Below are positions 1-45,797 of a DNA stretch of 45,797 nucleotides, in pieces. Under the pieces are notes generated by a model. That model saw only the letters and a program-made list of their open reading frames with translations. It was not told the DNA's origin and ran no database searches. Where the stretch lies: IMG/VR virus record IMGVR_UViG_3300030102_006349, positions 12,885 to 58,681 of that record; one strand, written 5' to 3'. This stretch comes from a virus. The translations under genes were made by a program, and so were the position numbers. Positions within the stretch are counted from its first letter, which is position 1; the number at the start of each line of letters is the position of its first letter.

Positions 1-705
1 AATGCTCAAGAAACTTACACTGCAAGATACACTATGGAAACTGTGGCTCTTGCCTTCGCGATTACTGAGGAAGCGGTGGAAGATAACCTGTATGACAGAT
101 TGTCAAGCAGATACACAAAAGCATTAGCTAGAAGTATGGCAAATACTAAGCAAGTTAAAGCAGTTAATCCTTTGGTTAACGGCTTTGGAGGTGGATTCAC
201 TTCTGGTGATGGTGTTAATTTATTTAGCACATCTCACCCAACAATTGCTGGTACTGTGTCTAATACTTTAGCTGTAGCAGCGGACTTAAACGAAACTTCG
301 TTAGAGCAGTCGTTAATTGACATTGCGGCTCTTACTGATGAAAGAGGTTTAAAGATCGCAGCAAAAGCAACAAAAATGATTGTTCCTTCTGCGCTACAGT
401 TCCAAGCGGAAAGATTGATGAAATCAGAAGGCAGAACTCAAACTGCTGATAATGATATCAACGCAATCAGATCAATGGGAATGGTTCCTCAAGGTTACAG
501 AGTGAACAATTTCTTAACTGATCCTAACGCGTTCTTCCTTATCACTGATGTTCCAAACGGAATGAAACATTTCGTTAGAACACCAATCAAAACTGCTATG
601 GAAGGTGACTTCGATACTGGAAACTTAAGATTCAAAGCTAGAGAAAGATACCAATTTGGTGTATCTGACTTTAGAGGAATTTTCGGTTCTCCTGGAATCA
701 GTTAA
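1..705 (+). CDS. major capsid protein, 5' truncated by window edge
   Basis: The reading frame is open from base 1 to a TAA at 705, giving 235 visible residues; the true start lies before the window. The visible part has the look of the C-terminal two thirds of an HK97-fold major head protein: a helical segment (ALARSMANTKQ), a loop rich in Gly and Ser (GFGGGFTSGDGVNL), a long central helix region and a beta-rich end (VRTPIKTAMEGDFDTGN, RYQFGVSDFRGIFG). A strong hairpin follows directly, as expected for a highly expressed head gene. Assignment rests on sequence character and on the head-completion genes downstream. I am confident it is structural and fairly confident it is the main capsid protein. 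Confidence 0.8.
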   Translation, partial: NAQETYTARYTMETVALAFAITEEAVEDNLYDRLSSRYTKALARSMANTKQVKAVNPLVNGFGGGFTSGDGVNLFSTSHPTIAGTVSNTLAVAADLNETSLEQSLIDIAALTDERGLKIAAKATKMIVPSALQFQAERLMKSEGRTQTADNDINAIRSMGMVPQGYRVNNFLTDPNAFFLITDVPNGMKHFVRTPIKTAMEGDFDTGNLRFKARERYQFGVSDFRGIFGSPGIS

Positions 706-714
706 TAGATAATT

Positions 715-741
715 TTGAGGCGGAACATAGTTCCGCCTCAA
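715..741 (+). terminator. hairpin terminator after the capsid gene
   Basis: An 11-bp perfect inverted repeat, TTGAGGCGGAA and TTCCGCCTCAA, with a 5-nt loop (726-730), starts 9 nt after the capsid stop codon. The tail downstream is AT-rich rather than a pure T run, so it may be a strong pause or mRNA-stabilising hairpin as well as a terminator. Confidence 0.75.
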
Positions 742-765
742 TTAATAAATAAGAAAGAAAAACTC

Positions 766-1023
766 ATGAAAAAACTTCTCATTAACATCTGGGCTTACGA
801 CCATCATGCTAAATTTACTGTATTTGCTGAGGATAATGCTAAAAGCGTAGAAGATGCTATACTTGACAAACTAGGAGATAAGAGTATAAAATGGGAAGAT
901 CTTGGAGTTAGTTATGACAACAAGACCAACAGAATAACTTTTGAAGAGGTTATAGATGATACAAGACCTATACAAACAAAAAAGGTCCTTGGAGTTGAAG
1001 TGGGAACAGGAGCATCTATCTAA
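766..1023 (+). CDS. small hypothetical protein
   Basis: 85 residues from ATG 766. An upstream in-frame extension to 715 would run through the terminator hairpin, so the ATG after AAGAAAG is preferred. The protein is acidic with alternating beta and helix character (MKKLLINIWAYDHHAKFTV, then a SVEDAILDKLGD helix). No known domain is recognised. Its last 68 bases are shared, in another frame, with the next gene, which has its own Shine-Dalgarno sequence. The position after the capsid gene suggests a small head-related or accessory product. Confidence 0.6.
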   Translation: MKKLLINIWAYDHHAKFTVFAEDNAKSVEDAILDKLGDKSIKWEDLGVSYDNKTNRITFEEVIDDTRPIQTKKVLGVEVGTGASI

Positions 1024-1165
1024 TGGTAGATATACTCTTGAGATGGTCAGAATTGATGACAAAGTTAGAGAAGTTATCACAAAGATCAAGCTGGAAGAAG
1101 CAGCTATTGCTCACAGGCAAAATACCATTGATGGTGCCGCTCCACAAGTTTCAGTAGCTACTTAA
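956..1165 (+). CDS. small helical charged hypothetical protein, overlapping its neighbour
   Basis: 69 residues, starting at an ATG directly after an in-frame TAG (TAGATG) and preceded by GAAGAGG at a good ribosome-binding distance. The product is strongly helical and charged (VRIDDKVREVITKIKLEEAA), with a short flexible end. It overlaps the upstream gene by 68 nt in a different frame. The composition in this frame looks like a genuine phage protein in both the overlap and the unique part. Function unknown; it could be a head-assembly helper. Confidence 0.65.
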   Translation: MIQDLYKQKRSLELKWEQEHLSNGRYTLEMVRIDDKVREVITKIKLEEAAIAHRQNTIDGAAPQVSVAT

Positions 1166-1214
1166 TAAAAAAGCTACATCGTTGGAAAAAATCCACTCCA
1201 CATTACAGGCTCTC

Positions 1215-1243
1215 TTGCACTCTACTCAAATGTAGTATACAAT
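1215..1243 (+). promoter_or_regulatory. sigma70-like promoter for the head/tail genes
   Basis: TTGCAC (1215-1220), a 17-nt spacer and TACAAT (1238-1243) form a near-consensus promoter about 95 nt before the next gene. It lies in the 172-nt gap 1166-1337, which has no gene. A small stem-loop (GTCTA 1286-1290 with TAGAGAC 1297-1303) follows in the leader. Confidence 0.55.
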
Positions 1244-1337
1244 TAATTAACTATACATTTATATGTTTGATATGGGTTGCGTATAGTCTAACGGCCTAGA
1301 GACCATATTAACACTAACTAGGAAAAGGAGATAAATT

Positions 1338-1847
1338 ATGGCTACAACTACGTTTACGGGACCGATAAGATCGGGAACGATATTAAACACAACAGGAACT
1401 ACACTTGGAACTGACGTAAGAAACGTTGGTGCCGTTCCTACTATAGCGGTTGCTTCTACTGTGATGACTCACGCTACGACTACTGCTACAGCGACAGGAT
1501 TGATCATTCCTAAATACTCTCAAATCACGAGAGTGTTTATGTTAATTGAACAATTATTTGCTAACTCAAGTACAACAACTATTTCTTTTGGAGATGGTGC
1601 TGACAACGCTGTTGACATCACTGCAGCAGCAAACGTTGCGGCTTCAGCAATTGGTCCAATTGAAATGACACAATCTGCAACTAACAGATGGCAAGTTGGT
1701 TCACAGGATATCGAACTTTATGGTATTACTGTTGCTAACTCTGCAACTGCTGGTCAAGCTAGAGTGTTTGTAGAATACTTACAAAACTGGACTGGAACTG
1801 CTGCTAATAGTGGTAACAGAAACCCGTTAACACCAAGTAACTACTAA
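1338..1847 (+). CDS. virion structural protein, possible head decoration protein
   Basis: 169 residues, Ala/Thr-rich with almost no charge in the first 60 residues (MATTTFTGPIRSGTILNTTG), typical of beta-rich phage surface proteins. The second half has alternating hydrophobic strands (YSQITRVFMLIEQLF, QARVFVEYLQNW). A strong ribosome site, AAAAGGAG, precedes ATG 1338, it has its own promoter at 1215-1243, and a UUCG terminator follows, so it is probably made in large amounts. The place after the capsid gene and before head-completion genes fits a decoration protein. No specific family was recognised. Confidence 0.6.
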   Translation: MATTTFTGPIRSGTILNTTGTTLGTDVRNVGAVPTIAVASTVMTHATTTATATGLIIPKYSQITRVFMLIEQLFANSSTTTISFGDGADNAVDITAAANVAASAIGPIEMTQSATNRWQVGSQDIELYGITVANSATAGQARVFVEYLQNWTGTAANSGNRNPLTPSNY

Positions 1848-1858
1848 TAAATAATTAT

Positions 1859-1878
1859 TGTGGGGCTTCGGCCCCACA
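1859..1878 (+). terminator. UUCG-tetraloop terminator
   Basis: GTGGGGC (1860-1866), loop TTCG and GCCCCAC (1871-1877), extended by one T-A pair, followed by ATAAATTTT. A stable CUUCGG-type stem with a T-containing tail, immediately after the 169-residue structural gene. Confidence 0.85.
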
Positions 1879-1898
1879 TAAATTTTAAGGAGAAAAAT

Positions 1899-2198
1899 AT
1901 GACAACATATTCAGCTATAGATGGAGTAGCAACTAATGTGACGACAGAAACTAAAACTATCCAAACGGGAAGAACTAGAGTGTACGGTGTGCATGTATCT
2001 GGTCCCAACCAAGCTGGTGTTTTAGACATTAAAGATGGCTCAACGTCCAAAGTAAAATTAAATAAAGGTGCTCATATTCATGATATGACAATTAATTTTC
2101 CTGTACCAATTTTATTTAAGACTAACGTTAATACTGCTTTTACTACAGAACAGATTACAGCTATCACTGTGTTTCATAGTGGCGGCGACAATTCGTAG
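1899..2198 (+). CDS. small virion structural protein
   Basis: 99 residues from ATG 1899, chosen because AAGGAG lies just upstream; a longer in-frame start would lie inside the terminator hairpin. The protein is beta-rich and Thr/Val-rich (VTTETKTIQTGRTRVYGVHV, LDIKDGSTSKVKL), resembling small head or tail decoration domains. It sits between a likely decoration protein and the head-completion gene. No named family is claimed. Confidence 0.6.
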   Translation: MTTYSAIDGVATNVTTETKTIQTGRTRVYGVHVSGPNQAGVLDIKDGSTSKVKLNKGAHIHDMTINFPVPILFKTNVNTAFTTEQITAITVFHSGGDNS

Positions 2199-2206
2199 GA
2201 GTTTAA

Positions 2207-3148
2207 ATGGCCAACGTTACTTCAGGCACTACAACGTTTGACAAGACGTTTAAGATTGATGAGATAATTGAAGAGTCTTACAATAGACTCGGTCAATTTG
2301 ACATGAGCGGTTATAATTTAAAAACTGCCAGAAGATCTTTAAACATAATGTTTCAAGAATGGGGCAATAGAGGACTGCATTTTTGGGAAGTAGCAAACAC
2401 TAATATTACTTTAGTAGATGGTCAAAACGAATACAAAATTTTTAGAGCAACATCTGACGGAAATTCAAACGGAGTTACTACCACTTTAACTGCCGCTATT
2501 ACCACTACTTCTCAAACCACAGGTATTACAATAGCTTCTAAAAATCGTATGCCTGATTCTGGAACCATAAATGTAGGATCTGAAAATATTTCTTACACAG
2601 GATTTAGTTCTTTAGAATTAACTGGAGTAACTCGAGGAGTCAACGGAACAACTGCAGCCACTCACTCGAACGGAGCTGCTGTTACTAATTTTGTAAATCA
2701 AGCTACAGAAATTTTAGAGATGTCGTATAGAAATTCTTCTAACGTAGATTCTCCATTAGAAAAAATTAACAGATCTCAATTTCAAGCTCTTTCAAATAAA
2801 TCTGCTACAGGACAACCTTCTCAATATTTTGTTCAAAGATTTATTGATCATGTTTTAATAACTTTATATTTAACTCCAGGTTCAACAGAAAATGGAAATG
2901 TAATAAATTTTTATTATGAAAAAAGAATTCAAGATGCAGGGGACTATACAAATGCAACAGATGTTCCTTACAGATTTGTGCCTTGTATGGTAGCTGGTTT
3001 AACGTATTATCTTTCTATGAAATATGCACAACCAAGAATACAAGAATTAAAATTAATTTATGAGGATGAATTGGCTAGAGCTCTAGAAGAAGATGGTTCT
3101 TCTGCTAGTGTTTACATTTCACCTAAAACTTATTATCCGAGTATATAA
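2207..3148 (+). CDS. P22 gp4-like head-to-tail accessory (head completion) protein
   Basis: 313 residues. The first 60 residues are helical and carry the pattern of P22 gp4-type tail accessory factors: DEIIEESYNRLG, then ARRSLNIMFQEWGNRGLHFW. The C-terminal part (YEKRIQDAGDYTNA, YRFVPCMVAGLTYYLSMKYA) is also typical. Such proteins bind under the portal and seal packaged DNA. Residues about 93-162 are a Thr/Gly-rich insertion ending in LTGVTRGVNGTTAATHSNGA that resembles a segment of the next gene, suggesting a shared beta domain. The start follows TAGGAG. Family assignment is from memory of the pattern, not a search. Confidence 0.72.
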   Translation: MANVTSGTTTFDKTFKIDEIIEESYNRLGQFDMSGYNLKTARRSLNIMFQEWGNRGLHFWEVANTNITLVDGQNEYKIFRATSDGNSNGVTTTLTAAITTTSQTTGITIASKNRMPDSGTINVGSENISYTGFSSLELTGVTRGVNGTTAATHSNGAAVTNFVNQATEILEMSYRNSSNVDSPLEKINRSQFQALSNKSATGQPSQYFVQRFIDHVLITLYLTPGSTENGNVINFYYEKRIQDAGDYTNATDVPYRFVPCMVAGLTYYLSMKYAQPRIQELKLIYEDELARALEEDGSSASVYISPKTYYPSI

Positions 3149-3150
3149 TT

Positions 3151-3948
3151 ATGGGAAATTTATCAAAAGGAAAATACGCATTATTTATTTCAGACCGATC
3201 AGGTCTTGCTTATCCATATAGTGAAATGGTTAAAGAATGGAATGGTGCAAGAGTTCATACTTCAGAGTATGAACCAAAACAACCACAATTAGAACCTAAA
3301 CCATATACTGCTGATCCTCAAGGATTACCACATCCAAGACCAGCAAGAACAGAATTTCCAACTACAGATTTTTTACCAGATAATCCTTTTACAATGACTG
3401 CTGCATCAACTCAAGTTTCAGTAAGTTTTCCTTTTAGTGATTATCGAACAGGAGACTTTATAAGATTTTACGATGTAAAATCACCAGTGGGTGGAGTTGC
3501 AATTTCTACATTACAATTACAGACAACTTTAAATGGTGATATTACTGCAACAGACAATTCAATTACTTTAACAGATTCTTCTGCGTTTCCAAGCCAAGGT
3601 TATATTATGATTGAAAAAATAAATGCAGTTTCAGGTTTATTTGAAAATGAAACTATTTTTTATAATGGTAATGCAGGAAACGTTTTATCGAATTGTGTTC
3701 GAGGAACAGCTGCTCCTTTTCGAGGACAGACTCCCAAAAACACACCCGCAAGTGCACACTCTAATGGAGCGAAAATCTACGGAGCTTATTCCGTGACAAT
3801 GGTTCCAACAGTAGTACCACAAGCGGGTCAACCTTCAACTGTTACACAAAATAACAGTTTTACTTTTAATTTAATTAGTGCTGCAAGCAGCACAGAAACA
3901 GGAGGCGGGTTCCAATGTTTAGCTGGACCTGTAAATGATAGAGCATGA
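3151..3948 (+). CDS. structural protein with degenerate zinc-ribbon-like N-terminus
   Basis: 265 residues. The N-terminus (GKYALFISDRSGLAYPYSEM, KEWNGARVHTSEYEPKQPQL) follows a common phage pattern in which a CDRCG zinc ribbon occurs; here the cysteines are absent, so metal binding is unlikely. Residues about 125-211 match the insertion domain of the preceding gene (ETIFYNG, CVRGTAAPF, SAHSNGAKIYG). It begins 2 nt after the gp4-like gene and overlaps the adaptor gene by 4 nt, so it is probably part of the neck or tail. Specific role unknown. Confidence 0.6.
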   Translation: MGNLSKGKYALFISDRSGLAYPYSEMVKEWNGARVHTSEYEPKQPQLEPKPYTADPQGLPHPRPARTEFPTTDFLPDNPFTMTAASTQVSVSFPFSDYRTGDFIRFYDVKSPVGGVAISTLQLQTTLNGDITATDNSITLTDSSAFPSQGYIMIEKINAVSGLFENETIFYNGNAGNVLSNCVRGTAAPFRGQTPKNTPASAHSNGAKIYGAYSVTMVPTVVPQAGQPSTVTQNNSFTFNLISAASSTETGGGFQCLAGPVNDRA

Positions 3949-4598
3949 CATACGATGAATTAAAAACAAAAATAAGAGACTACACAGAAGTAAATGCAAA
4001 TGTTTTTACAGATACAATTTTAAATGGTTTTATTAGTGATGCTGAGTTTAGAATTTTAAGAGAAGTAGATTCTGATAATAATCGAAGATATGCAACGGCT
4101 AATTTGGTTCTTAACACTCGATTTATAGATACACCCGATAACCTATTGATAGTCAGGTCTGCTCAGATAATAGATTCTGATGGTACATCTTCAGCGGACA
4201 ACAGAGATTTCTTACAATTTAGAGATACTAACTTTATGTCTGAGTATAATCCCAAAGGAGAGACTGGAGTCCCTAAATATTACAGCTATTGGGATGATAA
4301 CACTCTAGTGTTTGCTCCTACACCAGATGCGACTTACACTATTCAATTAAATTATATCTTGAAACCCGATGGATTATCTAGTACAACTCCAACTACATAC
4401 CTAAGTCAAAAATTTCCCAATGGCTTATTGTATGCTTGCCTAGTAGAGGCTTATGGTTTCTTAAAAGGGCCCATTGACATGCTTCAATTATATGATAAAA
4501 AATATCAAGAGGCTGTTAAAGGATTCTCGATTGAACAAATGGGAAGACGAAGACGGGATGAATACCAAAGTGGTGTTCCTCGAATAGGAAAACAATAG
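3945..4598 (+). CDS. phage adaptor protein (SU10/phiEco32 adaptor-like)
   Basis: 217 residues, starting MTYDELKTKIRDYTEV, with ISDAEFRILREVDSDNNRRY and later NGLLYACLVEAYGFLKGP. This is the arrangement of adaptor proteins that form a ring under the portal in phages with short tails: an N-terminal helical bundle, a beta-rich middle (DNLLIVRSAQIIDSDG) and a C-terminal helix. It overlaps the upstream gene by 4 nt (ATGA). Together with the gp4-like gene it makes the head-tail connector. The family name is recalled from pattern similarity. Confidence 0.7.
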   Translation: MTYDELKTKIRDYTEVNANVFTDTILNGFISDAEFRILREVDSDNNRRYATANLVLNTRFIDTPDNLLIVRSAQIIDSDGTSSADNRDFLQFRDTNFMSEYNPKGETGVPKYYSYWDDNTLVFAPTPDATYTIQLNYILKPDGLSSTTPTTYLSQKFPNGLLYACLVEAYGFLKGPIDMLQLYDKKYQEAVKGFSIEQMGRRRRDEYQSGVPRIGKQ

Positions 4599-4608
4599 GA
4601 GATAAATT

Positions 4609-5049
4609 ATGGCAATAACACAAGCAATTTGTAATTCATTTAAAAAACAGCTTTTAGAAGCTGACATGAATTTCAAACAAACTGGTGGTGATGTTTTTAA
4701 ATTAGCTCTTTACATTTCTACAGCAACTCTAAATTCAGCTACAACATCTTTCACAACTTCCGGTCAAGTTGGAAACAGCGGTCAATATACTTCTGGTGGT
4801 GGAAAATTAGTTAACGGAGCTACTTCAATGACAGCAGGTGTGGCTAGAGTAGACTTCGGTGACAGATCTTTCACTGGTGTTACACTAACTGCTAGAGGAG
4901 CAATGATTTATAATACATCATCTGATACTACTAACGCATCAGTTTGTATTTTAGATTTCGGAAGTGATAAAACAGCTACATCAGGAACTTTCACAATTCA
5001 GTTTCCAGCGCCAACATCAACAGCAGCGATTCTAAGAATCTCTGGTTAA
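4609..5049 (+). CDS. conserved phage structural protein
   Basis: 146 residues, low in charge, beginning MAITQAICNSFKKQLLEADM and continuing with Ser/Thr/Gly-rich beta segments (DVFKLALYISTATLN, GARGAM-like turns, CILDFGSDKTATSGTFTIQF). This resembles a phage structural family found beside tail-fibre genes, which I cannot name. A ribosome site, TAGGAG, lies 7 nt before the ATG. It lies between the adaptor and tail-fibre genes and is likely a neck or tail component. No catalytic motif is visible. Confidence 0.6.
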   Translation: MAITQAICNSFKKQLLEADMNFKQTGGDVFKLALYISTATLNSATTSFTTSGQVGNSGQYTSGGGKLVNGATSMTAGVARVDFGDRSFTGVTLTARGAMIYNTSSDTTNASVCILDFGSDKTATSGTFTIQFPAPTSTAAILRISG

Positions 5050-5050
5050 T

Positions 5051-5065
5051 AGGAGGTAAACTCCT
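5051..5065 (+). promoter_or_regulatory. ribosome-binding site inside a small hairpin
   Basis: AGGAG (5051-5055), a GTAAA loop and CTCCT (5061-5065) form a 5-bp perfect stem immediately before ATG 5066. The stem contains the Shine-Dalgarno sequence, so initiation could be restrained until ribosomes translating the upstream gene open it. Confidence 0.5.
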
Positions 5066-6160
5066 ATGAGTACAGGTGCATGGGGCCAGGTAACCTGGGG
5101 TTACGCTAAATGGGGTGAGTTAGGTGACGCAACTGTGTCTCCTAATAATACAAACCTATCGGCTACAGTTACTTTAGGTACCGGAACTCAAGAAGGTGAA
5201 ATAAATGATGGATGGTCCCGACAAGCTTGGGGAGCAAATGGTTGGGGTATTGCTGGCACATTAGTTACTAATAGTAATGCGCTTTCTGCAAATTTAAATT
5301 CCGTAACAGCTACTACTGAAATAAATACTGGATGGGGATCTGATACTTGGGGAACTGAGTTATGGGGATCTTCTGGATTAAGAATTCCTATTACCAACAC
5401 TAATTTATCAATGACAGCCGCTGAAGGATCAAGCGGTATAACTTTTAATGGTGATTCTAATTTAACTCTTACCGGACTACCTTTAACTTCATCTCTTAAC
5501 GATGTAGAGGCCTTTTCTCTTTTTGTAGCGACACCAACTGGATTTGAGTTAGGAATGCAGTTGTCATATGATCCTGAAATAGTATCTCCTGCATCTTTCC
5601 CTCTTACAATGTCTCAAGGTACAGCTAACCTTGATGCTAACACTATAGTAGAAGTAACCAGCACTTCTGTTGGTTATTGGGGATACAAATCTGCTTGGGG
5701 TAATTTTGCTTGGGGTAATGGTGTAACTGAAACTCTAGCGATGTCTATGCTAGAAAACTTTAGTGGAGTAGACCCAGCACCAGATGTTTCTTTAACAGGA
5801 AATGCAGTTGCCGCGGCTCTAGCTCAAACAACGAATACACTTGGTCCAAATAACTTTAACATTATAGGAGACGCTAACGCTCCAGTAACCAATGTAGCCA
5901 ACAATTTATCTATGGCTATTACTACAGGAAACGCTGAACTAGAAGCGTTAACTCCAGTAGATGTAACAGGATTCACATTAACAGGTACTTTAAGTGGTCC
6001 TGCTGAAGTAATAGGAGATGCAAACACATTCCCAACAGGATTTGCATTGACAAATAGCTTAGGAACAGCTACAAATGTGTTGATTTGGAACGAAGTTAAT
6101 ACTGGCACAGCACCAGTTGATCCTCCAGGTTGGCAGGAAGTTTCAACCAATGCTGCATAA
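5066..6160 (+). CDS. tryptophan-triad repeat tail protein
   Basis: 364 residues, acidic and beta-rich. It has four W-rich modules with near-equal spacing: W6/W11/W16, W50/W55/W60, W90/W95/W100 and W205/W211/W216, for example WGQVTWGYAKWG. Between them are Asn/Thr/Leu-rich stretches (NTNLSMTAAEGSS, NSNALSANLNSV) like phage fibre repeats. The same W-x4-W-x4-W module recurs once in the nozzle protein encoded from 13121, so the two may touch or share a fold. Its ribosome site is in a hairpin. It is likely a tail or fibre component; no enzyme motif is seen. Confidence 0.6.
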   Translation: MSTGAWGQVTWGYAKWGELGDATVSPNNTNLSATVTLGTGTQEGEINDGWSRQAWGANGWGIAGTLVTNSNALSANLNSVTATTEINTGWGSDTWGTELWGSSGLRIPITNTNLSMTAAEGSSGITFNGDSNLTLTGLPLTSSLNDVEAFSLFVATPTGFELGMQLSYDPEIVSPASFPLTMSQGTANLDANTIVEVTSTSVGYWGYKSAWGNFAWGNGVTETLAMSMLENFSGVDPAPDVSLTGNAVAAALAQTTNTLGPNNFNIIGDANAPVTNVANNLSMAITTGNAELEALTPVDVTGFTLTGTLSGPAEVIGDANTFPTGFALTNSLGTATNVLIWNEVNTGTAPVDPPGWQEVSTNAA

Positions 6161-6196
6161 TTATAGTTTGACACTATAACAAAATTTTAATAAATT
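6161..6196 (+). promoter_or_regulatory. hairpin plus possible promoter before the tail-fibre gene
   Basis: TTATAGT (6161-6167) and ACTATAA (6173-6179) form a 7-bp stem right after the upstream stop. A TTGACA (6168-6173) overlaps the loop, with TAAATT (6191-6196) after 17 nt, giving a moderate sigma70-like promoter directed at ATG 6219. AT-rich sequence makes a chance match possible. Confidence 0.4.
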
Positions 6197-6218
6197 AAGT
6201 AAATCGGAGAATAAAAAT

Positions 6219-7289
6219 ATGGCGAATTCAACATCAGCTAGTTTAAAACTTACAGTACAAGCTACTGGAGAAAATTCAGGAACTTGGGGACAAATTACCA
6301 ATACCAACTTATTAATTTTAGAACAAGCAATTGGTGGATATGATGCCGTTGCTATTACTACTGGAGCCACTTTAACTTTTACAAATGGTGCCTTATCAAA
6401 TGGTAAAAACCAAGTATTAAAATTAACAGGCACAATCGGCGGAGCCGTTAACGTAACTATTCCAGATGGAATTGAAAAAACTTTCGTAGTTGACAATGCC
6501 ACTACTGGATCTCACACGGTAACTTTTAAAACTTCTTCAGGAACTGGAGTAACTTGGGCAGCAGCCGATAAAGGTACTAAAATGATTTATTCTGATGGTA
6601 CTAACGTTGTCGACACAGCATTCACAGATTTATCATCTGATTATTCACCACAACTTTCAGCAGACTTAGATACAAATAGTCAAAATATTATTATTGATGA
6701 CGCTCACAATATTCAAGACGAAAACGGAAATGAACAATTAGTTTTCCAAACAACCGGTTCAGCTGTAAATGAATTTGAATTAACAAACGCAGCTACAGGT
6801 GGTGCACCTCAAATTGCAGTCACTGGCGGTGATAGTAATATTGATATGAACATAACTCCAAAAGGAGTGGGTAGAGCAACTTTTAATGGTCAAGGTAAAA
6901 TTCAAAGTGTTGCAGAAAAAGTTACAAACAACGCTTCTGCAGCTACCGGCACAGTAAACTATGATGTGCTTACTCAAGCAGTTTTAAACGATACTTCAAA
7001 CGCTGCAGGTAACTGGACTCTAAATATTAGAGGTGATGGATCTAATTCTTTAGATTCAATCATGGACACAGGTGAGTCAATAACTATCGCTCATTTGGTA
7101 CCACAAGGCGGTTCTGCTTATTACAATAGTGCAGTAACTATTGACGGCAGTGCAGTCACACCAGAGTGGCAAGGTGGATCAGCACCTGACGCCGGTAATG
7201 CAAGTTCGATTGATGTATACAGCTATACAATTATTAAAACTGGTTCTGCTACGTTTACAACGTTAGCTTCTCAGACTCAGTTTGCATAA
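6219..7289 (+). CDS. tail fibre-like protein
   Basis: 356 residues. The opening, SLKLTVQATGENSGTWGQIT then NLLILEQAIGGYDAV, is the start of a marine-phage tail-fibre family known to me from pelagic phages and cyanophages. The body is Thr/Asn/Gly-rich with beta repeats (TGATLTFTNGALSNG, TGSHTVTFKTSSGTG) and a C-terminal half that could be a receptor-facing or chaperone-like domain. CGGAG lies upstream of the start. It likely contacts the host surface or bridges to the glycine-rich protein encoded next. Confidence 0.7.
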   Translation: MANSTSASLKLTVQATGENSGTWGQITNTNLLILEQAIGGYDAVAITTGATLTFTNGALSNGKNQVLKLTGTIGGAVNVTIPDGIEKTFVVDNATTGSHTVTFKTSSGTGVTWAAADKGTKMIYSDGTNVVDTAFTDLSSDYSPQLSADLDTNSQNIIIDDAHNIQDENGNEQLVFQTTGSAVNEFELTNAATGGAPQIAVTGGDSNIDMNITPKGVGRATFNGQGKIQSVAEKVTNNASAATGTVNYDVLTQAVLNDTSNAAGNWTLNIRGDGSNSLDSIMDTGESITIAHLVPQGGSAYYNSAVTIDGSAVTPEWQGGSAPDAGNASSIDVYSYTIIKTGSATFTTLASQTQFA

Positions 7290-7308
7290 TAGGAGGAAAT
7301 AAAAAACA

Positions 7309-8097
7309 ATGCCTTTACTTTCAACCAGAGCCGCAGGTTCAGCAAGAGGATTTGGATTTGCCGGTGGTGGTGAAAACTTTCTTTTAGCTACAGGCGGAAC
7401 TATTACGCAAGACGGAGCTTTTCAAGTACACACATTTACTACAGGCGGAACTTTTGAAGTTACACAATTAGCAACTGATCCAGCGAATGATGTAATAGAA
7501 TATCTTTTAGCTGCAGGTGGCGGTGGAACAGGAAATGATGGAAACCAATCCATGCTCGGCGGAGGAGGCGGAGGCGGTTGTAAAACTGAATCTGGACAAC
7601 CCGTTGCTGTACAAACTTATCCTGTATCCGTAGGATCAGGTGGCGGAAGAGGTTCAAATGGAGGCTCAACATCGTTCTATGGTCAAACAGGAAATGGCGG
7701 TGGAAGAGGAGGAAATCAAAACCAACAAGGAATTCCAGGAGGATCTGGAGGCGGAGGCGGTCAAGGAAAACCTAATCCAGGTGGCGGAAGTCAATCTGGT
7801 TTTGGAAATCCAGGCGGTCAAGCTGGAGATGCTTGGAGTTGGGCAGGCGGCGGAGGCGGCAAAAATGGTGCCGGCGGTAGCTCACCCAAAGTTGGAGGCG
7901 CATCATTACCATCATCAATTGATGGACAATCAAAAAACTTTTCTGGCGGTGGAGGCGGAGCAAGTCCAGGACCGACAGGACCACAAGCAACAGGTGACTT
8001 TGGAACAGGCGGAAGTAGAGCAGGATCAGCTGCTTCACCAGGATTTGTAGGTCAAGGAGGAGTTGTTATCGTAAGATATCAATATCAGAAGGCATAA
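7309..8097 (+). CDS. glycine-rich tail-tip/adhesin-like protein
   Basis: 262 residues, of which the middle 180 or so are dominated by glycine runs and proline-containing loops (AAGGGGTGND, GGSGGGGGQGKPNPGGG, GPTGPQATGDFG). N- and C-terminal ends are ordinary beta sequence (FQVHTFTTGGTFEV; GVVIVRYQYQKA). This matches polyglycine-rich receptor-binding domains of phage tips, where packed polyglycine helices present variable loops. A strong GGAGG site precedes the ATG. Proline and glycine content makes it a plausible substrate for the adjacent prolyl-hydroxylase-like genes, though that is speculation. Confidence 0.7.
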   Translation: MPLLSTRAAGSARGFGFAGGGENFLLATGGTITQDGAFQVHTFTTGGTFEVTQLATDPANDVIEYLLAAGGGGTGNDGNQSMLGGGGGGGCKTESGQPVAVQTYPVSVGSGGGRGSNGGSTSFYGQTGNGGGRGGNQNQQGIPGGSGGGGGQGKPNPGGGSQSGFGNPGGQAGDAWSWAGGGGGKNGAGGSSPKVGGASLPSSIDGQSKNFSGGGGGASPGPTGPQATGDFGTGGSRAGSAASPGFVGQGGVVIVRYQYQKA

Positions 8098-8099
8098 TC

Positions 8100-8519
8100 A
8101 TGGCTACAGTTTTTTTTACACAACTTGATGATAATAACGTAGTTGTTAATTGCACACGTTGGGATGATTCTATTTTAGGAACTCCACAATCAGAACAAAA
8201 TGGTAAAGATTTTTTAGCAAACGAATTTGGTGTTTCAGCAGATAAATTTGTTCAAACATTTACAGATAGAACAAGAAAACAATTTGCATCAGTTGGTTGT
8301 ACTTACGATGCAGAAAACGATGTTTTTATAACTCCAAAACCTTTTGCAAGTTGGGTTTTAAATTCTGAATTTGAATGGGAAGCACCTTTTCCAGATCCAG
8401 CACCTGAAGGTTTTCAATGCAGATGGAATGAAGGCCAACAAACATACGAGTGTCAAAAAATTTCTGATGAGACAGAATATATGTGGAATAAAACCACAAA
8501 CGAAATGGATCCCATTTAG
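8100..8519 (+). CDS. conserved hypothetical tail-associated protein
   Basis: 139 residues starting 2 nt after the glycine-rich gene, so probably translationally coupled. It has an even composition with aromatic patches (FVQTFTDRTRKQFASVGC, FASWVLNSEFEWEAPFPDP) and a C-terminal WNEGQQTYEC segment. Proteins of this type often follow fibre genes in marine phages and may be an assembly factor or small fibre subunit. No motif allows a firm function. Confidence 0.55.
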   Translation: MATVFFTQLDDNNVVVNCTRWDDSILGTPQSEQNGKDFLANEFGVSADKFVQTFTDRTRKQFASVGCTYDAENDVFITPKPFASWVLNSEFEWEAPFPDPAPEGFQCRWNEGQQTYECQKISDETEYMWNKTTNEMDPI

Positions 8520-8521
8520 TC

Positions 8522-8549
8522 TTTACTTTCTACCCTAAACATCTATAAT
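8522..8549 (+). promoter_or_regulatory. sigma70-like promoter for the oxygenase island
   Basis: TTTACT (8522-8527), 16 nt and a perfect TATAAT (8544-8549). Transcription would begin close to ATG 8558, giving a very short or absent leader. It separates the tail genes from the oxygenase genes. Confidence 0.5.
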
Positions 8550-8557
8550 TAAGTACC

Positions 8558-9178
8558 ATGCAATTGAAGTATAATTTTTGGTATTTTGAGAAAGCATTGA
8601 AAGATACCTTTATAAAAAGATTAATTAAAGAAGGAATTAAAAAGAATCCTGGCTTAGGAGTTATTAACAAATATCAAGGTAAAAAAATAACTGCTAAGAT
8701 GGAAAAGGATTTAAAGAAGACAAGAGATTCTAATGTTGCTTTTCTTAATAACAAATGGATATACAATACAATTGATCAATTTTTTAAAGTAGCAAACCAC
8801 AATGCAGGTTGGAATTTTAATTATAATTTTTATGAATCTGTTCAATTTACAGTTTATGCAAAAGGACAACATTATGATTGGCATGCAGATTCCAATCCAA
8901 TACCTTATCCACAAAATATAGATAAAAATTTTGCTGGCAAAATCAGAAAGCTATCTGCTTCTATATCTCTTAACGATGCAAGTGAATATGAAGGTGGAGA
9001 TTTTTTATTAGACTTAAGCACACCATTAGAAAAAAATAAAGTAATTAAAATTAAAGAATTAAGAAAAAAAGGAAGTATGGTTATTTTTCCATCACATCAA
9101 TACCATAAAGTTACGCCTGTAACAAAAGGAGTAAGATACTCTTTAGTAATTTGGGGTTTAGGTTATCCGTGGCAATAA
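8558..9178 (+). CDS. Fe(II)/2-oxoglutarate-dependent oxygenase (PKHD/prolyl-hydroxylase type)
   Basis: 206 residues with a double-stranded beta-helix oxygenase core. The iron-binding triad is visible: H109 and D111 in YDWHADSN and distal H183 in SHQYHKVTP, with R193 (GVRYSLVIW) positioned to hold 2-oxoglutarate. The segment ISLNDASEYEGGDFLL is typical of PKHD-type hydroxylases. Such enzymes hydroxylate amino-acid side chains, nucleobases or small molecules; the substrate here is unknown. First gene of the island behind its own promoter, overlapping the next oxygenase by 10 nt. Confidence 0.9.
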   Translation: MQLKYNFWYFEKALKDTFIKRLIKEGIKKNPGLGVINKYQGKKITAKMEKDLKKTRDSNVAFLNNKWIYNTIDQFFKVANHNAGWNFNYNFYESVQFTVYAKGQHYDWHADSNPIPYPQNIDKNFAGKIRKLSASISLNDASEYEGGDFLLDLSTPLEKNKVIKIKELRKKGSMVIFPSHQYHKVTPVTKGVRYSLVIWGLGYPWQ

Positions 9179-9762
9179 AATATAAAATACTTAAAAACGC
9201 TATATCAAAAGATCTAGCCGAGTTTTGTTTTAACTATTTTAATATAAAAAGACAAGTTGTTTACTACTTGTGGGATAAAAATTTTATTCCTAACAATGTA
9301 ACTATGTTTGGTACTTTATCCGATGCACAAGTACCTAATACATATTCACATTACGCCGATTTAGTAATGGAAACTTTATTACTTAAATGTCAAAAAAAAC
9401 TTGAAAGATTATTAAAATTCAAATTACAACCTGCATATTCTTATGCAAGAATATATAAAAAAGGTGACGTTTTAAAAAAACACAAAGATAGATTTAGTTG
9501 TGAATTATCTGTAACACTTAATCTAGGTGGTGAGATTTGGCCAATATATCTTAAAGACAAAAAAGAAATAAAAGTTAATTTACAACCAGGAGACATGTTG
9601 TTTTATTATGGTTGTGAATTAGAACATTGGAGAAATAAATTTAAAGGAAATAATTGTACTCAAGTTTTCCTACACTATAATAGATTGACAAAAAGTAATA
9701 AAAATAATATATATGATGGCAGACCAATGATAGGATTACCATCAGAGTTTAGAAATTTATGA
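9169..9762 (+). CDS. Fe(II)/2-oxoglutarate-dependent oxygenase
   Basis: 197 residues from GTG 9169; a TTG at 9151 would add six residues but overlaps more of the previous gene, so GTG is preferred. The iron triad is H105 and D107 (KKHKDRFSCELSVTLNLGG) and H153 (CELEHWRNKF), with an intervening QPGDMLFYYG turn. The usual arginine 2-oxoglutarate anchor is not obvious; Q165 in NNCTQVFLHY occupies that place, so co-substrate binding may be atypical. It overlaps the preceding oxygenase by 10 nt and the next gene by 4 nt, forming one operon. Confidence 0.85.
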   Translation: MAIKYKILKNAISKDLAEFCFNYFNIKRQVVYYLWDKNFIPNNVTMFGTLSDAQVPNTYSHYADLVMETLLLKCQKKLERLLKFKLQPAYSYARIYKKGDVLKKHKDRFSCELSVTLNLGGEIWPIYLKDKKEIKVNLQPGDMLFYYGCELEHWRNKFKGNNCTQVFLHYNRLTKSNKNNIYDGRPMIGLPSEFRNL

Positions 9763-10232
9763 AAGTAAAATTATTAGAGCCTAAATTACAGAGATCGCCT
9801 TTTTCTTTTTTCTTTAGATTTTTTGTTGGCACAAAAAAATTAAAACTTAAATCAACTAAAATAGATCAAAATTTTGAATTTGAGTTAAGACAAGCTTTTA
9901 CTCAGTATTGTGCAGCTATAAAAATAGTTCCAGAAACTTGTTATTACGAAATAACAACTAAGCCTACACTATCTGATATTAATCGATGGTCATATTTAAA
10001 AGGAGTAATAAATTTAGATAATACAGGATACACTGTTTTTGAAACACCTTTTCCTTATGAAGGTAAAGTCTGTTCAGTTAAAGTTAAAAATAAAAAAAAT
10101 CAAATAATTATTGTTGAAGAAAATTTAAATACAAAACCAAAAGGTAAAAATATTTACTTTAATTTGTTTTTTCATAAAAATCCTAAACATAAAAAAGGTA
10201 AATTGTTAATTGATTTAACTTCCGGTAACTAG
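9759..10232 (+). CDS. hypothetical protein within the oxygenase operon
   Basis: 157 residues, very basic at both ends, beginning MKVKLLEPKLQRSPFSFFF. It has no oxygenase triad and no motif I recognise. A region of mixed strands and turns (TKPTLSDINRWSYLKGVINL, YTVFETPFPYEGKVCSV) ends in a Lys-rich tail. It overlaps the oxygenase before it by 4 nt (ATGA) and the oxygenase after it by 1 nt, so it is translated with them and may be a partner or a substrate carrier. That role is a guess from location. Confidence 0.6.
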   Translation: MKVKLLEPKLQRSPFSFFFRFFVGTKKLKLKSTKIDQNFEFELRQAFTQYCAAIKIVPETCYYEITTKPTLSDINRWSYLKGVINLDNTGYTVFETPFPYEGKVCSVKVKNKKNQIIIVEENLNTKPKGKNIYFNLFFHKNPKHKKGKLLIDLTSGN

Positions 10233-10768
10233 TGTCTTCACTCTTTGAAATTCCTTTTCTACATCTAAGTTGTTCTGATTGGAAACAAAAAAAGAAAAAA
10301 TTAAATAAACTTACAAAAAATCAAGAACTAGCTAGAGGTCAACATAATATATTTTATAGTTCAAAAAATATACCCTTTTTAGATAATGAAAATTTTATAG
10401 ATAACTTTACTAAACTATTTCAAGAAGAGTTTCAAAAGTTTGGTCAAAAATATAATTATAAAAAACTTCATTTAAAAGATGTATGGACTGTAATTTATAA
10501 TGAGCATGATTATCAAACACCTCATCAACATGGACCATTAGGATGGTCTGGAATACTTTATTGTGACTATGATCCCAAACAACCATCTACGGTTTTTGTA
10601 CAACCTTGGCATGATTTAAAAACAGGTTTTACTGGATTAAAAACTTTAGACATTAAAGAAGGAGACATGGTATTTTTTCCTAGTTTCATTATGCATTTTT
10701 GTCCTAGTAATAATATGAAGAAAAAAAGAAAAATTATTTCTTGGGATTTAACTGCAGAATCTATTTAA
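10232..10768 (+). CDS. 2OG-Fe(II) oxygenase superfamily protein (TIGR02466-like)
   Basis: 178 residues from GTG 10232, overlapping the previous stop by one base. The core has TPHQHGPLGWSGILYCDYDP (H98 and H100) followed by KEGDMVFFPSFIMHFCPSN (H155), the pattern of the small phage and marine-bacterial 2OG oxygenase family with an H-x-H rather than H-x-D. A basic MKKKRKIIS segment lies where the family has its arginine. It ends in an 8-nt convergent overlap with the - strand oxygenase. Confidence 0.8.
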   Translation: MSSLFEIPFLHLSCSDWKQKKKKLNKLTKNQELARGQHNIFYSSKNIPFLDNENFIDNFTKLFQEEFQKFGQKYNYKKLHLKDVWTVIYNEHDYQTPHQHGPLGWSGILYCDYDPKQPSTVFVQPWHDLKTGFTGLKTLDIKEGDMVFFPSFIMHFCPSNNMKKKRKIISWDLTAESI

Positions 10769-11276
10769 ACGTATATACTAAAACTACTCTTCTTCCTTCT
10801 TTAGGTGAAGCTCCTATATGCCAACACTTAGAAAAACTTACGGCTCTAAATTTTTTAGGATTAATTATATGAGCAATAGTTTTTTTATCCTTTTTAAATA
10901 GTATAGTTTCACCACCTTTGTTTGTGGTTAAATATATAAGTAAGTGTTTATAAGATGTAGCATGATCTGTGTGTATTGCTGATTTATTTTTTTGATTAAA
11001 ATTAGAATTAATGGAACATCTTAATACCTTTTTATATTTAATATTATGTTTTTTACAAAATTTATTAAGTAAAGCTAAACAGAACTCACTAACATAAGAA
11101 ACAGATTCACCACCTAATTCAACCCGTCTAACTACACAATGAGAGTAGAACCAATAATTGTCTCCTTTGTTTGCTTCTTTGTTGTAATACCAAGGAAAAT
11201 TATTAGAAAGAATATTATCGTTTATGTAAGCTATATCTTTTTTACTAAGAAGATTATCGTCTGTAATTATATTCAT
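10761..11276 (-). CDS. Fe(II)/2-oxoglutarate-dependent oxygenase (P4H-like)
   Basis: 171 residues. The triad is H102 and D104 (IHTDHATSYKHLLIYL) and H153 (KCWHIGASP), with R162/R163 (EGRRVVLVYTF) as the probable 2-oxoglutarate anchor; GGETILF lies between, as in prolyl-4-hydroxylase-like enzymes. Last gene of a three-gene - strand operon (halogenase, DUF6445-like, oxygenase), directly abutting its upstream neighbour with one shared base. Substrate unknown. Confidence 0.88.
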   Translation of the reverse strand: MNIITDDNLLSKKDIAYINDNILSNNFPWYYNKEANKGDNYWFYSHCVVRRVELGGESVSYVSEFCLALLNKFCKKHNIKYKKVLRCSINSNFNQKNKSAIHTDHATSYKHLLIYLTTNKGGETILFKKDKKTIAHIINPKKFRAVSFSKCWHIGASPKEGRRVVLVYTFK

Positions 11277-11953
11277 TAAAAAAATCTTCTTACATTTGGA
11301 ACAGGAGCTCTATTATATCCTTTGATATCTTTAAAGAATGTAATTAATGTAAGACGATCTTCTTTATTCTCTGGGTCATAAAAATTTTCTACACCATGAT
11401 ATTGATAGCTATCAAATATTAAAAGCCTATTATAAATAGAGTCCACTTGTAAGGTTTTTTCATATCCTCTGTTATTTCCATCTCTAGCCTTTTTATATCG
11501 AGCATCATATTTTTTATCGGAGCCATAGTATTCTTGTTTAATAGTATTATTATTTACGTGATTTGGATCTTGAAACGGAAAGAAACCTTGTTCTCTTCTA
11601 TAAAAAGATGTGCCACAATTTTTATGTTTTGACATATAAACAATTGCAGTAAACTCATAATCATTATCGTTGTGAATCCAACCCATACCTTCATTAGGAT
11701 TTGGTTTTATTGCTTGAAACGATTGGTATGCATTAAATTCTATTTTTTGATCATGTGGTTGATGTTGAAACATTGCAGCAGCTATTTTGTTAGTGCTCCA
11801 ATTAAAAAAGTCGAGTCTTGATTCATGGAGAGGTTTGGTTCTTACTCCAGGATACAAATTATAATTATCGGGTTTAGGTAATTCTAAACCTATTTTTCTT
11901 ACTTCATCAGGATCAGTAAAAAAATTATCTATAATTATAGTTGGATATATCAT
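11276..11953 (-). CDS. DUF6445-like protein, probable oxygenase-fold partner of the halogenase
   Basis: 225 residues. IIIDNFFTDPDEVRKIG opens the protein, and MGWIHNDNDYEFTAIVYMS followed by LLIFDSYQYHGVENFYD and DRLTLITFF gives H94, D96, H186 and R200 in the order of an Fe(II)/2-oxoglutarate site. I recall DUF6445 as a family found beside flavin-dependent halogenases; the match is from memory. It overlaps the halogenase by 29 nt in another frame, so the two are co-translated. Proposed role: oxidation or positioning of the same substrate as the halogenase. Confidence 0.75.
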   Translation of the reverse strand: MIYPTIIIDNFFTDPDEVRKIGLELPKPDNYNLYPGVRTKPLHESRLDFFNWSTNKIAAAMFQHQPHDQKIEFNAYQSFQAIKPNPNEGMGWIHNDNDYEFTAIVYMSKHKNCGTSFYRREQGFFPFQDPNHVNNNTIKQEYYGSDKKYDARYKKARDGNNRGYEKTLQVDSIYNRLLIFDSYQYHGVENFYDPENKEDRLTLITFFKDIKGYNRAPVPNVRRFF

Positions 11954-13073
11954 TCTTTTTAGTTACCCCGTCATGCCACAATTTTACATTCCAGGTTTCC
12001 CATTGAGCCAAATCAATATCACTATGCGTAATACTTCGCAAGTATGATTGTTTTTGGTTTTTCATGTTTTTAATTATACCTTTAATTTCTTGGTCCTCAT
12101 TATCTTTTGCAAGTTTTGTTGCATGTTTCCAAAAAGGAGTGTTATAGGCAGAACCATGCATATAATGATATAGAATAAAGTTTTGTATTCTGTTAATATA
12201 TTGTCTTATTTTTTTTACTGAATCATTAAAAGTACAGCTTCTATCTACTATAGCATCCCAAATAAATTGACACCATTTTTGATATGTTGCAACAGCAGTT
12301 GCCTCTAAAGGTTCTAGGAAAAAGAATCTATTACCATTTAATATAACTCGATCATCAATCAAAGGATTTTTAGCTATGTATTGTTTGTAAGGAAAGTGTG
12401 CATTTGTTTTTTCTAAGTTAAAAAGTTCTTTAAAATTATTTTCTGCTTTTTCTACAGAGGTTACTTTATCATTAAAATTATACCCAAGTGAGATTCTATC
12501 TTCTAAAGGTATATAAAAACACCAACCATCTTTTGTAGCTATTGTTCGAGTCCAGGTAACATCATCTTGTTTTACAGGCAAAGATCCTAAGACTACATGA
12601 TTAAGTGGATTAATCAATTTATCATAACCTTTAAATGATTTAGGTGTGCCTCTACAATCAATAATATAGTCTGCATCCACTTCATCGTACTCAACAACGT
12701 TCTCATCCTTTTCAATGAAATTTACTTTTAAATTATCTAATATAAATCTTTGTAATTCTGATGGATTAAAATGTATAGAATAACTACCTATTGGGAAATG
12801 ATGATAGATAAGTTTATTTTTCTTACCCCAGTTTTCATACATGATCCCATCTTTTCGAGTGAATGAAAATTTAGATGCTATGTCAGAACCAAGAGCTTGC
12901 CATAACAATCTAGGTAAAGTTAAATTAGAAGCTTGTCCTACTGGAACTGGAGATATTTTACTATCATGAATAACTTCTATCTCTAAAGGCGTATCTAAAA
13001 ACTGACCCCAGTAATGAAAATGTAAAGCTGATACACAGCCTGCATTACCCTTTCCGATGATACTAATTTTCAT
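11925..13073 (-). CDS. flavin-dependent halogenase (tryptophan-halogenase family)
   Basis: 382 residues from ATG 13073, which places the FAD-binding GKGNAG (7-12) at the usual distance from the start; an ATG at 13091 would add six residues. Catalytic residues known from PrnA appear conserved: a lysine (K74 in FTRKDGIMYENW) and a glutamate (E257 in LEPLEATAVA). The Trp-halogenase WxWxIP motif is altered to GWCFYIP (183-189). It is shorter than bacterial tryptophan halogenases of about 540 residues. Family enzymes use reduced FAD, oxygen and halide to halogenate aromatic substrates; no flavin reductase gene is seen here, so a host reductase would be needed. Marine viral halogenases of this family are known, so the family is established in phages but this arrangement is notable. 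Confidence 0.88.
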   Translation of the reverse strand: MKISIIGKGNAGCVSALHFHYWGQFLDTPLEIEVIHDSKISPVPVGQASNLTLPRLLWQALGSDIASKFSFTRKDGIMYENWGKKNKLIYHHFPIGSYSIHFNPSELQRFILDNLKVNFIEKDENVVEYDEVDADYIIDCRGTPKSFKGYDKLINPLNHVVLGSLPVKQDDVTWTRTIATKDGWCFYIPLEDRISLGYNFNDKVTSVEKAENNFKELFNLEKTNAHFPYKQYIAKNPLIDDRVILNGNRFFFLEPLEATAVATYQKWCQFIWDAIVDRSCTFNDSVKKIRQYINRIQNFILYHYMHGSAYNTPFWKHATKLAKDNEDQEIKGIIKNMKNQKQSYLRSITHSDIDLAQWETWNVKLWHDGVTKKNDISNYNYR

Positions 13074-13120
13074 ATTTTTTCGCTCTTTCATTAATTTTAT
13101 ATTTAATATATAACACTGTT

Positions 13121-15037
13121 ATGGCATTAAAAAAAGTAGATTTTGCAGCTGGTTTTAACAAACAAGGCGTACCTTCGGCCCTACCTGGAAGATGGGTAGA
13201 TGGAGATTTTGTACGTTTTAGATATAAATCTCCTGAAAAAATAGGAGGTTGGGAACAACTAACCGTATCTAATGAAACCTTACCAGGAGTAGCTAGAGCT
13301 CAACTAGCCTTTACTAGTTTAAAAGGCGAAAAATATACGGCCATTGGAACATCTCAAGGTTTATTTTTATACTATGGAGAATCTTTTTATGACATTACTC
13401 CACTAGATACAGCTATCAGTGGAGCAACTTTTGACACTAATTTAAATTCTACCTCTGTTACTGTAAACAGAACTTCACATAATTTAACTTTAGGAAGATA
13501 TGTAACTTTTACGTCGGTTACTCCTCCCCCAACTTCAGGCTATGTGGCGGATGATTTTGAAATAGGAGCTTTTGAAATTGTTCAAATAAACGATGCTAAT
13601 AGTTTTAACATTGTAATGAGAACTAATGCGGCTGCAGATACCACTGGAGCAGGCGCTGCAACTATTAACCCTTATGAAGAAGTTGGTCCAACGTTTCAAA
13701 CAAAAGGCTATGGATGGGGCACATACCTATGGAATGATTCTACCTGGGGAACAGAACGATCAACTAGTAATGTAATTTTAGATCCAGGTAATTGGTCTTT
13801 AGATAATTTTGGAGAAGTATTAGTCGCTACAATATTTAATGGTAAAACTTTTACGTGGAACGCTGGTGCTAGTAATCCTAGAACTATACGAGCTTCGACT
13901 TCAACATCAGGTTTTTCTACTTCTGCAAATCCGACAGCTTCAAGATTTACCTTAGTATCCGATCGAGATAGACATCTCTTTCATTTTGGAACTGAAACAA
14001 ATATAGGAACACCCAACACTCAAGATCCTATGTTTGTGAGATTTTCTAATCAAGAAGATTTAAATACTTACGCACCAACAGCAACTAATACAGCGGGTAC
14101 ATTTAGACTGGATACAGGAAACAAAATTACTTCTGTTTTACAAGGTAAAGATTATGTATTTGTTTTAACAGATTTGGCTGCTTATGTTATTCAATTCGTA
14201 GGACCACCATTTACTTTTTCTGTTAGACAAGTCGGAACTAATTGTGGATGCATTAGTCAACATGCAGCAAGTTATGTTAATGGAGCAATCTATTGGATGT
14301 CTAATGAAGGTGGATTTTTTATGTACGATGGTACCGTTAAAGCGTTGCCGTGTTTAGTTGAAGATTTTGTGTTTACTGTTCAAAATGGAAATTTAGGTCT
14401 TAACTATTCGGCTTCATCAACTGTTTATTCTGAACCAAATTCTTTATATACTGAGGTCAGTTGGTTTTATCCTAAAGCTGGATCTGAACAAATTGATAGA
14501 TGTGTAACGTATAACTATCAAGAAAACGTATGGACTACTTCATCTTTAGCTCGTACCACTTATGTGGATCAAGGTGTTTTTGAAAAACCTTATGCAACAG
14601 AATATAACACTACGGCTACTCCAGTGTGTTCTATGATATCGGGAGTTACTAACAGATATGGCGCTAGTATTTATTATGCGCATGAAGTAGGAAATGATCA
14701 GGTCAATAGTTCTGGGACTACGGCTATTCCTGCTTTTATAAGATCTGGAGATTTTGATATTGAAGATGGTGAACTATTTATGTCTATGAGAAGGTTTATG
14801 CCTGACTATAAATTTTTAGTAGGCAACTCTAAAGTAACTTTATTCATATCAGATTATCCTTCGGATAACCAAACAGGTTCACCTCTTGGACCTTTTACAA
14901 TAACCAGCACTACTGATAAAGTAGATACCAGAGCGAGAGGAAGACTACTATCTTTGAAGATAGAAAATGATGCTGCAGGTGAGACTTGGCGTTATGGTAG
15001 TTTTAGAATGGATGCTCAACCAGATGGAAGAAGATAA
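13121..15037 (+). CDS. P22 gp10-like nozzle / DNA stabilisation tail protein
   Basis: 638 residues, opening KVDFAAGFNKQGVPSAL, GDFVRFRYKSPEKIGGWEQL, the usual start of gp10-type tail nozzle proteins. The body has beta-propeller-like repeats with aromatic turns (YWMSNEGGFFMYDGTV; FLVGNSKVTLFIS). Residues 199/204/209 form one W-x4-W-x4-W triad (GWGTYLWNDSTWG), as in the 364-residue tail protein upstream. The gene starts 47 nt after the divergent halogenase. It likely forms the tail tube with the gp4-like protein. Confidence 0.78.
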   Translation: MALKKVDFAAGFNKQGVPSALPGRWVDGDFVRFRYKSPEKIGGWEQLTVSNETLPGVARAQLAFTSLKGEKYTAIGTSQGLFLYYGESFYDITPLDTAISGATFDTNLNSTSVTVNRTSHNLTLGRYVTFTSVTPPPTSGYVADDFEIGAFEIVQINDANSFNIVMRTNAAADTTGAGAATINPYEEVGPTFQTKGYGWGTYLWNDSTWGTERSTSNVILDPGNWSLDNFGEVLVATIFNGKTFTWNAGASNPRTIRASTSTSGFSTSANPTASRFTLVSDRDRHLFHFGTETNIGTPNTQDPMFVRFSNQEDLNTYAPTATNTAGTFRLDTGNKITSVLQGKDYVFVLTDLAAYVIQFVGPPFTFSVRQVGTNCGCISQHAASYVNGAIYWMSNEGGFFMYDGTVKALPCLVEDFVFTVQNGNLGLNYSASSTVYSEPNSLYTEVSWFYPKAGSEQIDRCVTYNYQENVWTTSSLARTTYVDQGVFEKPYATEYNTTATPVCSMISGVTNRYGASIYYAHEVGNDQVNSSGTTAIPAFIRSGDFDIEDGELFMSMRRFMPDYKFLVGNSKVTLFISDYPSDNQTGSPLGPFTITSTTDKVDTRARGRLLSLKIENDAAGETWRYGSFRMDAQPDGRR

Positions 15038-15219
15038 TGACTAAAAGATTAAATATTGAAAAAGCGATTAAAAAACCAGGTTCTTTAAGAAAAGCTTTAA
15101 AGATTAAAAAAGGAGAAAAGATACCTTTAGATAAATTAAATAAGGCAGCTAAAGCAAAAGGCAAGTTAGGCCAAAGAGCTAGGTTTGCTAAAACACTTAG
15201 AAAAATAAATAGAGCATAA
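15037..15219 (+). CDS. small basic phage protein
   Basis: 60 residues, strongly Lys/Arg-rich (RLNIEKAIKKPGSLRKALKI, KLGQRARFAKTLRKI) and predicted all helical. It begins in the stop codon of the nozzle gene and is followed directly by the next gene (shared base at 15219). Small proteins of this composition are widespread in phages; the charge suggests nucleic-acid contact. No named family. Confidence 0.6.
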   Translation: MTKRLNIEKAIKKPGSLRKALKIKKGEKIPLDKLNKAAKAKGKLGQRARFAKTLRKINRA

Positions 15220-15383
15220 TGGCAAAATTAACTAATTATATACCTGAACCAGCACAGCAATATGACGTAGAAAATCAAAGACAAATTATTGAGTCTATGA
15301 CAACTATGAAACAACAACTTAATTTTGCTTTTCAAGAAGATTTAAAAAACGAACAAGACGCATTTAATTATTTTTTATCATGA
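15219..15383 (+). CDS. small hypothetical protein
   Basis: 54 residues, starting at ATG 15219 where the previous gene stops. Helical and Gln/Asn-rich (YDVENQRQIIESMTTMKQQL, DLKNEQDAFNYF). It overlaps the next gene by 4 nt (ATGA). Two tight junctions support a real gene in the tail operon. Function unknown; possible structural or assembly peptide. Confidence 0.55.
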   Translation: MAKLTNYIPEPAQQYDVENQRQIIESMTTMKQQLNFAFQEDLKNEQDAFNYFLS

Positions 15384-15721
15384 CAATAAAATACAAAAAC
15401 GTCAGCAAAATATTAGATAGTACAGCTATGACTACTGTTTTAACTATTGCCACTTCTGCGGTTGCAATTGTAAAATCTGTATACGTGTCCAATAACAGCA
15501 CAAGTAATGTTTTAGTAAATTGTGACCTAAGAGATTCTTCAGCAAGCAGTGACATAGAATTTTTTAGAAAGGATGTACCTGGAACTTCTACAATAAATGC
15601 CACAGAACAAGGCTTGAATTTAGAAGAAGGAGATGCTATAAAAGCGCAAGCAGAGACAGCTAACCATTTAGAAGTTGTTGTCAGTTATGCTTTAATAAAC
15701 AGAGAGAATGAAAACGGATAA
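15380..15721 (+). CDS. small phage structural protein
   Basis: 113 residues, beta-rich (ILDSTAMTTVLTIATSAVAI, VYVSNNSTSNVLVNCDL) and almost symmetric hydrophobic/polar alternation, resembling small head-tail joining or fibre-base proteins. It overlaps the genes on both sides by 4 and 14 nt. No catalytic motif. Likely a virion component of the nozzle region. Confidence 0.6.
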   Translation: MTIKYKNVSKILDSTAMTTVLTIATSAVAIVKSVYVSNNSTSNVLVNCDLRDSSASSDIEFFRKDVPGTSTINATEQGLNLEEGDAIKAQAETANHLEVVVSYALINRENENG

Positions 15722-15899
15722 TATAGTAAAAATAGATTGTACAACTATAACAACTTATAGAAATACAAAGACTGGTAAAACTTCGAATGAAAAATTAGAA
15801 GGTCCAGATATTGTAACAGACGTTACAGTTCAGGTATCTCCTAAAGGTTTAGATTTAATGCAGAAAGTTATGAATGAAAATAAGAAACCAAAATCCTAA
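15708..15899 (+). CDS. small hypothetical protein
   Basis: 63 residues overlapping the preceding gene by 14 nt and the glycosyltransferase by 26 nt. A beta-rich first half (IVKIDCTTITTYRNTKTGKT) and a helical, basic end (SPKGLDLMQKVMNENKKPKS). No family recognised. The tight overlaps indicate a real, co-translated gene in the tail/glycosyltransferase operon. Confidence 0.5.
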   Translation: MKTDNIVKIDCTTITTYRNTKTGKTSNEKLEGPDIVTDVTVQVSPKGLDLMQKVMNENKKPKS

Positions 15900-16821
15900 A
15901 GGCGGCACAGAACTACAACTTGAATTTTTAAATAAGTATGTAGATAAAAGTTTACTTGATAAAGTGCAGATATGCACAAGCGTTCCTGGTAAAGTACCTA
16001 TAGATCCAAACAAAGTAAATATTCTTTGGCAAAAAAATTCTTACGATCAACCTAATTTATATCCATGGTTTAAAAATAAAGCTAATCATAACATATATGA
16101 TTGGTACGTTTTTAATTCACATTGGAATCATGAAAAGTTTAGAATGATGTTTGGTTTACCCGACCACAAATGTATTGTTATAAAAAATGGTATTGAGAAA
16201 ATAGAAAAAGCTCAACCCTATCAAGAAGGAAAACCTATAAAAATTATTCATCAAAATACTCCTTGGAGAGGACTCTCTATATTATTAGGTGCAATGCAAT
16301 TAGTTAAAAATCCTTTAATTACTCTAGATGTATATTCTTCATGTGAAGTATATGGAAAAAAATTTTATGAAGCTAACGATCACAACTACCAAGCTTTGTA
16401 TGACCAAGCACATCAATTACCTAATGTTAATTACATCGGATATAGACCCAACGAATACATTAGAGAGCATATAAAAGATTACAACATGTATGTTTATCCG
16501 AGTGTCTTTGAAGAGACTTCATGTATTTCTTTATTAGAATGTATGGCGGGAGGATTATATTGTATTACTACTAACTATGGGGCGTTGTTTGAAACAGGAG
16601 CAGAGTTTCCTATGTATATACCTTACGATAAAGACTACAAAAGATTAGCCGAAAAGTTTGCTTATGGTATAGAGGCTGCTGCAAAAACTTTACATGAACC
16701 CACTATTCAAAATCATTTAACCACACAATCAGGTTACGCACATTTATATTATGGATGGCCAAAACAAGCATCATCATGGTCTAGATTTTTAGAAGGAGCT
16801 GTTAATGCAAAAAAGTTATAA
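15874..16821 (+). CDS. glycosyltransferase, GT-B fold (family 4-like)
   Basis: 315 residues. GGTEL (10-14) is the N-terminal loop of GT-B enzymes and the C-terminal EETSCISLLECMAGG carries the E-x7-E nucleotide-sugar site. Also NPVIK-like YVFNSHWNHEKFRMMFGLP and NVNYIGYRPNEYIREHIKDY. It would transfer a sugar to a glycan, protein or modified base in the cytoplasm. Short for the family, with a compact N-terminal domain. It overlaps the next glycosyltransferase by 17 nt, so the two likely act in sequence. Substrate unknown. Confidence 0.85.
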   Translation: MKIRNQNPKGGTELQLEFLNKYVDKSLLDKVQICTSVPGKVPIDPNKVNILWQKNSYDQPNLYPWFKNKANHNIYDWYVFNSHWNHEKFRMMFGLPDHKCIVIKNGIEKIEKAQPYQEGKPIKIIHQNTPWRGLSILLGAMQLVKNPLITLDVYSSCEVYGKKFYEANDHNYQALYDQAHQLPNVNYIGYRPNEYIREHIKDYNMYVYPSVFEETSCISLLECMAGGLYCITTNYGALFETGAEFPMYIPYDKDYKRLAEKFAYGIEAAAKTLHEPTIQNHLTTQSGYAHLYYGWPKQASSWSRFLEGAVNAKKL

Positions 16822-17764
16822 GGCCTCGAGCCAAAACAATGAGCCCATTTGGTTTAACAAAGACTCTTCGACTAAAACCGTAGTCCCTAATAAAGATACT
16901 TATCAAACTATTAAAACTAACAAAGTTGAAGGAGAAGTTACCGAAATAAATCTAGGTACATCCCCCCATAAAATAATGGTATGCACACCCTGTCATAGTG
17001 ATGTTAGTATGCATTATTGTCAGGCTGTTTTAAAATTTCAACAAGAGTGCTGGCAAAAGAAAATTCAGGTCAGTTTTACTTTACTTAAATCATCTTTAGT
17101 TACGCAAGGTAGAAATTTATGTGTAGCTGAAATGTTGAATCATGAAGATAATTATACACATTTACTATTTATAGACTCTGATATTGACTTCAATGCATCA
17201 ACAATATTTAAAATGTTAGATTTAGATAAAGATATTATTTCTTGTCCTTATCCTATGAAGATGTTGAGTTGGGATAAAATGTGGAGAAGATGGCAAGAAA
17301 AAGAAGATGCTGTAGAAACAGCAGATGATTTAGCTAAATCAGGATTTACTTTTCCTGTTAAAATAGAGGACCCAAATAACATTGAAAGTAAGCAAGGATT
17401 AATAGAGTTATCTCATGCCCCAACCGGGTGTATGTTAATTAAAAGAAATGTCTTGGAAACAATGATTAAAGAGTACCCAGAATTAGAGATCTTTCAACCC
17501 ACTATAATTAATGGTGTAGAAGAAAAGAAAACTAATATGTTTAACTTATTTGATACTCTTCACGACCCTAAAACCAAACGTTATTTTGGAGAGGATTTTG
17601 GATTTTGTCAAAGATGGAAAGACATAGGTGGTAAAGTTTATGCCTACATAAATGACTATATAACGCATGTAGGAGAGTATCAGTATTGCGGAAGGTTTAG
17701 AGATGATCTTTGGCAAGGAAGTAGGCCCGTCAAATCTGTTGACGCGCCTAAAAAAATCAAATAA
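16805..17764 (+). CDS. glycosyltransferase, GT-A type with DxD motif
   Basis: 319 residues. After an Asn/Thr-rich N-terminal 50 residues, a GT-A nucleotide-binding domain begins (KIMVCTPCHSDVSMHYCQA) with the metal-binding DSD at 124-126 (LLFIDSDIDF). Further motifs include APTGCMLIKRNVLE and FGEDFGFCQRW, a usual acceptor-side acidic pair. The low-complexity start may be a linker. It overlaps the GT-B gene by 17 nt and closes the nozzle/glycosyl operon. Possible targets are virion proteins, host surface or modified bases. Confidence 0.8.
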   Translation: MQKSYKASSQNNEPIWFNKDSSTKTVVPNKDTYQTIKTNKVEGEVTEINLGTSPHKIMVCTPCHSDVSMHYCQAVLKFQQECWQKKIQVSFTLLKSSLVTQGRNLCVAEMLNHEDNYTHLLFIDSDIDFNASTIFKMLDLDKDIISCPYPMKMLSWDKMWRRWQEKEDAVETADDLAKSGFTFPVKIEDPNNIESKQGLIELSHAPTGCMLIKRNVLETMIKEYPELEIFQPTIINGVEEKKTNMFNLFDTLHDPKTKRYFGEDFGFCQRWKDIGGKVYAYINDYITHVGEYQYCGRFRDDLWQGSRPVKSVDAPKKIK

Positions 17765-17820
17765 AGTATCCTATTTACAGGATTTCTACGCCTGCTTAAC
17801 ACTATAAATATATTTAAACT

Positions 17821-19992
17821 ATGGCGATATCTAGATCTTTAATGAACAGACAACTACAAGCGGACGGCGGAATAATGCAAGTCGCATCTAGGGAAAAATT
17901 TGGCTTAGGTAGTAAGCTTAAAAAATTTGTTAGAAAAATTATACCTAACGAAGTAGCTGATATTGCAGTCAAAGCAGCTCCTTTTGTTGCACCATTTAAC
18001 CCAGCAGTTGCAGCAGCAATGTCAGGACTTGGTACATTTGATAAAACAGGAAGTATTGGAGACTCTTTAAAAGCTGGTGGTTTAAACTATGCTGGAGGTC
18101 AAGCAGCAAGATATATTGGTGGAGCAGGATTTCAAGATCCAAGTTTAAGTGTATTTACACCTTCTGGATTTAAATCTGGTTTTAGTTCACCATTAGGTCA
18201 AAACACTGGTCTAGGTAAATTCTTCTCGAATCAAGGAACTGGTGAAGTTCAAGCAATTGAAGGTATAACAGCAGATGCGGAACCTGTTAAAAGTAGTATT
18301 CCAGATATTCCAGAGTCTTTTGTAACAGCTGACGCTGCCCCAGTAAAAAGTTCTATAAACACAGGTATTGATATGGCTACAGGTGGAGCCGATGGTGTTG
18401 GTATTATAAAAGATACAGTAATAAACAAATCTACAGTAGCTAACCAACCTAATTTTTTAAAAAATTTATTTGATGGAGTAAGTAATCAAGACTACAGTAA
18501 AATTGCTAAAACAATTGGAGATGGAGCTAAAAAATTTGGTAAGGCCATGTTTACAAATAAAGATGGTTCTATTGACAAAGCAGCAGTAATGGGAGCAATA
18601 GCTTTCGCTGGATCATATGTAGAGGCTTTAGCTTTAGCTGATGAAGTTGGAATAGAGTTAACTGAAGATGAATATAATGAAGCGGTTAAAGAAGAGAAAA
18701 GAGAAGAATACGCAGGTTACTTAACTAATTTTTTTGGCGGTAAGAAAGAAGGCGGTAGAATAGGATTTAAAAAAGGTAGCCCAGAAGAACCATCTGAAGT
18801 AGGTATCATGACAATTGATGTTGAAGCTGGTGATGATGAGGACATGGAAGATATGGAGATGGCTGCAGGTATATCTTTTAACTCTGCAGAGAAATCATAT
18901 TTATTTAGAAAACTTGGTGGTGCCGGTGGAGCTAGTAGATCTTACACAATGCCAATGTTATACAAAATTTTAAACAATCCAAGTGCTTACCCTAGCGATG
19001 CTAGAGTGTTAAAAGAATTAACTATTGGTTTAGGTCTTGGTAAAAAAGACGGCGGAAGAATAGGTTTTAGTAAAGGTAGTGATCTCATGACTTTACAAGT
19101 TAAAGAAATGTGGGAAAAAGAAGGAGATGATGATCCTTTGGGAACTATTATTAAAATGGGTCTAACTTTTAGAGCTCCTATTGTTGACCTGGTAAAAATG
19201 ATAGGAGTAACAGCATCCACAGCTGCTAGTCTAGTGGCTGATGTAGCTAAATTAGGTTATGAAGTAACAGAACCTATACGAGATGTAGTAGGCGATGTAG
19301 CTGGTGGTATCTATGATATAGGAAAAGATTTAGTAAAAGGAAGCAAAACAGATACAAGATTTATTCAACCATTATATTACTTGCAAAGATTTGGACCTCA
19401 AAAAAATTTGACTGATGAAGAAACACAATTACAAATGATGAAATATTCTGTGGGTAGAGATGATGATACAAAAAGAAGAGAACTAGAAAACATAGTTTTT
19501 GGATTTGACGATGCCGGTATAAGTCAACGACCTGAAGATAAAAAAGTTTCAGAGACTATAAAATTTAAAGAAGAGTTTGCTAAAGGCGGAAGAATAGGTT
19601 ACAAAGGTGGTGCTAACAGAGTATCTGAATTATTAATTTTAAGAGATGGTATATTAGCAAAAGACGCTAACGCAGATGTATCAGATATCGATGCAGAAAT
19701 ATTTCAATTAACAGGTAAAGTATTTAAATCTATAGGCGGTATAGGAGATGTACCAACAGGAAAATTAAGAAAAAATCGTGCGGGAATAATTGAAAGAGAC
19801 TATAGAGATGAAGGTGGTTTTGTACCAGTAGGTATCAAAGAAAAAGCAGATGATGTTCCAGCAATGTTATCGAAAAATGAATTTGTAATGACTGCTGATG
19901 CTGTTAGAGGTATCGGTGGAGGAGATGTTGAAGAAGGCTCTAAAAAATTATATAAAACAATGAAACAAGCAGAAAAAGTAGGTAAAGCATAA
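17821..19992 (+). CDS. large internal/ejection protein with GGRIG repeats
   Basis: 723 residues. The N-terminus is basic and helical (KFGLGSKLKKFVRKIIP). Three copies of a GGRIG motif (KEGGRIGFKKGS, KDGGRIGFSKGS, KGGRIGYKGG) lie between long helical acidic segments, and the C-terminal PAMLSKNEFVMTADAVRGI is a signature of virion proteins in marine phages. The size, Ala/Gly richness and position after the tail operon suit an internal virion protein ejected into the host. The 56-nt gap before it has no strong promoter. Role inferred, not from a named family. Confidence 0.65.
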   Translation: MAISRSLMNRQLQADGGIMQVASREKFGLGSKLKKFVRKIIPNEVADIAVKAAPFVAPFNPAVAAAMSGLGTFDKTGSIGDSLKAGGLNYAGGQAARYIGGAGFQDPSLSVFTPSGFKSGFSSPLGQNTGLGKFFSNQGTGEVQAIEGITADAEPVKSSIPDIPESFVTADAAPVKSSINTGIDMATGGADGVGIIKDTVINKSTVANQPNFLKNLFDGVSNQDYSKIAKTIGDGAKKFGKAMFTNKDGSIDKAAVMGAIAFAGSYVEALALADEVGIELTEDEYNEAVKEEKREEYAGYLTNFFGGKKEGGRIGFKKGSPEEPSEVGIMTIDVEAGDDEDMEDMEMAAGISFNSAEKSYLFRKLGGAGGASRSYTMPMLYKILNNPSAYPSDARVLKELTIGLGLGKKDGGRIGFSKGSDLMTLQVKEMWEKEGDDDPLGTIIKMGLTFRAPIVDLVKMIGVTASTAASLVADVAKLGYEVTEPIRDVVGDVAGGIYDIGKDLVKGSKTDTRFIQPLYYLQRFGPQKNLTDEETQLQMMKYSVGRDDDTKRRELENIVFGFDDAGISQRPEDKKVSETIKFKEEFAKGGRIGYKGGANRVSELLILRDGILAKDANADVSDIDAEIFQLTGKVFKSIGGIGDVPTGKLRKNRAGIIERDYRDEGGFVPVGIKEKADDVPAMLSKNEFVMTADAVRGIGGGDVEEGSKKLYKTMKQAEKVGKA

Positions 19993-20882
19993 TGGCTGAT
20001 TATACACAAACTACAAGACGAGCACCTTTTATAGAAGCGGCTCAAGAAAATTATATTGATTTATTAACGCAACAGGTAGGTAAAGCTCCTGGTTCGGAAG
20101 GTGTACCAACGCTCGCGGAACTTGGACCAAAAGTTGCAAGTCAAAACGTTTTAACTCAAGCAGCTCAACAAGCTGCTGCTACTCAAGCAGGATTAGGTCA
20201 ATTAACTTTTGGACCTGACGGATCTATAGTGGGAGCAGGAGCAGGGACAGGAGTTGCAGGTTATCAACCTTTCTTAGATCAAGCTGCAGCTTATTCTGGC
20301 CCACAAGCTTTTCAAGCATTCATGTCTCCTTATCAACAACAAGTTATTGATACGACTCTTGCAGAATTTGATACACAAACTGCAAAAGGAGTTCCACAAC
20401 TTGCAGCTAATGCTATTCAAGCAGGAGCTTTTGGAGGCGGTAGAGAAGGTGTGGCAGCAGCTCAATATTCTTCTGATGCAGCAAAAAATAGAGCTCTGTT
20501 GCAGGCACAATTACAGGCACAAGGATTTACTCAAGCTAATCAATTAGCACAAAATGCATTTGCACAACAAAAAGATTTAGCATCGCTTCAACCATCTTTA
20601 GCAGCTAGTGGAGTTCAACAACTTGGGGCAGCTGGAACAGGAAACTTGGCTTATCAACAAGCAGTTTTAGATGCTGCTCAACAACAAGCACAACTTGCTT
20701 ATAATGAACCAATGAATAGACTTACCGCTTTTGGATCAGGAATAGCAAGTCAGGCAAGTGGCTCACCAACGACTACGACAAACACATCACTTGGAGGCCC
20801 TGGAACAGTAAGTCCTTTATCACAAGCTTTATCTGCCGGATTAAACGCTTATGGTTTAGGTAGTATTTTTGGAGGAAGTTAA
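19992..20882 (+). CDS. internal virion protein, Ala/Gln-rich
   Basis: 296 residues, dominated by Ala, Gln and Gly with long helices (AAQQAAATQAGLGQLTFG; QAQLQAQGFTQANQLAQNAF). It starts in the stop of the preceding gene (shared base 19992) and stops in the start of the next (20882). The composition is typical of phage ejection or core proteins, which are helical and low in bulky side chains. No enzymatic motif. Confidence 0.62.
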   Translation: MADYTQTTRRAPFIEAAQENYIDLLTQQVGKAPGSEGVPTLAELGPKVASQNVLTQAAQQAAATQAGLGQLTFGPDGSIVGAGAGTGVAGYQPFLDQAAAYSGPQAFQAFMSPYQQQVIDTTLAEFDTQTAKGVPQLAANAIQAGAFGGGREGVAAAQYSSDAAKNRALLQAQLQAQGFTQANQLAQNAFAQQKDLASLQPSLAASGVQQLGAAGTGNLAYQQAVLDAAQQQAQLAYNEPMNRLTAFGSGIASQASGSPTTTTNTSLGGPGTVSPLSQALSAGLNAYGLGSIFGGS

Positions 20883-22342
20883 TGTATTTTAAAAGACCAT
20901 CATTTAGAAGAGGCGGATCAACAGGTATTGGACAATTAAGTCCTAGAGTAAAAGCTAATATGGGTTTTCCTAACTTTGGAGTTTCTACTAATCCTGATGG
21001 TTCTGCTAACATTTTAAAAATGAGGTCTCGTCCTAGAATAGAAAATCAAAAAGGTATAATGGAATTAATATTAGGACCAAGATATAACGATCCAAATTAT
21101 GTTTCACCTTTTTTAAAACCAGACTCGCCTTTCTTTTCTAATAAAACAGGTTTTGAATTTATGAATTTAGGTGGAGGCAATAATGTTGATACTATGTTCA
21201 TGACTTCAGAAGGACCAAAAAAAATTGAAGACGTTGAAGATATTAAAATAACAGCTAACTCTGAAGATCTAGCGGATCAAAACGAAGCAGCTAGACTAAA
21301 AGCTATGAAAGCCATGACTACAAATAAGGCTTATAAACTTAAAGATAAAAATTTACCACCTCCACCAGGCAATAAAATAAATCTTAACGAACTTGTAGGT
21401 GAGACATCTATGAAAGAATCAATCGAAAATGAAGTAGATATTCTTAAAGACTTATTAAAAGACACTGGCACAAGCAAAGGTGAGAAAGCTTTAATACTTG
21501 CTAAAGCTATTAAGACACCTGGAAAAATTGCAGATAAATTAGAAGTCGGTGCAGAAGAAGCAGCTAAATTGAAAAAAGAAGAACGAAAAGAAGATAAAGC
21601 TTTAATCCTTACTGCGTACAAAAACTACAAAGCCAAAGAATTGGCTGATGGTAAATTAAATGCACAAGAAACTGCAGTTAAAAATTATGTAAATAAAAAA
21701 ATGGCAGATCCTAACAATACGAAAAAAAGAAATGAACTTGAGCTAGAGGCTTGGGAAATTGTAATTAAAGGCGCGCAAAGTGGTAAAGACATTAATGTAG
21801 AATTTGCTACGGCTATGTTATCAGCTAACAATATAGCTTACAAAGATGCTTTAAGAAATATACAAAGATATGGAAATAAAAAAGATGCTGCTTCTCAAAA
21901 GAAAGTAGCCGAAGCTAAAGAGATTATAAAAGAATATGCACAGTATGCTAAAATAGCAGGAATTACTATTCCTGGTTTATCTGATATAGTTAAGGGTTTA
22001 GCAGAAGGTGGCAGAGTAAATAGAGCTCTTGGAAGTCCTGAAATGGGAGAGATAACTGAAACTGTAGAACAAGAAACTGTTACGACTCCAACTGAAGAAG
22101 TTCAAGCAACAGAGGTAGCGGCTGCAGAAAATGTAGAACCAATGAGAGAAGTGCCTGTTATGGACTTTGCTACATTAAGATCTAGACTACCAAAAGAAAT
22201 AACAGATGATGTTGTACAGCTATTAGCTAACAGCAAAGAAGCATTACAAGACTTTTATTACATCAATTCACAAACTGATGTTAGTAATTTTAACACAAAG
22301 TACGGAGTTAACTTAATATTACCGCCACAGGTATTAGCATAG
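20882..22342 (+). CDS. internal virion protein
   Basis: 486 residues. The N-terminus is basic with RRGGSTGIGQLSPRVKA; the central part is highly charged and helical (DQNEAARLKAMKAMTTNKA; LKKEERKEDKALILTAYK). A single GGRVNRALGS resembles the GGRIG repeats of the 723-residue protein. The C-terminal 100 residues are acidic and Thr/Val/Glu-rich. It sits between two other internal-protein genes and is likely co-packaged. A Shine-Dalgarno (GGAGG) precedes the next gene. Confidence 0.6.
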   Translation: MYFKRPSFRRGGSTGIGQLSPRVKANMGFPNFGVSTNPDGSANILKMRSRPRIENQKGIMELILGPRYNDPNYVSPFLKPDSPFFSNKTGFEFMNLGGGNNVDTMFMTSEGPKKIEDVEDIKITANSEDLADQNEAARLKAMKAMTTNKAYKLKDKNLPPPPGNKINLNELVGETSMKESIENEVDILKDLLKDTGTSKGEKALILAKAIKTPGKIADKLEVGAEEAAKLKKEERKEDKALILTAYKNYKAKELADGKLNAQETAVKNYVNKKMADPNNTKKRNELELEAWEIVIKGAQSGKDINVEFATAMLSANNIAYKDALRNIQRYGNKKDAASQKKVAEAKEIIKEYAQYAKIAGITIPGLSDIVKGLAEGGRVNRALGSPEMGEITETVEQETVTTPTEEVQATEVAAAENVEPMREVPVMDFATLRSRLPKEITDDVVQLLANSKEALQDFYYINSQTDVSNFNTKYGVNLILPPQVLA

Positions 22343-22350
22343 GAGGTTCT

Positions 22351-25300
22351 ATGGATTGGCAAGAACTTTCCAAGATTGCAGCATTCCAACAAGATCAAGA
22401 TGTTGTAGCACCAGAGTCAGAAACTACTATTGGTGATTATGCACTTGATGTATTTAGAGCACCTATCGGTGGTATCAGTGATGCATTACAAGGTTTAATT
22501 ACATTAGGTGTATTACCTTTTGATATGTTAACTGACAAAGATCTTACAGGAAAGATAGATGCTTTCTTTGAGGCAGTTCCTATTTTAAACATCGAAGCTA
22601 AAACAGGTCTTGGACAAATCGTTCAAACCATAACTCAATTTGGTGTACCATTAGGTGTTGCATCTAAAATAGGTAGAGCTATTCCTCTTTTACGAAAAGC
22701 AGGACAAACTACTAAGCTTTCTAGTTTACCAACAATTGGAGCTAAAGGTACAGAGATCGCAAGAAGAGCTGGGTACTGGGGAGCTCTAGGTGGAGCTACT
22801 GATATTGCAGTTAGTGTACCAACTAAGAACGTTGTTTTATCAGACATGCTTGGCATAACAGAAACACCGGATCTTGCATCAGCTACAGGTAAAGAATTAG
22901 CTATAGCAAAAATGAAACAAAAATTAAAGTTTGGAGCTGAAGGTGGTACCATTGGTGGTGCTATTGCAATGTTACCAGTTGCAGGTGCGGTAGGTAAAAA
23001 ACTTTTAGGGCCTGTATACAATAAAGTAATTGATCCTGCAGCAGGTCTAGTATTAAGACAATTAGATAGTAAAGTTCTTAATCCATTAACGGTTGGAATA
23101 GCTGGTAAAGGTAAAGAAGGTAGTTTTCTTACTAAAAGTATAAAGAAAGCAGGAACTAAAAAAGATAAGTTTAAAAATAAATTATATGAAAAATTAGATA
23201 TACCAGATCCATCTATGTGGGCTTTCTATAACACTAAAGGTGGTACGTTTGGTCAAACGGTTGCAGGTAAATTAAGTAAACTTAAAGAATACTTTGGTTC
23301 TGCTGGTTTAATGTCTAAAGGTTTAAAAAACGAAGGTGATAAAGTAACTGCTAAATTAGAAGCCATTACTAAAAAATTTAATCGTAAAGATGAATACATG
23401 AACGAAAAACTTTATGACATTGTTACTAAAATGAAAGGTAACATATTTGATAAAGTAACAGGTAGTCCAGGTTATAGAAACATTATGGATGATTTACAAA
23501 GAGAGCGTAATAAGATTACAGATTATATTATGGCTCCAGGTAAAGTACAATCTGACAAAATGTTAAAGCTAGTAAATCCTGCAGTAAGAAAAGAAGCTAA
23601 AGAAATAAAACAAATGTTAAAAGAGTCTAATCAAATGGTAGGTAATATGTTTGCTAACTCTCCAATTAAATCTTTTAAAGATTTGGCTAGTTTAAAAATG
23701 AAAGATGCAGATAATTTTTTTAAACAAAGACTTGCATCTTTTAATAATAAAGATTTTACATTTGATGTAAAAGGTGAGGTAGCTGCCGGAGCTAGAAAAG
23801 AAATAAAAAATAATATTCTTTTAAATCAAAATATGCGGCCTAAAAATATTTCTTATAAAGAAGCTAGAACACTAAAAGATAAATTAGCCAAAGGTAAAAA
23901 ACTTAACGAAAAAGAAACTGCGTTTAATAAATTATTAGATGATGAAGTGACAGTCAGAATGAATGGTTTAAAAAGTGCAGTAATAAATGCTGGAGCTAAT
24001 ACTAATAAATATTTTGGATCTATTGCTAGATTTACGGGTAAAGACATAAAAAAAGTAGATGACCTTTCTGATGAAATTAGAAAATTTTTATCTACACCTA
24101 AAGGACAAAAAGTAGAAATAAAAGATTATAGTCCGGTATTAGATACGATTATATGGAATAATAAACAAGTTTATCAAAGACAATATTTTGATCTTGTAGA
24201 ATCTGAATGGTTAAAGAATGGTGTAGTATTTAAAAATATTTTAACTGATGACGCTGCATTTCAAGATGTTGTAAGAAGAGGAATTGATCCTTCACGTTTA
24301 AGAAAAATTACAGCTCGACCTGACGCTGGTATTAATTCTATTGATGACTTTGCTTTAGATTCTAAATTTTTTAGAAATGAAAAAATGAGAAAACCCAAGG
24401 AAGGAGAGGCAGCAAAGTTTGATACTTATTTCACACTTCCTGAAATTGCAAATGCAATACAAGGAGTAAAAAGTAATTTTGATAATTTATTTGATGTACC
24501 TTTTTATTCTAACATTATGAAATTTAAAGCAGGTGGTCAAATAACTAAAACTATTTTCTCACCAATGACACAAGTAAGAAACGTTTCTACAGCATCATTC
24601 TTTCCATTAGCTAGTGGATTAATAGGTAGTCGTAGCTCAGTGTCTCAAGCGTTCAGAGATACGTTTGAAGATATATTTAAAAGTGGAAAAGTAGACGAAA
24701 AAATATTTGATGACTTTATAGATGATAGTGTAACTAGAGGAATCATTGATCAAAGTATTGCAGTTAATGAAATGAAACGTCTAGCTGAAAGAGGAGTTAA
24801 AGGTTTAATAAACATTGATGACTTCATGAAAAATCCAACAGTTAAAAAGTTTGTTGATGTTTATCAAGGAGGTGACAACGTTTGGAAGATATACTCTGAC
24901 AGATTCTATCAATCTGCTCTTAAACAAGCATTTGGAGATCCTAAAGCTACTCCCGCTAAAGTATTAGATGAAGTAAAAGACTGGTACAAAACTGTAGCTA
25001 AAGAAGATTTTATTGAAATAAGTTCTATTACAGGTGCAAAGAAAACAGCAGACGAAGCTTTAAAAGAAGTGTCTGCGTATCTTGTAACTAATACTATTCC
25101 GACTTACAGTAAGGTCCCTAAAATAATTCAAAGTATTAGAGACTTACCTTTAGGAAATTTCATAGCGTTTCCTGCAGAGATATTAAGAACAGGATCTAAT
25201 CTAATTACAATTGGTGCAAGAGAATTAACTAGCACCAACCCATACATTAGACAAATGGGAGCTCGTAGATTAATCGGAGCTTCAGCAACGTTTGGTGGTA

Positions 25301-26586
25301 TAGGTACAGTTATTGGTGGCACAGCTCAAGCCATCACTGGTGTAACTGATGAGATGATGCAAAAGGCTAGAGCGTTTGTTCCTGTGTATGAAAAAAACGC
25401 AACATTAATACCAGTGTCATCGCCTGATGCCGATGGTAACTTTAAGTATTTTAATTTTTCATATTCTAATCCATACGATTCATTAGTCAGACCAATCAAT
25501 GCGGTTGTAAATGCTTTTGGTAGAGGAGAATTAAATCAAGACAACGCAAGTACAATTGTATTTAATTCTTTAATTGGTACTCCCGATAATCCTGGAGCTT
25601 TAGTAGAATTCTTTTCACCATTTATATCCGAGTCTATTGGTGTTGAAAGAATCACGGATGTTAGTTTAAGAGGTGGAAAAACAGGAACAGGTAAAGTTAT
25701 TTATAGAGAAACAGATCCATTAGGTGTAAAAATATCTAGAAGTTTAGAACATATCATAGGTGGCCTTAACCCTGGAGCATTTACTTCTGCAGTTAAAATA
25801 TGGGATGGTGCTAGTGGTAGATTTACCGACTATGGTAGTGAAAGAAATTTAAGAGACGAATTAGTAGCACTGATGGCTGGTGTAAGGGTCCAGGAAATTA
25901 AACCTATGCAAAGTATGCCATTTATTATTACATCATTTGGTAGAGATAAAAGAAACATTGGTGCTAAGTTTGCAAGCATTGCTTATAGTGCAAGATCTAC
26001 ACCAGAACAAAAAATTAATGCTTACAAAGTTTGGGTGATGGATTCGTTTAAATCTCAAAAAAATTTAATGAATGTTATTCAAGCTGCAGAAGATTTAGGT
26101 GTAAGTAGAAGTGACTTAAGAAAAGTTTTAAATGATCGTTTAAAAAATAAAACAGAAGTACAAAATTTATTTGCTGGTAGATTTAAAGTACCTACTCCAA
26201 GTGAAGCTAGAGTTAAATCTTTGCTTGAAAGATTAGAAGATCAAAACCTAGATGCAGCATTAAAATTTGAACTAGGTTTAGATGTAGCAGAAGATGCCTG
26301 GGATGATCTAAGAAAAGATGTAAGAAACTTTGATCTTAATGATAGCTTAGAAAGTTTAGAAACATTTATCGATGCAGCTCTAACCTTTGGTGTTAAAGAA
26401 GCAAGAACCTTACCTCCTCGAAGCGCAAACTTAACACCTGTCAATGATGTACCTGCAGTATTACCAGTTGATCAAAACAAAAATGCACAGGTAAACATGG
26501 CTTCTGTTAATACAACTAACTTAGGAACTAAGTATAATTTACTACCAACCGATCAAAAATTTGATAAACTATTTCCCTTTGGATAA
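22351..26586 (+). CDS. giant internal/ejection protein
   Basis: 1411 residues, the largest product in the window and of a size like T7 gp16. The first 230 residues include Gly/Ala-rich segments that could cross a membrane (GGTIGGAIAMLPVAGAVGKK). The rest is highly helical and Lys-rich, with no lysozyme or other catalytic motif I could recognise. Residues around 960-1000 contain another Gly-rich stretch (ATFGGIGTVIGGTAQAITG). The gene is preceded by TAGGAGG and followed after 3 nt by the next gene. Likely role: injection channel or DNA-entry protein; inferred from size and context. Confidence 0.65.
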   Translation: MDWQELSKIAAFQQDQDVVAPESETTIGDYALDVFRAPIGGISDALQGLITLGVLPFDMLTDKDLTGKIDAFFEAVPILNIEAKTGLGQIVQTITQFGVPLGVASKIGRAIPLLRKAGQTTKLSSLPTIGAKGTEIARRAGYWGALGGATDIAVSVPTKNVVLSDMLGITETPDLASATGKELAIAKMKQKLKFGAEGGTIGGAIAMLPVAGAVGKKLLGPVYNKVIDPAAGLVLRQLDSKVLNPLTVGIAGKGKEGSFLTKSIKKAGTKKDKFKNKLYEKLDIPDPSMWAFYNTKGGTFGQTVAGKLSKLKEYFGSAGLMSKGLKNEGDKVTAKLEAITKKFNRKDEYMNEKLYDIVTKMKGNIFDKVTGSPGYRNIMDDLQRERNKITDYIMAPGKVQSDKMLKLVNPAVRKEAKEIKQMLKESNQMVGNMFANSPIKSFKDLASLKMKDADNFFKQRLASFNNKDFTFDVKGEVAAGARKEIKNNILLNQNMRPKNISYKEARTLKDKLAKGKKLNEKETAFNKLLDDEVTVRMNGLKSAVINAGANTNKYFGSIARFTGKDIKKVDDLSDEIRKFLSTPKGQKVEIKDYSPVLDTIIWNNKQVYQRQYFDLVESEWLKNGVVFKNILTDDAAFQDVVRRGIDPSRLRKITARPDAGINSIDDFALDSKFFRNEKMRKPKEGEAAKFDTYFTLPEIANAIQGVKSNFDNLFDVPFYSNIMKFKAGGQITKTIFSPMTQVRNVSTASFFPLASGLIGSRSSVSQAFRDTFEDIFKSGKVDEKIFDDFIDDSVTRGIIDQSIAVNEMKRLAERGVKGLINIDDFMKNPTVKKFVDVYQGGDNVWKIYSDRFYQSALKQAFGDPKATPAKVLDEVKDWYKTVAKEDFIEISSITGAKKTADEALKEVSAYLVTNTIPTYSKVPKIIQSIRDLPLGNFIAFPAEILRTGSNLITIGARELTSTNPYIRQMGARRLIGASATFGGIGTVIGGTAQAITGVTDEMMQKARAFVPVYEKNATLIPVSSPDADGNFKYFNFSYSNPYDSLVRPINAVVNAFGRGELNQDNASTIVFNSLIGTPDNPGALVEFFSPFISESIGVERITDVSLRGGKTGTGKVIYRETDPLGVKISRSLEHIIGGLNPGAFTSAVKIWDGASGRFTDYGSERNLRDELVALMAGVRVQEIKPMQSMPFIITSFGRDKRNIGAKFASIAYSARSTPEQKINAYKVWVMDSFKSQKNLMNVIQAAEDLGVSRSDLRKVLNDRLKNKTEVQNLFAGRFKVPTPSEARVKSLLERLEDQNLDAALKFELGLDVAEDAWDDLRKDVRNFDLNDSLESLETFIDAALTFGVKEARTLPPRSANLTPVNDVPAVLPVDQNKNAQVNMASVNTTNLGTKYNLLPTDQKFDKLFPFG

Positions 26587-26589
26587 ACT

Positions 26590-27195
26590 ATGATAACTTT
26601 AAAACAATTAATAGAAGCACAAAACGTACAAGGACTTGGAGATGAAGACATTAAAGAGATGTCTTATGCTGTAAAACCTAGTCAGACTCAAGACTCCACA
26701 GGCATTATGCAATTTATTCAGGACTATGGAATAAATCCAGCTTCGGCTGCATTAAACATAGGAATTGGAGCAGTTACAGGTATACCTTTTCTTGGAAGTG
26801 CTTTGCAAGGTTTAGGAGGCATGTTTAAACCACGTTCTGCATTAGATCAATACATGTTAGATAGTTATGGCGGATATGGAGACATGGGATTAAAAGATAA
26901 ATTTGGTTACAACATTATTAACGCTGCTAATAATTATATGGTTCCAGGAAGTAGCTCTTATAGATCTCATCAATTAGAAGCGTTAAGAGGATTGGATCAA
27001 AATGTAGCTAATCAATTTTACTTAGATAATTATGGTAAAACTTACGATCAGGTTTATTCAGATGCTCAACAAAAAACAGATCCTTTTAGTCAAGATGTAG
27101 ATGTGGGTTCAGGCGCTGACTATTACGGAGGACCTTCGACTCAAGAAACAGCTGGACCAGGATATGATGACATATCAGAAGCAGGGAGTTTTTAA
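26590..27195 (+). CDS. small internal virion protein
   Basis: 201 residues. Gly/Ala-rich hydrophobic middle (ALNIGIGAVTGIPFLGSALQ) flanked by Asp/Tyr-rich parts (YMLDSYGGYGDMGLKDKFGY, GADYYGGPSTQETAG). It follows the giant ejection gene by 3 nt and shares its last base with the next start. Most likely the last of the internal/ejection proteins. No family recognised. Confidence 0.55.
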   Translation: MITLKQLIEAQNVQGLGDEDIKEMSYAVKPSQTQDSTGIMQFIQDYGINPASAALNIGIGAVTGIPFLGSALQGLGGMFKPRSALDQYMLDSYGGYGDMGLKDKFGYNIINAANNYMVPGSSSYRSHQLEALRGLDQNVANQFYLDNYGKTYDQVYSDAQQKTDPFSQDVDVGSGADYYGGPSTQETAGPGYDDISEAGSF

Positions 27196-27371
27196 TGCCA
27201 AAAAAATCAGCGTTACAAAAAATAGAACATCATGAAAGAATTTGCAGATACATGCAAAAACAAACATTCGATAGAATAGATAGAATGGAAGCACGAATTG
27301 CTAGAATGGAAAAGTTTATAGTAGGTGGATTAGGTGCGATTCTTTTAGCTGTACTTTCAAATCATATATAA
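27195..27371 (+). CDS. small holin- or XhlA-like membrane protein
   Basis: 58 residues: an N-terminal helical, Arg-rich stretch with repeated IxRM units (DRIDRMEARIARMEKF) and one C-terminal hydrophobic segment (FIVGGLGAILLAVLSN). This is the layout of XhlA-type haemolysin and holin-like proteins: a coiled coil and a single membrane span. It overlaps the internal protein by one base. It may help lysis, but the endolysin is about 12 kb away, so it could instead belong to the ejection set. Confidence 0.55.
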   Translation: MPKKSALQKIEHHERICRYMQKQTFDRIDRMEARIARMEKFIVGGLGAILLAVLSNHI

Positions 27372-27373
27372 TA

Positions 27374-27583
27374 TTAACGACAAATACATCCAATAAAATC
27401 TCCACTGCCATCGTTCATTACGTGTTTGTTAATTGGATAGTCATGATAAGTAGCAAATTCTAAACGAACAATATCACATAAATTAAAACAATTTACTTCT
27501 GAATATATCTTAATGTGTTCTAACATTTCTTTAGTTACTGAAACTAAACTATACATACCATCGTGAAGAATAATTAAATCCAT
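27374..27583 (-). CDS. small hypothetical protein
   Basis: 69 residues, starting 10 nt inside the 3' end of the upstream - strand helicase gene and preceded by a GGAGAAGAG-like site. Cys-containing and compact (SEVNCFNLCDIVRLEFATYH; NDGSGDFIGCICR). It converges with the holin-like gene with a 2-nt gap and no visible terminator. No known family. The tight coupling to the helicase suggests it is a real gene of the same operon. Confidence 0.55.
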   Translation of the reverse strand: MDLIILHDGMYSLVSVTKEMLEHIKIYSEVNCFNLCDIVRLEFATYHDYPINKHVMNDGSGDFIGCICR

Positions 27584-29004
27584 TGTTTTAACTCTTCTCC
27601 CATGACTTCAGAAGCTATATTTATTTTTTTACGTAAAGCTTTAACAATACGTTCATCAACAGTTTTTTCAGCTATAATATCAATATAAGTCATTTTTCTT
27701 TTTTGACCGATACGATTTATTCTAGCTTCCGATTGAGTTCTTTTTTCTAAATCATATCCGTTAGAATAATAAATCATAACATTAGCCTCAGTAAGTGTAA
27801 TACCATATCCACCAGTTTGAGGTGTACCTACTAAAAATCTAATTTTAGAATCAGGATCTTGTATTTCTTTAATAGCTTTGGCTCTGTCTGCAGTAGAGGT
27901 AGACCCATAATAAGTCATCACGGAACCCGGATATACTTTTTCAACAGCTTTAACAATGGAGTCTATGTCGTGTCTCCAATGGGCCCAAATAATTGCTTTA
28001 CCTTCTACCTCTTCCAGGATATTCATTAAAGCAGGAATCCTTTCGTTTTTAATAATTTTTAATGTACCATCGTCTGCTTTAAAATGACCGCAAGTAATTT
28101 GTTGGAGTCTCATTAGTTGAACTAACGCTGTAGATGTAGTCATTATTTTACCATCCATTTGAGCAAGAGCTACTTGTTTCATTTGATCATAAATCTTTTG
28201 TTGTTCTTTACTTAATTGAATAATTCTTTTTTGATAAGTGTAATCTGGTAAATCTAAACAATCTTCTTTTAAAACTCGATCAGAAAATAAAGCAATTTTG
28301 TCGGATAGTTCTTGTAAATTTTTATAGCCCACAGGAACTTTAGCACTATGGGAACCAAAGTTCATAGTTTTTAAAATAGCATATCTAGATCTAAACGCTA
28401 GGTAAGAAGTAAAATCTAATAAGCCTTCATCTAAAAATTCACATTGTTTATACAAATCAAGTGGGGATTTAGTAATAGGAGATCCAGTTAAAATTCTTCT
28501 ATACTTTGCATACCTACCTAACGAGCAAATACTTTTAGATCTTTTGGCGTCAGGATTTTTAATAGTTGTAGACTCATCAATGGCCATCATTGTTCTATGA
28601 CATCTTAAAAATTTAGCTGCAAACTCTACACCTTTTTCTGTGCTAAAAGCATCAACATTCATAATTAATATGTGAAGATCTTCACCAGGTTCAAATAAAG
28701 TATCTAGTTTTAATTGTTGACCTTTATTAATATTAGCTTGCCACAAAACCATTTTATAATCTATGTGATCAACCATGTGAGTAGGAATTTCCGAATCAAA
28801 CCAGTTTTTGTATACACCTTTAGGTGCTACTAAAAGTAGGCCATTTATTTTACCTTTATCATAAAGCATAGATACATTATCTATTAATACTTTTGATTTA
28901 CCTGTACCCATTTCCATAAAGTACGCAAAGTTTTCTTTAGTCCACGATTTTTTTAACGCAGATAATTGATGCCCATAAGGCTTTGTTTTAAATTTATAGT
29001 TCAT
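27574..29004 (-). CDS. SNF2-family DEAD/H-type helicase
   Basis: 476 residues from ATG 29004, preceded by GAAAGAAG; an ATG at 29037 would add 11 residues that lack a good site. Superfamily 2 motifs are present: MEMGTGKS (Walker A), MAIDEST (motif II, DEST instead of DEAH), LTGSPITKSPLD (motif III region), and TGGYGITLTEANVMIYYS with SEARINRIGQKR (motifs V and VI). Such phage proteins act in replication, recombination or transcription-coupled remodelling. It is on the opposite strand to its neighbours and diverges from the gene at 29068 across a shared promoter gap. Confidence 0.88.
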   Translation of the reverse strand: MNYKFKTKPYGHQLSALKKSWTKENFAYFMEMGTGKSKVLIDNVSMLYDKGKINGLLLVAPKGVYKNWFDSEIPTHMVDHIDYKMVLWQANINKGQQLKLDTLFEPGEDLHILIMNVDAFSTEKGVEFAAKFLRCHRTMMAIDESTTIKNPDAKRSKSICSLGRYAKYRRILTGSPITKSPLDLYKQCEFLDEGLLDFTSYLAFRSRYAILKTMNFGSHSAKVPVGYKNLQELSDKIALFSDRVLKEDCLDLPDYTYQKRIIQLSKEQQKIYDQMKQVALAQMDGKIMTTSTALVQLMRLQQITCGHFKADDGTLKIIKNERIPALMNILEEVEGKAIIWAHWRHDIDSIVKAVEKVYPGSVMTYYGSTSTADRAKAIKEIQDPDSKIRFLVGTPQTGGYGITLTEANVMIYYSNGYDLEKRTQSEARINRIGQKRKMTYIDIIAEKTVDERIVKALRKKINIASEVMGEELKQWI

Positions 29005-29021
29005 AATATTTCTTCTTTCTG

Positions 29022-29057
29022 TTGACAAACCTATCATTGATCTATATCAAATGTCAA
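29022..29057. promoter_or_regulatory. divergent promoter region between helicase and 29068 gene
   Basis: A TTGACA faces + at 29022-29027 (with TATATC at 29043-29048 after 15 nt) and another faces - at 29057-29052 (TGTCAA on +). They bracket a 36-nt inverted-repeat-like stretch and face the two flanking start codons. The -10 boxes are weak, so at least one arm may rely on an activator. Confidence 0.4.
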
Positions 29058-29067
29058 TAGGAAAGTT

Positions 29068-29418
29068 ATGAACAAAGTTTATATAATACAAGAACTACCC
29101 GGCACTAAGATAGGAGCTCCTAAATTTAATATAATGGGGGCACAAAAGTTTGGCACATTAAAAACTTTGTTACCAGAACATTCACAAATTATTTTATCCC
29201 CAGGTCCTTTAATTTTTAAATTAAGAAAATTATTAGATAAATATACAGAGAATGATTATTTACTACTTACAGGCGATCCAGCTATCATTGGGGTTGCATG
29301 TTCAATTGTGGCAGATAAAACAGGTGGTAAATTTAATTTGTTAAAATGGGACAGACAAGAAAAAACATACTATCCCATAGAAATAAATTTATATGAACAA
29401 GGAAAGATTGAAGATTAA
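29068..29418 (+). CDS. conserved hypothetical protein
   Basis: 116 residues. Mixed alpha/beta, with a short Pro-rich start (YIIQELPGTKIGAPKFNIMG) and alternating hydrophobic strands (NDYLLLTGDPAIIGVACSIV). AGGAAAG precedes ATG 29068. It is probably co-transcribed with the replication genes or under the promoter at 29421 for those that follow. No motif is diagnostic. Confidence 0.55.
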   Translation: MNKVYIIQELPGTKIGAPKFNIMGAQKFGTLKTLLPEHSQIILSPGPLIFKLRKLLDKYTENDYLLLTGDPAIIGVACSIVADKTGGKFNLLKWDRQEKTYYPIEINLYEQGKIED

Positions 29419-29420
29419 AC

Positions 29421-29448
29421 TTGACATAGGATATTATGACATTATACT
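29421..29448 (+). promoter_or_regulatory. strong sigma70-like promoter for the replication genes
   Basis: TTGACA (29421-29426), 16 nt and TATACT (29443-29448): consensus -35 and near-consensus -10. A TAGGATAT (29427-29434) sits in the spacer; the same 8-mer occurs at two other promoters (40271-40278 and 43408-43415). The gene start is at 29485. Confidence 0.72.
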
Positions 29449-29484
29449 AACAACATTATTAACTACTACGAAAGGTAAAAAGAC

Positions 29485-30039
29485 ATGAGTATAAATCTAG
29501 AAGAAGACAAAGTTGATTCGTTGGCTAATAAAAATACCAACGACATCAAAGAGTTATCTTCTCAAGTTGTAAAGTTAAGAAGCTTGGAAGATACGTATGC
29601 AAAAAAAGAAGAAGAATTAAAAAAACTAAAAAATGATATGGACGTTTTATCTGGTGAGGTTATACCTACTATGATGACAGAAATGAATATATCAAAATTT
29701 AGTTTAGCAGACGGGGCAGCTGTAGAAGTTAAACCCGTTTATGGTGCTTCCATTCCTAAAGCAAAACAGGAAGAAGCATTTAACTGGCTTCGTAATAATG
29801 ACTTGGGGGATCTTATCAAAAATGAGATCACCGTTTCCTTTGGTCGTAACGAAGATAACAAGGCAGCAGAGTATGCTGTCCTTGCACAAGGTCAAGGATA
29901 TCAACCTACCCAGAAGTTAAAGGTTGAGCCTATGACACTTAAAGCATTAGTTCGTGAGCGTCTTGAATCTGGGAAAGAGATGCCCACGGACTTATTTAAC
30001 GTGTTCGCAGGAAACAGAACCAAAATAACGAGGAAATAG
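29485..30039 (+). CDS. conserved phage protein with N-terminal coiled coil
   Basis: 184 residues. About the first 50 form a coiled coil (LEDTYAKKEEELKKLKNDMD), then a globular part with IPTMMTEMNISKFSLADGAA and GASIPKAKQEEAFNWLRNN, a pattern I know from many phage proteins near replication genes. No catalytic residues are evident. It lies behind the strong 29421 promoter and 4 nt before the next gene. Perhaps a replication accessory factor. Confidence 0.6.
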   Translation: MSINLEEDKVDSLANKNTNDIKELSSQVVKLRSLEDTYAKKEEELKKLKNDMDVLSGEVIPTMMTEMNISKFSLADGAAVEVKPVYGASIPKAKQEEAFNWLRNNDLGDLIKNEITVSFGRNEDNKAAEYAVLAQGQGYQPTQKLKVEPMTLKALVRERLESGKEMPTDLFNVFAGNRTKITRK

Positions 30040-30043
30040 AAAA

Positions 30044-30823
30044 ATGAGCAAAGAACCAATGACGAAGAAAAGCAATGCTCTGTCTACAAACGTTTTGTTT
30101 GAGGCAGATTCAAGTGTGCAAACTGGTGTGGTAACTCAAGAAGATCTTGCATTACCATTCCTTAAAATACTTGGTCAGTTATCTCCTGAAGTAAACAAGA
30201 GAGACGGCAAGTATGTTGAAGGTGCTGAACCTGGAATGATTTATAACTCAGTAACAGGTGAACTCTTCAATGGTGAAAAAGGAGTCCAAGTGATTCCTTG
30301 TTACTACAAACTCGAATATGTCGAGTGGAAAGATAGAGGAAAAGATGGATCAGGTGCTCCGGTCAATATCTATCCTTCATCAAGTGACATCATGACTAAA
30401 ACAACTAGAGGCGGTGACTTCAAAGATAGACTTCCAAATGGAAATTATATTGAGAAGACTGCGCAACATTTTGTAATAGTCAATAGCGATTCACCAACTA
30501 CTGCATTGATAGCTATGAAATCTACTCAATTAAAAATTAGTAGAAAATGGAATAGCATGATGCAAAGCATAAAGATGCAAGGTAAAAATGGTATGTTTAC
30601 TCCAGCATCTTTTAGCCATCTTTATCAACTAAAAACTGTGCAGCAGTCTAACGACAAAGGCACATGGTTTGGTTGGGAGGTGAGCAAGATAGGTCCAATC
30701 GCAGATGCTGCGTTGTATCAACAAGCCAAAAGTTTTGCTGAAAGCATTTCTAAAGGAGATGTACAAGTAAAACATGGTGAGGATGATGCTGCAAAAGCTA
30801 CAGACGGATCAGCTCACTACTAG
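30044..30823 (+). CDS. putative single-stranded DNA-binding/replication protein
   Basis: 259 residues. An acidic N-terminal linker leads to EDLALPFLKILGQLSPEVNK and then a conserved beta-rich core (EPGMIYNSVTGELFNGEKGV, CYYKLEYVEWKDRG). The final 20 residues are acidic and disordered (GDVQVKHGEDDAAKATDGSA), like the C-terminal tails of phage ssDNA-binding proteins. Position upstream of the primase supports a replication role. The family name is uncertain; the acidic tail and location are the only evidence for SSB-like function. Confidence 0.5.
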   Translation: MSKEPMTKKSNALSTNVLFEADSSVQTGVVTQEDLALPFLKILGQLSPEVNKRDGKYVEGAEPGMIYNSVTGELFNGEKGVQVIPCYYKLEYVEWKDRGKDGSGAPVNIYPSSSDIMTKTTRGGDFKDRLPNGNYIEKTAQHFVIVNSDSPTTALIAMKSTQLKISRKWNSMMQSIKMQGKNGMFTPASFSHLYQLKTVQQSNDKGTWFGWEVSKIGPIADAALYQQAKSFAESISKGDVQVKHGEDDAAKATDGSAHY

Positions 30824-30879
30824 AATTCCCTCTGGGAATTGTTGCAACTGGGGTGATGAAGCGAGAGTGGAGTCACCCC
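30824..30879 (+). terminator. tandem hairpins between SSB-like and primase genes
   Basis: First stem AATTCCC (30824-30830), loop TCT, GGGAATT (30834-30840); then the palindrome GTTGCAAC (30841-30848); then GGGGTGA (30850-30856) and TCACCCC (30873-30879) with a 16-nt loop and CTT after. Partial terminator or structured leader before ATG 30893. There is no long T run. Confidence 0.5.
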
Positions 30880-30892
30880 TTAATAAGGAAAG

Positions 30893-32515
30893 ATGGAACA
30901 TAAATTTATAGACATATTTACAGGTCTTAAAAGAGACTATGGTTATGCAGATGTAAACTCTGCGTACAAAGATCCTGCTACAGGCAAATTAAAATTAAAA
31001 TATGGTTGGGCAGCAAAAGAATTATTAGAGTCCGATTATCTAGACCATCTCACAGGTAAAAAATCTATTGGTATTCAACCTTGTAATGATGAAGGACTCG
31101 CTAAGTTTGGAGCAATTGATATAGATTCAGACGAGTATGATAACTTTGACTTAAGAAAGTATTTAGAAATTATTGATAAAAAAAATATTCCAGTAGTACC
31201 AGTTAAATCTAAAAGTGGTGGATTACACATTTATGTATTCTTTAAAGAACCAGTCAAAGCAAGTTTTGTAAGAAACTTTTTAGATAAATTATTATTTACA
31301 TTTGATTTAAAAGCATCAACAGAAATATTTCCAAAACAAACACAACTTGGTGTAGGCTCAGATCAAAAACCAATTAATGGTAACTTTATTAATCTACCTT
31401 ACTATAATCGTAATGAAAGAGTTGGTGTAAATTTAGATGGTACTGAGTTTACTTTTGAACAATTTATAAAAGTCGTCGAGGCTAACACAAAAACCAAAGA
31501 AGAACTAGAAGAATTTGCAGATGAATTAATTAGACTCGAACTTACTGGAGGTGCGGATGAATTTGTGGATGGTCCTGTGTGTCTTCAAAGATTATCAAAA
31601 TCTAAATTAGATGATTACAGAGACAGATTTATTTATAATTATATGGTCTTCGCTAAAAAGAAATACCCTGACAATTGGGAAGAAAAACTTTTAGAAGGTG
31701 CAAGAAATTATATTGTTTATGATAATATTTGGGGAGATGAAAAAGTAAAACAAAAAATTAAAGCTTATAAAAAAGATACTGCAGGTCATACTTGTTCTGA
31801 GGAACCCATCAATAGTATGTGTGTTAAATCAGAATGTTTAAAAAGAAAATATGGGGTAGCCTCAGATAAGGTAAAAAGATTTCCTACATTGTCTGCATTA
31901 ATCAAAATAGATTATTCACCAGACCCAGAGTTTAGATTTACGGTGCATTACAATGACAAAGTCGAAGGTGAAACTACACAACAAATAATCGCGAGAGATA
32001 TAAATTACATCATGGACCAAGAAAAACTTAGACGTTTAATTGGAGCACATACACCTATTCCACCTCCACGAATCAAAGGTGATGATATGCAAACTATTTT
32101 AGATACTTTATGGCAAGGAATGAAAACAGAAAAAGCTCCTCCAGGTACATCACCAAAAGAAGTATTACACAAACATTTAGAAGATTACATTCATGGTGTT
32201 CCAGCAGTTAGTGATGCTGCATTTAGGAGTGGTAGCACATTAATTGATACAGATGGTTATGCTTATTTTGTATTTGATCCATTTTATAATTTTTTAAAGA
32301 ACAAAGAATGGAAAGCTAAAATAGATAGAACCGGACAAATGTTAATGGATTTTTTTGAAGCTGAACTTAGACACGCTAAAAGATATCCTAAAAAAGCAAC
32401 AGAAAAAAAATCCAACAATCCGGTTAGATGTGTAAAAATTTCTATGAAATATTTTGACAAAGAAGAAAATGAAATAGAAATTTTACCAATGAAGAGTAAA
32501 AAAGATATTCTTTAA
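30893..32515 (+). CDS. archaeo-eukaryotic-type (AEP) primase-like protein
   Basis: 540 residues. The N-terminal half has the AEP active-site pattern: GAIDIDSD (73-80), KSKSGGLHIYVFF with H112, and GNFINLPYYN, in order. A zinc-like cluster (HTCSEE, CVKSEC) lies about two thirds along, near residues 298-314, and the C-terminal part is helical and unassigned. Such proteins make RNA or DNA primers and can be polymerase-like. It starts 13 nt after a hairpin. It is directly coupled (shared base) to the UvrD-like helicase gene. No bacterial DnaG or T7 gp4-type primase appears in the window. Confidence 0.78.
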   Translation: MEHKFIDIFTGLKRDYGYADVNSAYKDPATGKLKLKYGWAAKELLESDYLDHLTGKKSIGIQPCNDEGLAKFGAIDIDSDEYDNFDLRKYLEIIDKKNIPVVPVKSKSGGLHIYVFFKEPVKASFVRNFLDKLLFTFDLKASTEIFPKQTQLGVGSDQKPINGNFINLPYYNRNERVGVNLDGTEFTFEQFIKVVEANTKTKEELEEFADELIRLELTGGADEFVDGPVCLQRLSKSKLDDYRDRFIYNYMVFAKKKYPDNWEEKLLEGARNYIVYDNIWGDEKVKQKIKAYKKDTAGHTCSEEPINSMCVKSECLKRKYGVASDKVKRFPTLSALIKIDYSPDPEFRFTVHYNDKVEGETTQQIIARDINYIMDQEKLRRLIGAHTPIPPPRIKGDDMQTILDTLWQGMKTEKAPPGTSPKEVLHKHLEDYIHGVPAVSDAAFRSGSTLIDTDGYAYFVFDPFYNFLKNKEWKAKIDRTGQMLMDFFEAELRHAKRYPKKATEKKSNNPVRCVKISMKYFDKEENEIEILPMKSKKDIL

Positions 32516-33960
32516 TGACCAAAGTTACAAAAATATATGGCCCTCCTGGCACGGGGAAGACAGAAAAATTAATTCGAAGAGCGATGGCTTACATTAGAGT
32601 AGGCACTCCAGTGAATCGAATAGGTTATTTTGCTTTTACTCGTAAAGCTGCACATGAAGCAAGGGACAGAATGCTTACCAAGAATCCTCAATACAAAAAG
32701 AAACAACTTAGATATTTTCAAACATTACACTCTCTAGCTTTTCATAGTTTAGGATTAAGAGAAGAAAATGTTATGCAGGACTATCACTATAATGATCTTG
32801 GAAAAGAATTAAGTATAAGAGTCAATGCTAAAAAAGATGCGGATGCTTCACCCTACCTAACTTGTGATAATGAATACTTTCAAATTATTTTAAAAGCAAA
32901 AGAAAAAGATATTTCAGTTTGGGATGAGTATTGCACAGGAGAACATTCAACTAATGTAAAACCAGATTTATTAAAACACATTGAAGCAAACTACAATCAT
33001 TACAAACATCCAGACATAAATAACTTGGTAGATTTTACTGATATGATTCATGGCATTGTTCAACAACCACATAAAGTTCCCGACTTTGACGTAGTATTTA
33101 TTGATGAAGCCCAAGATCTGTCTCCCATACAATGGAAATTTTATGATATAATAAAATCTAAATCTAAAAATGTTTATCTTGCTGGAGATGATGACCAAGC
33201 AATATATGGTTGGGCAGGTGCAGATGTAGATAGATTTATTGAAGAACCAGCCAAAGAAAAAGTTTTATCCAGGTCAAGAAGAATTCCAAAAGCAGTGCAA
33301 GATATATCAGAGATTGTTACTGCAAGAATTGAAGGTCTCCGAGCAACTAAAAATTATTTACCTAGAGATGAAGAAGGATTATGTAGTAAAATCAATAGCT
33401 TAGAAAACGTAGATCTTCACCAGGACAACTGGCTAATCCTCACTAGAACTTTATCTAGAGCCAAAGAAGTGTGCGATCTTTTAAAAGTAAAAGGTTTGTA
33501 TTATGAAAACAGAAATCAAAAAAGTTACAATACAAAACTTTACAAAGCAATTATTAATCATACTAAATGGTTAAATGGTGAAGAAGTATCTGAAACAGCT
33601 CTTGAAGATATAAAAGAATACATGGGTAATCGAGAACTTAAAAAAGATTTAAAATGGTTTGAATGTTTTGACAACGCCCCAGCTGAAGATAAGATTTATA
33701 TTAGACTCATGCTATCAAACAAAGAAAAATTAAGTGAAGATGCAAGAATTAAAGTATCTACAATCCATGCTGCAAAAGGGGGAGAATGTGAGAACGTAAT
33801 TTTAGTATTAGATAATGCTAAAAAAATTAGAGAAGCTACAATAAAAAGTGTAATAAAGCGTGACGAAGAGCACAGAGTATGGTATGTAGGTTGCACGAGA
33901 GCAAAAAGAAATTTATATTTAATGAGAGCAAAAATTGAAAGGAAGGGTTATCAGTTATGA
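32515..33960 (+). CDS. UvrD/PcrA-like superfamily 1 DNA helicase
   Basis: 481 residues with complete SF1A motifs: GPPGTGKT (I), FTRKAAHEARDR (Ia), VFIDEAQDLSPIQW (II), AGDDDQAIYGWAGAD (III), VSTIHAAKGGECENVILV (V) and VWYVGCTRAKRNLYL (VI). Shorter than bacterial UvrD (about 720), as in phage versions. It would unwind DNA for replication or recombination. It starts at the stop of the primase and overlaps the DUF3310 gene by 4 nt, so the operon is continuous. Confidence 0.92.
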   Translation: MTKVTKIYGPPGTGKTEKLIRRAMAYIRVGTPVNRIGYFAFTRKAAHEARDRMLTKNPQYKKKQLRYFQTLHSLAFHSLGLREENVMQDYHYNDLGKELSIRVNAKKDADASPYLTCDNEYFQIILKAKEKDISVWDEYCTGEHSTNVKPDLLKHIEANYNHYKHPDINNLVDFTDMIHGIVQQPHKVPDFDVVFIDEAQDLSPIQWKFYDIIKSKSKNVYLAGDDDQAIYGWAGADVDRFIEEPAKEKVLSRSRRIPKAVQDISEIVTARIEGLRATKNYLPRDEEGLCSKINSLENVDLHQDNWLILTRTLSRAKEVCDLLKVKGLYYENRNQKSYNTKLYKAIINHTKWLNGEEVSETALEDIKEYMGNRELKKDLKWFECFDNAPAEDKIYIRLMLSNKEKLSEDARIKVSTIHAAKGGECENVILVLDNAKKIREATIKSVIKRDEEHRVWYVGCTRAKRNLYLMRAKIERKGYQL

Positions 33961-34205
33961 CAAACGACGATATATTTAAAGAATCATTTCCCCAGTATAC
34001 TCAGGTCGGTGGGAATCACTACACTAAGTTTCCGATTCAGCCCTACGAATTTATTTCTAAAAACGATCTATCTTTTTTCCAGGGGAACGTTGTGAAATAT
34101 GTTTGCAGGTATCAGCGAAAGGGAGGAATTGAGGATCTTAAAAAAATAATACACTATTGTCAATTAGAGATGTTAAAAATTAACGACATGAAAAAGAAAA
34201 AATAA
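33957..34205 (+). CDS. DUF3310 protein
   Basis: 82 residues with the family pattern VGGNHYTKFPIQPYEFIS, GNVVKYVCRYQRKGGIEDL and HYCQLEMLKIN. DUF3310 occurs in many phages and is annotated as nucleotide-kinase-like in some; its role is not established. It overlaps the helicase by 4 nt and the next gene by one base. A frequent neighbour of replication genes. Confidence 0.88.
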   Translation: MTNDDIFKESFPQYTQVGGNHYTKFPIQPYEFISKNDLSFFQGNVVKYVCRYQRKGGIEDLKKIIHYCQLEMLKINDMKKKK

Positions 34206-34402
34206 TGGCACAAAAAGCAACTATTAGAAAAATAATTACCATCGCTAAAAATAAATTTTATTTGGAAATATATATGGGATTAGAGGAGGTTGCTTGGGAA
34301 ATTTTTCCTGATAACTATGCTGCAGCTTTGTATGCTTTTAGTAACAAAGATAAATTAAATAAAACTATAAAACAAAAATATTTATACGAGCCACAAAAAT
34401 GA
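34205..34402 (+). CDS. small hypothetical protein
   Basis: 65 residues, Lys-rich and helical with an aromatic run (FYLEIYMGLEEVAWEIFPDN). It begins in the DUF3310 stop and overlaps the polymerase by 4 nt, an uninterrupted operon arrangement that supports expression. No family or motif recognised. Confidence 0.5.
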   Translation: MAQKATIRKIITIAKNKFYLEIYMGLEEVAWEIFPDNYAAALYAFSNKDKLNKTIKQKYLYEPQK

Positions 34403-36255
34403 AAGTACCTTTATTCGAAGCACAAACAGAATGGAATGAACCAGAAGAATATCCTGATCTAAGAAAATATGATGAGATTGCAATTGACTTAGAGACTAGA
34501 GATCCTGATCTAAAATCAAAAGGATCTGGATCTATAATTGGTAATGGAGAAGTCGTAGGTATAGCTGTTGCTGTGCCTGGTAGAAAATTTTATTTTCCAA
34601 TTGCTCACGGATCAGGGCCAAACATGGATCGTAAAAAAACTTTGGAATGGTTTAAAGATGTATGTGAGTCAGACGCAATAAAAATATTTCACAATGCAAT
34701 GTATGATGTATGTTGGATTAAACAAATGGGTATTACTATCAATGGTCAAATAGTTGATACAATGATTGCAGCATCATTGATTGATGAAAACAGATTTAGA
34801 TTTGATTTAAATAGTTTATCTTGGGATTATTTAGGTCATGGTAAAAATGAATCTGCACTAAATGAAGAAGCAAAGTCTAGAGGACTAGATCCTAAAGCAG
34901 ATATGTGGCAACTGCCAGCAATGTATGTTGGAAGTTATGCAGAGAAAGATGCAGAGCTTACATTAGAACTTTGGCAAATATTTAAAAAAGAATTAATTCA
35001 ACAAGATGTTGAATCTATTTTTGAACTCGAGACTGATCTTTTTCCTTGTCTGGTAGACATGCGTTTCCTTGGAGTCCGAGTAGACGCTCAACGAGCTCAT
35101 AAATTGAAGCAGCAGTTAACATCGCAAGAAGAAGAACTCCTGTACCAAATAAAAAAAGAAACAGGAGTAGAGGTTCAATTAATGGCTGCAAGAAGTGTTG
35201 CCAAAGTTTTTGATAAACTTGGTTTACCATACGAACGAACTGCGAAATCACAGGCTCCATCCTTTACTAAAAATTTTATTTCTAATCATGCCCATCCTGT
35301 AGTGAGAATGATTGCTAAAGCAAGAGAAGTTAATAAAGCGCATACTACATTTATAGATACCATAATTAAACATGAACATAAAGGTCGTATCCATGCTGAC
35401 ATAAATCAAATTAGATCCGATCAAGGAGGCACCGTTACTGGTAGATTCTCTTATTCAAATCCAAATTTACAACAAATACCAGCTAGAAATAAAGACCTAG
35501 GACCTCTAATTAGATCTATTTTTATACCCGAGGAAGGCCATAGATGGGGTAGTTTTGACTATTCTCAACAAGAACCTAGGTTGGTAGTGCATTATGCAGC
35601 TTTACATAAATTTCCTTCTGTCAATGAAGTAATAGATAATTATGAAAATGATACCTCTACAGACTTTCACCAAGTCGTAGCAGACATGGCAAAGATTCCA
35701 AGATCACAAGCTAAAGTAATTAACCTTGGATTATTTTATGGTATGGGTAAAGCAAAACTTCAAGCTGAACTAGGTGTATCAAAAGATAAGGCAGCAGAAT
35801 TGTTCGATCAATACCACGCTAAAGTTCCCTTCGTAAAGCAGTTAATGAATAGTGCTTCCAATCGTGCCCAAGAGCGTGGTCAAATTCGAACTCTCTTGGG
35901 ACGATTGTGTAGGTTTCATTTATGGGAGCCCAATCAATTTGGTATGCATAAAGCATTGCCTCATGAAGAAGCCTTACAGGAACACGGACCAGGGATTAGG
36001 AGAGCTTATACTTACAAATCACTAAACAAATTAATTCAAGGTAGTGCAGCAGATATGACAAAAAAAGCTATGTTAGATTTATATAAAAATGGTATAGTAG
36101 CACACGTACAAATTCATGACGAACTTTGTATTTCTGTAAAAGATCAAGAGCAAGCAAATAAAATTGTTGAGATCATGCAGGATGCAGTGACTTTGGAAGT
36201 CCCTAACAAAGTGGACTGCGAATTAGCAAATACATGGGGAGATATTAATGGTTGA
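34399..36255 (+). CDS. family A DNA polymerase with 3'-5' exonuclease domain
   Basis: 618 residues. Exonuclease motifs: AIDLETRDPD (Exo I), FHNAMYDVCWI (Exo II) and YAEKDAELTLELW (Exo III). Polymerase motifs: FDYSQQEPRLVVHYAA (A), SQAKVINLGLFYGMGKAKL (B) and VAHVQIHDELCISV (C, HDE). The domains appear complete and no 5' nuclease domain is present. It replicates the phage genome with the AEP primase and helicases. It overlaps the small gene before it by 4 nt. Confidence 0.95.
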   Translation: MKVPLFEAQTEWNEPEEYPDLRKYDEIAIDLETRDPDLKSKGSGSIIGNGEVVGIAVAVPGRKFYFPIAHGSGPNMDRKKTLEWFKDVCESDAIKIFHNAMYDVCWIKQMGITINGQIVDTMIAASLIDENRFRFDLNSLSWDYLGHGKNESALNEEAKSRGLDPKADMWQLPAMYVGSYAEKDAELTLELWQIFKKELIQQDVESIFELETDLFPCLVDMRFLGVRVDAQRAHKLKQQLTSQEEELLYQIKKETGVEVQLMAARSVAKVFDKLGLPYERTAKSQAPSFTKNFISNHAHPVVRMIAKAREVNKAHTTFIDTIIKHEHKGRIHADINQIRSDQGGTVTGRFSYSNPNLQQIPARNKDLGPLIRSIFIPEEGHRWGSFDYSQQEPRLVVHYAALHKFPSVNEVIDNYENDTSTDFHQVVADMAKIPRSQAKVINLGLFYGMGKAKLQAELGVSKDKAAELFDQYHAKVPFVKQLMNSASNRAQERGQIRTLLGRLCRFHLWEPNQFGMHKALPHEEALQEHGPGIRRAYTYKSLNKLIQGSAADMTKKAMLDLYKNGIVAHVQIHDELCISVKDQEQANKIVEIMQDAVTLEVPNKVDCELANTWGDING

Positions 36256-36257
36256 TT

Positions 36258-36908
36258 ATGGCTTATTTAAATGCAAACATACCTGTCCAATATGCACAAA
36301 TAAGGAGAGAATATTTATATGATCTTAAGAAACATCATGGAGAAGTTGAAGACTGCATTATCTTTGGTATTAGCTGTCTTACAGGTCGCGCTATCTTATG
36401 GCACGCAATTATGGAAAATGGCGCAGTCTTTTATCGTCTCCCAATTACGGCTTTTATTCAACGTGGTTATGAACCCACACGTGTTCCATCTAAAAGACTT
36501 GATGAACTGGAACTTTGGAATAGCTTTAGTTATTACCCTGCTGTTACTAGTTATGATATTCTAGAAGGACAATCCGGTAAATACATAGGAAAAGATAAAA
36601 AATGGCACCATGGTAAATACTTATTTACTATTGACTTTGCACATCCAGAGAGTAACATAGTTGACACCGATCATTCGGAAATACCACACGAACATAAGTG
36701 TGCTCACATCATCGCATTAGACGATGGAAATTATGCAGCTCAACCTAACAACAGATGTATATGGGATCTGCCCTCTTTTACGGTCAAAGATTCTGTACCT
36801 GATTGGAAGGTTCAAACGAATGAATGGAACGTAGAAGATACAGGTAAGTGGAAAACAGAAGACACTGATAATTTCTTTTACGAAATGGAGGAAAAGAAAA
36901 ATGATTAA
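36258..36908 (+). CDS. conserved phage protein of unknown function
   Basis: 216 residues from ATG 36258, 2 nt after the polymerase stop; an earlier TTG at 36252 is less likely. Rich in His, Trp and Tyr (KKWHHGKYLFTIDFAHPE, DHSEIPHEHKCAHIIALDD) with an acidic, flexible end. The pattern recurs in many marine phage genomes but has no assigned function. The multiple histidines could bind metal, though no known site can be named. It overlaps the next small gene by 8 nt. Confidence 0.6.
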   Translation: MAYLNANIPVQYAQIRREYLYDLKKHHGEVEDCIIFGISCLTGRAILWHAIMENGAVFYRLPITAFIQRGYEPTRVPSKRLDELELWNSFSYYPAVTSYDILEGQSGKYIGKDKKWHHGKYLFTIDFAHPESNIVDTDHSEIPHEHKCAHIIALDDGNYAAQPNNRCIWDLPSFTVKDSVPDWKVQTNEWNVEDTGKWKTEDTDNFFYEMEEKKND

Positions 36909-37080
36909 TGTAGTAAATGGAGTATGCATGGACTGCGGACACAGACACCGAGGCGTACCACAATGTAGTTTTTGTGATTGTGTTTGGGAAACACTAAAAT
37001 TAGTGGAGGATAGTATGATAAAAAAAATTTGGAAAAAAATAAAAGAATTTTCTAAAAGATTATTATTTTGGACTAGATAA
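36901..37080 (+). CDS. small four-cysteine zinc-ribbon protein
   Basis: 59 residues. C-x2-C (CMDCG) and C-x2-C (CSFCDC) pairs in the first half suggest a zinc ribbon, followed by a basic, aromatic tail (IKKIWKKIKEFSKRLLFW). It overlaps the preceding gene by 8 nt. Possible DNA- or RNA-binding accessory protein. Confidence 0.6.
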   Translation: MINVVNGVCMDCGHRHRGVPQCSFCDCVWETLKLVEDSMIKKIWKKIKEFSKRLLFWTR

Positions 37081-37082
37081 TT

Positions 37083-37172
37083 ATGGAGTGTCAAAGGATG
37101 GATTACAGATTTACGGCAATCCTAATAGTATTATTATGTCTATTGGCATTTTTTGGAGGACCAGTTAGATGA
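37083..37172 (+). CDS. tiny membrane-spanning peptide
   Basis: 29 residues with one hydrophobic helix (FTAILIVLLCLLAFFGG) between a basic N-terminus and a short polar end. It overlaps the next gene by 4 nt (ATGA). It starts 2 nt after the zinc-ribbon gene. Such tiny proteins occur in phage lysis or membrane cassettes. Evidence is only hydropathy and gene spacing. Confidence 0.45.
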   Translation: MECQRMDYRFTAILIVLLCLLAFFGGPVR

Positions 37173-37591
37173 GTAAAAAAGCACTCAACATCTCGGAAGA
37201 GGCCGCCGTGCAAATGCCAATGAAGACGGTTGCTAGCTTAATAATTATCGTCGCCCTCGGCACCATGGGTTATTTTCAAATTATAGAACGTCTCAACATT
37301 GCAGACACTAAAATAAAAATAATGGATCAAGATGTTGAACAGAACACAGAGTTTAGAATTAAATACCCAAGAGGACAATTAGGTAAATCATCCGGGGAAG
37401 CAGAGCTCTACATGCTCGTGGAAGATTTATATAAATCTGTGGAGCGTCTTAACAAAGCTATCGAGGACGGAATGCATAATAAAGTAAACATCGAGTTTAT
37501 TCGAAAACAATTGGATAAAGCTTTGGAAGATATAGAAAATTTAAAAGATAAAAACAGAGAAATTATTTATAAAAATGGAACGGGTCACTAA
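37169..37591 (+). CDS. membrane-anchored coiled-coil protein (holin/lysis-related candidate)
   Basis: 140 residues: an N-terminal cytosolic stretch, one membrane span (VASLIIIVALGTMGYF), then a long charged helix (YMLVEDLYKSVERLNKAIED; LDKALEDIENLKDKNREI). This topology is shared by phage holin-like or spanin-like proteins and by a family common in marine phages. Together with the tiny membrane peptide before it and the endolysin about 1.5 kb later, it may be part of the lysis set. No named family. Confidence 0.55.
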   Translation: MSKKALNISEEAAVQMPMKTVASLIIIVALGTMGYFQIIERLNIADTKIKIMDQDVEQNTEFRIKYPRGQLGKSSGEAELYMLVEDLYKSVERLNKAIEDGMHNKVNIEFIRKQLDKALEDIENLKDKNREIIYKNGTGH

Positions 37592-37739
37592 AAAAATAAT
37601 TAAATACACTCAGCAAAAATGGGAAAATGCTAGAGCTATGGACATGTTTAAGATGTTAAGAAAAGAAGTTAACATTGGAAAACATGGTACACAAAAGTAC
37701 GTGGTTAAAGAAGGACAAAACAAAGGTAAGGTATTATGA
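37575..37739 (+). CDS. small hypothetical protein
   Basis: 54 residues, basic and helical (RVTKKIIKYTQQKWENARAM; KMLRKEVNIG), overlapping the preceding gene by 17 nt and the next by 4 nt. Two tight overlaps support the gene. Likely nucleic-acid or protein binding; no motif recognised. Confidence 0.5.
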   Translation: MERVTKKIIKYTQQKWENARAMDMFKMLRKEVNIGKHGTQKYVVKEGQNKGKVL

Positions 37740-37954
37740 CAGAAGTTGTGGTAGCTCTTTTGATGATGATCAACAATGAAATTAAGGAACACCGAATTCA
37801 GGTGGAGGGTATGGCTCAATGCTTGAAGCGGAAAAGAGAAGCGGAGAGGGTCTATAAAGAAGGAATTTCTTATAGTTGTCTGCGTAGTAAGGCTGAGTTA
37901 GAGCAAAATATTGATGGATCTTTTTCTATAAAGAAGTTAATATTGGAGCAGTGA
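37736..37954 (+). CDS. small conserved phage protein with N-terminal hydrophobic helix
   Basis: 72 residues: a short hydrophobic segment (VVVALLMMINNEI) followed by a charged Cys-containing region (EGMAQCLKRKREAERVYKEG) and GSFSIKKLILEQ. The pattern is common in marine phages, function unknown. It overlaps its neighbours by 4 nt each side and is in the same run as the lysis-related and oxygenase genes. Confidence 0.55.
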   Translation: MTEVVVALLMMINNEIKEHRIQVEGMAQCLKRKREAERVYKEGISYSCLRSKAELEQNIDGSFSIKKLILEQ

Positions 37955-38523
37955 AAGAAAAAAATTTTGTAGATAGTTGGTACATCAATAAAAAAGTTTG
38001 TAATTCTGTAATAGATTATTTTGAAAAATCAGATCAACAAACTGATGGAGTATGTAATTATAAAGGTGTTACACTTGTAAATAAAAAAGTTAAATCGTGT
38101 GTTGAAATTTCTGTAAGTGTCTTTGATAAATCTCCTGAAATAGTAAATTATTTAATACAACTAAATAAAGTCTTACATAAATACAAACAAAAATATATTT
38201 ATTGCCACAAGAAACAAGACTCCTGGAGCATCTGTGAATATTTTAATATTCAAAAGTATCAGCCAAAAGAAAGTTTTTCTGCGTGGCATTGTGAAAGGAA
38301 TGGACCCAAAAATGGTTTAAGATTTTTAAGCTTTATGACTTATTTAAATGATATCAAAAAAGGTGGGGAAACAGAATGGTACTATCAAAAATTAAAAGTA
38401 AAACCAGAACAAGGCAAAACTATTATTTGGCCAGCAGAATGGACTCACACGCATAGAGGTATTGCTGCACCTAAAGAAACAAAGTATATTGTTACAGGTT
38501 GGTACGGATACATACCCCAGTAA
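37951..38523 (+). CDS. 2OG-Fe(II) oxygenase with HxE variant
   Basis: 190 residues from GTG 37951. The first metal pair is H113 and E115 (SAWHCERNG), with Glu where Asp is usual. The distal histidine lies in EWTHTHRGIAAP (H166 or H168), and a lysine follows in KYIVTGW instead of Arg. Core strands GLRFLSFMTYLNDI and GGETEW are typical. The metal site would be unusual but still plausible. It overlaps the upstream small gene by 4 nt and is followed by another oxygenase. Confidence 0.8.
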   Translation: MKEKNFVDSWYINKKVCNSVIDYFEKSDQQTDGVCNYKGVTLVNKKVKSCVEISVSVFDKSPEIVNYLIQLNKVLHKYKQKYIYCHKKQDSWSICEYFNIQKYQPKESFSAWHCERNGPKNGLRFLSFMTYLNDIKKGGETEWYYQKLKVKPEQGKTIIWPAEWTHTHRGIAAPKETKYIVTGWYGYIPQ

Positions 38524-38529
38524 AATTTT

Positions 38530-39111
38530 ATGGATATTATAAATTTATTTCCTATCCCTTTGGCAATTATTAAAAATCCAAATAATGATAAACATAAAAA
38601 AATTCTTATTGAAGAGTGTGGTAAATTAAAAAAACAAATATCTAATGGCTCTACTGAATTAGGATCTAGAGCATATAGTACAGAGGCAAATTATAACATT
38701 CTAAAAAATAAAAAATTCAAAGGTGTTAATGACTGGGTGTATCAAAACATAAAAGAATATGCTGACCAAATTGGTTTTAAAAATAAGAAAGTAAATCCTG
38801 AGTGGGGGTGGTTTAACTTCTATGGTAAGAATGGATACATAGAAGCGCATGACCATGAGTTCTACGATATTTCTGCTGTTTACTACTTGTCAACACCCAA
38901 GGATACTGGTAAGATTGTATTCTATACTCACGAAGGAAAAGGAGTTAAAAATTACTTTGATGCTAACAATAATTTTACTTGGAAAACCTTTTATGTTGAG
39001 CCAGAAGATGGTATGTTAGTAATATTTAAAGCTAATTTAATGCATGGAGTAACACAAAATAAAACAAATAAAACAAGAGTATCATTTGCATACAACTATA
39101 AAATACTATGA
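38530..39111 (+). CDS. 2OG-Fe(II) oxygenase (TIGR02466-like)
   Basis: 193 residues. YIEAHDHEFYDISAVYYLST provides H107, D108 and H109; H172 lies in KANLMHGVTQN and R183 follows (TRVSFAYNY). This is the pattern of the small family that includes the gene at 10232. It starts 6 nt after the HxE-type oxygenase and overlaps the endolysin by 4 nt. Substrate unknown. Confidence 0.85.
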   Translation: MDIINLFPIPLAIIKNPNNDKHKKILIEECGKLKKQISNGSTELGSRAYSTEANYNILKNKKFKGVNDWVYQNIKEYADQIGFKNKKVNPEWGWFNFYGKNGYIEAHDHEFYDISAVYYLSTPKDTGKIVFYTHEGKGVKNYFDANNNFTWKTFYVEPEDGMLVIFKANLMHGVTQNKTNKTRVSFAYNYKIL

Positions 39112-39584
39112 ACCTATCACGTAATTTCACCCTCTCAGAGCTAATTAAATCCGACACAGCTATCAGGAAGGGGATCAATAATAACCCTAATGCAGAACAA
39201 ATAGAAAAGTTAAAAGCATTATGTGAAAATATTTTACAGCCGGTACGTGACCATTTTGGCAGGGTCAAGATCACTAGCGGATTCCGTAGCAGTGAGTTGT
39301 GTCTAGCCATCGGCAGCTCAGTCAACAGCCAACATGCCAAAGCCGAGGCGGCCGATTTCGAATGTGTTGGAGTAGACAACGCTGAATTAGCTGACTGGAT
39401 TCATAAAAATCTTCCATATGATCAATTGATCCTCGAGTTCTACACTCCAGGTGAACCTAACTCGGGATGGATACATTGCTCCTGGATACCAGAACAACCA
39501 AGAGCATCTTATCTTTGGGCCTACAAATCAGAGGGTAAAACAAAATACAAACCCGTTCTAACAAAGGCAAAAGATCTTGTCTGA
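39108..39584 (+). CDS. endolysin, peptidase M15A-like
   Basis: 158 residues. SGFRSSELC (57-65), NSQHAKAEAADFE with H76 and D83, and SGWIHCSW with H123 give the zinc-peptidase triad of L-alanyl-D-glutamate/D-Ala-D-Ala-type endolysins. It cleaves the peptide of the cell wall, so it is the main lysis enzyme seen. No signal peptide is visible, which implies a holin (candidates at 27195 and 37169). It overlaps the previous gene by 4 nt and the next by 8 nt. Confidence 0.9.
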   Translation: MNLSRNFTLSELIKSDTAIRKGINNNPNAEQIEKLKALCENILQPVRDHFGRVKITSGFRSSELCLAIGSSVNSQHAKAEAADFECVGVDNAELADWIHKNLPYDQLILEFYTPGEPNSGWIHCSWIPEQPRASYLWAYKSEGKTKYKPVLTKAKDLV

Positions 39585-39789
39585 TAAATTTAAAGTTTTT
39601 AGTAAAATAGATACCGTCCATGGTATATGTGAAGAATGTAATGAAGAAACTATTTTAGTAGCAATTGTTACTGAGTTTTATAGATGCACTAATTGTGGAG
39701 CAGATACTAGACAACACATTAATGGAAGTATAAGATATTTAAGATTGAATGAAAGTGATAAACAATGGATAAAAGAACACTCTAAGTAA
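39577..39789 (+). CDS. zinc-ribbon small protein
   Basis: 70 residues, starting at TTG 39577 because the next candidate start would remove part of the motif. CEECNEETILVAIVTEFYRC with CTNCG is a four-cysteine zinc ribbon. It overlaps the endolysin by 8 nt. Very similar small zinc-ribbon proteins are frequent in marine phages; function unknown, possibly nucleic-acid binding. The TTG start is a mild uncertainty. Confidence 0.7.
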   Translation: MSDKFKVFSKIDTVHGICEECNEETILVAIVTEFYRCTNCGADTRQHINGSIRYLRLNESDKQWIKEHSK

Positions 39790-39926
39790 TGGCTAAACAA
39801 AAATTTAAAGACTTTGTCCCTAGACCAAAACCTAAGAAACGTCCGGGTCGTCACAAAAAAAGATTAAATAAAAATGAGAAACGAAACTTTAAAAAATATA
39901 ACCGCCAAGGCAGACGAGCTCGCTAA
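39789..39926 (+). CDS. small highly basic phage protein
   Basis: 45 residues, over one third Lys/Arg (FVPRPKPKKRPGRHKKRLNK, YNRQGRRAR). It begins in the stop of the zinc-ribbon gene and overlaps the next gene by 53 nt in another frame. The motif KDFVPRPKPKKRPGRHKKR is a frequent small phage protein, probably binding nucleic acid; unknown role. Confidence 0.65.
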   Translation: MAKQKFKDFVPRPKPKKRPGRHKKRLNKNEKRNFKKYNRQGRRAR

Positions 39927-40035
39927 TCTGTATTGGAAAACTAAAGATAATAAATATAAGGTGCTTTGGTACCAACAATTAAAAAAATTTTCTACGTCTC
40001 TTCAGCAGCTTCAGGAGCAAAAGGCTCGCACATAA
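39874..40035 (+). CDS. small hypothetical protein overlapping two others
   Basis: 53 residues (MRNETLKNITAKADELANLY; LWYQQLKKFSTSLQQL), helical with a balanced charge pattern. It overlaps the basic gene before it by 53 nt and the 3' end of the - strand gene after it by 44 nt. The composition is protein-like despite the overlaps, so it is probably real, but both overlaps are large. Function unknown. Confidence 0.5.
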   Translation: MRNETLKNITAKADELANLYWKTKDNKYKVLWYQQLKKFSTSLQQLQEQKART

Positions 40036-40240
40036 ATTTAGGATACAACTGAGATTTATCTATTTGATCTAACTTTAATATGTCTCCATTAAAAAAGAGT
40101 TCAAAAGACTCACCCAACCCATCTTTAATACAACCAGAGAATGTATCATGAGTGTTCTGATATTCATGCATTTCTGTGGGTACATACATGCAATTATTGC
40201 CCACTATAGAACATATATATAGAGTTAAAATAAATTTCAT
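39992..40240 (-). CDS. small secreted or membrane-targeted Cys-containing protein
   Basis: 82 residues with a hydrophobic N-terminal signal-like segment (MKFILTLYICSIVGNNC) and later cysteines (SGCIKDGLG, YPKFMCEPF). Similar small exported proteins are frequent in marine phages. It could be processed and oxidised in the periplasm. It is opposite to the surrounding genes and converges with the 53-residue gene. No family named. Confidence 0.6.
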   Translation of the reverse strand: MKFILTLYICSIVGNNCMYVPTEMHEYQNTHDTFSGCIKDGLGESFELFFNGDILKLDQIDKSQLYPKFMCEPFAPEAAEET

Positions 40241-40247
40241 ACTGCCC

Positions 40248-40281
40248 TTGACATAAAGAAGAATATTTTGTAGGATATCCT
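40248..40281 (+). promoter_or_regulatory. promoter and palindromic operator before the RHH-like gene
   Basis: TTGACA (40248-40253), 17 nt and TAGGAT (40271-40276). The -10 element is part of the palindrome AGGATATCCT (40272-40281). A second AGGATAT copy lies at about 40298-40304. This arrangement suits autorepression by the ribbon-helix-helix-like protein encoded from 40309. Confidence 0.58.
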
Positions 40282-40308
40282 TATATTAAAAATGAAAGGA
40301 TATAACAG

Positions 40309-40482
40309 ATGACTGATTTTAGCAAATACAAAAACATCTCAATTAAAAAAGAGACGTATGCGAAAATTGATAAGATTAGAAAAGTGTTAGTACCCGATGA
40401 TCCCGATGTATCGAGAGCACAGGTAGTAACTATTCTAGTAAACAAAGAAGCCAAACGTTTAAATGGCAAAATAAAAGACTAA
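40309..40482 (+). CDS. putative ribbon-helix-helix DNA-binding protein
   Basis: 57 residues. KNISIKKETYAKIDKIR followed by SRAQVVTILVNKEAKRL matches the beta strand plus helix-turn-helix layout of Arc/CopG-type ribbon-helix-helix regulators, which bind as dimers to short palindromes. It directly follows a promoter with a perfect AGGATATCCT palindrome. Regulation of its own promoter, and of others carrying TAGGATAT, is a reasonable inference but untested. Confidence 0.65.
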   Translation: MTDFSKYKNISIKKETYAKIDKIRKVLVPDDPDVSRAQVVTILVNKEAKRLNGKIKD

Positions 40483-40500
40483 CCAATACAGGAGGAAAGT

Positions 40501-40749
40501 ATGAAATATACATTAGTCAAAAGAGTATCGTTCTCATACAAGGGAGCGGAAGACGTAGTGAGTATAGTAAAAGAAGCAGACTCGCTAGAGGATGCGCTGA
40601 AGTATAAAGTAGGCGCAGAAATGTTAGAGGAACCAGGAAAAGATAAAAAGTATCAGGTTCTTATTAACATAGATAATGCGTTCGACTACATCAAACAACC
40701 AGGGAAACCTTTGTTACTTACAGATGAAGTCAAGGGCAAAGTATCGTGA
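40501..40749 (+). CDS. small hypothetical protein
   Basis: 82 residues, acidic, alternating beta and helix (YTLVKRVSFSYKGAEDVVSI; AGAEML-like EMLEEPGKDKKYQVLINID). A strong AGGAGGAAAG site precedes ATG 40501. It overlaps the next gene by 4 nt. No family recognised; in the regulatory operon after the RHH-like gene. Confidence 0.55.
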   Translation: MKYTLVKRVSFSYKGAEDVVSIVKEADSLEDALKYKVGAEMLEEPGKDKKYQVLINIDNAFDYIKQPGKPLLLTDEVKGKVS

Positions 40750-40928
40750 CGGAACTTAGAGAAGAACATTTGGAGGTTATAAGTCAAAACAAAGCTAAAA
40801 ATTTTGAAAGAGAAAACTCTAACAAACTTTTAAAGGCTCGTGAGATTTATAACCAAACCAATGGGCTGCAAAACATATCGGAGCATGAACTTAAAAAGTT
40901 TAATGAGTTGATGAAATATCACAGATGA
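40746..40928 (+). CDS. small helical hypothetical protein
   Basis: 60 residues from GTG 40746, overlapping the neighbouring genes by 4 nt at each end. Charged and helical (LREEHLEVISQNKAKNFER; HELKKFNELMKYHR). The tight junctions support expression. Function unknown; possibly protein-protein contact with the coiled-coil gene next. Confidence 0.5.
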   Translation: MTELREEHLEVISQNKAKNFERENSNKLLKAREIYNQTNGLQNISEHELKKFNELMKYHR

Positions 40929-41143
40929 TGAGTGAAGCAGACATCATTGAGTACAATAAACTAATTGAAAAATTAGAGTTATTAAAAAAGAAGGGGGCCT
41001 CGTCAGATGATCGGGGCCCTGCCGATCTCACTAAACGAATAGAAGTTCTAGAGTTTAGGAACGAGAAACTACATAAACACAACGAAAGATTGGTTGAAGA
41101 GATACGTACTCTTCGATCTAAACTATATATAAAGGAGAACTAA
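40925..41143 (+). CDS. coiled-coil protein
   Basis: 72 residues, mostly coiled coil (EADIIEYNKLIEKLELLKKK; RIEVLEFRNEKLHKHNERL, EEIRTLRSKL). It starts in the stop of the preceding gene and ends one base into the alpha-CTD homologue gene. Perhaps a partner or tether for that transcription-related protein; the link is based only on position. Confidence 0.55.
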   Translation: MMSEADIIEYNKLIEKLELLKKKGASSDDRGPADLTKRIEVLEFRNEKLHKHNERLVEEIRTLRSKLYIKEN

Positions 41144-41565
41144 TGAATCGAGAACTACTAGACAAACCAATAAGCGATCTTGAATTTAGTGTAAGAGTGC
41201 ATTCTGCATTTTTAAAATATGAACCTAACATGAAAACAATTGGTGACTTAATACAAAAAACTCCAGGTGAGTTACTACGAACACCTAACTTTGGTCGTAA
41301 ATCTATAAATGAAGTAAAAGAAGTTTTAGCTGTCATAGGTTTAAAGTTAGGAACAAGTCCTGAATCTATACCACCATCGATGGACAAAGTAAGACAAGAC
41401 TTTGTTTATAATATAATTCAACATGCATCGAGTGCAGCAGGTAAATCTTTAGAGGTTATTATAGATAAAAAAGAATGGGCCTATCATGATATTGAAAAAT
41501 ATTTTGAGTCTCATAGAAAAATAATGGACGCTTACAAAGAAGCATTGCAGAGGTTACATGATTAA
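41143..41565 (+). CDS. homologue of the RNA polymerase alpha subunit C-terminal domain
   Basis: 140 residues. The first 70 match the bacterial alpha-CTD closely: ISDLEFSVRVHSAFLK, TIGDLIQKT and TPNFGRKSINEVKEVLA. Using E. coli numbering, R18 fits R265, G51 fits G296, K53 fits K298 and S54 fits S299, all minor-groove or UP-element contacts; the E. coli N268 position appears altered. The final 70 residues are an added helical domain (ASSAAGKSLEVIIDKKEWAY) with no known match. No N-terminal domain for joining the core enzyme is present, so it is not a full alpha subunit. It may bind promoter DNA or recruit/obstruct host RNA polymerase. Confidence 0.82.
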   Translation: MNRELLDKPISDLEFSVRVHSAFLKYEPNMKTIGDLIQKTPGELLRTPNFGRKSINEVKEVLAVIGLKLGTSPESIPPSMDKVRQDFVYNIIQHASSAAGKSLEVIIDKKEWAYHDIEKYFESHRKIMDAYKEALQRLHD

Positions 41566-42115
41566 AGGAGATAGTACAGAATATCTTTTACTTGAACAAT
41601 GGACCAAGAATTTTGATTGTGATGGCTATGCGTCTGTTGAAATAGGAGTAAGAGAAGGTTTAGGTTCTAAAATTATTATGGACAATGTAATTAATAATTA
41701 CATTCACATTGGTATAGATCCTTATGGTAATTTAGAATATCAACACTACGACGACACAGGTAAGTATACATGCGATTACACAGATCAAATGAGAGATACT
41801 ATGCTTAATGATTTTAAATCTTATCGTAATCAAGGTAAGTTTACTTTGTACAATGATACAGACATTAAGTTTATGGCGGACCCAGCGCACCAAGGTTCTA
41901 AGTTTTCTTTGGTACACTTTGATGGTCCACACATGACTCGTGATGTTATTACTGAAGTCATATGGTTTGTGAATCGTGCAGCACCTAAGACTCGATTTAT
42001 TTTTGATGATTATCCTAAATATAATATGCAATTGATCAGAGATATGTTGAAGTATTATGACTTTGATATTTTAGGCCAAGGTAATAATAAAATTTGTCTT
42101 GAAAGAAAAATTTAG
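41558..42115 (+). CDS. class I SAM-methyltransferase-like protein
   Basis: 185 residues. VEIGVREGLG (27-36) is the glycine-rich SAM loop and HIGIDPYG (50-57) the acidic second motif; SLVHFDGPHM (117-126) and RFIFDDYP (146-153) follow as in Methyltransf_24-type O-methyltransferases. The metal-type pair DD (150-151) suggests metal-dependent methylation. Substrate unknown: DNA, sugar or small molecule. It overlaps the alpha-CTD gene by 8 nt and the HNH gene by one base. Confidence 0.68.
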   Translation: MIKGDSTEYLLLEQWTKNFDCDGYASVEIGVREGLGSKIIMDNVINNYIHIGIDPYGNLEYQHYDDTGKYTCDYTDQMRDTMLNDFKSYRNQGKFTLYNDTDIKFMADPAHQGSKFSLVHFDGPHMTRDVITEVIWFVNRAAPKTRFIFDDYPKYNMQLIRDMLKYYDFDILGQGNNKICLERKI

Positions 42116-42588
42116 TGGCTTACAAAAATCCTCACGACGAACGGAGAGTACAAAAGGATTTTGAATACATGAACACGGAACGTGGATATGTAGGAAGAGC
42201 CATCAGTGGTAAGCTTAAACCTAGTTATGGTAAATATGGTGGACATAAACCTGATAAGTCCATGGATAAAAAAGAATTTTGGAGATTATATATGAATCAT
42301 ATAATTGATATGAAGAAAAAATTTCCAGATTCTGATGGACGTATTTGTAGATATTGTGAGCAGCCTTTTACATTTAAAGCTAGACGTGGAACTAGAGGCA
42401 AAGGATATCAAGGACGTAAGGGCCAAATAACAACTAACTTTAGTATTGATCGATGGGATCCAAGATTAACTTACGAAAAAAATAATATTATATTTTGTTG
42501 TGTAGGTTGTAACGAAAAAAAGAAAAATAGTAATCCAGATGATTGGAAAAATTTTTTAAGAGTTGGAGAGGAAAGTGTAGATGATTAG
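42115..42588 (+). CDS. HNH-type endonuclease
   Basis: 157 residues from GTG 42115, which begins on the last base of the previous stop. CRYCEQPF and CCVGCNEKK form two zinc-binding Cys pairs around a core with SIDRWDPRLTYEKNNII, the usual HNH-type order in which the Asp or His catalytic residues lie beside the second pair. Often a homing or packaging nuclease in phages. It may be used with the terminase or be a mobile HNH gene. It overlaps the lipoprotein gene by 8 nt. Confidence 0.75.
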   Translation: MAYKNPHDERRVQKDFEYMNTERGYVGRAISGKLKPSYGKYGGHKPDKSMDKKEFWRLYMNHIIDMKKKFPDSDGRICRYCEQPFTFKARRGTRGKGYQGRKGQITTNFSIDRWDPRLTYEKNNIIFCCVGCNEKKKNSNPDDWKNFLRVGEESVDD

Positions 42589-42700
42589 AATGTTAATTGT
42601 GTTAGTATTATTAAGTGGTTGTGCGAAAAATTATGATTTTAATCCCTGGACGACCATGGTAAGATATGTTGTGAAAGGATCTTATGATAAAAATAAATAA
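42581..42700 (+). CDS. tiny lipoprotein
   Basis: 39 residues: MIRMLIVLVLLSGC is a signal peptide ending in a lipobox (LLSGC, Cys at 14), then a short polar domain (KNYDFNPWTTMVRYVVKG). It overlaps the HNH and the RecB-like genes by 8 and 17 nt. Small phage lipoproteins act as outer spanins or superinfection-exclusion proteins; either would fit. Too short for homology. Confidence 0.65.
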   Translation: MIRMLIVLVLLSGCAKNYDFNPWTTMVRYVVKGSYDKNK

Positions 42701-43400
42701 AAAATTTTATTACCCTACTTCTACTCGAAAAATTATTGATGGTAAGAGACATTACCTGGTAGGAGAAGAGAAGCTGCCGAGTGTAACTTCTATCTTAGCT
42801 GCATGTCAGAGTGAGGAGAAAAAACAAAAGTTAGCCGAGTGGAAAGCTAGAGTAGGAGAGGCCGAAGCAGAACGGATCAAGGACAACGCAGCGACTCGCG
42901 GGACTCTTATGCACTCGATTCTTGAAGGATATATGTTAGATAAACCCGTCGTGGATCTAACTCCTGAAGGTGTACTAGCCGGTAAGATGGCACAAATAAT
43001 CGCGGACCAGGGATTGAAAAATAAATTAGAAGAGTTGTGGGCTACTGAGTGTGTTTTATTTTATCCGGAGATGTACGCGGGTGCAACTGATGGAGTCGGA
43101 ATTTACGAGGGCAAAGAGGCCATAATAGATTTTAAACAAACCAATAAACCAAAAAGAAAAGAATGGATTGAGGATTATTTCTTGCAGCTAGCAGGATATG
43201 CAATTGCACACAATCAAATATATCAAACTAATATCCAGTTTGGAATCATTCTAATGTGCAGTAAAGACTTACTATTCCAGGAATTTCGCGTAGAAGGCGA
43301 AGAATTCAGACATTATGCGAACGAATGGTGGAAAAAAGTAGACCAATATTACAAGCAGAAAAAAGAATTTCAAGAAGTGGTTGACAGAGCCGGGATGTAA
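42684..43400 (+). CDS. RecB/Cas4-like PD-(D/E)XK nuclease
   Basis: 238 residues. RGTLMHSILEGY (72-83), YAGATDGVG with D136, IIDFKQTNK with D149 and K151, and FLQLAGYAIAH (166-176) follow the order of RecB-family exonucleases. It could process DNA ends for replication or host DNA breakdown. Overlaps the lipoprotein gene by 17 nt in another frame. No iron-sulphur Cys cluster is visible, so it is more RecB-like than Cas4-like. Confidence 0.85.
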   Translation: MIKINKKFYYPTSTRKIIDGKRHYLVGEEKLPSVTSILAACQSEEKKQKLAEWKARVGEAEAERIKDNAATRGTLMHSILEGYMLDKPVVDLTPEGVLAGKMAQIIADQGLKNKLEELWATECVLFYPEMYAGATDGVGIYEGKEAIIDFKQTNKPKRKEWIEDYFLQLAGYAIAHNQIYQTNIQFGIILMCSKDLLFQEFRVEGEEFRHYANEWWKKVDQYYKQKKEFQEVVDRAGM

Positions 43401-43415
43401 TGTTATATAGGATAT
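43381..43415 (+). promoter_or_regulatory. promoter with TAGGATAT element
   Basis: TTGACA (43381-43386), 17 nt and TATATA (43404-43409), overlapping TAGGATAT (43408-43415). It lies within the 3' end of the RecB-like gene and directs the small genes from 43434. Second member with the same 8-mer as promoters at 29421 and 40248. Confidence 0.58.
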
Positions 43416-43433
43416 TATATGAAAGGAATAAAT

Positions 43434-43580
43434 ATGAAAGATAAACAAGATATATACTACTCAATCGACGAGAAAACGGGTGATATAATTCTGGATCTAT
43501 ATGAGATAGAACAGGAAGCAATAAAGAAACTTAAAAAGAAGTACCCAGATAAAAAGGTGGAATCTGCCTATGTCACGTAG
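43434..43580 (+). CDS. small acidic hypothetical protein
   Basis: 48 residues from ATG 43434; AAAGGA lies 6 nt before it, so it is preferred to an earlier ATG at 43419 that has no site. A beta hairpin then a helix (DIYYSIDEKTGDIILDLYEI; EAIKKLKKKYPDKK). Behind the 43381 promoter. It overlaps the next gene by 11 nt. No recognised domain. Confidence 0.5.
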   Translation: MKDKQDIYYSIDEKTGDIILDLYEIEQEAIKKLKKKYPDKKVESAYVT

Positions 43581-43734
43581 AGAAAAAGGAAGACAATGGG
43601 ACGGAGTATCGAGACCCGTCGACGATAAATACAGAGAGAATTTTGATAGGATCTTTGGTAAAAAAGATTCTATCAAAAATAAAAAGGAGGAAGAAGATGA
43701 AACAAAAAGTGATGATAGCAGCTTGGAAAGGTAA
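43570..43734 (+). CDS. small conserved phage protein
   Basis: 54 residues. The start SRREKGRQWDGVSRPVDDKY and RENFDRIFGKK is a recurrent pattern in small marine-phage proteins; the end is acidic (NKKEEEDETKSDDSS). It overlaps the genes on both sides. Function unknown; the Arg/Trp-rich beginning could contact nucleic acid. Confidence 0.55.
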   Translation: MSRREKGRQWDGVSRPVDDKYRENFDRIFGKKDSIKNKKEEEDETKSDDSSLER

Positions 43735-43876
43735 AGCAAAAGACTTTCCTGGTTTTGGTAAGAGACCCAAAATGGACTTGAAAGGTGTAGTTTTTTGTAA
43801 AGCTAAAAAATGCAATGCTCATTTATATAAAAATGAAAGCAGTAGTCTACCTGGATATTGTTTTGATTGTGGCTAA
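43697..43876 (+). CDS. small zinc-ribbon protein
   Basis: 59 residues from ATG 43697, preceded by AAAAAGGAGG, a strong ribosome site. CKAKKC and CFDCG are the cysteine pairs of a zinc ribbon; the N-terminal half is basic (MIAAWKGKAKDFPGFGKRP). It overlaps the preceding gene by 38 nt in another frame. The last gene before the repeat-rich noncoding region. Confidence 0.6.
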   Translation: MKQKVMIAAWKGKAKDFPGFGKRPKMDLKGVVFCKAKKCNAHLYKNESSSLPGYCFDCG

Positions 43877-44203
43877 AATACAACAATAGTGTTGCAAATA
43901 TGTCACAATAAAGGCTTGTTTGTACCTATAGACTTTTTTTGCCAGAAAAGTTTTTTTGTTTTTCAATTTCCAAAATGGTGTTACAATGGTTACAATGGCC
44001 TTCAAAGTGTTATTATCCGCATATACCAACACTTTTAGACGATATTTTTGTAACAAAACGCTGTTACAATGCTGTTACAGCAGTTACAATTTACAATAAT
44101 TGGCTTATATCAACGCTTTTAACAAACCCGTACGCGCGCATAAGAAAAAAATTTTTGAAAAAAATGTGCCTAGAGAAAAAAACTATAGGTGCTATACAGA
44201 GAC
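43877..44203. repeat. gene-free region with GTTACAATG iterons (origin or regulatory candidate)
   Basis: 327 nt without a convincing gene. GTTACAATG occurs in tandem at 43980-43988 and 43989-43997, then at 44063-44071, with variants GTTACAGCA (44074-44082) and GTTACAATT (44083-44091), and an inverted TTGTAAC at 44048-44054. Spacings are 9-11 nt within each cluster. The flanks are T- and A-rich. A replication origin or a binding site for a repeat-binding protein is plausible. Confidence 0.6.
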
Positions 44204-44488
44204 ATGAAAAGAAAAAAGTCAAAATATAAACACGTTATCATCGGTAAAAAGAAATATTATTTTTATTCTATACATTGGATTGATCCGTGCGGGGATTCGG
44301 GGCATGCAGAAGCTGCTGACGTAAAAGATTTAAAACCTGCTAAGATGATAACTCAAGCGTATATCTTTGATAAGGATAATAAAAACGTTTGGACTTTTGC
44401 TTCTTATGATACTGAGTCTGCAGTATTTTCAGATCGTAATGTATTTCCTAAATGTATTGTAACTAAAATGGAAAAAATTAATCTTTAG
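44204..44488 (+). CDS. conserved phage protein next to the terminase
   Basis: 94 residues from ATG 44204, the best-placed ATG after the repeat region; a GTG at 44189 adds five residues. Basic, aromatic N-terminus (KYKHVIIGKKKYYFYSIHW), then a beta-rich part (AKMITQAYIFDKDNKNVWTF). It ends 11 nt inside the convergent TerS gene. The pattern recurs beside terminase genes in marine phages; function unknown. Confidence 0.6.
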   Translation: MKRKKSKYKHVIIGKKKYYFYSIHWIDPCGDSGHAEAADVKDLKPAKMITQAYIFDKDNKNVWTFASYDTESAVFSDRNVFPKCIVTKMEKINL

Positions 44489-44957
44489 ATTCTTCTATTA
44501 CTTCTGCATCAGAATCTATAATAGGTTTGAAATCTTGTAATGCTTTAGCCAACATCTTATCTAGTTCTGATTCTTCTACGTCGTTAAGGTCCTTGTGCAA
44601 ATGTAAATGATTATTATTTTGGAATCCCGCTGCTTTACCTCTAGCTATTTCCATATTACCTGCAGCACTCCAGGCCTTACTTTCAAAAGCACCATCTCTA
44701 ATTCTACCTAGTTCAGCCAAATGCTTCTCATAAGTAATATCGTATTTTTTTAATTTTTCTGCTCTGAGTCTTCCAATGTATTGGGTCACCAATGGATACA
44801 ATGAAGGGTTCTGTAGTTTACTTGCCGATACGTAAGCAGAGTTAGGATCATAACCTGCAGCAATTGCACATTCCGAGTCAGTCTTTTTGCCCTCTTCTGA
44901 TACAATTAGATTAGCAAACTTGATTTGTTTTTCCGTTAGTCTTTTTGGTACTCCCAT
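44478..44957 (-). CDS. terS: terminase small subunit
   Basis: 159 residues. LTEKQIKFANLIVSEE, then a helix-turn-helix-like part (DSECAIAAGYDPNSAYVSAS) and KLQNPSLYPLVTQYIGRLRA match the N-terminal DNA-recognition domain of small terminases; a coiled, acidic end follows. It recognises the packaging site and guides the large subunit, which is not in this window. It is on the - strand, opposite to most genes, and converges with the gene from 44204. Its ATG is almost at the predicted transcription start. Confidence 0.8.
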   Translation of the reverse strand: MGVPKRLTEKQIKFANLIVSEEGKKTDSECAIAAGYDPNSAYVSASKLQNPSLYPLVTQYIGRLRAEKLKKYDITYEKHLAELGRIRDGAFESKAWSAAGNMEIARGKAAGFQNNNHLHLHKDLNDVEESELDKMLAKALQDFKPIIDSDAEVIEESKD

Positions 44958-44959
44958 GC

Positions 44960-44992
44960 TTGCAATATAATTTATTTTTGGTATATGTTCAA
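44960..44992. promoter_or_regulatory. overlapping divergent promoters of terS and the 44996 gene
   Basis: On the - strand TTGAAC (44992-44987), 17 nt, TATATT (44969-44964); on the + strand TTGCAA (44960-44965), 16 nt, TATATG (44982-44987). Both would give near-leaderless messages and mutually exclusive binding of polymerase. The matches are moderate. Confidence 0.42.
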
Positions 44993-44995
44993 GTG

Positions 44996-45223
44996 ATGGT
45001 ATCAGGAAAGCTATTAAGACAGGCCCTAGACAAGTTTATGAAATCGCCAGTAGCACAAGAGGCTAGAGTCCAAGTGTGTTTACCGGACGGAAAGTATTAC
45101 GACATCCAGGACATTAAATTAATGGAAAACAAAATACTTGGTGTACGTGAGACTCACAGACTAGTCATGACTATCTATAGTTCCAAGTGGAATATGGGTG
45201 AAGTTATTAAAAAAATTGATTAG
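44996..45223 (+). CDS. small hypothetical protein
   Basis: 75 residues from ATG 44996, chosen over an upstream in-frame start that overlaps terS. MVSGKLLRQALDKFMKSPVA, then mixed beta (EARVQVCLPDGKYYDIQDIK; THRLVMTIYSSKWNMG). It resembles a small phage replication-associated protein family but cannot be named. Little leader sequence is left after the promoter. 28 nt separate it from the nuclease gene. Confidence 0.55.
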   Translation: MVSGKLLRQALDKFMKSPVAQEARVQVCLPDGKYYDIQDIKLMENKILGVRETHRLVMTIYSSKWNMGEVIKKID

Positions 45224-45251
45224 CCAGAAAGCAACTCACTTAGCCTAAAAA

Positions 45252-45623
45252 ATGATTAAGGGAGAGACTAAATTTTGGCATGAAATTAAAGCGTTCAACA
45301 TTAAAAATAATTGCGAATTATCATTTACACGCTTGGAAAATAGTGCTGCACACGGCACTCCTGATCTATTGGTTTATAATACTTCTGGTCACTTTTTCAC
45401 TATAGAATTAAAGTTAAGTTTGGCTAAAAAAATTCGATTTTCACCTCATCAAATTGGCTTCCATATCAAGCATCCACACAATAGTTTTATCATGGCCAAG
45501 GGCCTCTGTCAGAGAGACATAAAACTTTATGAGGGAAGGTTTATACAAGATCTAATTAAGGGGAAGGCCGATCCGTGTGCCACGGGTATGGAGTCAAGCT
45601 TTAAATTTCTACAAAACGTTTAG
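45252..45623 (+). CDS. VRR-NUC-like PD-(D/E)XK nuclease
   Basis: 123 residues with the order RLENS (27-31), HGTPDLLVYN (34-43), FTIELKLS (49-56) and SPHQIGFH (64-71), which gives Asp38, Glu52, Lys54 and Gln67 of a VRR-NUC-type core. Such small phage nucleases act as Holliday-junction or packaging-related enzymes. Starts 28 nt after the preceding gene and is the last protein gene of the window. Confidence 0.75.
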   Translation: MIKGETKFWHEIKAFNIKNNCELSFTRLENSAAHGTPDLLVYNTSGHFFTIELKLSLAKKIRFSPHQIGFHIKHPHNSFIMAKGLCQRDIKLYEGRFIQDLIKGKADPCATGMESSFKFLQNV

Positions 45624-45624
45624 C

Positions 45625-45652
45625 GTCCTACATATTATAGGACAAATGTCAA
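45625..45652. promoter_or_regulatory. TAGGAC inverted repeat with possible - strand promoter
   Basis: GTCCTA (45625-45630), 7-nt loop, TAGGAC (45638-45643): a 6-bp stem with AT-rich tail, suited to a terminator for the VRR-NUC gene. Read on the - strand, TTGACA (45652-45647), 16 nt and TAGGAC (45630-45625) look like the promoters at 40248. Either or both uses are possible. Confidence 0.4.
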
Positions 45653-45685
45653 CGGCCAAAGTGTCGCGGTTCGAGAGGAGAGCTT

Positions 45686-45700
45686 GTGGGCGGGACCCAC
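45686..45700. other. GC-rich hairpin
   Basis: GTGGG (45686-45690), loop CGGGA, CCCAC (45696-45700) in the GC-rich terminal stretch, just before GGGGAGG. Possible structural element of the packaging or leader region. Confidence 0.4.
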
Positions 45701-45714
45701 CCGGGGAGGAAAAA

Positions 45715-45741
45715 ATGTTTCACGTGAAACGTGAACCTTGA
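45715..45741 (+). CDS. possible 8-codon leader ORF with strong ribosome site
   Basis: ATG 45715 after GGGGAGGAAAAA, an excellent ribosome-binding site, reads MFHVKREP and stops at 45741. Too short to be a normal protein. It is encoded by the parS-like palindrome (45716-45731). It may be a leader peptide for a gene beyond the window or pure chance. Confidence 0.3.
   Translation: MFHVKREP
45716..45731. promoter_or_regulatory. parS-like palindrome
   Basis: TGTTTCACGTGAAACG contains the perfect 14-bp palindrome GTTTCACGTGAAAC (45717-45730). It matches the bacterial centromere consensus, TGTTTCACGTGAAACA, at 15 of 16 positions. parS is bound by ParB. No parA or parB gene was seen in the window. 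Confidence 0.68.
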
Positions 45742-45742
45742 C

Positions 45743-45797
45743 CTGTTGGCTTGTGGCCTGTGGACGTCGCTTGCGGGCTGTGATGCGTGCTTGTGGG
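45743..45797. repeat. GC-rich imperfect heptamer array, cut by window end
   Basis: Imperfect 6-7 nt units related to CTTGTGG: CTGTTGG (45743), CTTGTGG (45750), CCTGTGG (45757), ACGTCG (45764), CTTGCGG (45770), GCTGTGA (45777), TGCGTG (45784), CTTGTGG (45790). Another CTTGTGG is at 45683. No reading frame. GC is far above the rest of the window. Packaging or origin-related use is inference from the nearby TerS. Confidence 0.5.

Follow-up and report, generated by a model that had tools for sequence, protein, structure and literature searches.

Joint exchange of the tail-fibre tip gene and a cassette of predicted oxygenases and a putative halogenase in pelagiphages

In an HTVC023P-type pelagiphage, which infects the ocean bacterium SAR11, a cassette of seven tightly packed genes lies beside the gene for the tail-fibre tip. 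Tip and cassette are swapped as a unit among phages, and their divergence runs in parallel. The cassette is located at 8558-13091 of the analysed window (45,797 nucleotides of the IMG/VR virus record IMGVR_UViG_3300030102_006349), between the tail-fibre genes and the tail structural gene NOZ, and comprises five predicted 2OG-Fe(II)-type oxygenases (A, B, D, E, and F), one putative halogenase (G), and gene C (Table 1). This joint exchange points to enzymes that give the tip its chemical finish, and there is about an even chance that the cassette encodes tailoring enzymes whose substrate would be the receptor-binding tail tip. Few accessory genes are as common in marine phages as those for 2OG oxygenases, which are mostly assigned to metabolism, DNA repair, or iron. 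Linking both these genes and the natural context of the cyanophage halogenase VirX1 to tail tips provides a concrete candidate substrate.

Table 1. Features of the tip and cassette region, with positions in the window
Feature	Position	Strand	Evidence
GLY, Gly-rich tail-fibre tip protein	7309..8097	+	Pfam Gly_rich_2 PF21722 2e-10; phrog_2295, phrog_863 'tail fiber assembly'
Exchanged block: rest of tip gene, TFA, cassette	7465..13118		DNA comparison with L110, L032, L030
TFA, small protein adjoining tip gene	8100..8519	+	phrog_7759 (function not assigned) 6e-24
A, 2OG-Fe(II) oxygenase, PKHD/prolyl-hydroxylase-like	8558..9178	+	PF13640 (2OG-FeII_Oxy_3) 1e-15; phrog_61 1e-33
B, predicted DSBH prolyl-4-hydroxylase-like protein	9151..9762	+	HxD...H residues, predicted fold
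C, no assigned function, closest relatives only	9759..10232	+	no family match
D, 2OG-FeII_Oxy_5 / phrog_81 oxygenase	10232..10768	+	PF13759 2e-9; phrog_81 5e-33
E, 2OG-Fe(II) oxygenase	10761..11276	-	phrog_274 9e-31; PF13640 weak, 0.002
F, DUF6445 protein, probable 2OG-type oxygenase	11276..11953	-	PF20043 3e-15
G, short flavin-dependent halogenase (putative)	11925..13091	-	Trp_halogenase PF04820 2e-30

Genes of the cassette

Open reading frames were found on both strands where the sequence-only reading had placed its genes, and the start of G at 13073 is favoured because the relatives begin at this internal ATG. That reading had spoken of six genes where there are seven, and had rightly noted that all neighbours overlap (A/B by about 10-28, B/C by 4, C/D by 1, the convergent D/E by 8, E/F by 1, and F/G by 29 nucleotides). 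Judging from these overlaps, the genes may be co-translated. Its assignment of three oxygenases and a gene without known function to the plus arm, and of a halogenase, a DUF6445 protein, and an oxygenase to the minus arm, agrees with the family matches and, for B, with residues and predicted fold. On the minus arm its count was one oxygenase short, as F also keeps the HxD...H...R pattern. No flavin reductase gene was identified within the cassette. A role in anti-phage defence was rejected, given that PADLOC returned only generic 2OG models and weak matches.

In A, the HxD...H iron triad and the downstream Arg are conserved (H109/D111/H183/R193), and the profile matches the PiuC PKHD hydroxylases (4e-9) and the viral collagen prolyl hydroxylase (2e-4). 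B and C do not have any Pfam match above chance. The triad of B (H111/D113/H159) is found in all or nearly all members, an Arg at +10 is missing but might be substituted by R161 or another residue, and the AlphaFold2 model (pLDDT 93.3) has the Pseudomonas putida prolyl-4-hydroxylase as top Foldseek match (E 1e-8, TM 0.60). The label of phrog_2954, ferrochelatase, was rejected for B: none of 12 members matched a Pfam ferrochelatase at E 1, and the fold matches listed are 2OG oxygenases. The model therefore predicts B to be a prolyl-hydroxylase-like double-stranded beta-helix oxygenase, not a ferrochelatase. A and B thus resemble enzymes that act on proteins, namely prolyl hydroxylases, one of which has been solved with EF-Tu, and the viral collagen prolyl hydroxylase. 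Homologues of C are present only in the loci L030, L031, and L032. The relatives of D (OGd1 family) keep HxH...H...R in place of HxD (H107-x-H109, H173, and R184). Triad and Arg are also conserved in E (H102/D104/H153/R163), which matches the NCBIfam YhhC-type peptide oxygenase at 3e-4, under the family cut-off; its PHROGs label reads 'DNA endonuclease V'. In F, H94/D96/H186/R200 are invariant among 12-14 members, and F is probably the fifth 2OG-type oxygenase of the cassette.

G appears by its sequence to be a short form of flavin-dependent halogenase with putative activity. All relatives (40/40) match PF04820, and the glycines of the dinucleotide-binding motif GxGxxG (G13, G15, and G18) are invariant in the 40 sequences. 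The same is true for the catalytic Lys and Glu (K79 and E346 in PrnA), which correspond to K80, aligned with the Lys of KLGIRFENW in PyrH, and to E263, aligned with FxEPLES. The WxWxIP motif appears as WxFxIP with Phe for the second Trp (W190, F192, and I194 invariant, P195 nearly so), and G keeps GW-C-F-Y-IP. The best solved folds for the AlphaFold2 model (pLDDT 89.8) are PyrH, PrnA, and MibH, the last a lanthipeptide halogenase, with E down to 3e-22. About 55 residues of the core are missing after the substrate-side HxF motif, while the catalytic Lys and Glu are retained. Outside phages, the short form was seen in just five marine MAG contigs, the only matches in 84,980 species genomes, and a cellular source was rejected. 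These contigs probably represent viral sequence in the bins; cassette or tail synteny was not seen on them.

The site in related phages

NOZ, the 'nozzle' gene of the sequence-only reading, matches phrog_3287 (virion structural protein) and has homologues in pelagiphages and among proteins named 'stabilization protein' and 'needle head'; it does not match Pfam. Picking relatives by NOZ alone yielded 50 informative loci. Because 46 of these bear oxygenases at the site (on average 3.2 oxygenase genes per locus), the cassette is not an insertion, as had been claimed, but oxygenases are the normal content of the site in this group. A full-length halogenase is present in two of the 50 loci, a carbamoyltransferase in four, and the short halogenase in none. 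Carbamoyltransferases (cluster c40) and cupins (c37) recur within cassettes, and c35 is the halogenase cluster. The two-armed layout, described earlier as a system, is present here but represents just one arrangement among several, and cassettes with all genes on the plus or all on the minus strand are commoner.

A recombination hotspot beside the fast-swapping tip gene could also collect morons without a common task. The strongly variable order, strand, and content of the cassettes, the AT-rich composition (26-29% GC compared to 34-44% in the surroundings), and the at least 13 changes that the halogenase needs on the NOZ tree would fit such unrelated passengers. However, an enzyme class that is nearly constant across the 46 loci, catalytic residues that are retained, and the same set at the fibre genes of podo- and myoviruses make this explanation quite unlikely.

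Joint exchange of tip and cassette

The tip is variable, with only the N-terminal approximately 50 codons of GLY common to backbone relatives, and a search for a solved structure resembling the Gly-rich tip gave no match. L110 shares the tail-gene backbone (NOZ 91% identical at the amino acid level) but not the block: DNA matches at 5000-7464 and 13119-15469 flank the replaced stretch, whose left end at about 7464 is inside GLY. In L030 and L032, conversely, the block itself matches and the flanks do not. Together with L031, these loci have 69-85% identical tips and 64-94% identical cassette genes, whereas NOZ is only 38-54% identical. The divergence of the A-, B-, and halogenase-type genes tracks that of TFA (partial r 0.63, 0.70, and 0.74, compared to about 0 for NOZ), while the control genes GT4 and tail6219 track NOZ. 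Tip type and cassette strand have switched jointly in 9/9 independent pairs (p 0.004). The cassette is therefore genetically linked to the fibre tip. The earlier expectation that the genes move together holds for the cassette, which moves with the tip as a unit, but not for its content, which is shuffled, with the halogenase, DUF6445, and gene C being optional. The linkage is also compatible with physical causes, a single recombination block, or receptor masking.

Possible substrates

The sequence-only reading had left virion proteins, host metabolites, and DNA open as targets. A modification system as such is well supported by the enzyme families and their recurrence in several phage groups, and a target tied to the tip is favoured because of the block exchange, the concordance with tip type, and the divergence tracking TFA. 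If the cassette tailors the tip, the oxygenases would hydroxylate side chains of newly made tip or fibre proteins late in infection, and the halogenase, with reduced flavin supplied by the host, would attach Br, Cl, or I to those aromatic side chains that are exposed, either before the tip folds and assembles or while it does so. The altered surface chemistry might tune binding to the host receptor or how stable the Gly-rich tip is in seawater, and we propose that each tip type would for this reason need its own enzymes.

Several points were weighed against tip tailoring. Halogenases also occur away from tail fibres, adjoining an endolysin-like gene in L062, L066, L088, and others and, in the cyanophages Sf-CH8 and S-MS29, lying next to the gene for the major head protein or to genes of late transcription, and ACG-2014f has a B-type gene away from its tail genes. 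A promoter search on the minus arm gave fewer sites than shuffled sequence and no outstanding candidate. Halogenase presence is not associated with tip type, with too few pairs being informative, and an aromatic enrichment was rejected, as phages with the halogenase do not consistently have more Trp, Tyr, and His in their tail proteins. The WG repeats in the tail protein encoded at 5066-6160 were also rejected as halogenase target, being present in the halogenase-free L110 too.

The linkage to the tip gives no support for DNA. Base hydroxylation by the oxygenases followed by further decoration could be considered, since 2OG enzymes and carbamoyltransferases participate in phage cytosine hypermodification, and the profile of B has a marginal PDB match to a Tet-like dioxygenase (E 0.05). 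Yet the fold of B is closest to prolyl-4-hydroxylase, the cassette is placed among tail genes and travels with the tip, and Tet_JBP was not matched in the record in a weak search in which no control gave a match. DNA or nucleotide modification is thus very improbable.

The same linkage to the tip would be predicted if the enzymes altered not the tip but its receptor, such as LPS or surface glycan precursors. Progeny would be spared loss on debris and other phages would be shut out, and here too the cassette would have to match the tip. The recurring carbamoyltransferases and cupins and two putative glycosyltransferase genes downstream of the cassette would suit this purpose, and a host-surface role has been proposed for the LPS-type glycosyltransferases in the host-recognition clusters of pelagimyophages (PMC7029224). 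However, the glycosyltransferase GT4 of the window tracks NOZ, a gene of the backbone, instead of the cassette, and no hydrophobic or membrane segments were found in proteins A-G. Halogenases of the family of G act on electron-rich aromatics, which are absent from glycans. Modification of the host surface is unlikely, although it and a secondary metabolite are the main rivals to tip tailoring.

Recurrence in other phages and known systems

The same families follow the tail-fibre genes in cyanophage syn9 and also in S-RIM44, Mosig, P-RSM4, and HTVC008M. With HTVC033P and HTVC023P included, the set is present in both podo- and myoviruses, and the neighbours across groups are tail-fibre, fibre-assembly, or GLY and TFA genes; in the pelagimyophage HTVC008M, the TFA homologue adjoins a GLY homologue and the cassette. 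VirX1 of cyanophage Syn10 (PDB 6QGM) belongs to the same superfamily as G but is full length (about 530 residues compared to about 382-388 in G). It is a characterised, iodinating halogenase, for which a review lists no gene cluster. Syn9 gp42 matches the VirX1 chain across all 530 residues and is encoded directly 3' of tail-fibre and fibre-assembly genes, followed by 2OG, DUF6445, E-type, and B-type genes. It could be possible, if somewhat doubtful, that marine podo- and myophages in general carry exchangeable modules of a tip and oxidative tailoring enzymes that hydroxylate and halogenate it, that host specificity is in part post-translational, and that the substrate of VirX1 is a phage fibre protein. 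If true, this fibre protein would be the first virion protein with halogenation, host recognition by phages of SAR11 and marine cyanobacteria would gain a chemical layer, and the modules would be a source of protein-acting halogenases.

A cluster of halogenase, carbamoyltransferase, 2OG, and cupin genes in the jumbo cyanophage S-SSM6a, overlapping in families with those found here (c35, c40, and c37), has been proposed by Iyer et al. (2021; PMC7824862) to serve secondary metabolism or capsule decoration; a linkage to the tail tip, as found here, is not raised in their passage on it. A halogenated and hydroxylated metabolite derived from amino acids or sugars is nevertheless a rather improbable product of the present cassette, which does not contain a scaffold-building enzyme, whose shuffled content leaves no constant core chemistry, and whose exchange with the tip would not be needed for a free metabolite.

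For tip tailoring, the nearest precedents are the PBCV-1 collagen prolyl hydroxylase (vCPH, PDB 5C5T), matched by A in sequence and by B in fold, and mimivirus L230, a collagen lysyl hydroxylase-glucosyltransferase. Both are virus-encoded 2OG hydroxylases with fibrous proteins of the virus itself as presumed targets, but they belong to eukaryotic viruses, have collagen substrates, and come without a halogenase. A collagen repeat was not identified in the tip protein of the window, and we did not find any report of hydroxylated or halogenated phage tail fibres in the literature. In HTVC023P-type pelagiphages, Wittmers et al. (2022; PMC9599517) described the same co-located A- and B-type genes, as 2OG-Fe(II) oxygenase and 'ferrochelatase', to be iron/haem partners, and their main text contains neither 'halogenase' nor 'tail fib'. 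Here, in contrast, B has a predicted oxygenase fold and the genes are linked to the tail tip. The database labels ferrochelatase, endonuclease V, and minor coat protein, all three misleading, could be corrected.

Gene layout

The window is the part 12885-58681 of an IMG/VR virus record of 58,681 bases, and its phage is of the HTVC023P type, because the tail structural gene NOZ shares 69% identity with its counterpart in Pelagibacter phage HTVC027P and 52% with the one in HTVC023P. The interval between the tip genes GLY and TFA and the NOZ gene is filled by seven overlapping genes, the cassette, with A, B, C, and D on the plus and E, F, and G on the minus strand. Pfam matches were obtained for A, D, E, F, and G, that of E being weak, and no match above chance was found in Pfam for B and C.

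Features of the window, in window positions
Feature	Position	Match
Tail protein with WGxxxWG repeats, 14 Trp (L110, a relative lacking the halogenase, has the repeats too)	5066-6160	
GLY, gene of the Gly-rich fibre tip	7309-8097	Pfam Gly_rich_2
TFA, neighbour of tip gene	8100-8519	phrog_7759
Gene B	9151-9762	phrog_2954
Gene E	10761-11276	
Gene F	11276-11953	DUF6445
NOZ, tail structural gene	13121-15037	
GT4-type glycosyltransferase and phrog_1574 protein, downstream of NOZ	15874-17764	Anp1 (phrog_1574 protein, weak)
Protein with archaeo-eukaryotic primase domain, TOTE type	30893-32515	PF22548

Co-exchange of the cassette with the tail tip

Compared with L110, whose NOZ is 91% identical, the DNA matches at 5000-7464 and again at 13119-15469, and between 7464 and 13119 there is no match except for weak patches in A and B. 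The related loci L030 and L032 match the window within the block, at 74-83%, with NOZ 54% and 38% identical, respectively. As judged from these alignments, the N-terminal part of the tip stays with the backbone, and the exchanged unit comprises the remainder of the tip together with TFA and the cassette. The distances of the A-, B-, and halogenase-type genes track TFA (partial r 0.63, 0.70, and 0.74; permutation p 0.0005, the permutations accounting for shared ancestry via NOZ alone) and do not track NOZ (partial about 0), though the window halogenase adjoins NOZ. The distances of two control genes, tail6219 and GT4, track NOZ; GT4 moves with the backbone and not with the cassette.

Plus or two-armed cassettes are found with TFA-type tips in 42 of 43 loci and minus cassettes with the other tip type, identified by ORF sizes alone, in all 24, these loci being fragments. 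On the NOZ tree, tip type and cassette strand are concordant in nine of nine independent pairs (p 0.004). The exchange between near neighbours can also be physical linkage.

Among the 50 informative loci chosen by NOZ alone, 46 contain 2OG-Fe(II)-type (2OG) oxygenase genes between tail fibre and NOZ (mean 3.2). In the second set, chosen by the short halogenase (n=90), such genes are nearby in 72 loci, and they are present in 39 of the 40 loci that also contain NOZ. The cassettes differ in gene order, strand, and content, and their pool also includes full-length halogenases (c35), a carbamoyltransferase (c40), a cupin (c37), and further 2OG genes.

The cassette enzymes

By sequence and profile matches, A is PKHD/prolyl-hydroxylase-like. 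B carries the PHROG label 'ferrochelatase', and no ferrochelatase model matched any of 12 members. Residues H111, D113, and H159 are kept in B, and its AlphaFold2 model (pLDDT 93.3) has prolyl-4-hydroxylases as best solved matches (E 1e-8, TM 0.60). The HxD...H...R pattern is kept in E, labelled endonuclease V, and in F, labelled minor coat protein. D belongs to 2OG-FeII_Oxy_5, and in its relatives here HxH replaces HxD. The PHROG labels 'ferrochelatase' (2954, 3531), 'DNA endonuclease V' (274), and 'minor coat protein' (1644) thus stand on 2OG-type oxygenases, and they are present in many phage records.

Profile, motif, and fold all identify G as a flavin-dependent halogenase. It is shorter than the solved members, about 55 residues being absent after the substrate-side HxF motif, which would open its active site. 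Two divergent short halogenases on opposite strands of one cassette are found in four loci (L036, L038, L040, L043). In L068, L071, and L074 a full-length halogenase (c35) is directly followed by a short one in the same cassette. The same phage group has a second site for the short halogenase, beside an endolysin-like gene not far from the tail genes. In L062, L065, L066, L076, L088, and L094 it is (nearly) alone upstream of the tail cluster, with small genes on one side and the endolysin-like gene on the other. Short halogenases are also carried by contigs that had been placed in MAGs of Chloroflexi, Poribacteria, and Euryarchaeota (L101-L105); these are probably viral.

Possible function

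The best supported reading is that the cassette enzymes would hydroxylate and halogenate the tail tip during assembly. The enzyme families, the kept catalytic residues, and the genetic linkage with the tip form its basis; substrate, timing, and effect on binding are what we infer. Aromatic residues were not found to be enriched in the tail proteins of halogenase carriers. The strongest rival is receptor masking, in which the enzymes act on the host. It predicts the same tip linkage, but the cassette enzymes are soluble, hydrophobic segments typical of membrane proteins being found in none of A-G, and halogenases prefer aromatics. A metabolite pathway was put forward for the related, already described cluster of jumbo phage S-SSM6a (PMC7824862), but co-exchange with the tip would not be expected of it.

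Related phages and earlier descriptions

Single parts of the system were known beforehand. In cyanophages 2OG genes are abundant and PrnA is present (PMC3037559), 2OG and 'ferrochelatase' genes have been described in the HTVC023P-type group (PMC9599517), the cyanophage halogenase VirX1 is known (PMC8407142), and in pelagimyophages the host-recognition cluster holds tail fibres with accessory genes (PMC7029224). In the open-licence literature we found no report in which the halogenase and the oxygenases form one unit of exchange with the tail tip, nor one doubting the ferrochelatase label.

In syn9, S-RIM44, Mosig, and P-RSM4 the cassette families come after genes for tail fibres or fibre assembly, and in HTVC008M and HTVC033P they adjoin homologues of GLY and TFA. 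In S-CREM1 the set comes after a collagen-like gene, and in P-SSM2 fibre-assembly genes adjoin the halogenase. Exceptions, away from fibres, are ACG-2014f and the short halogenases of Sf-CH8, S-SSM7, and S-MS29. Syn9 gp42 matches VirX1 along all 530 residues. In the SAR11 phage Mosig (L191, 9969-11205), putative haem oxygenase and phycocyanobilin:ferredoxin oxidoreductase genes end the tail-linked oxygenase cassette.
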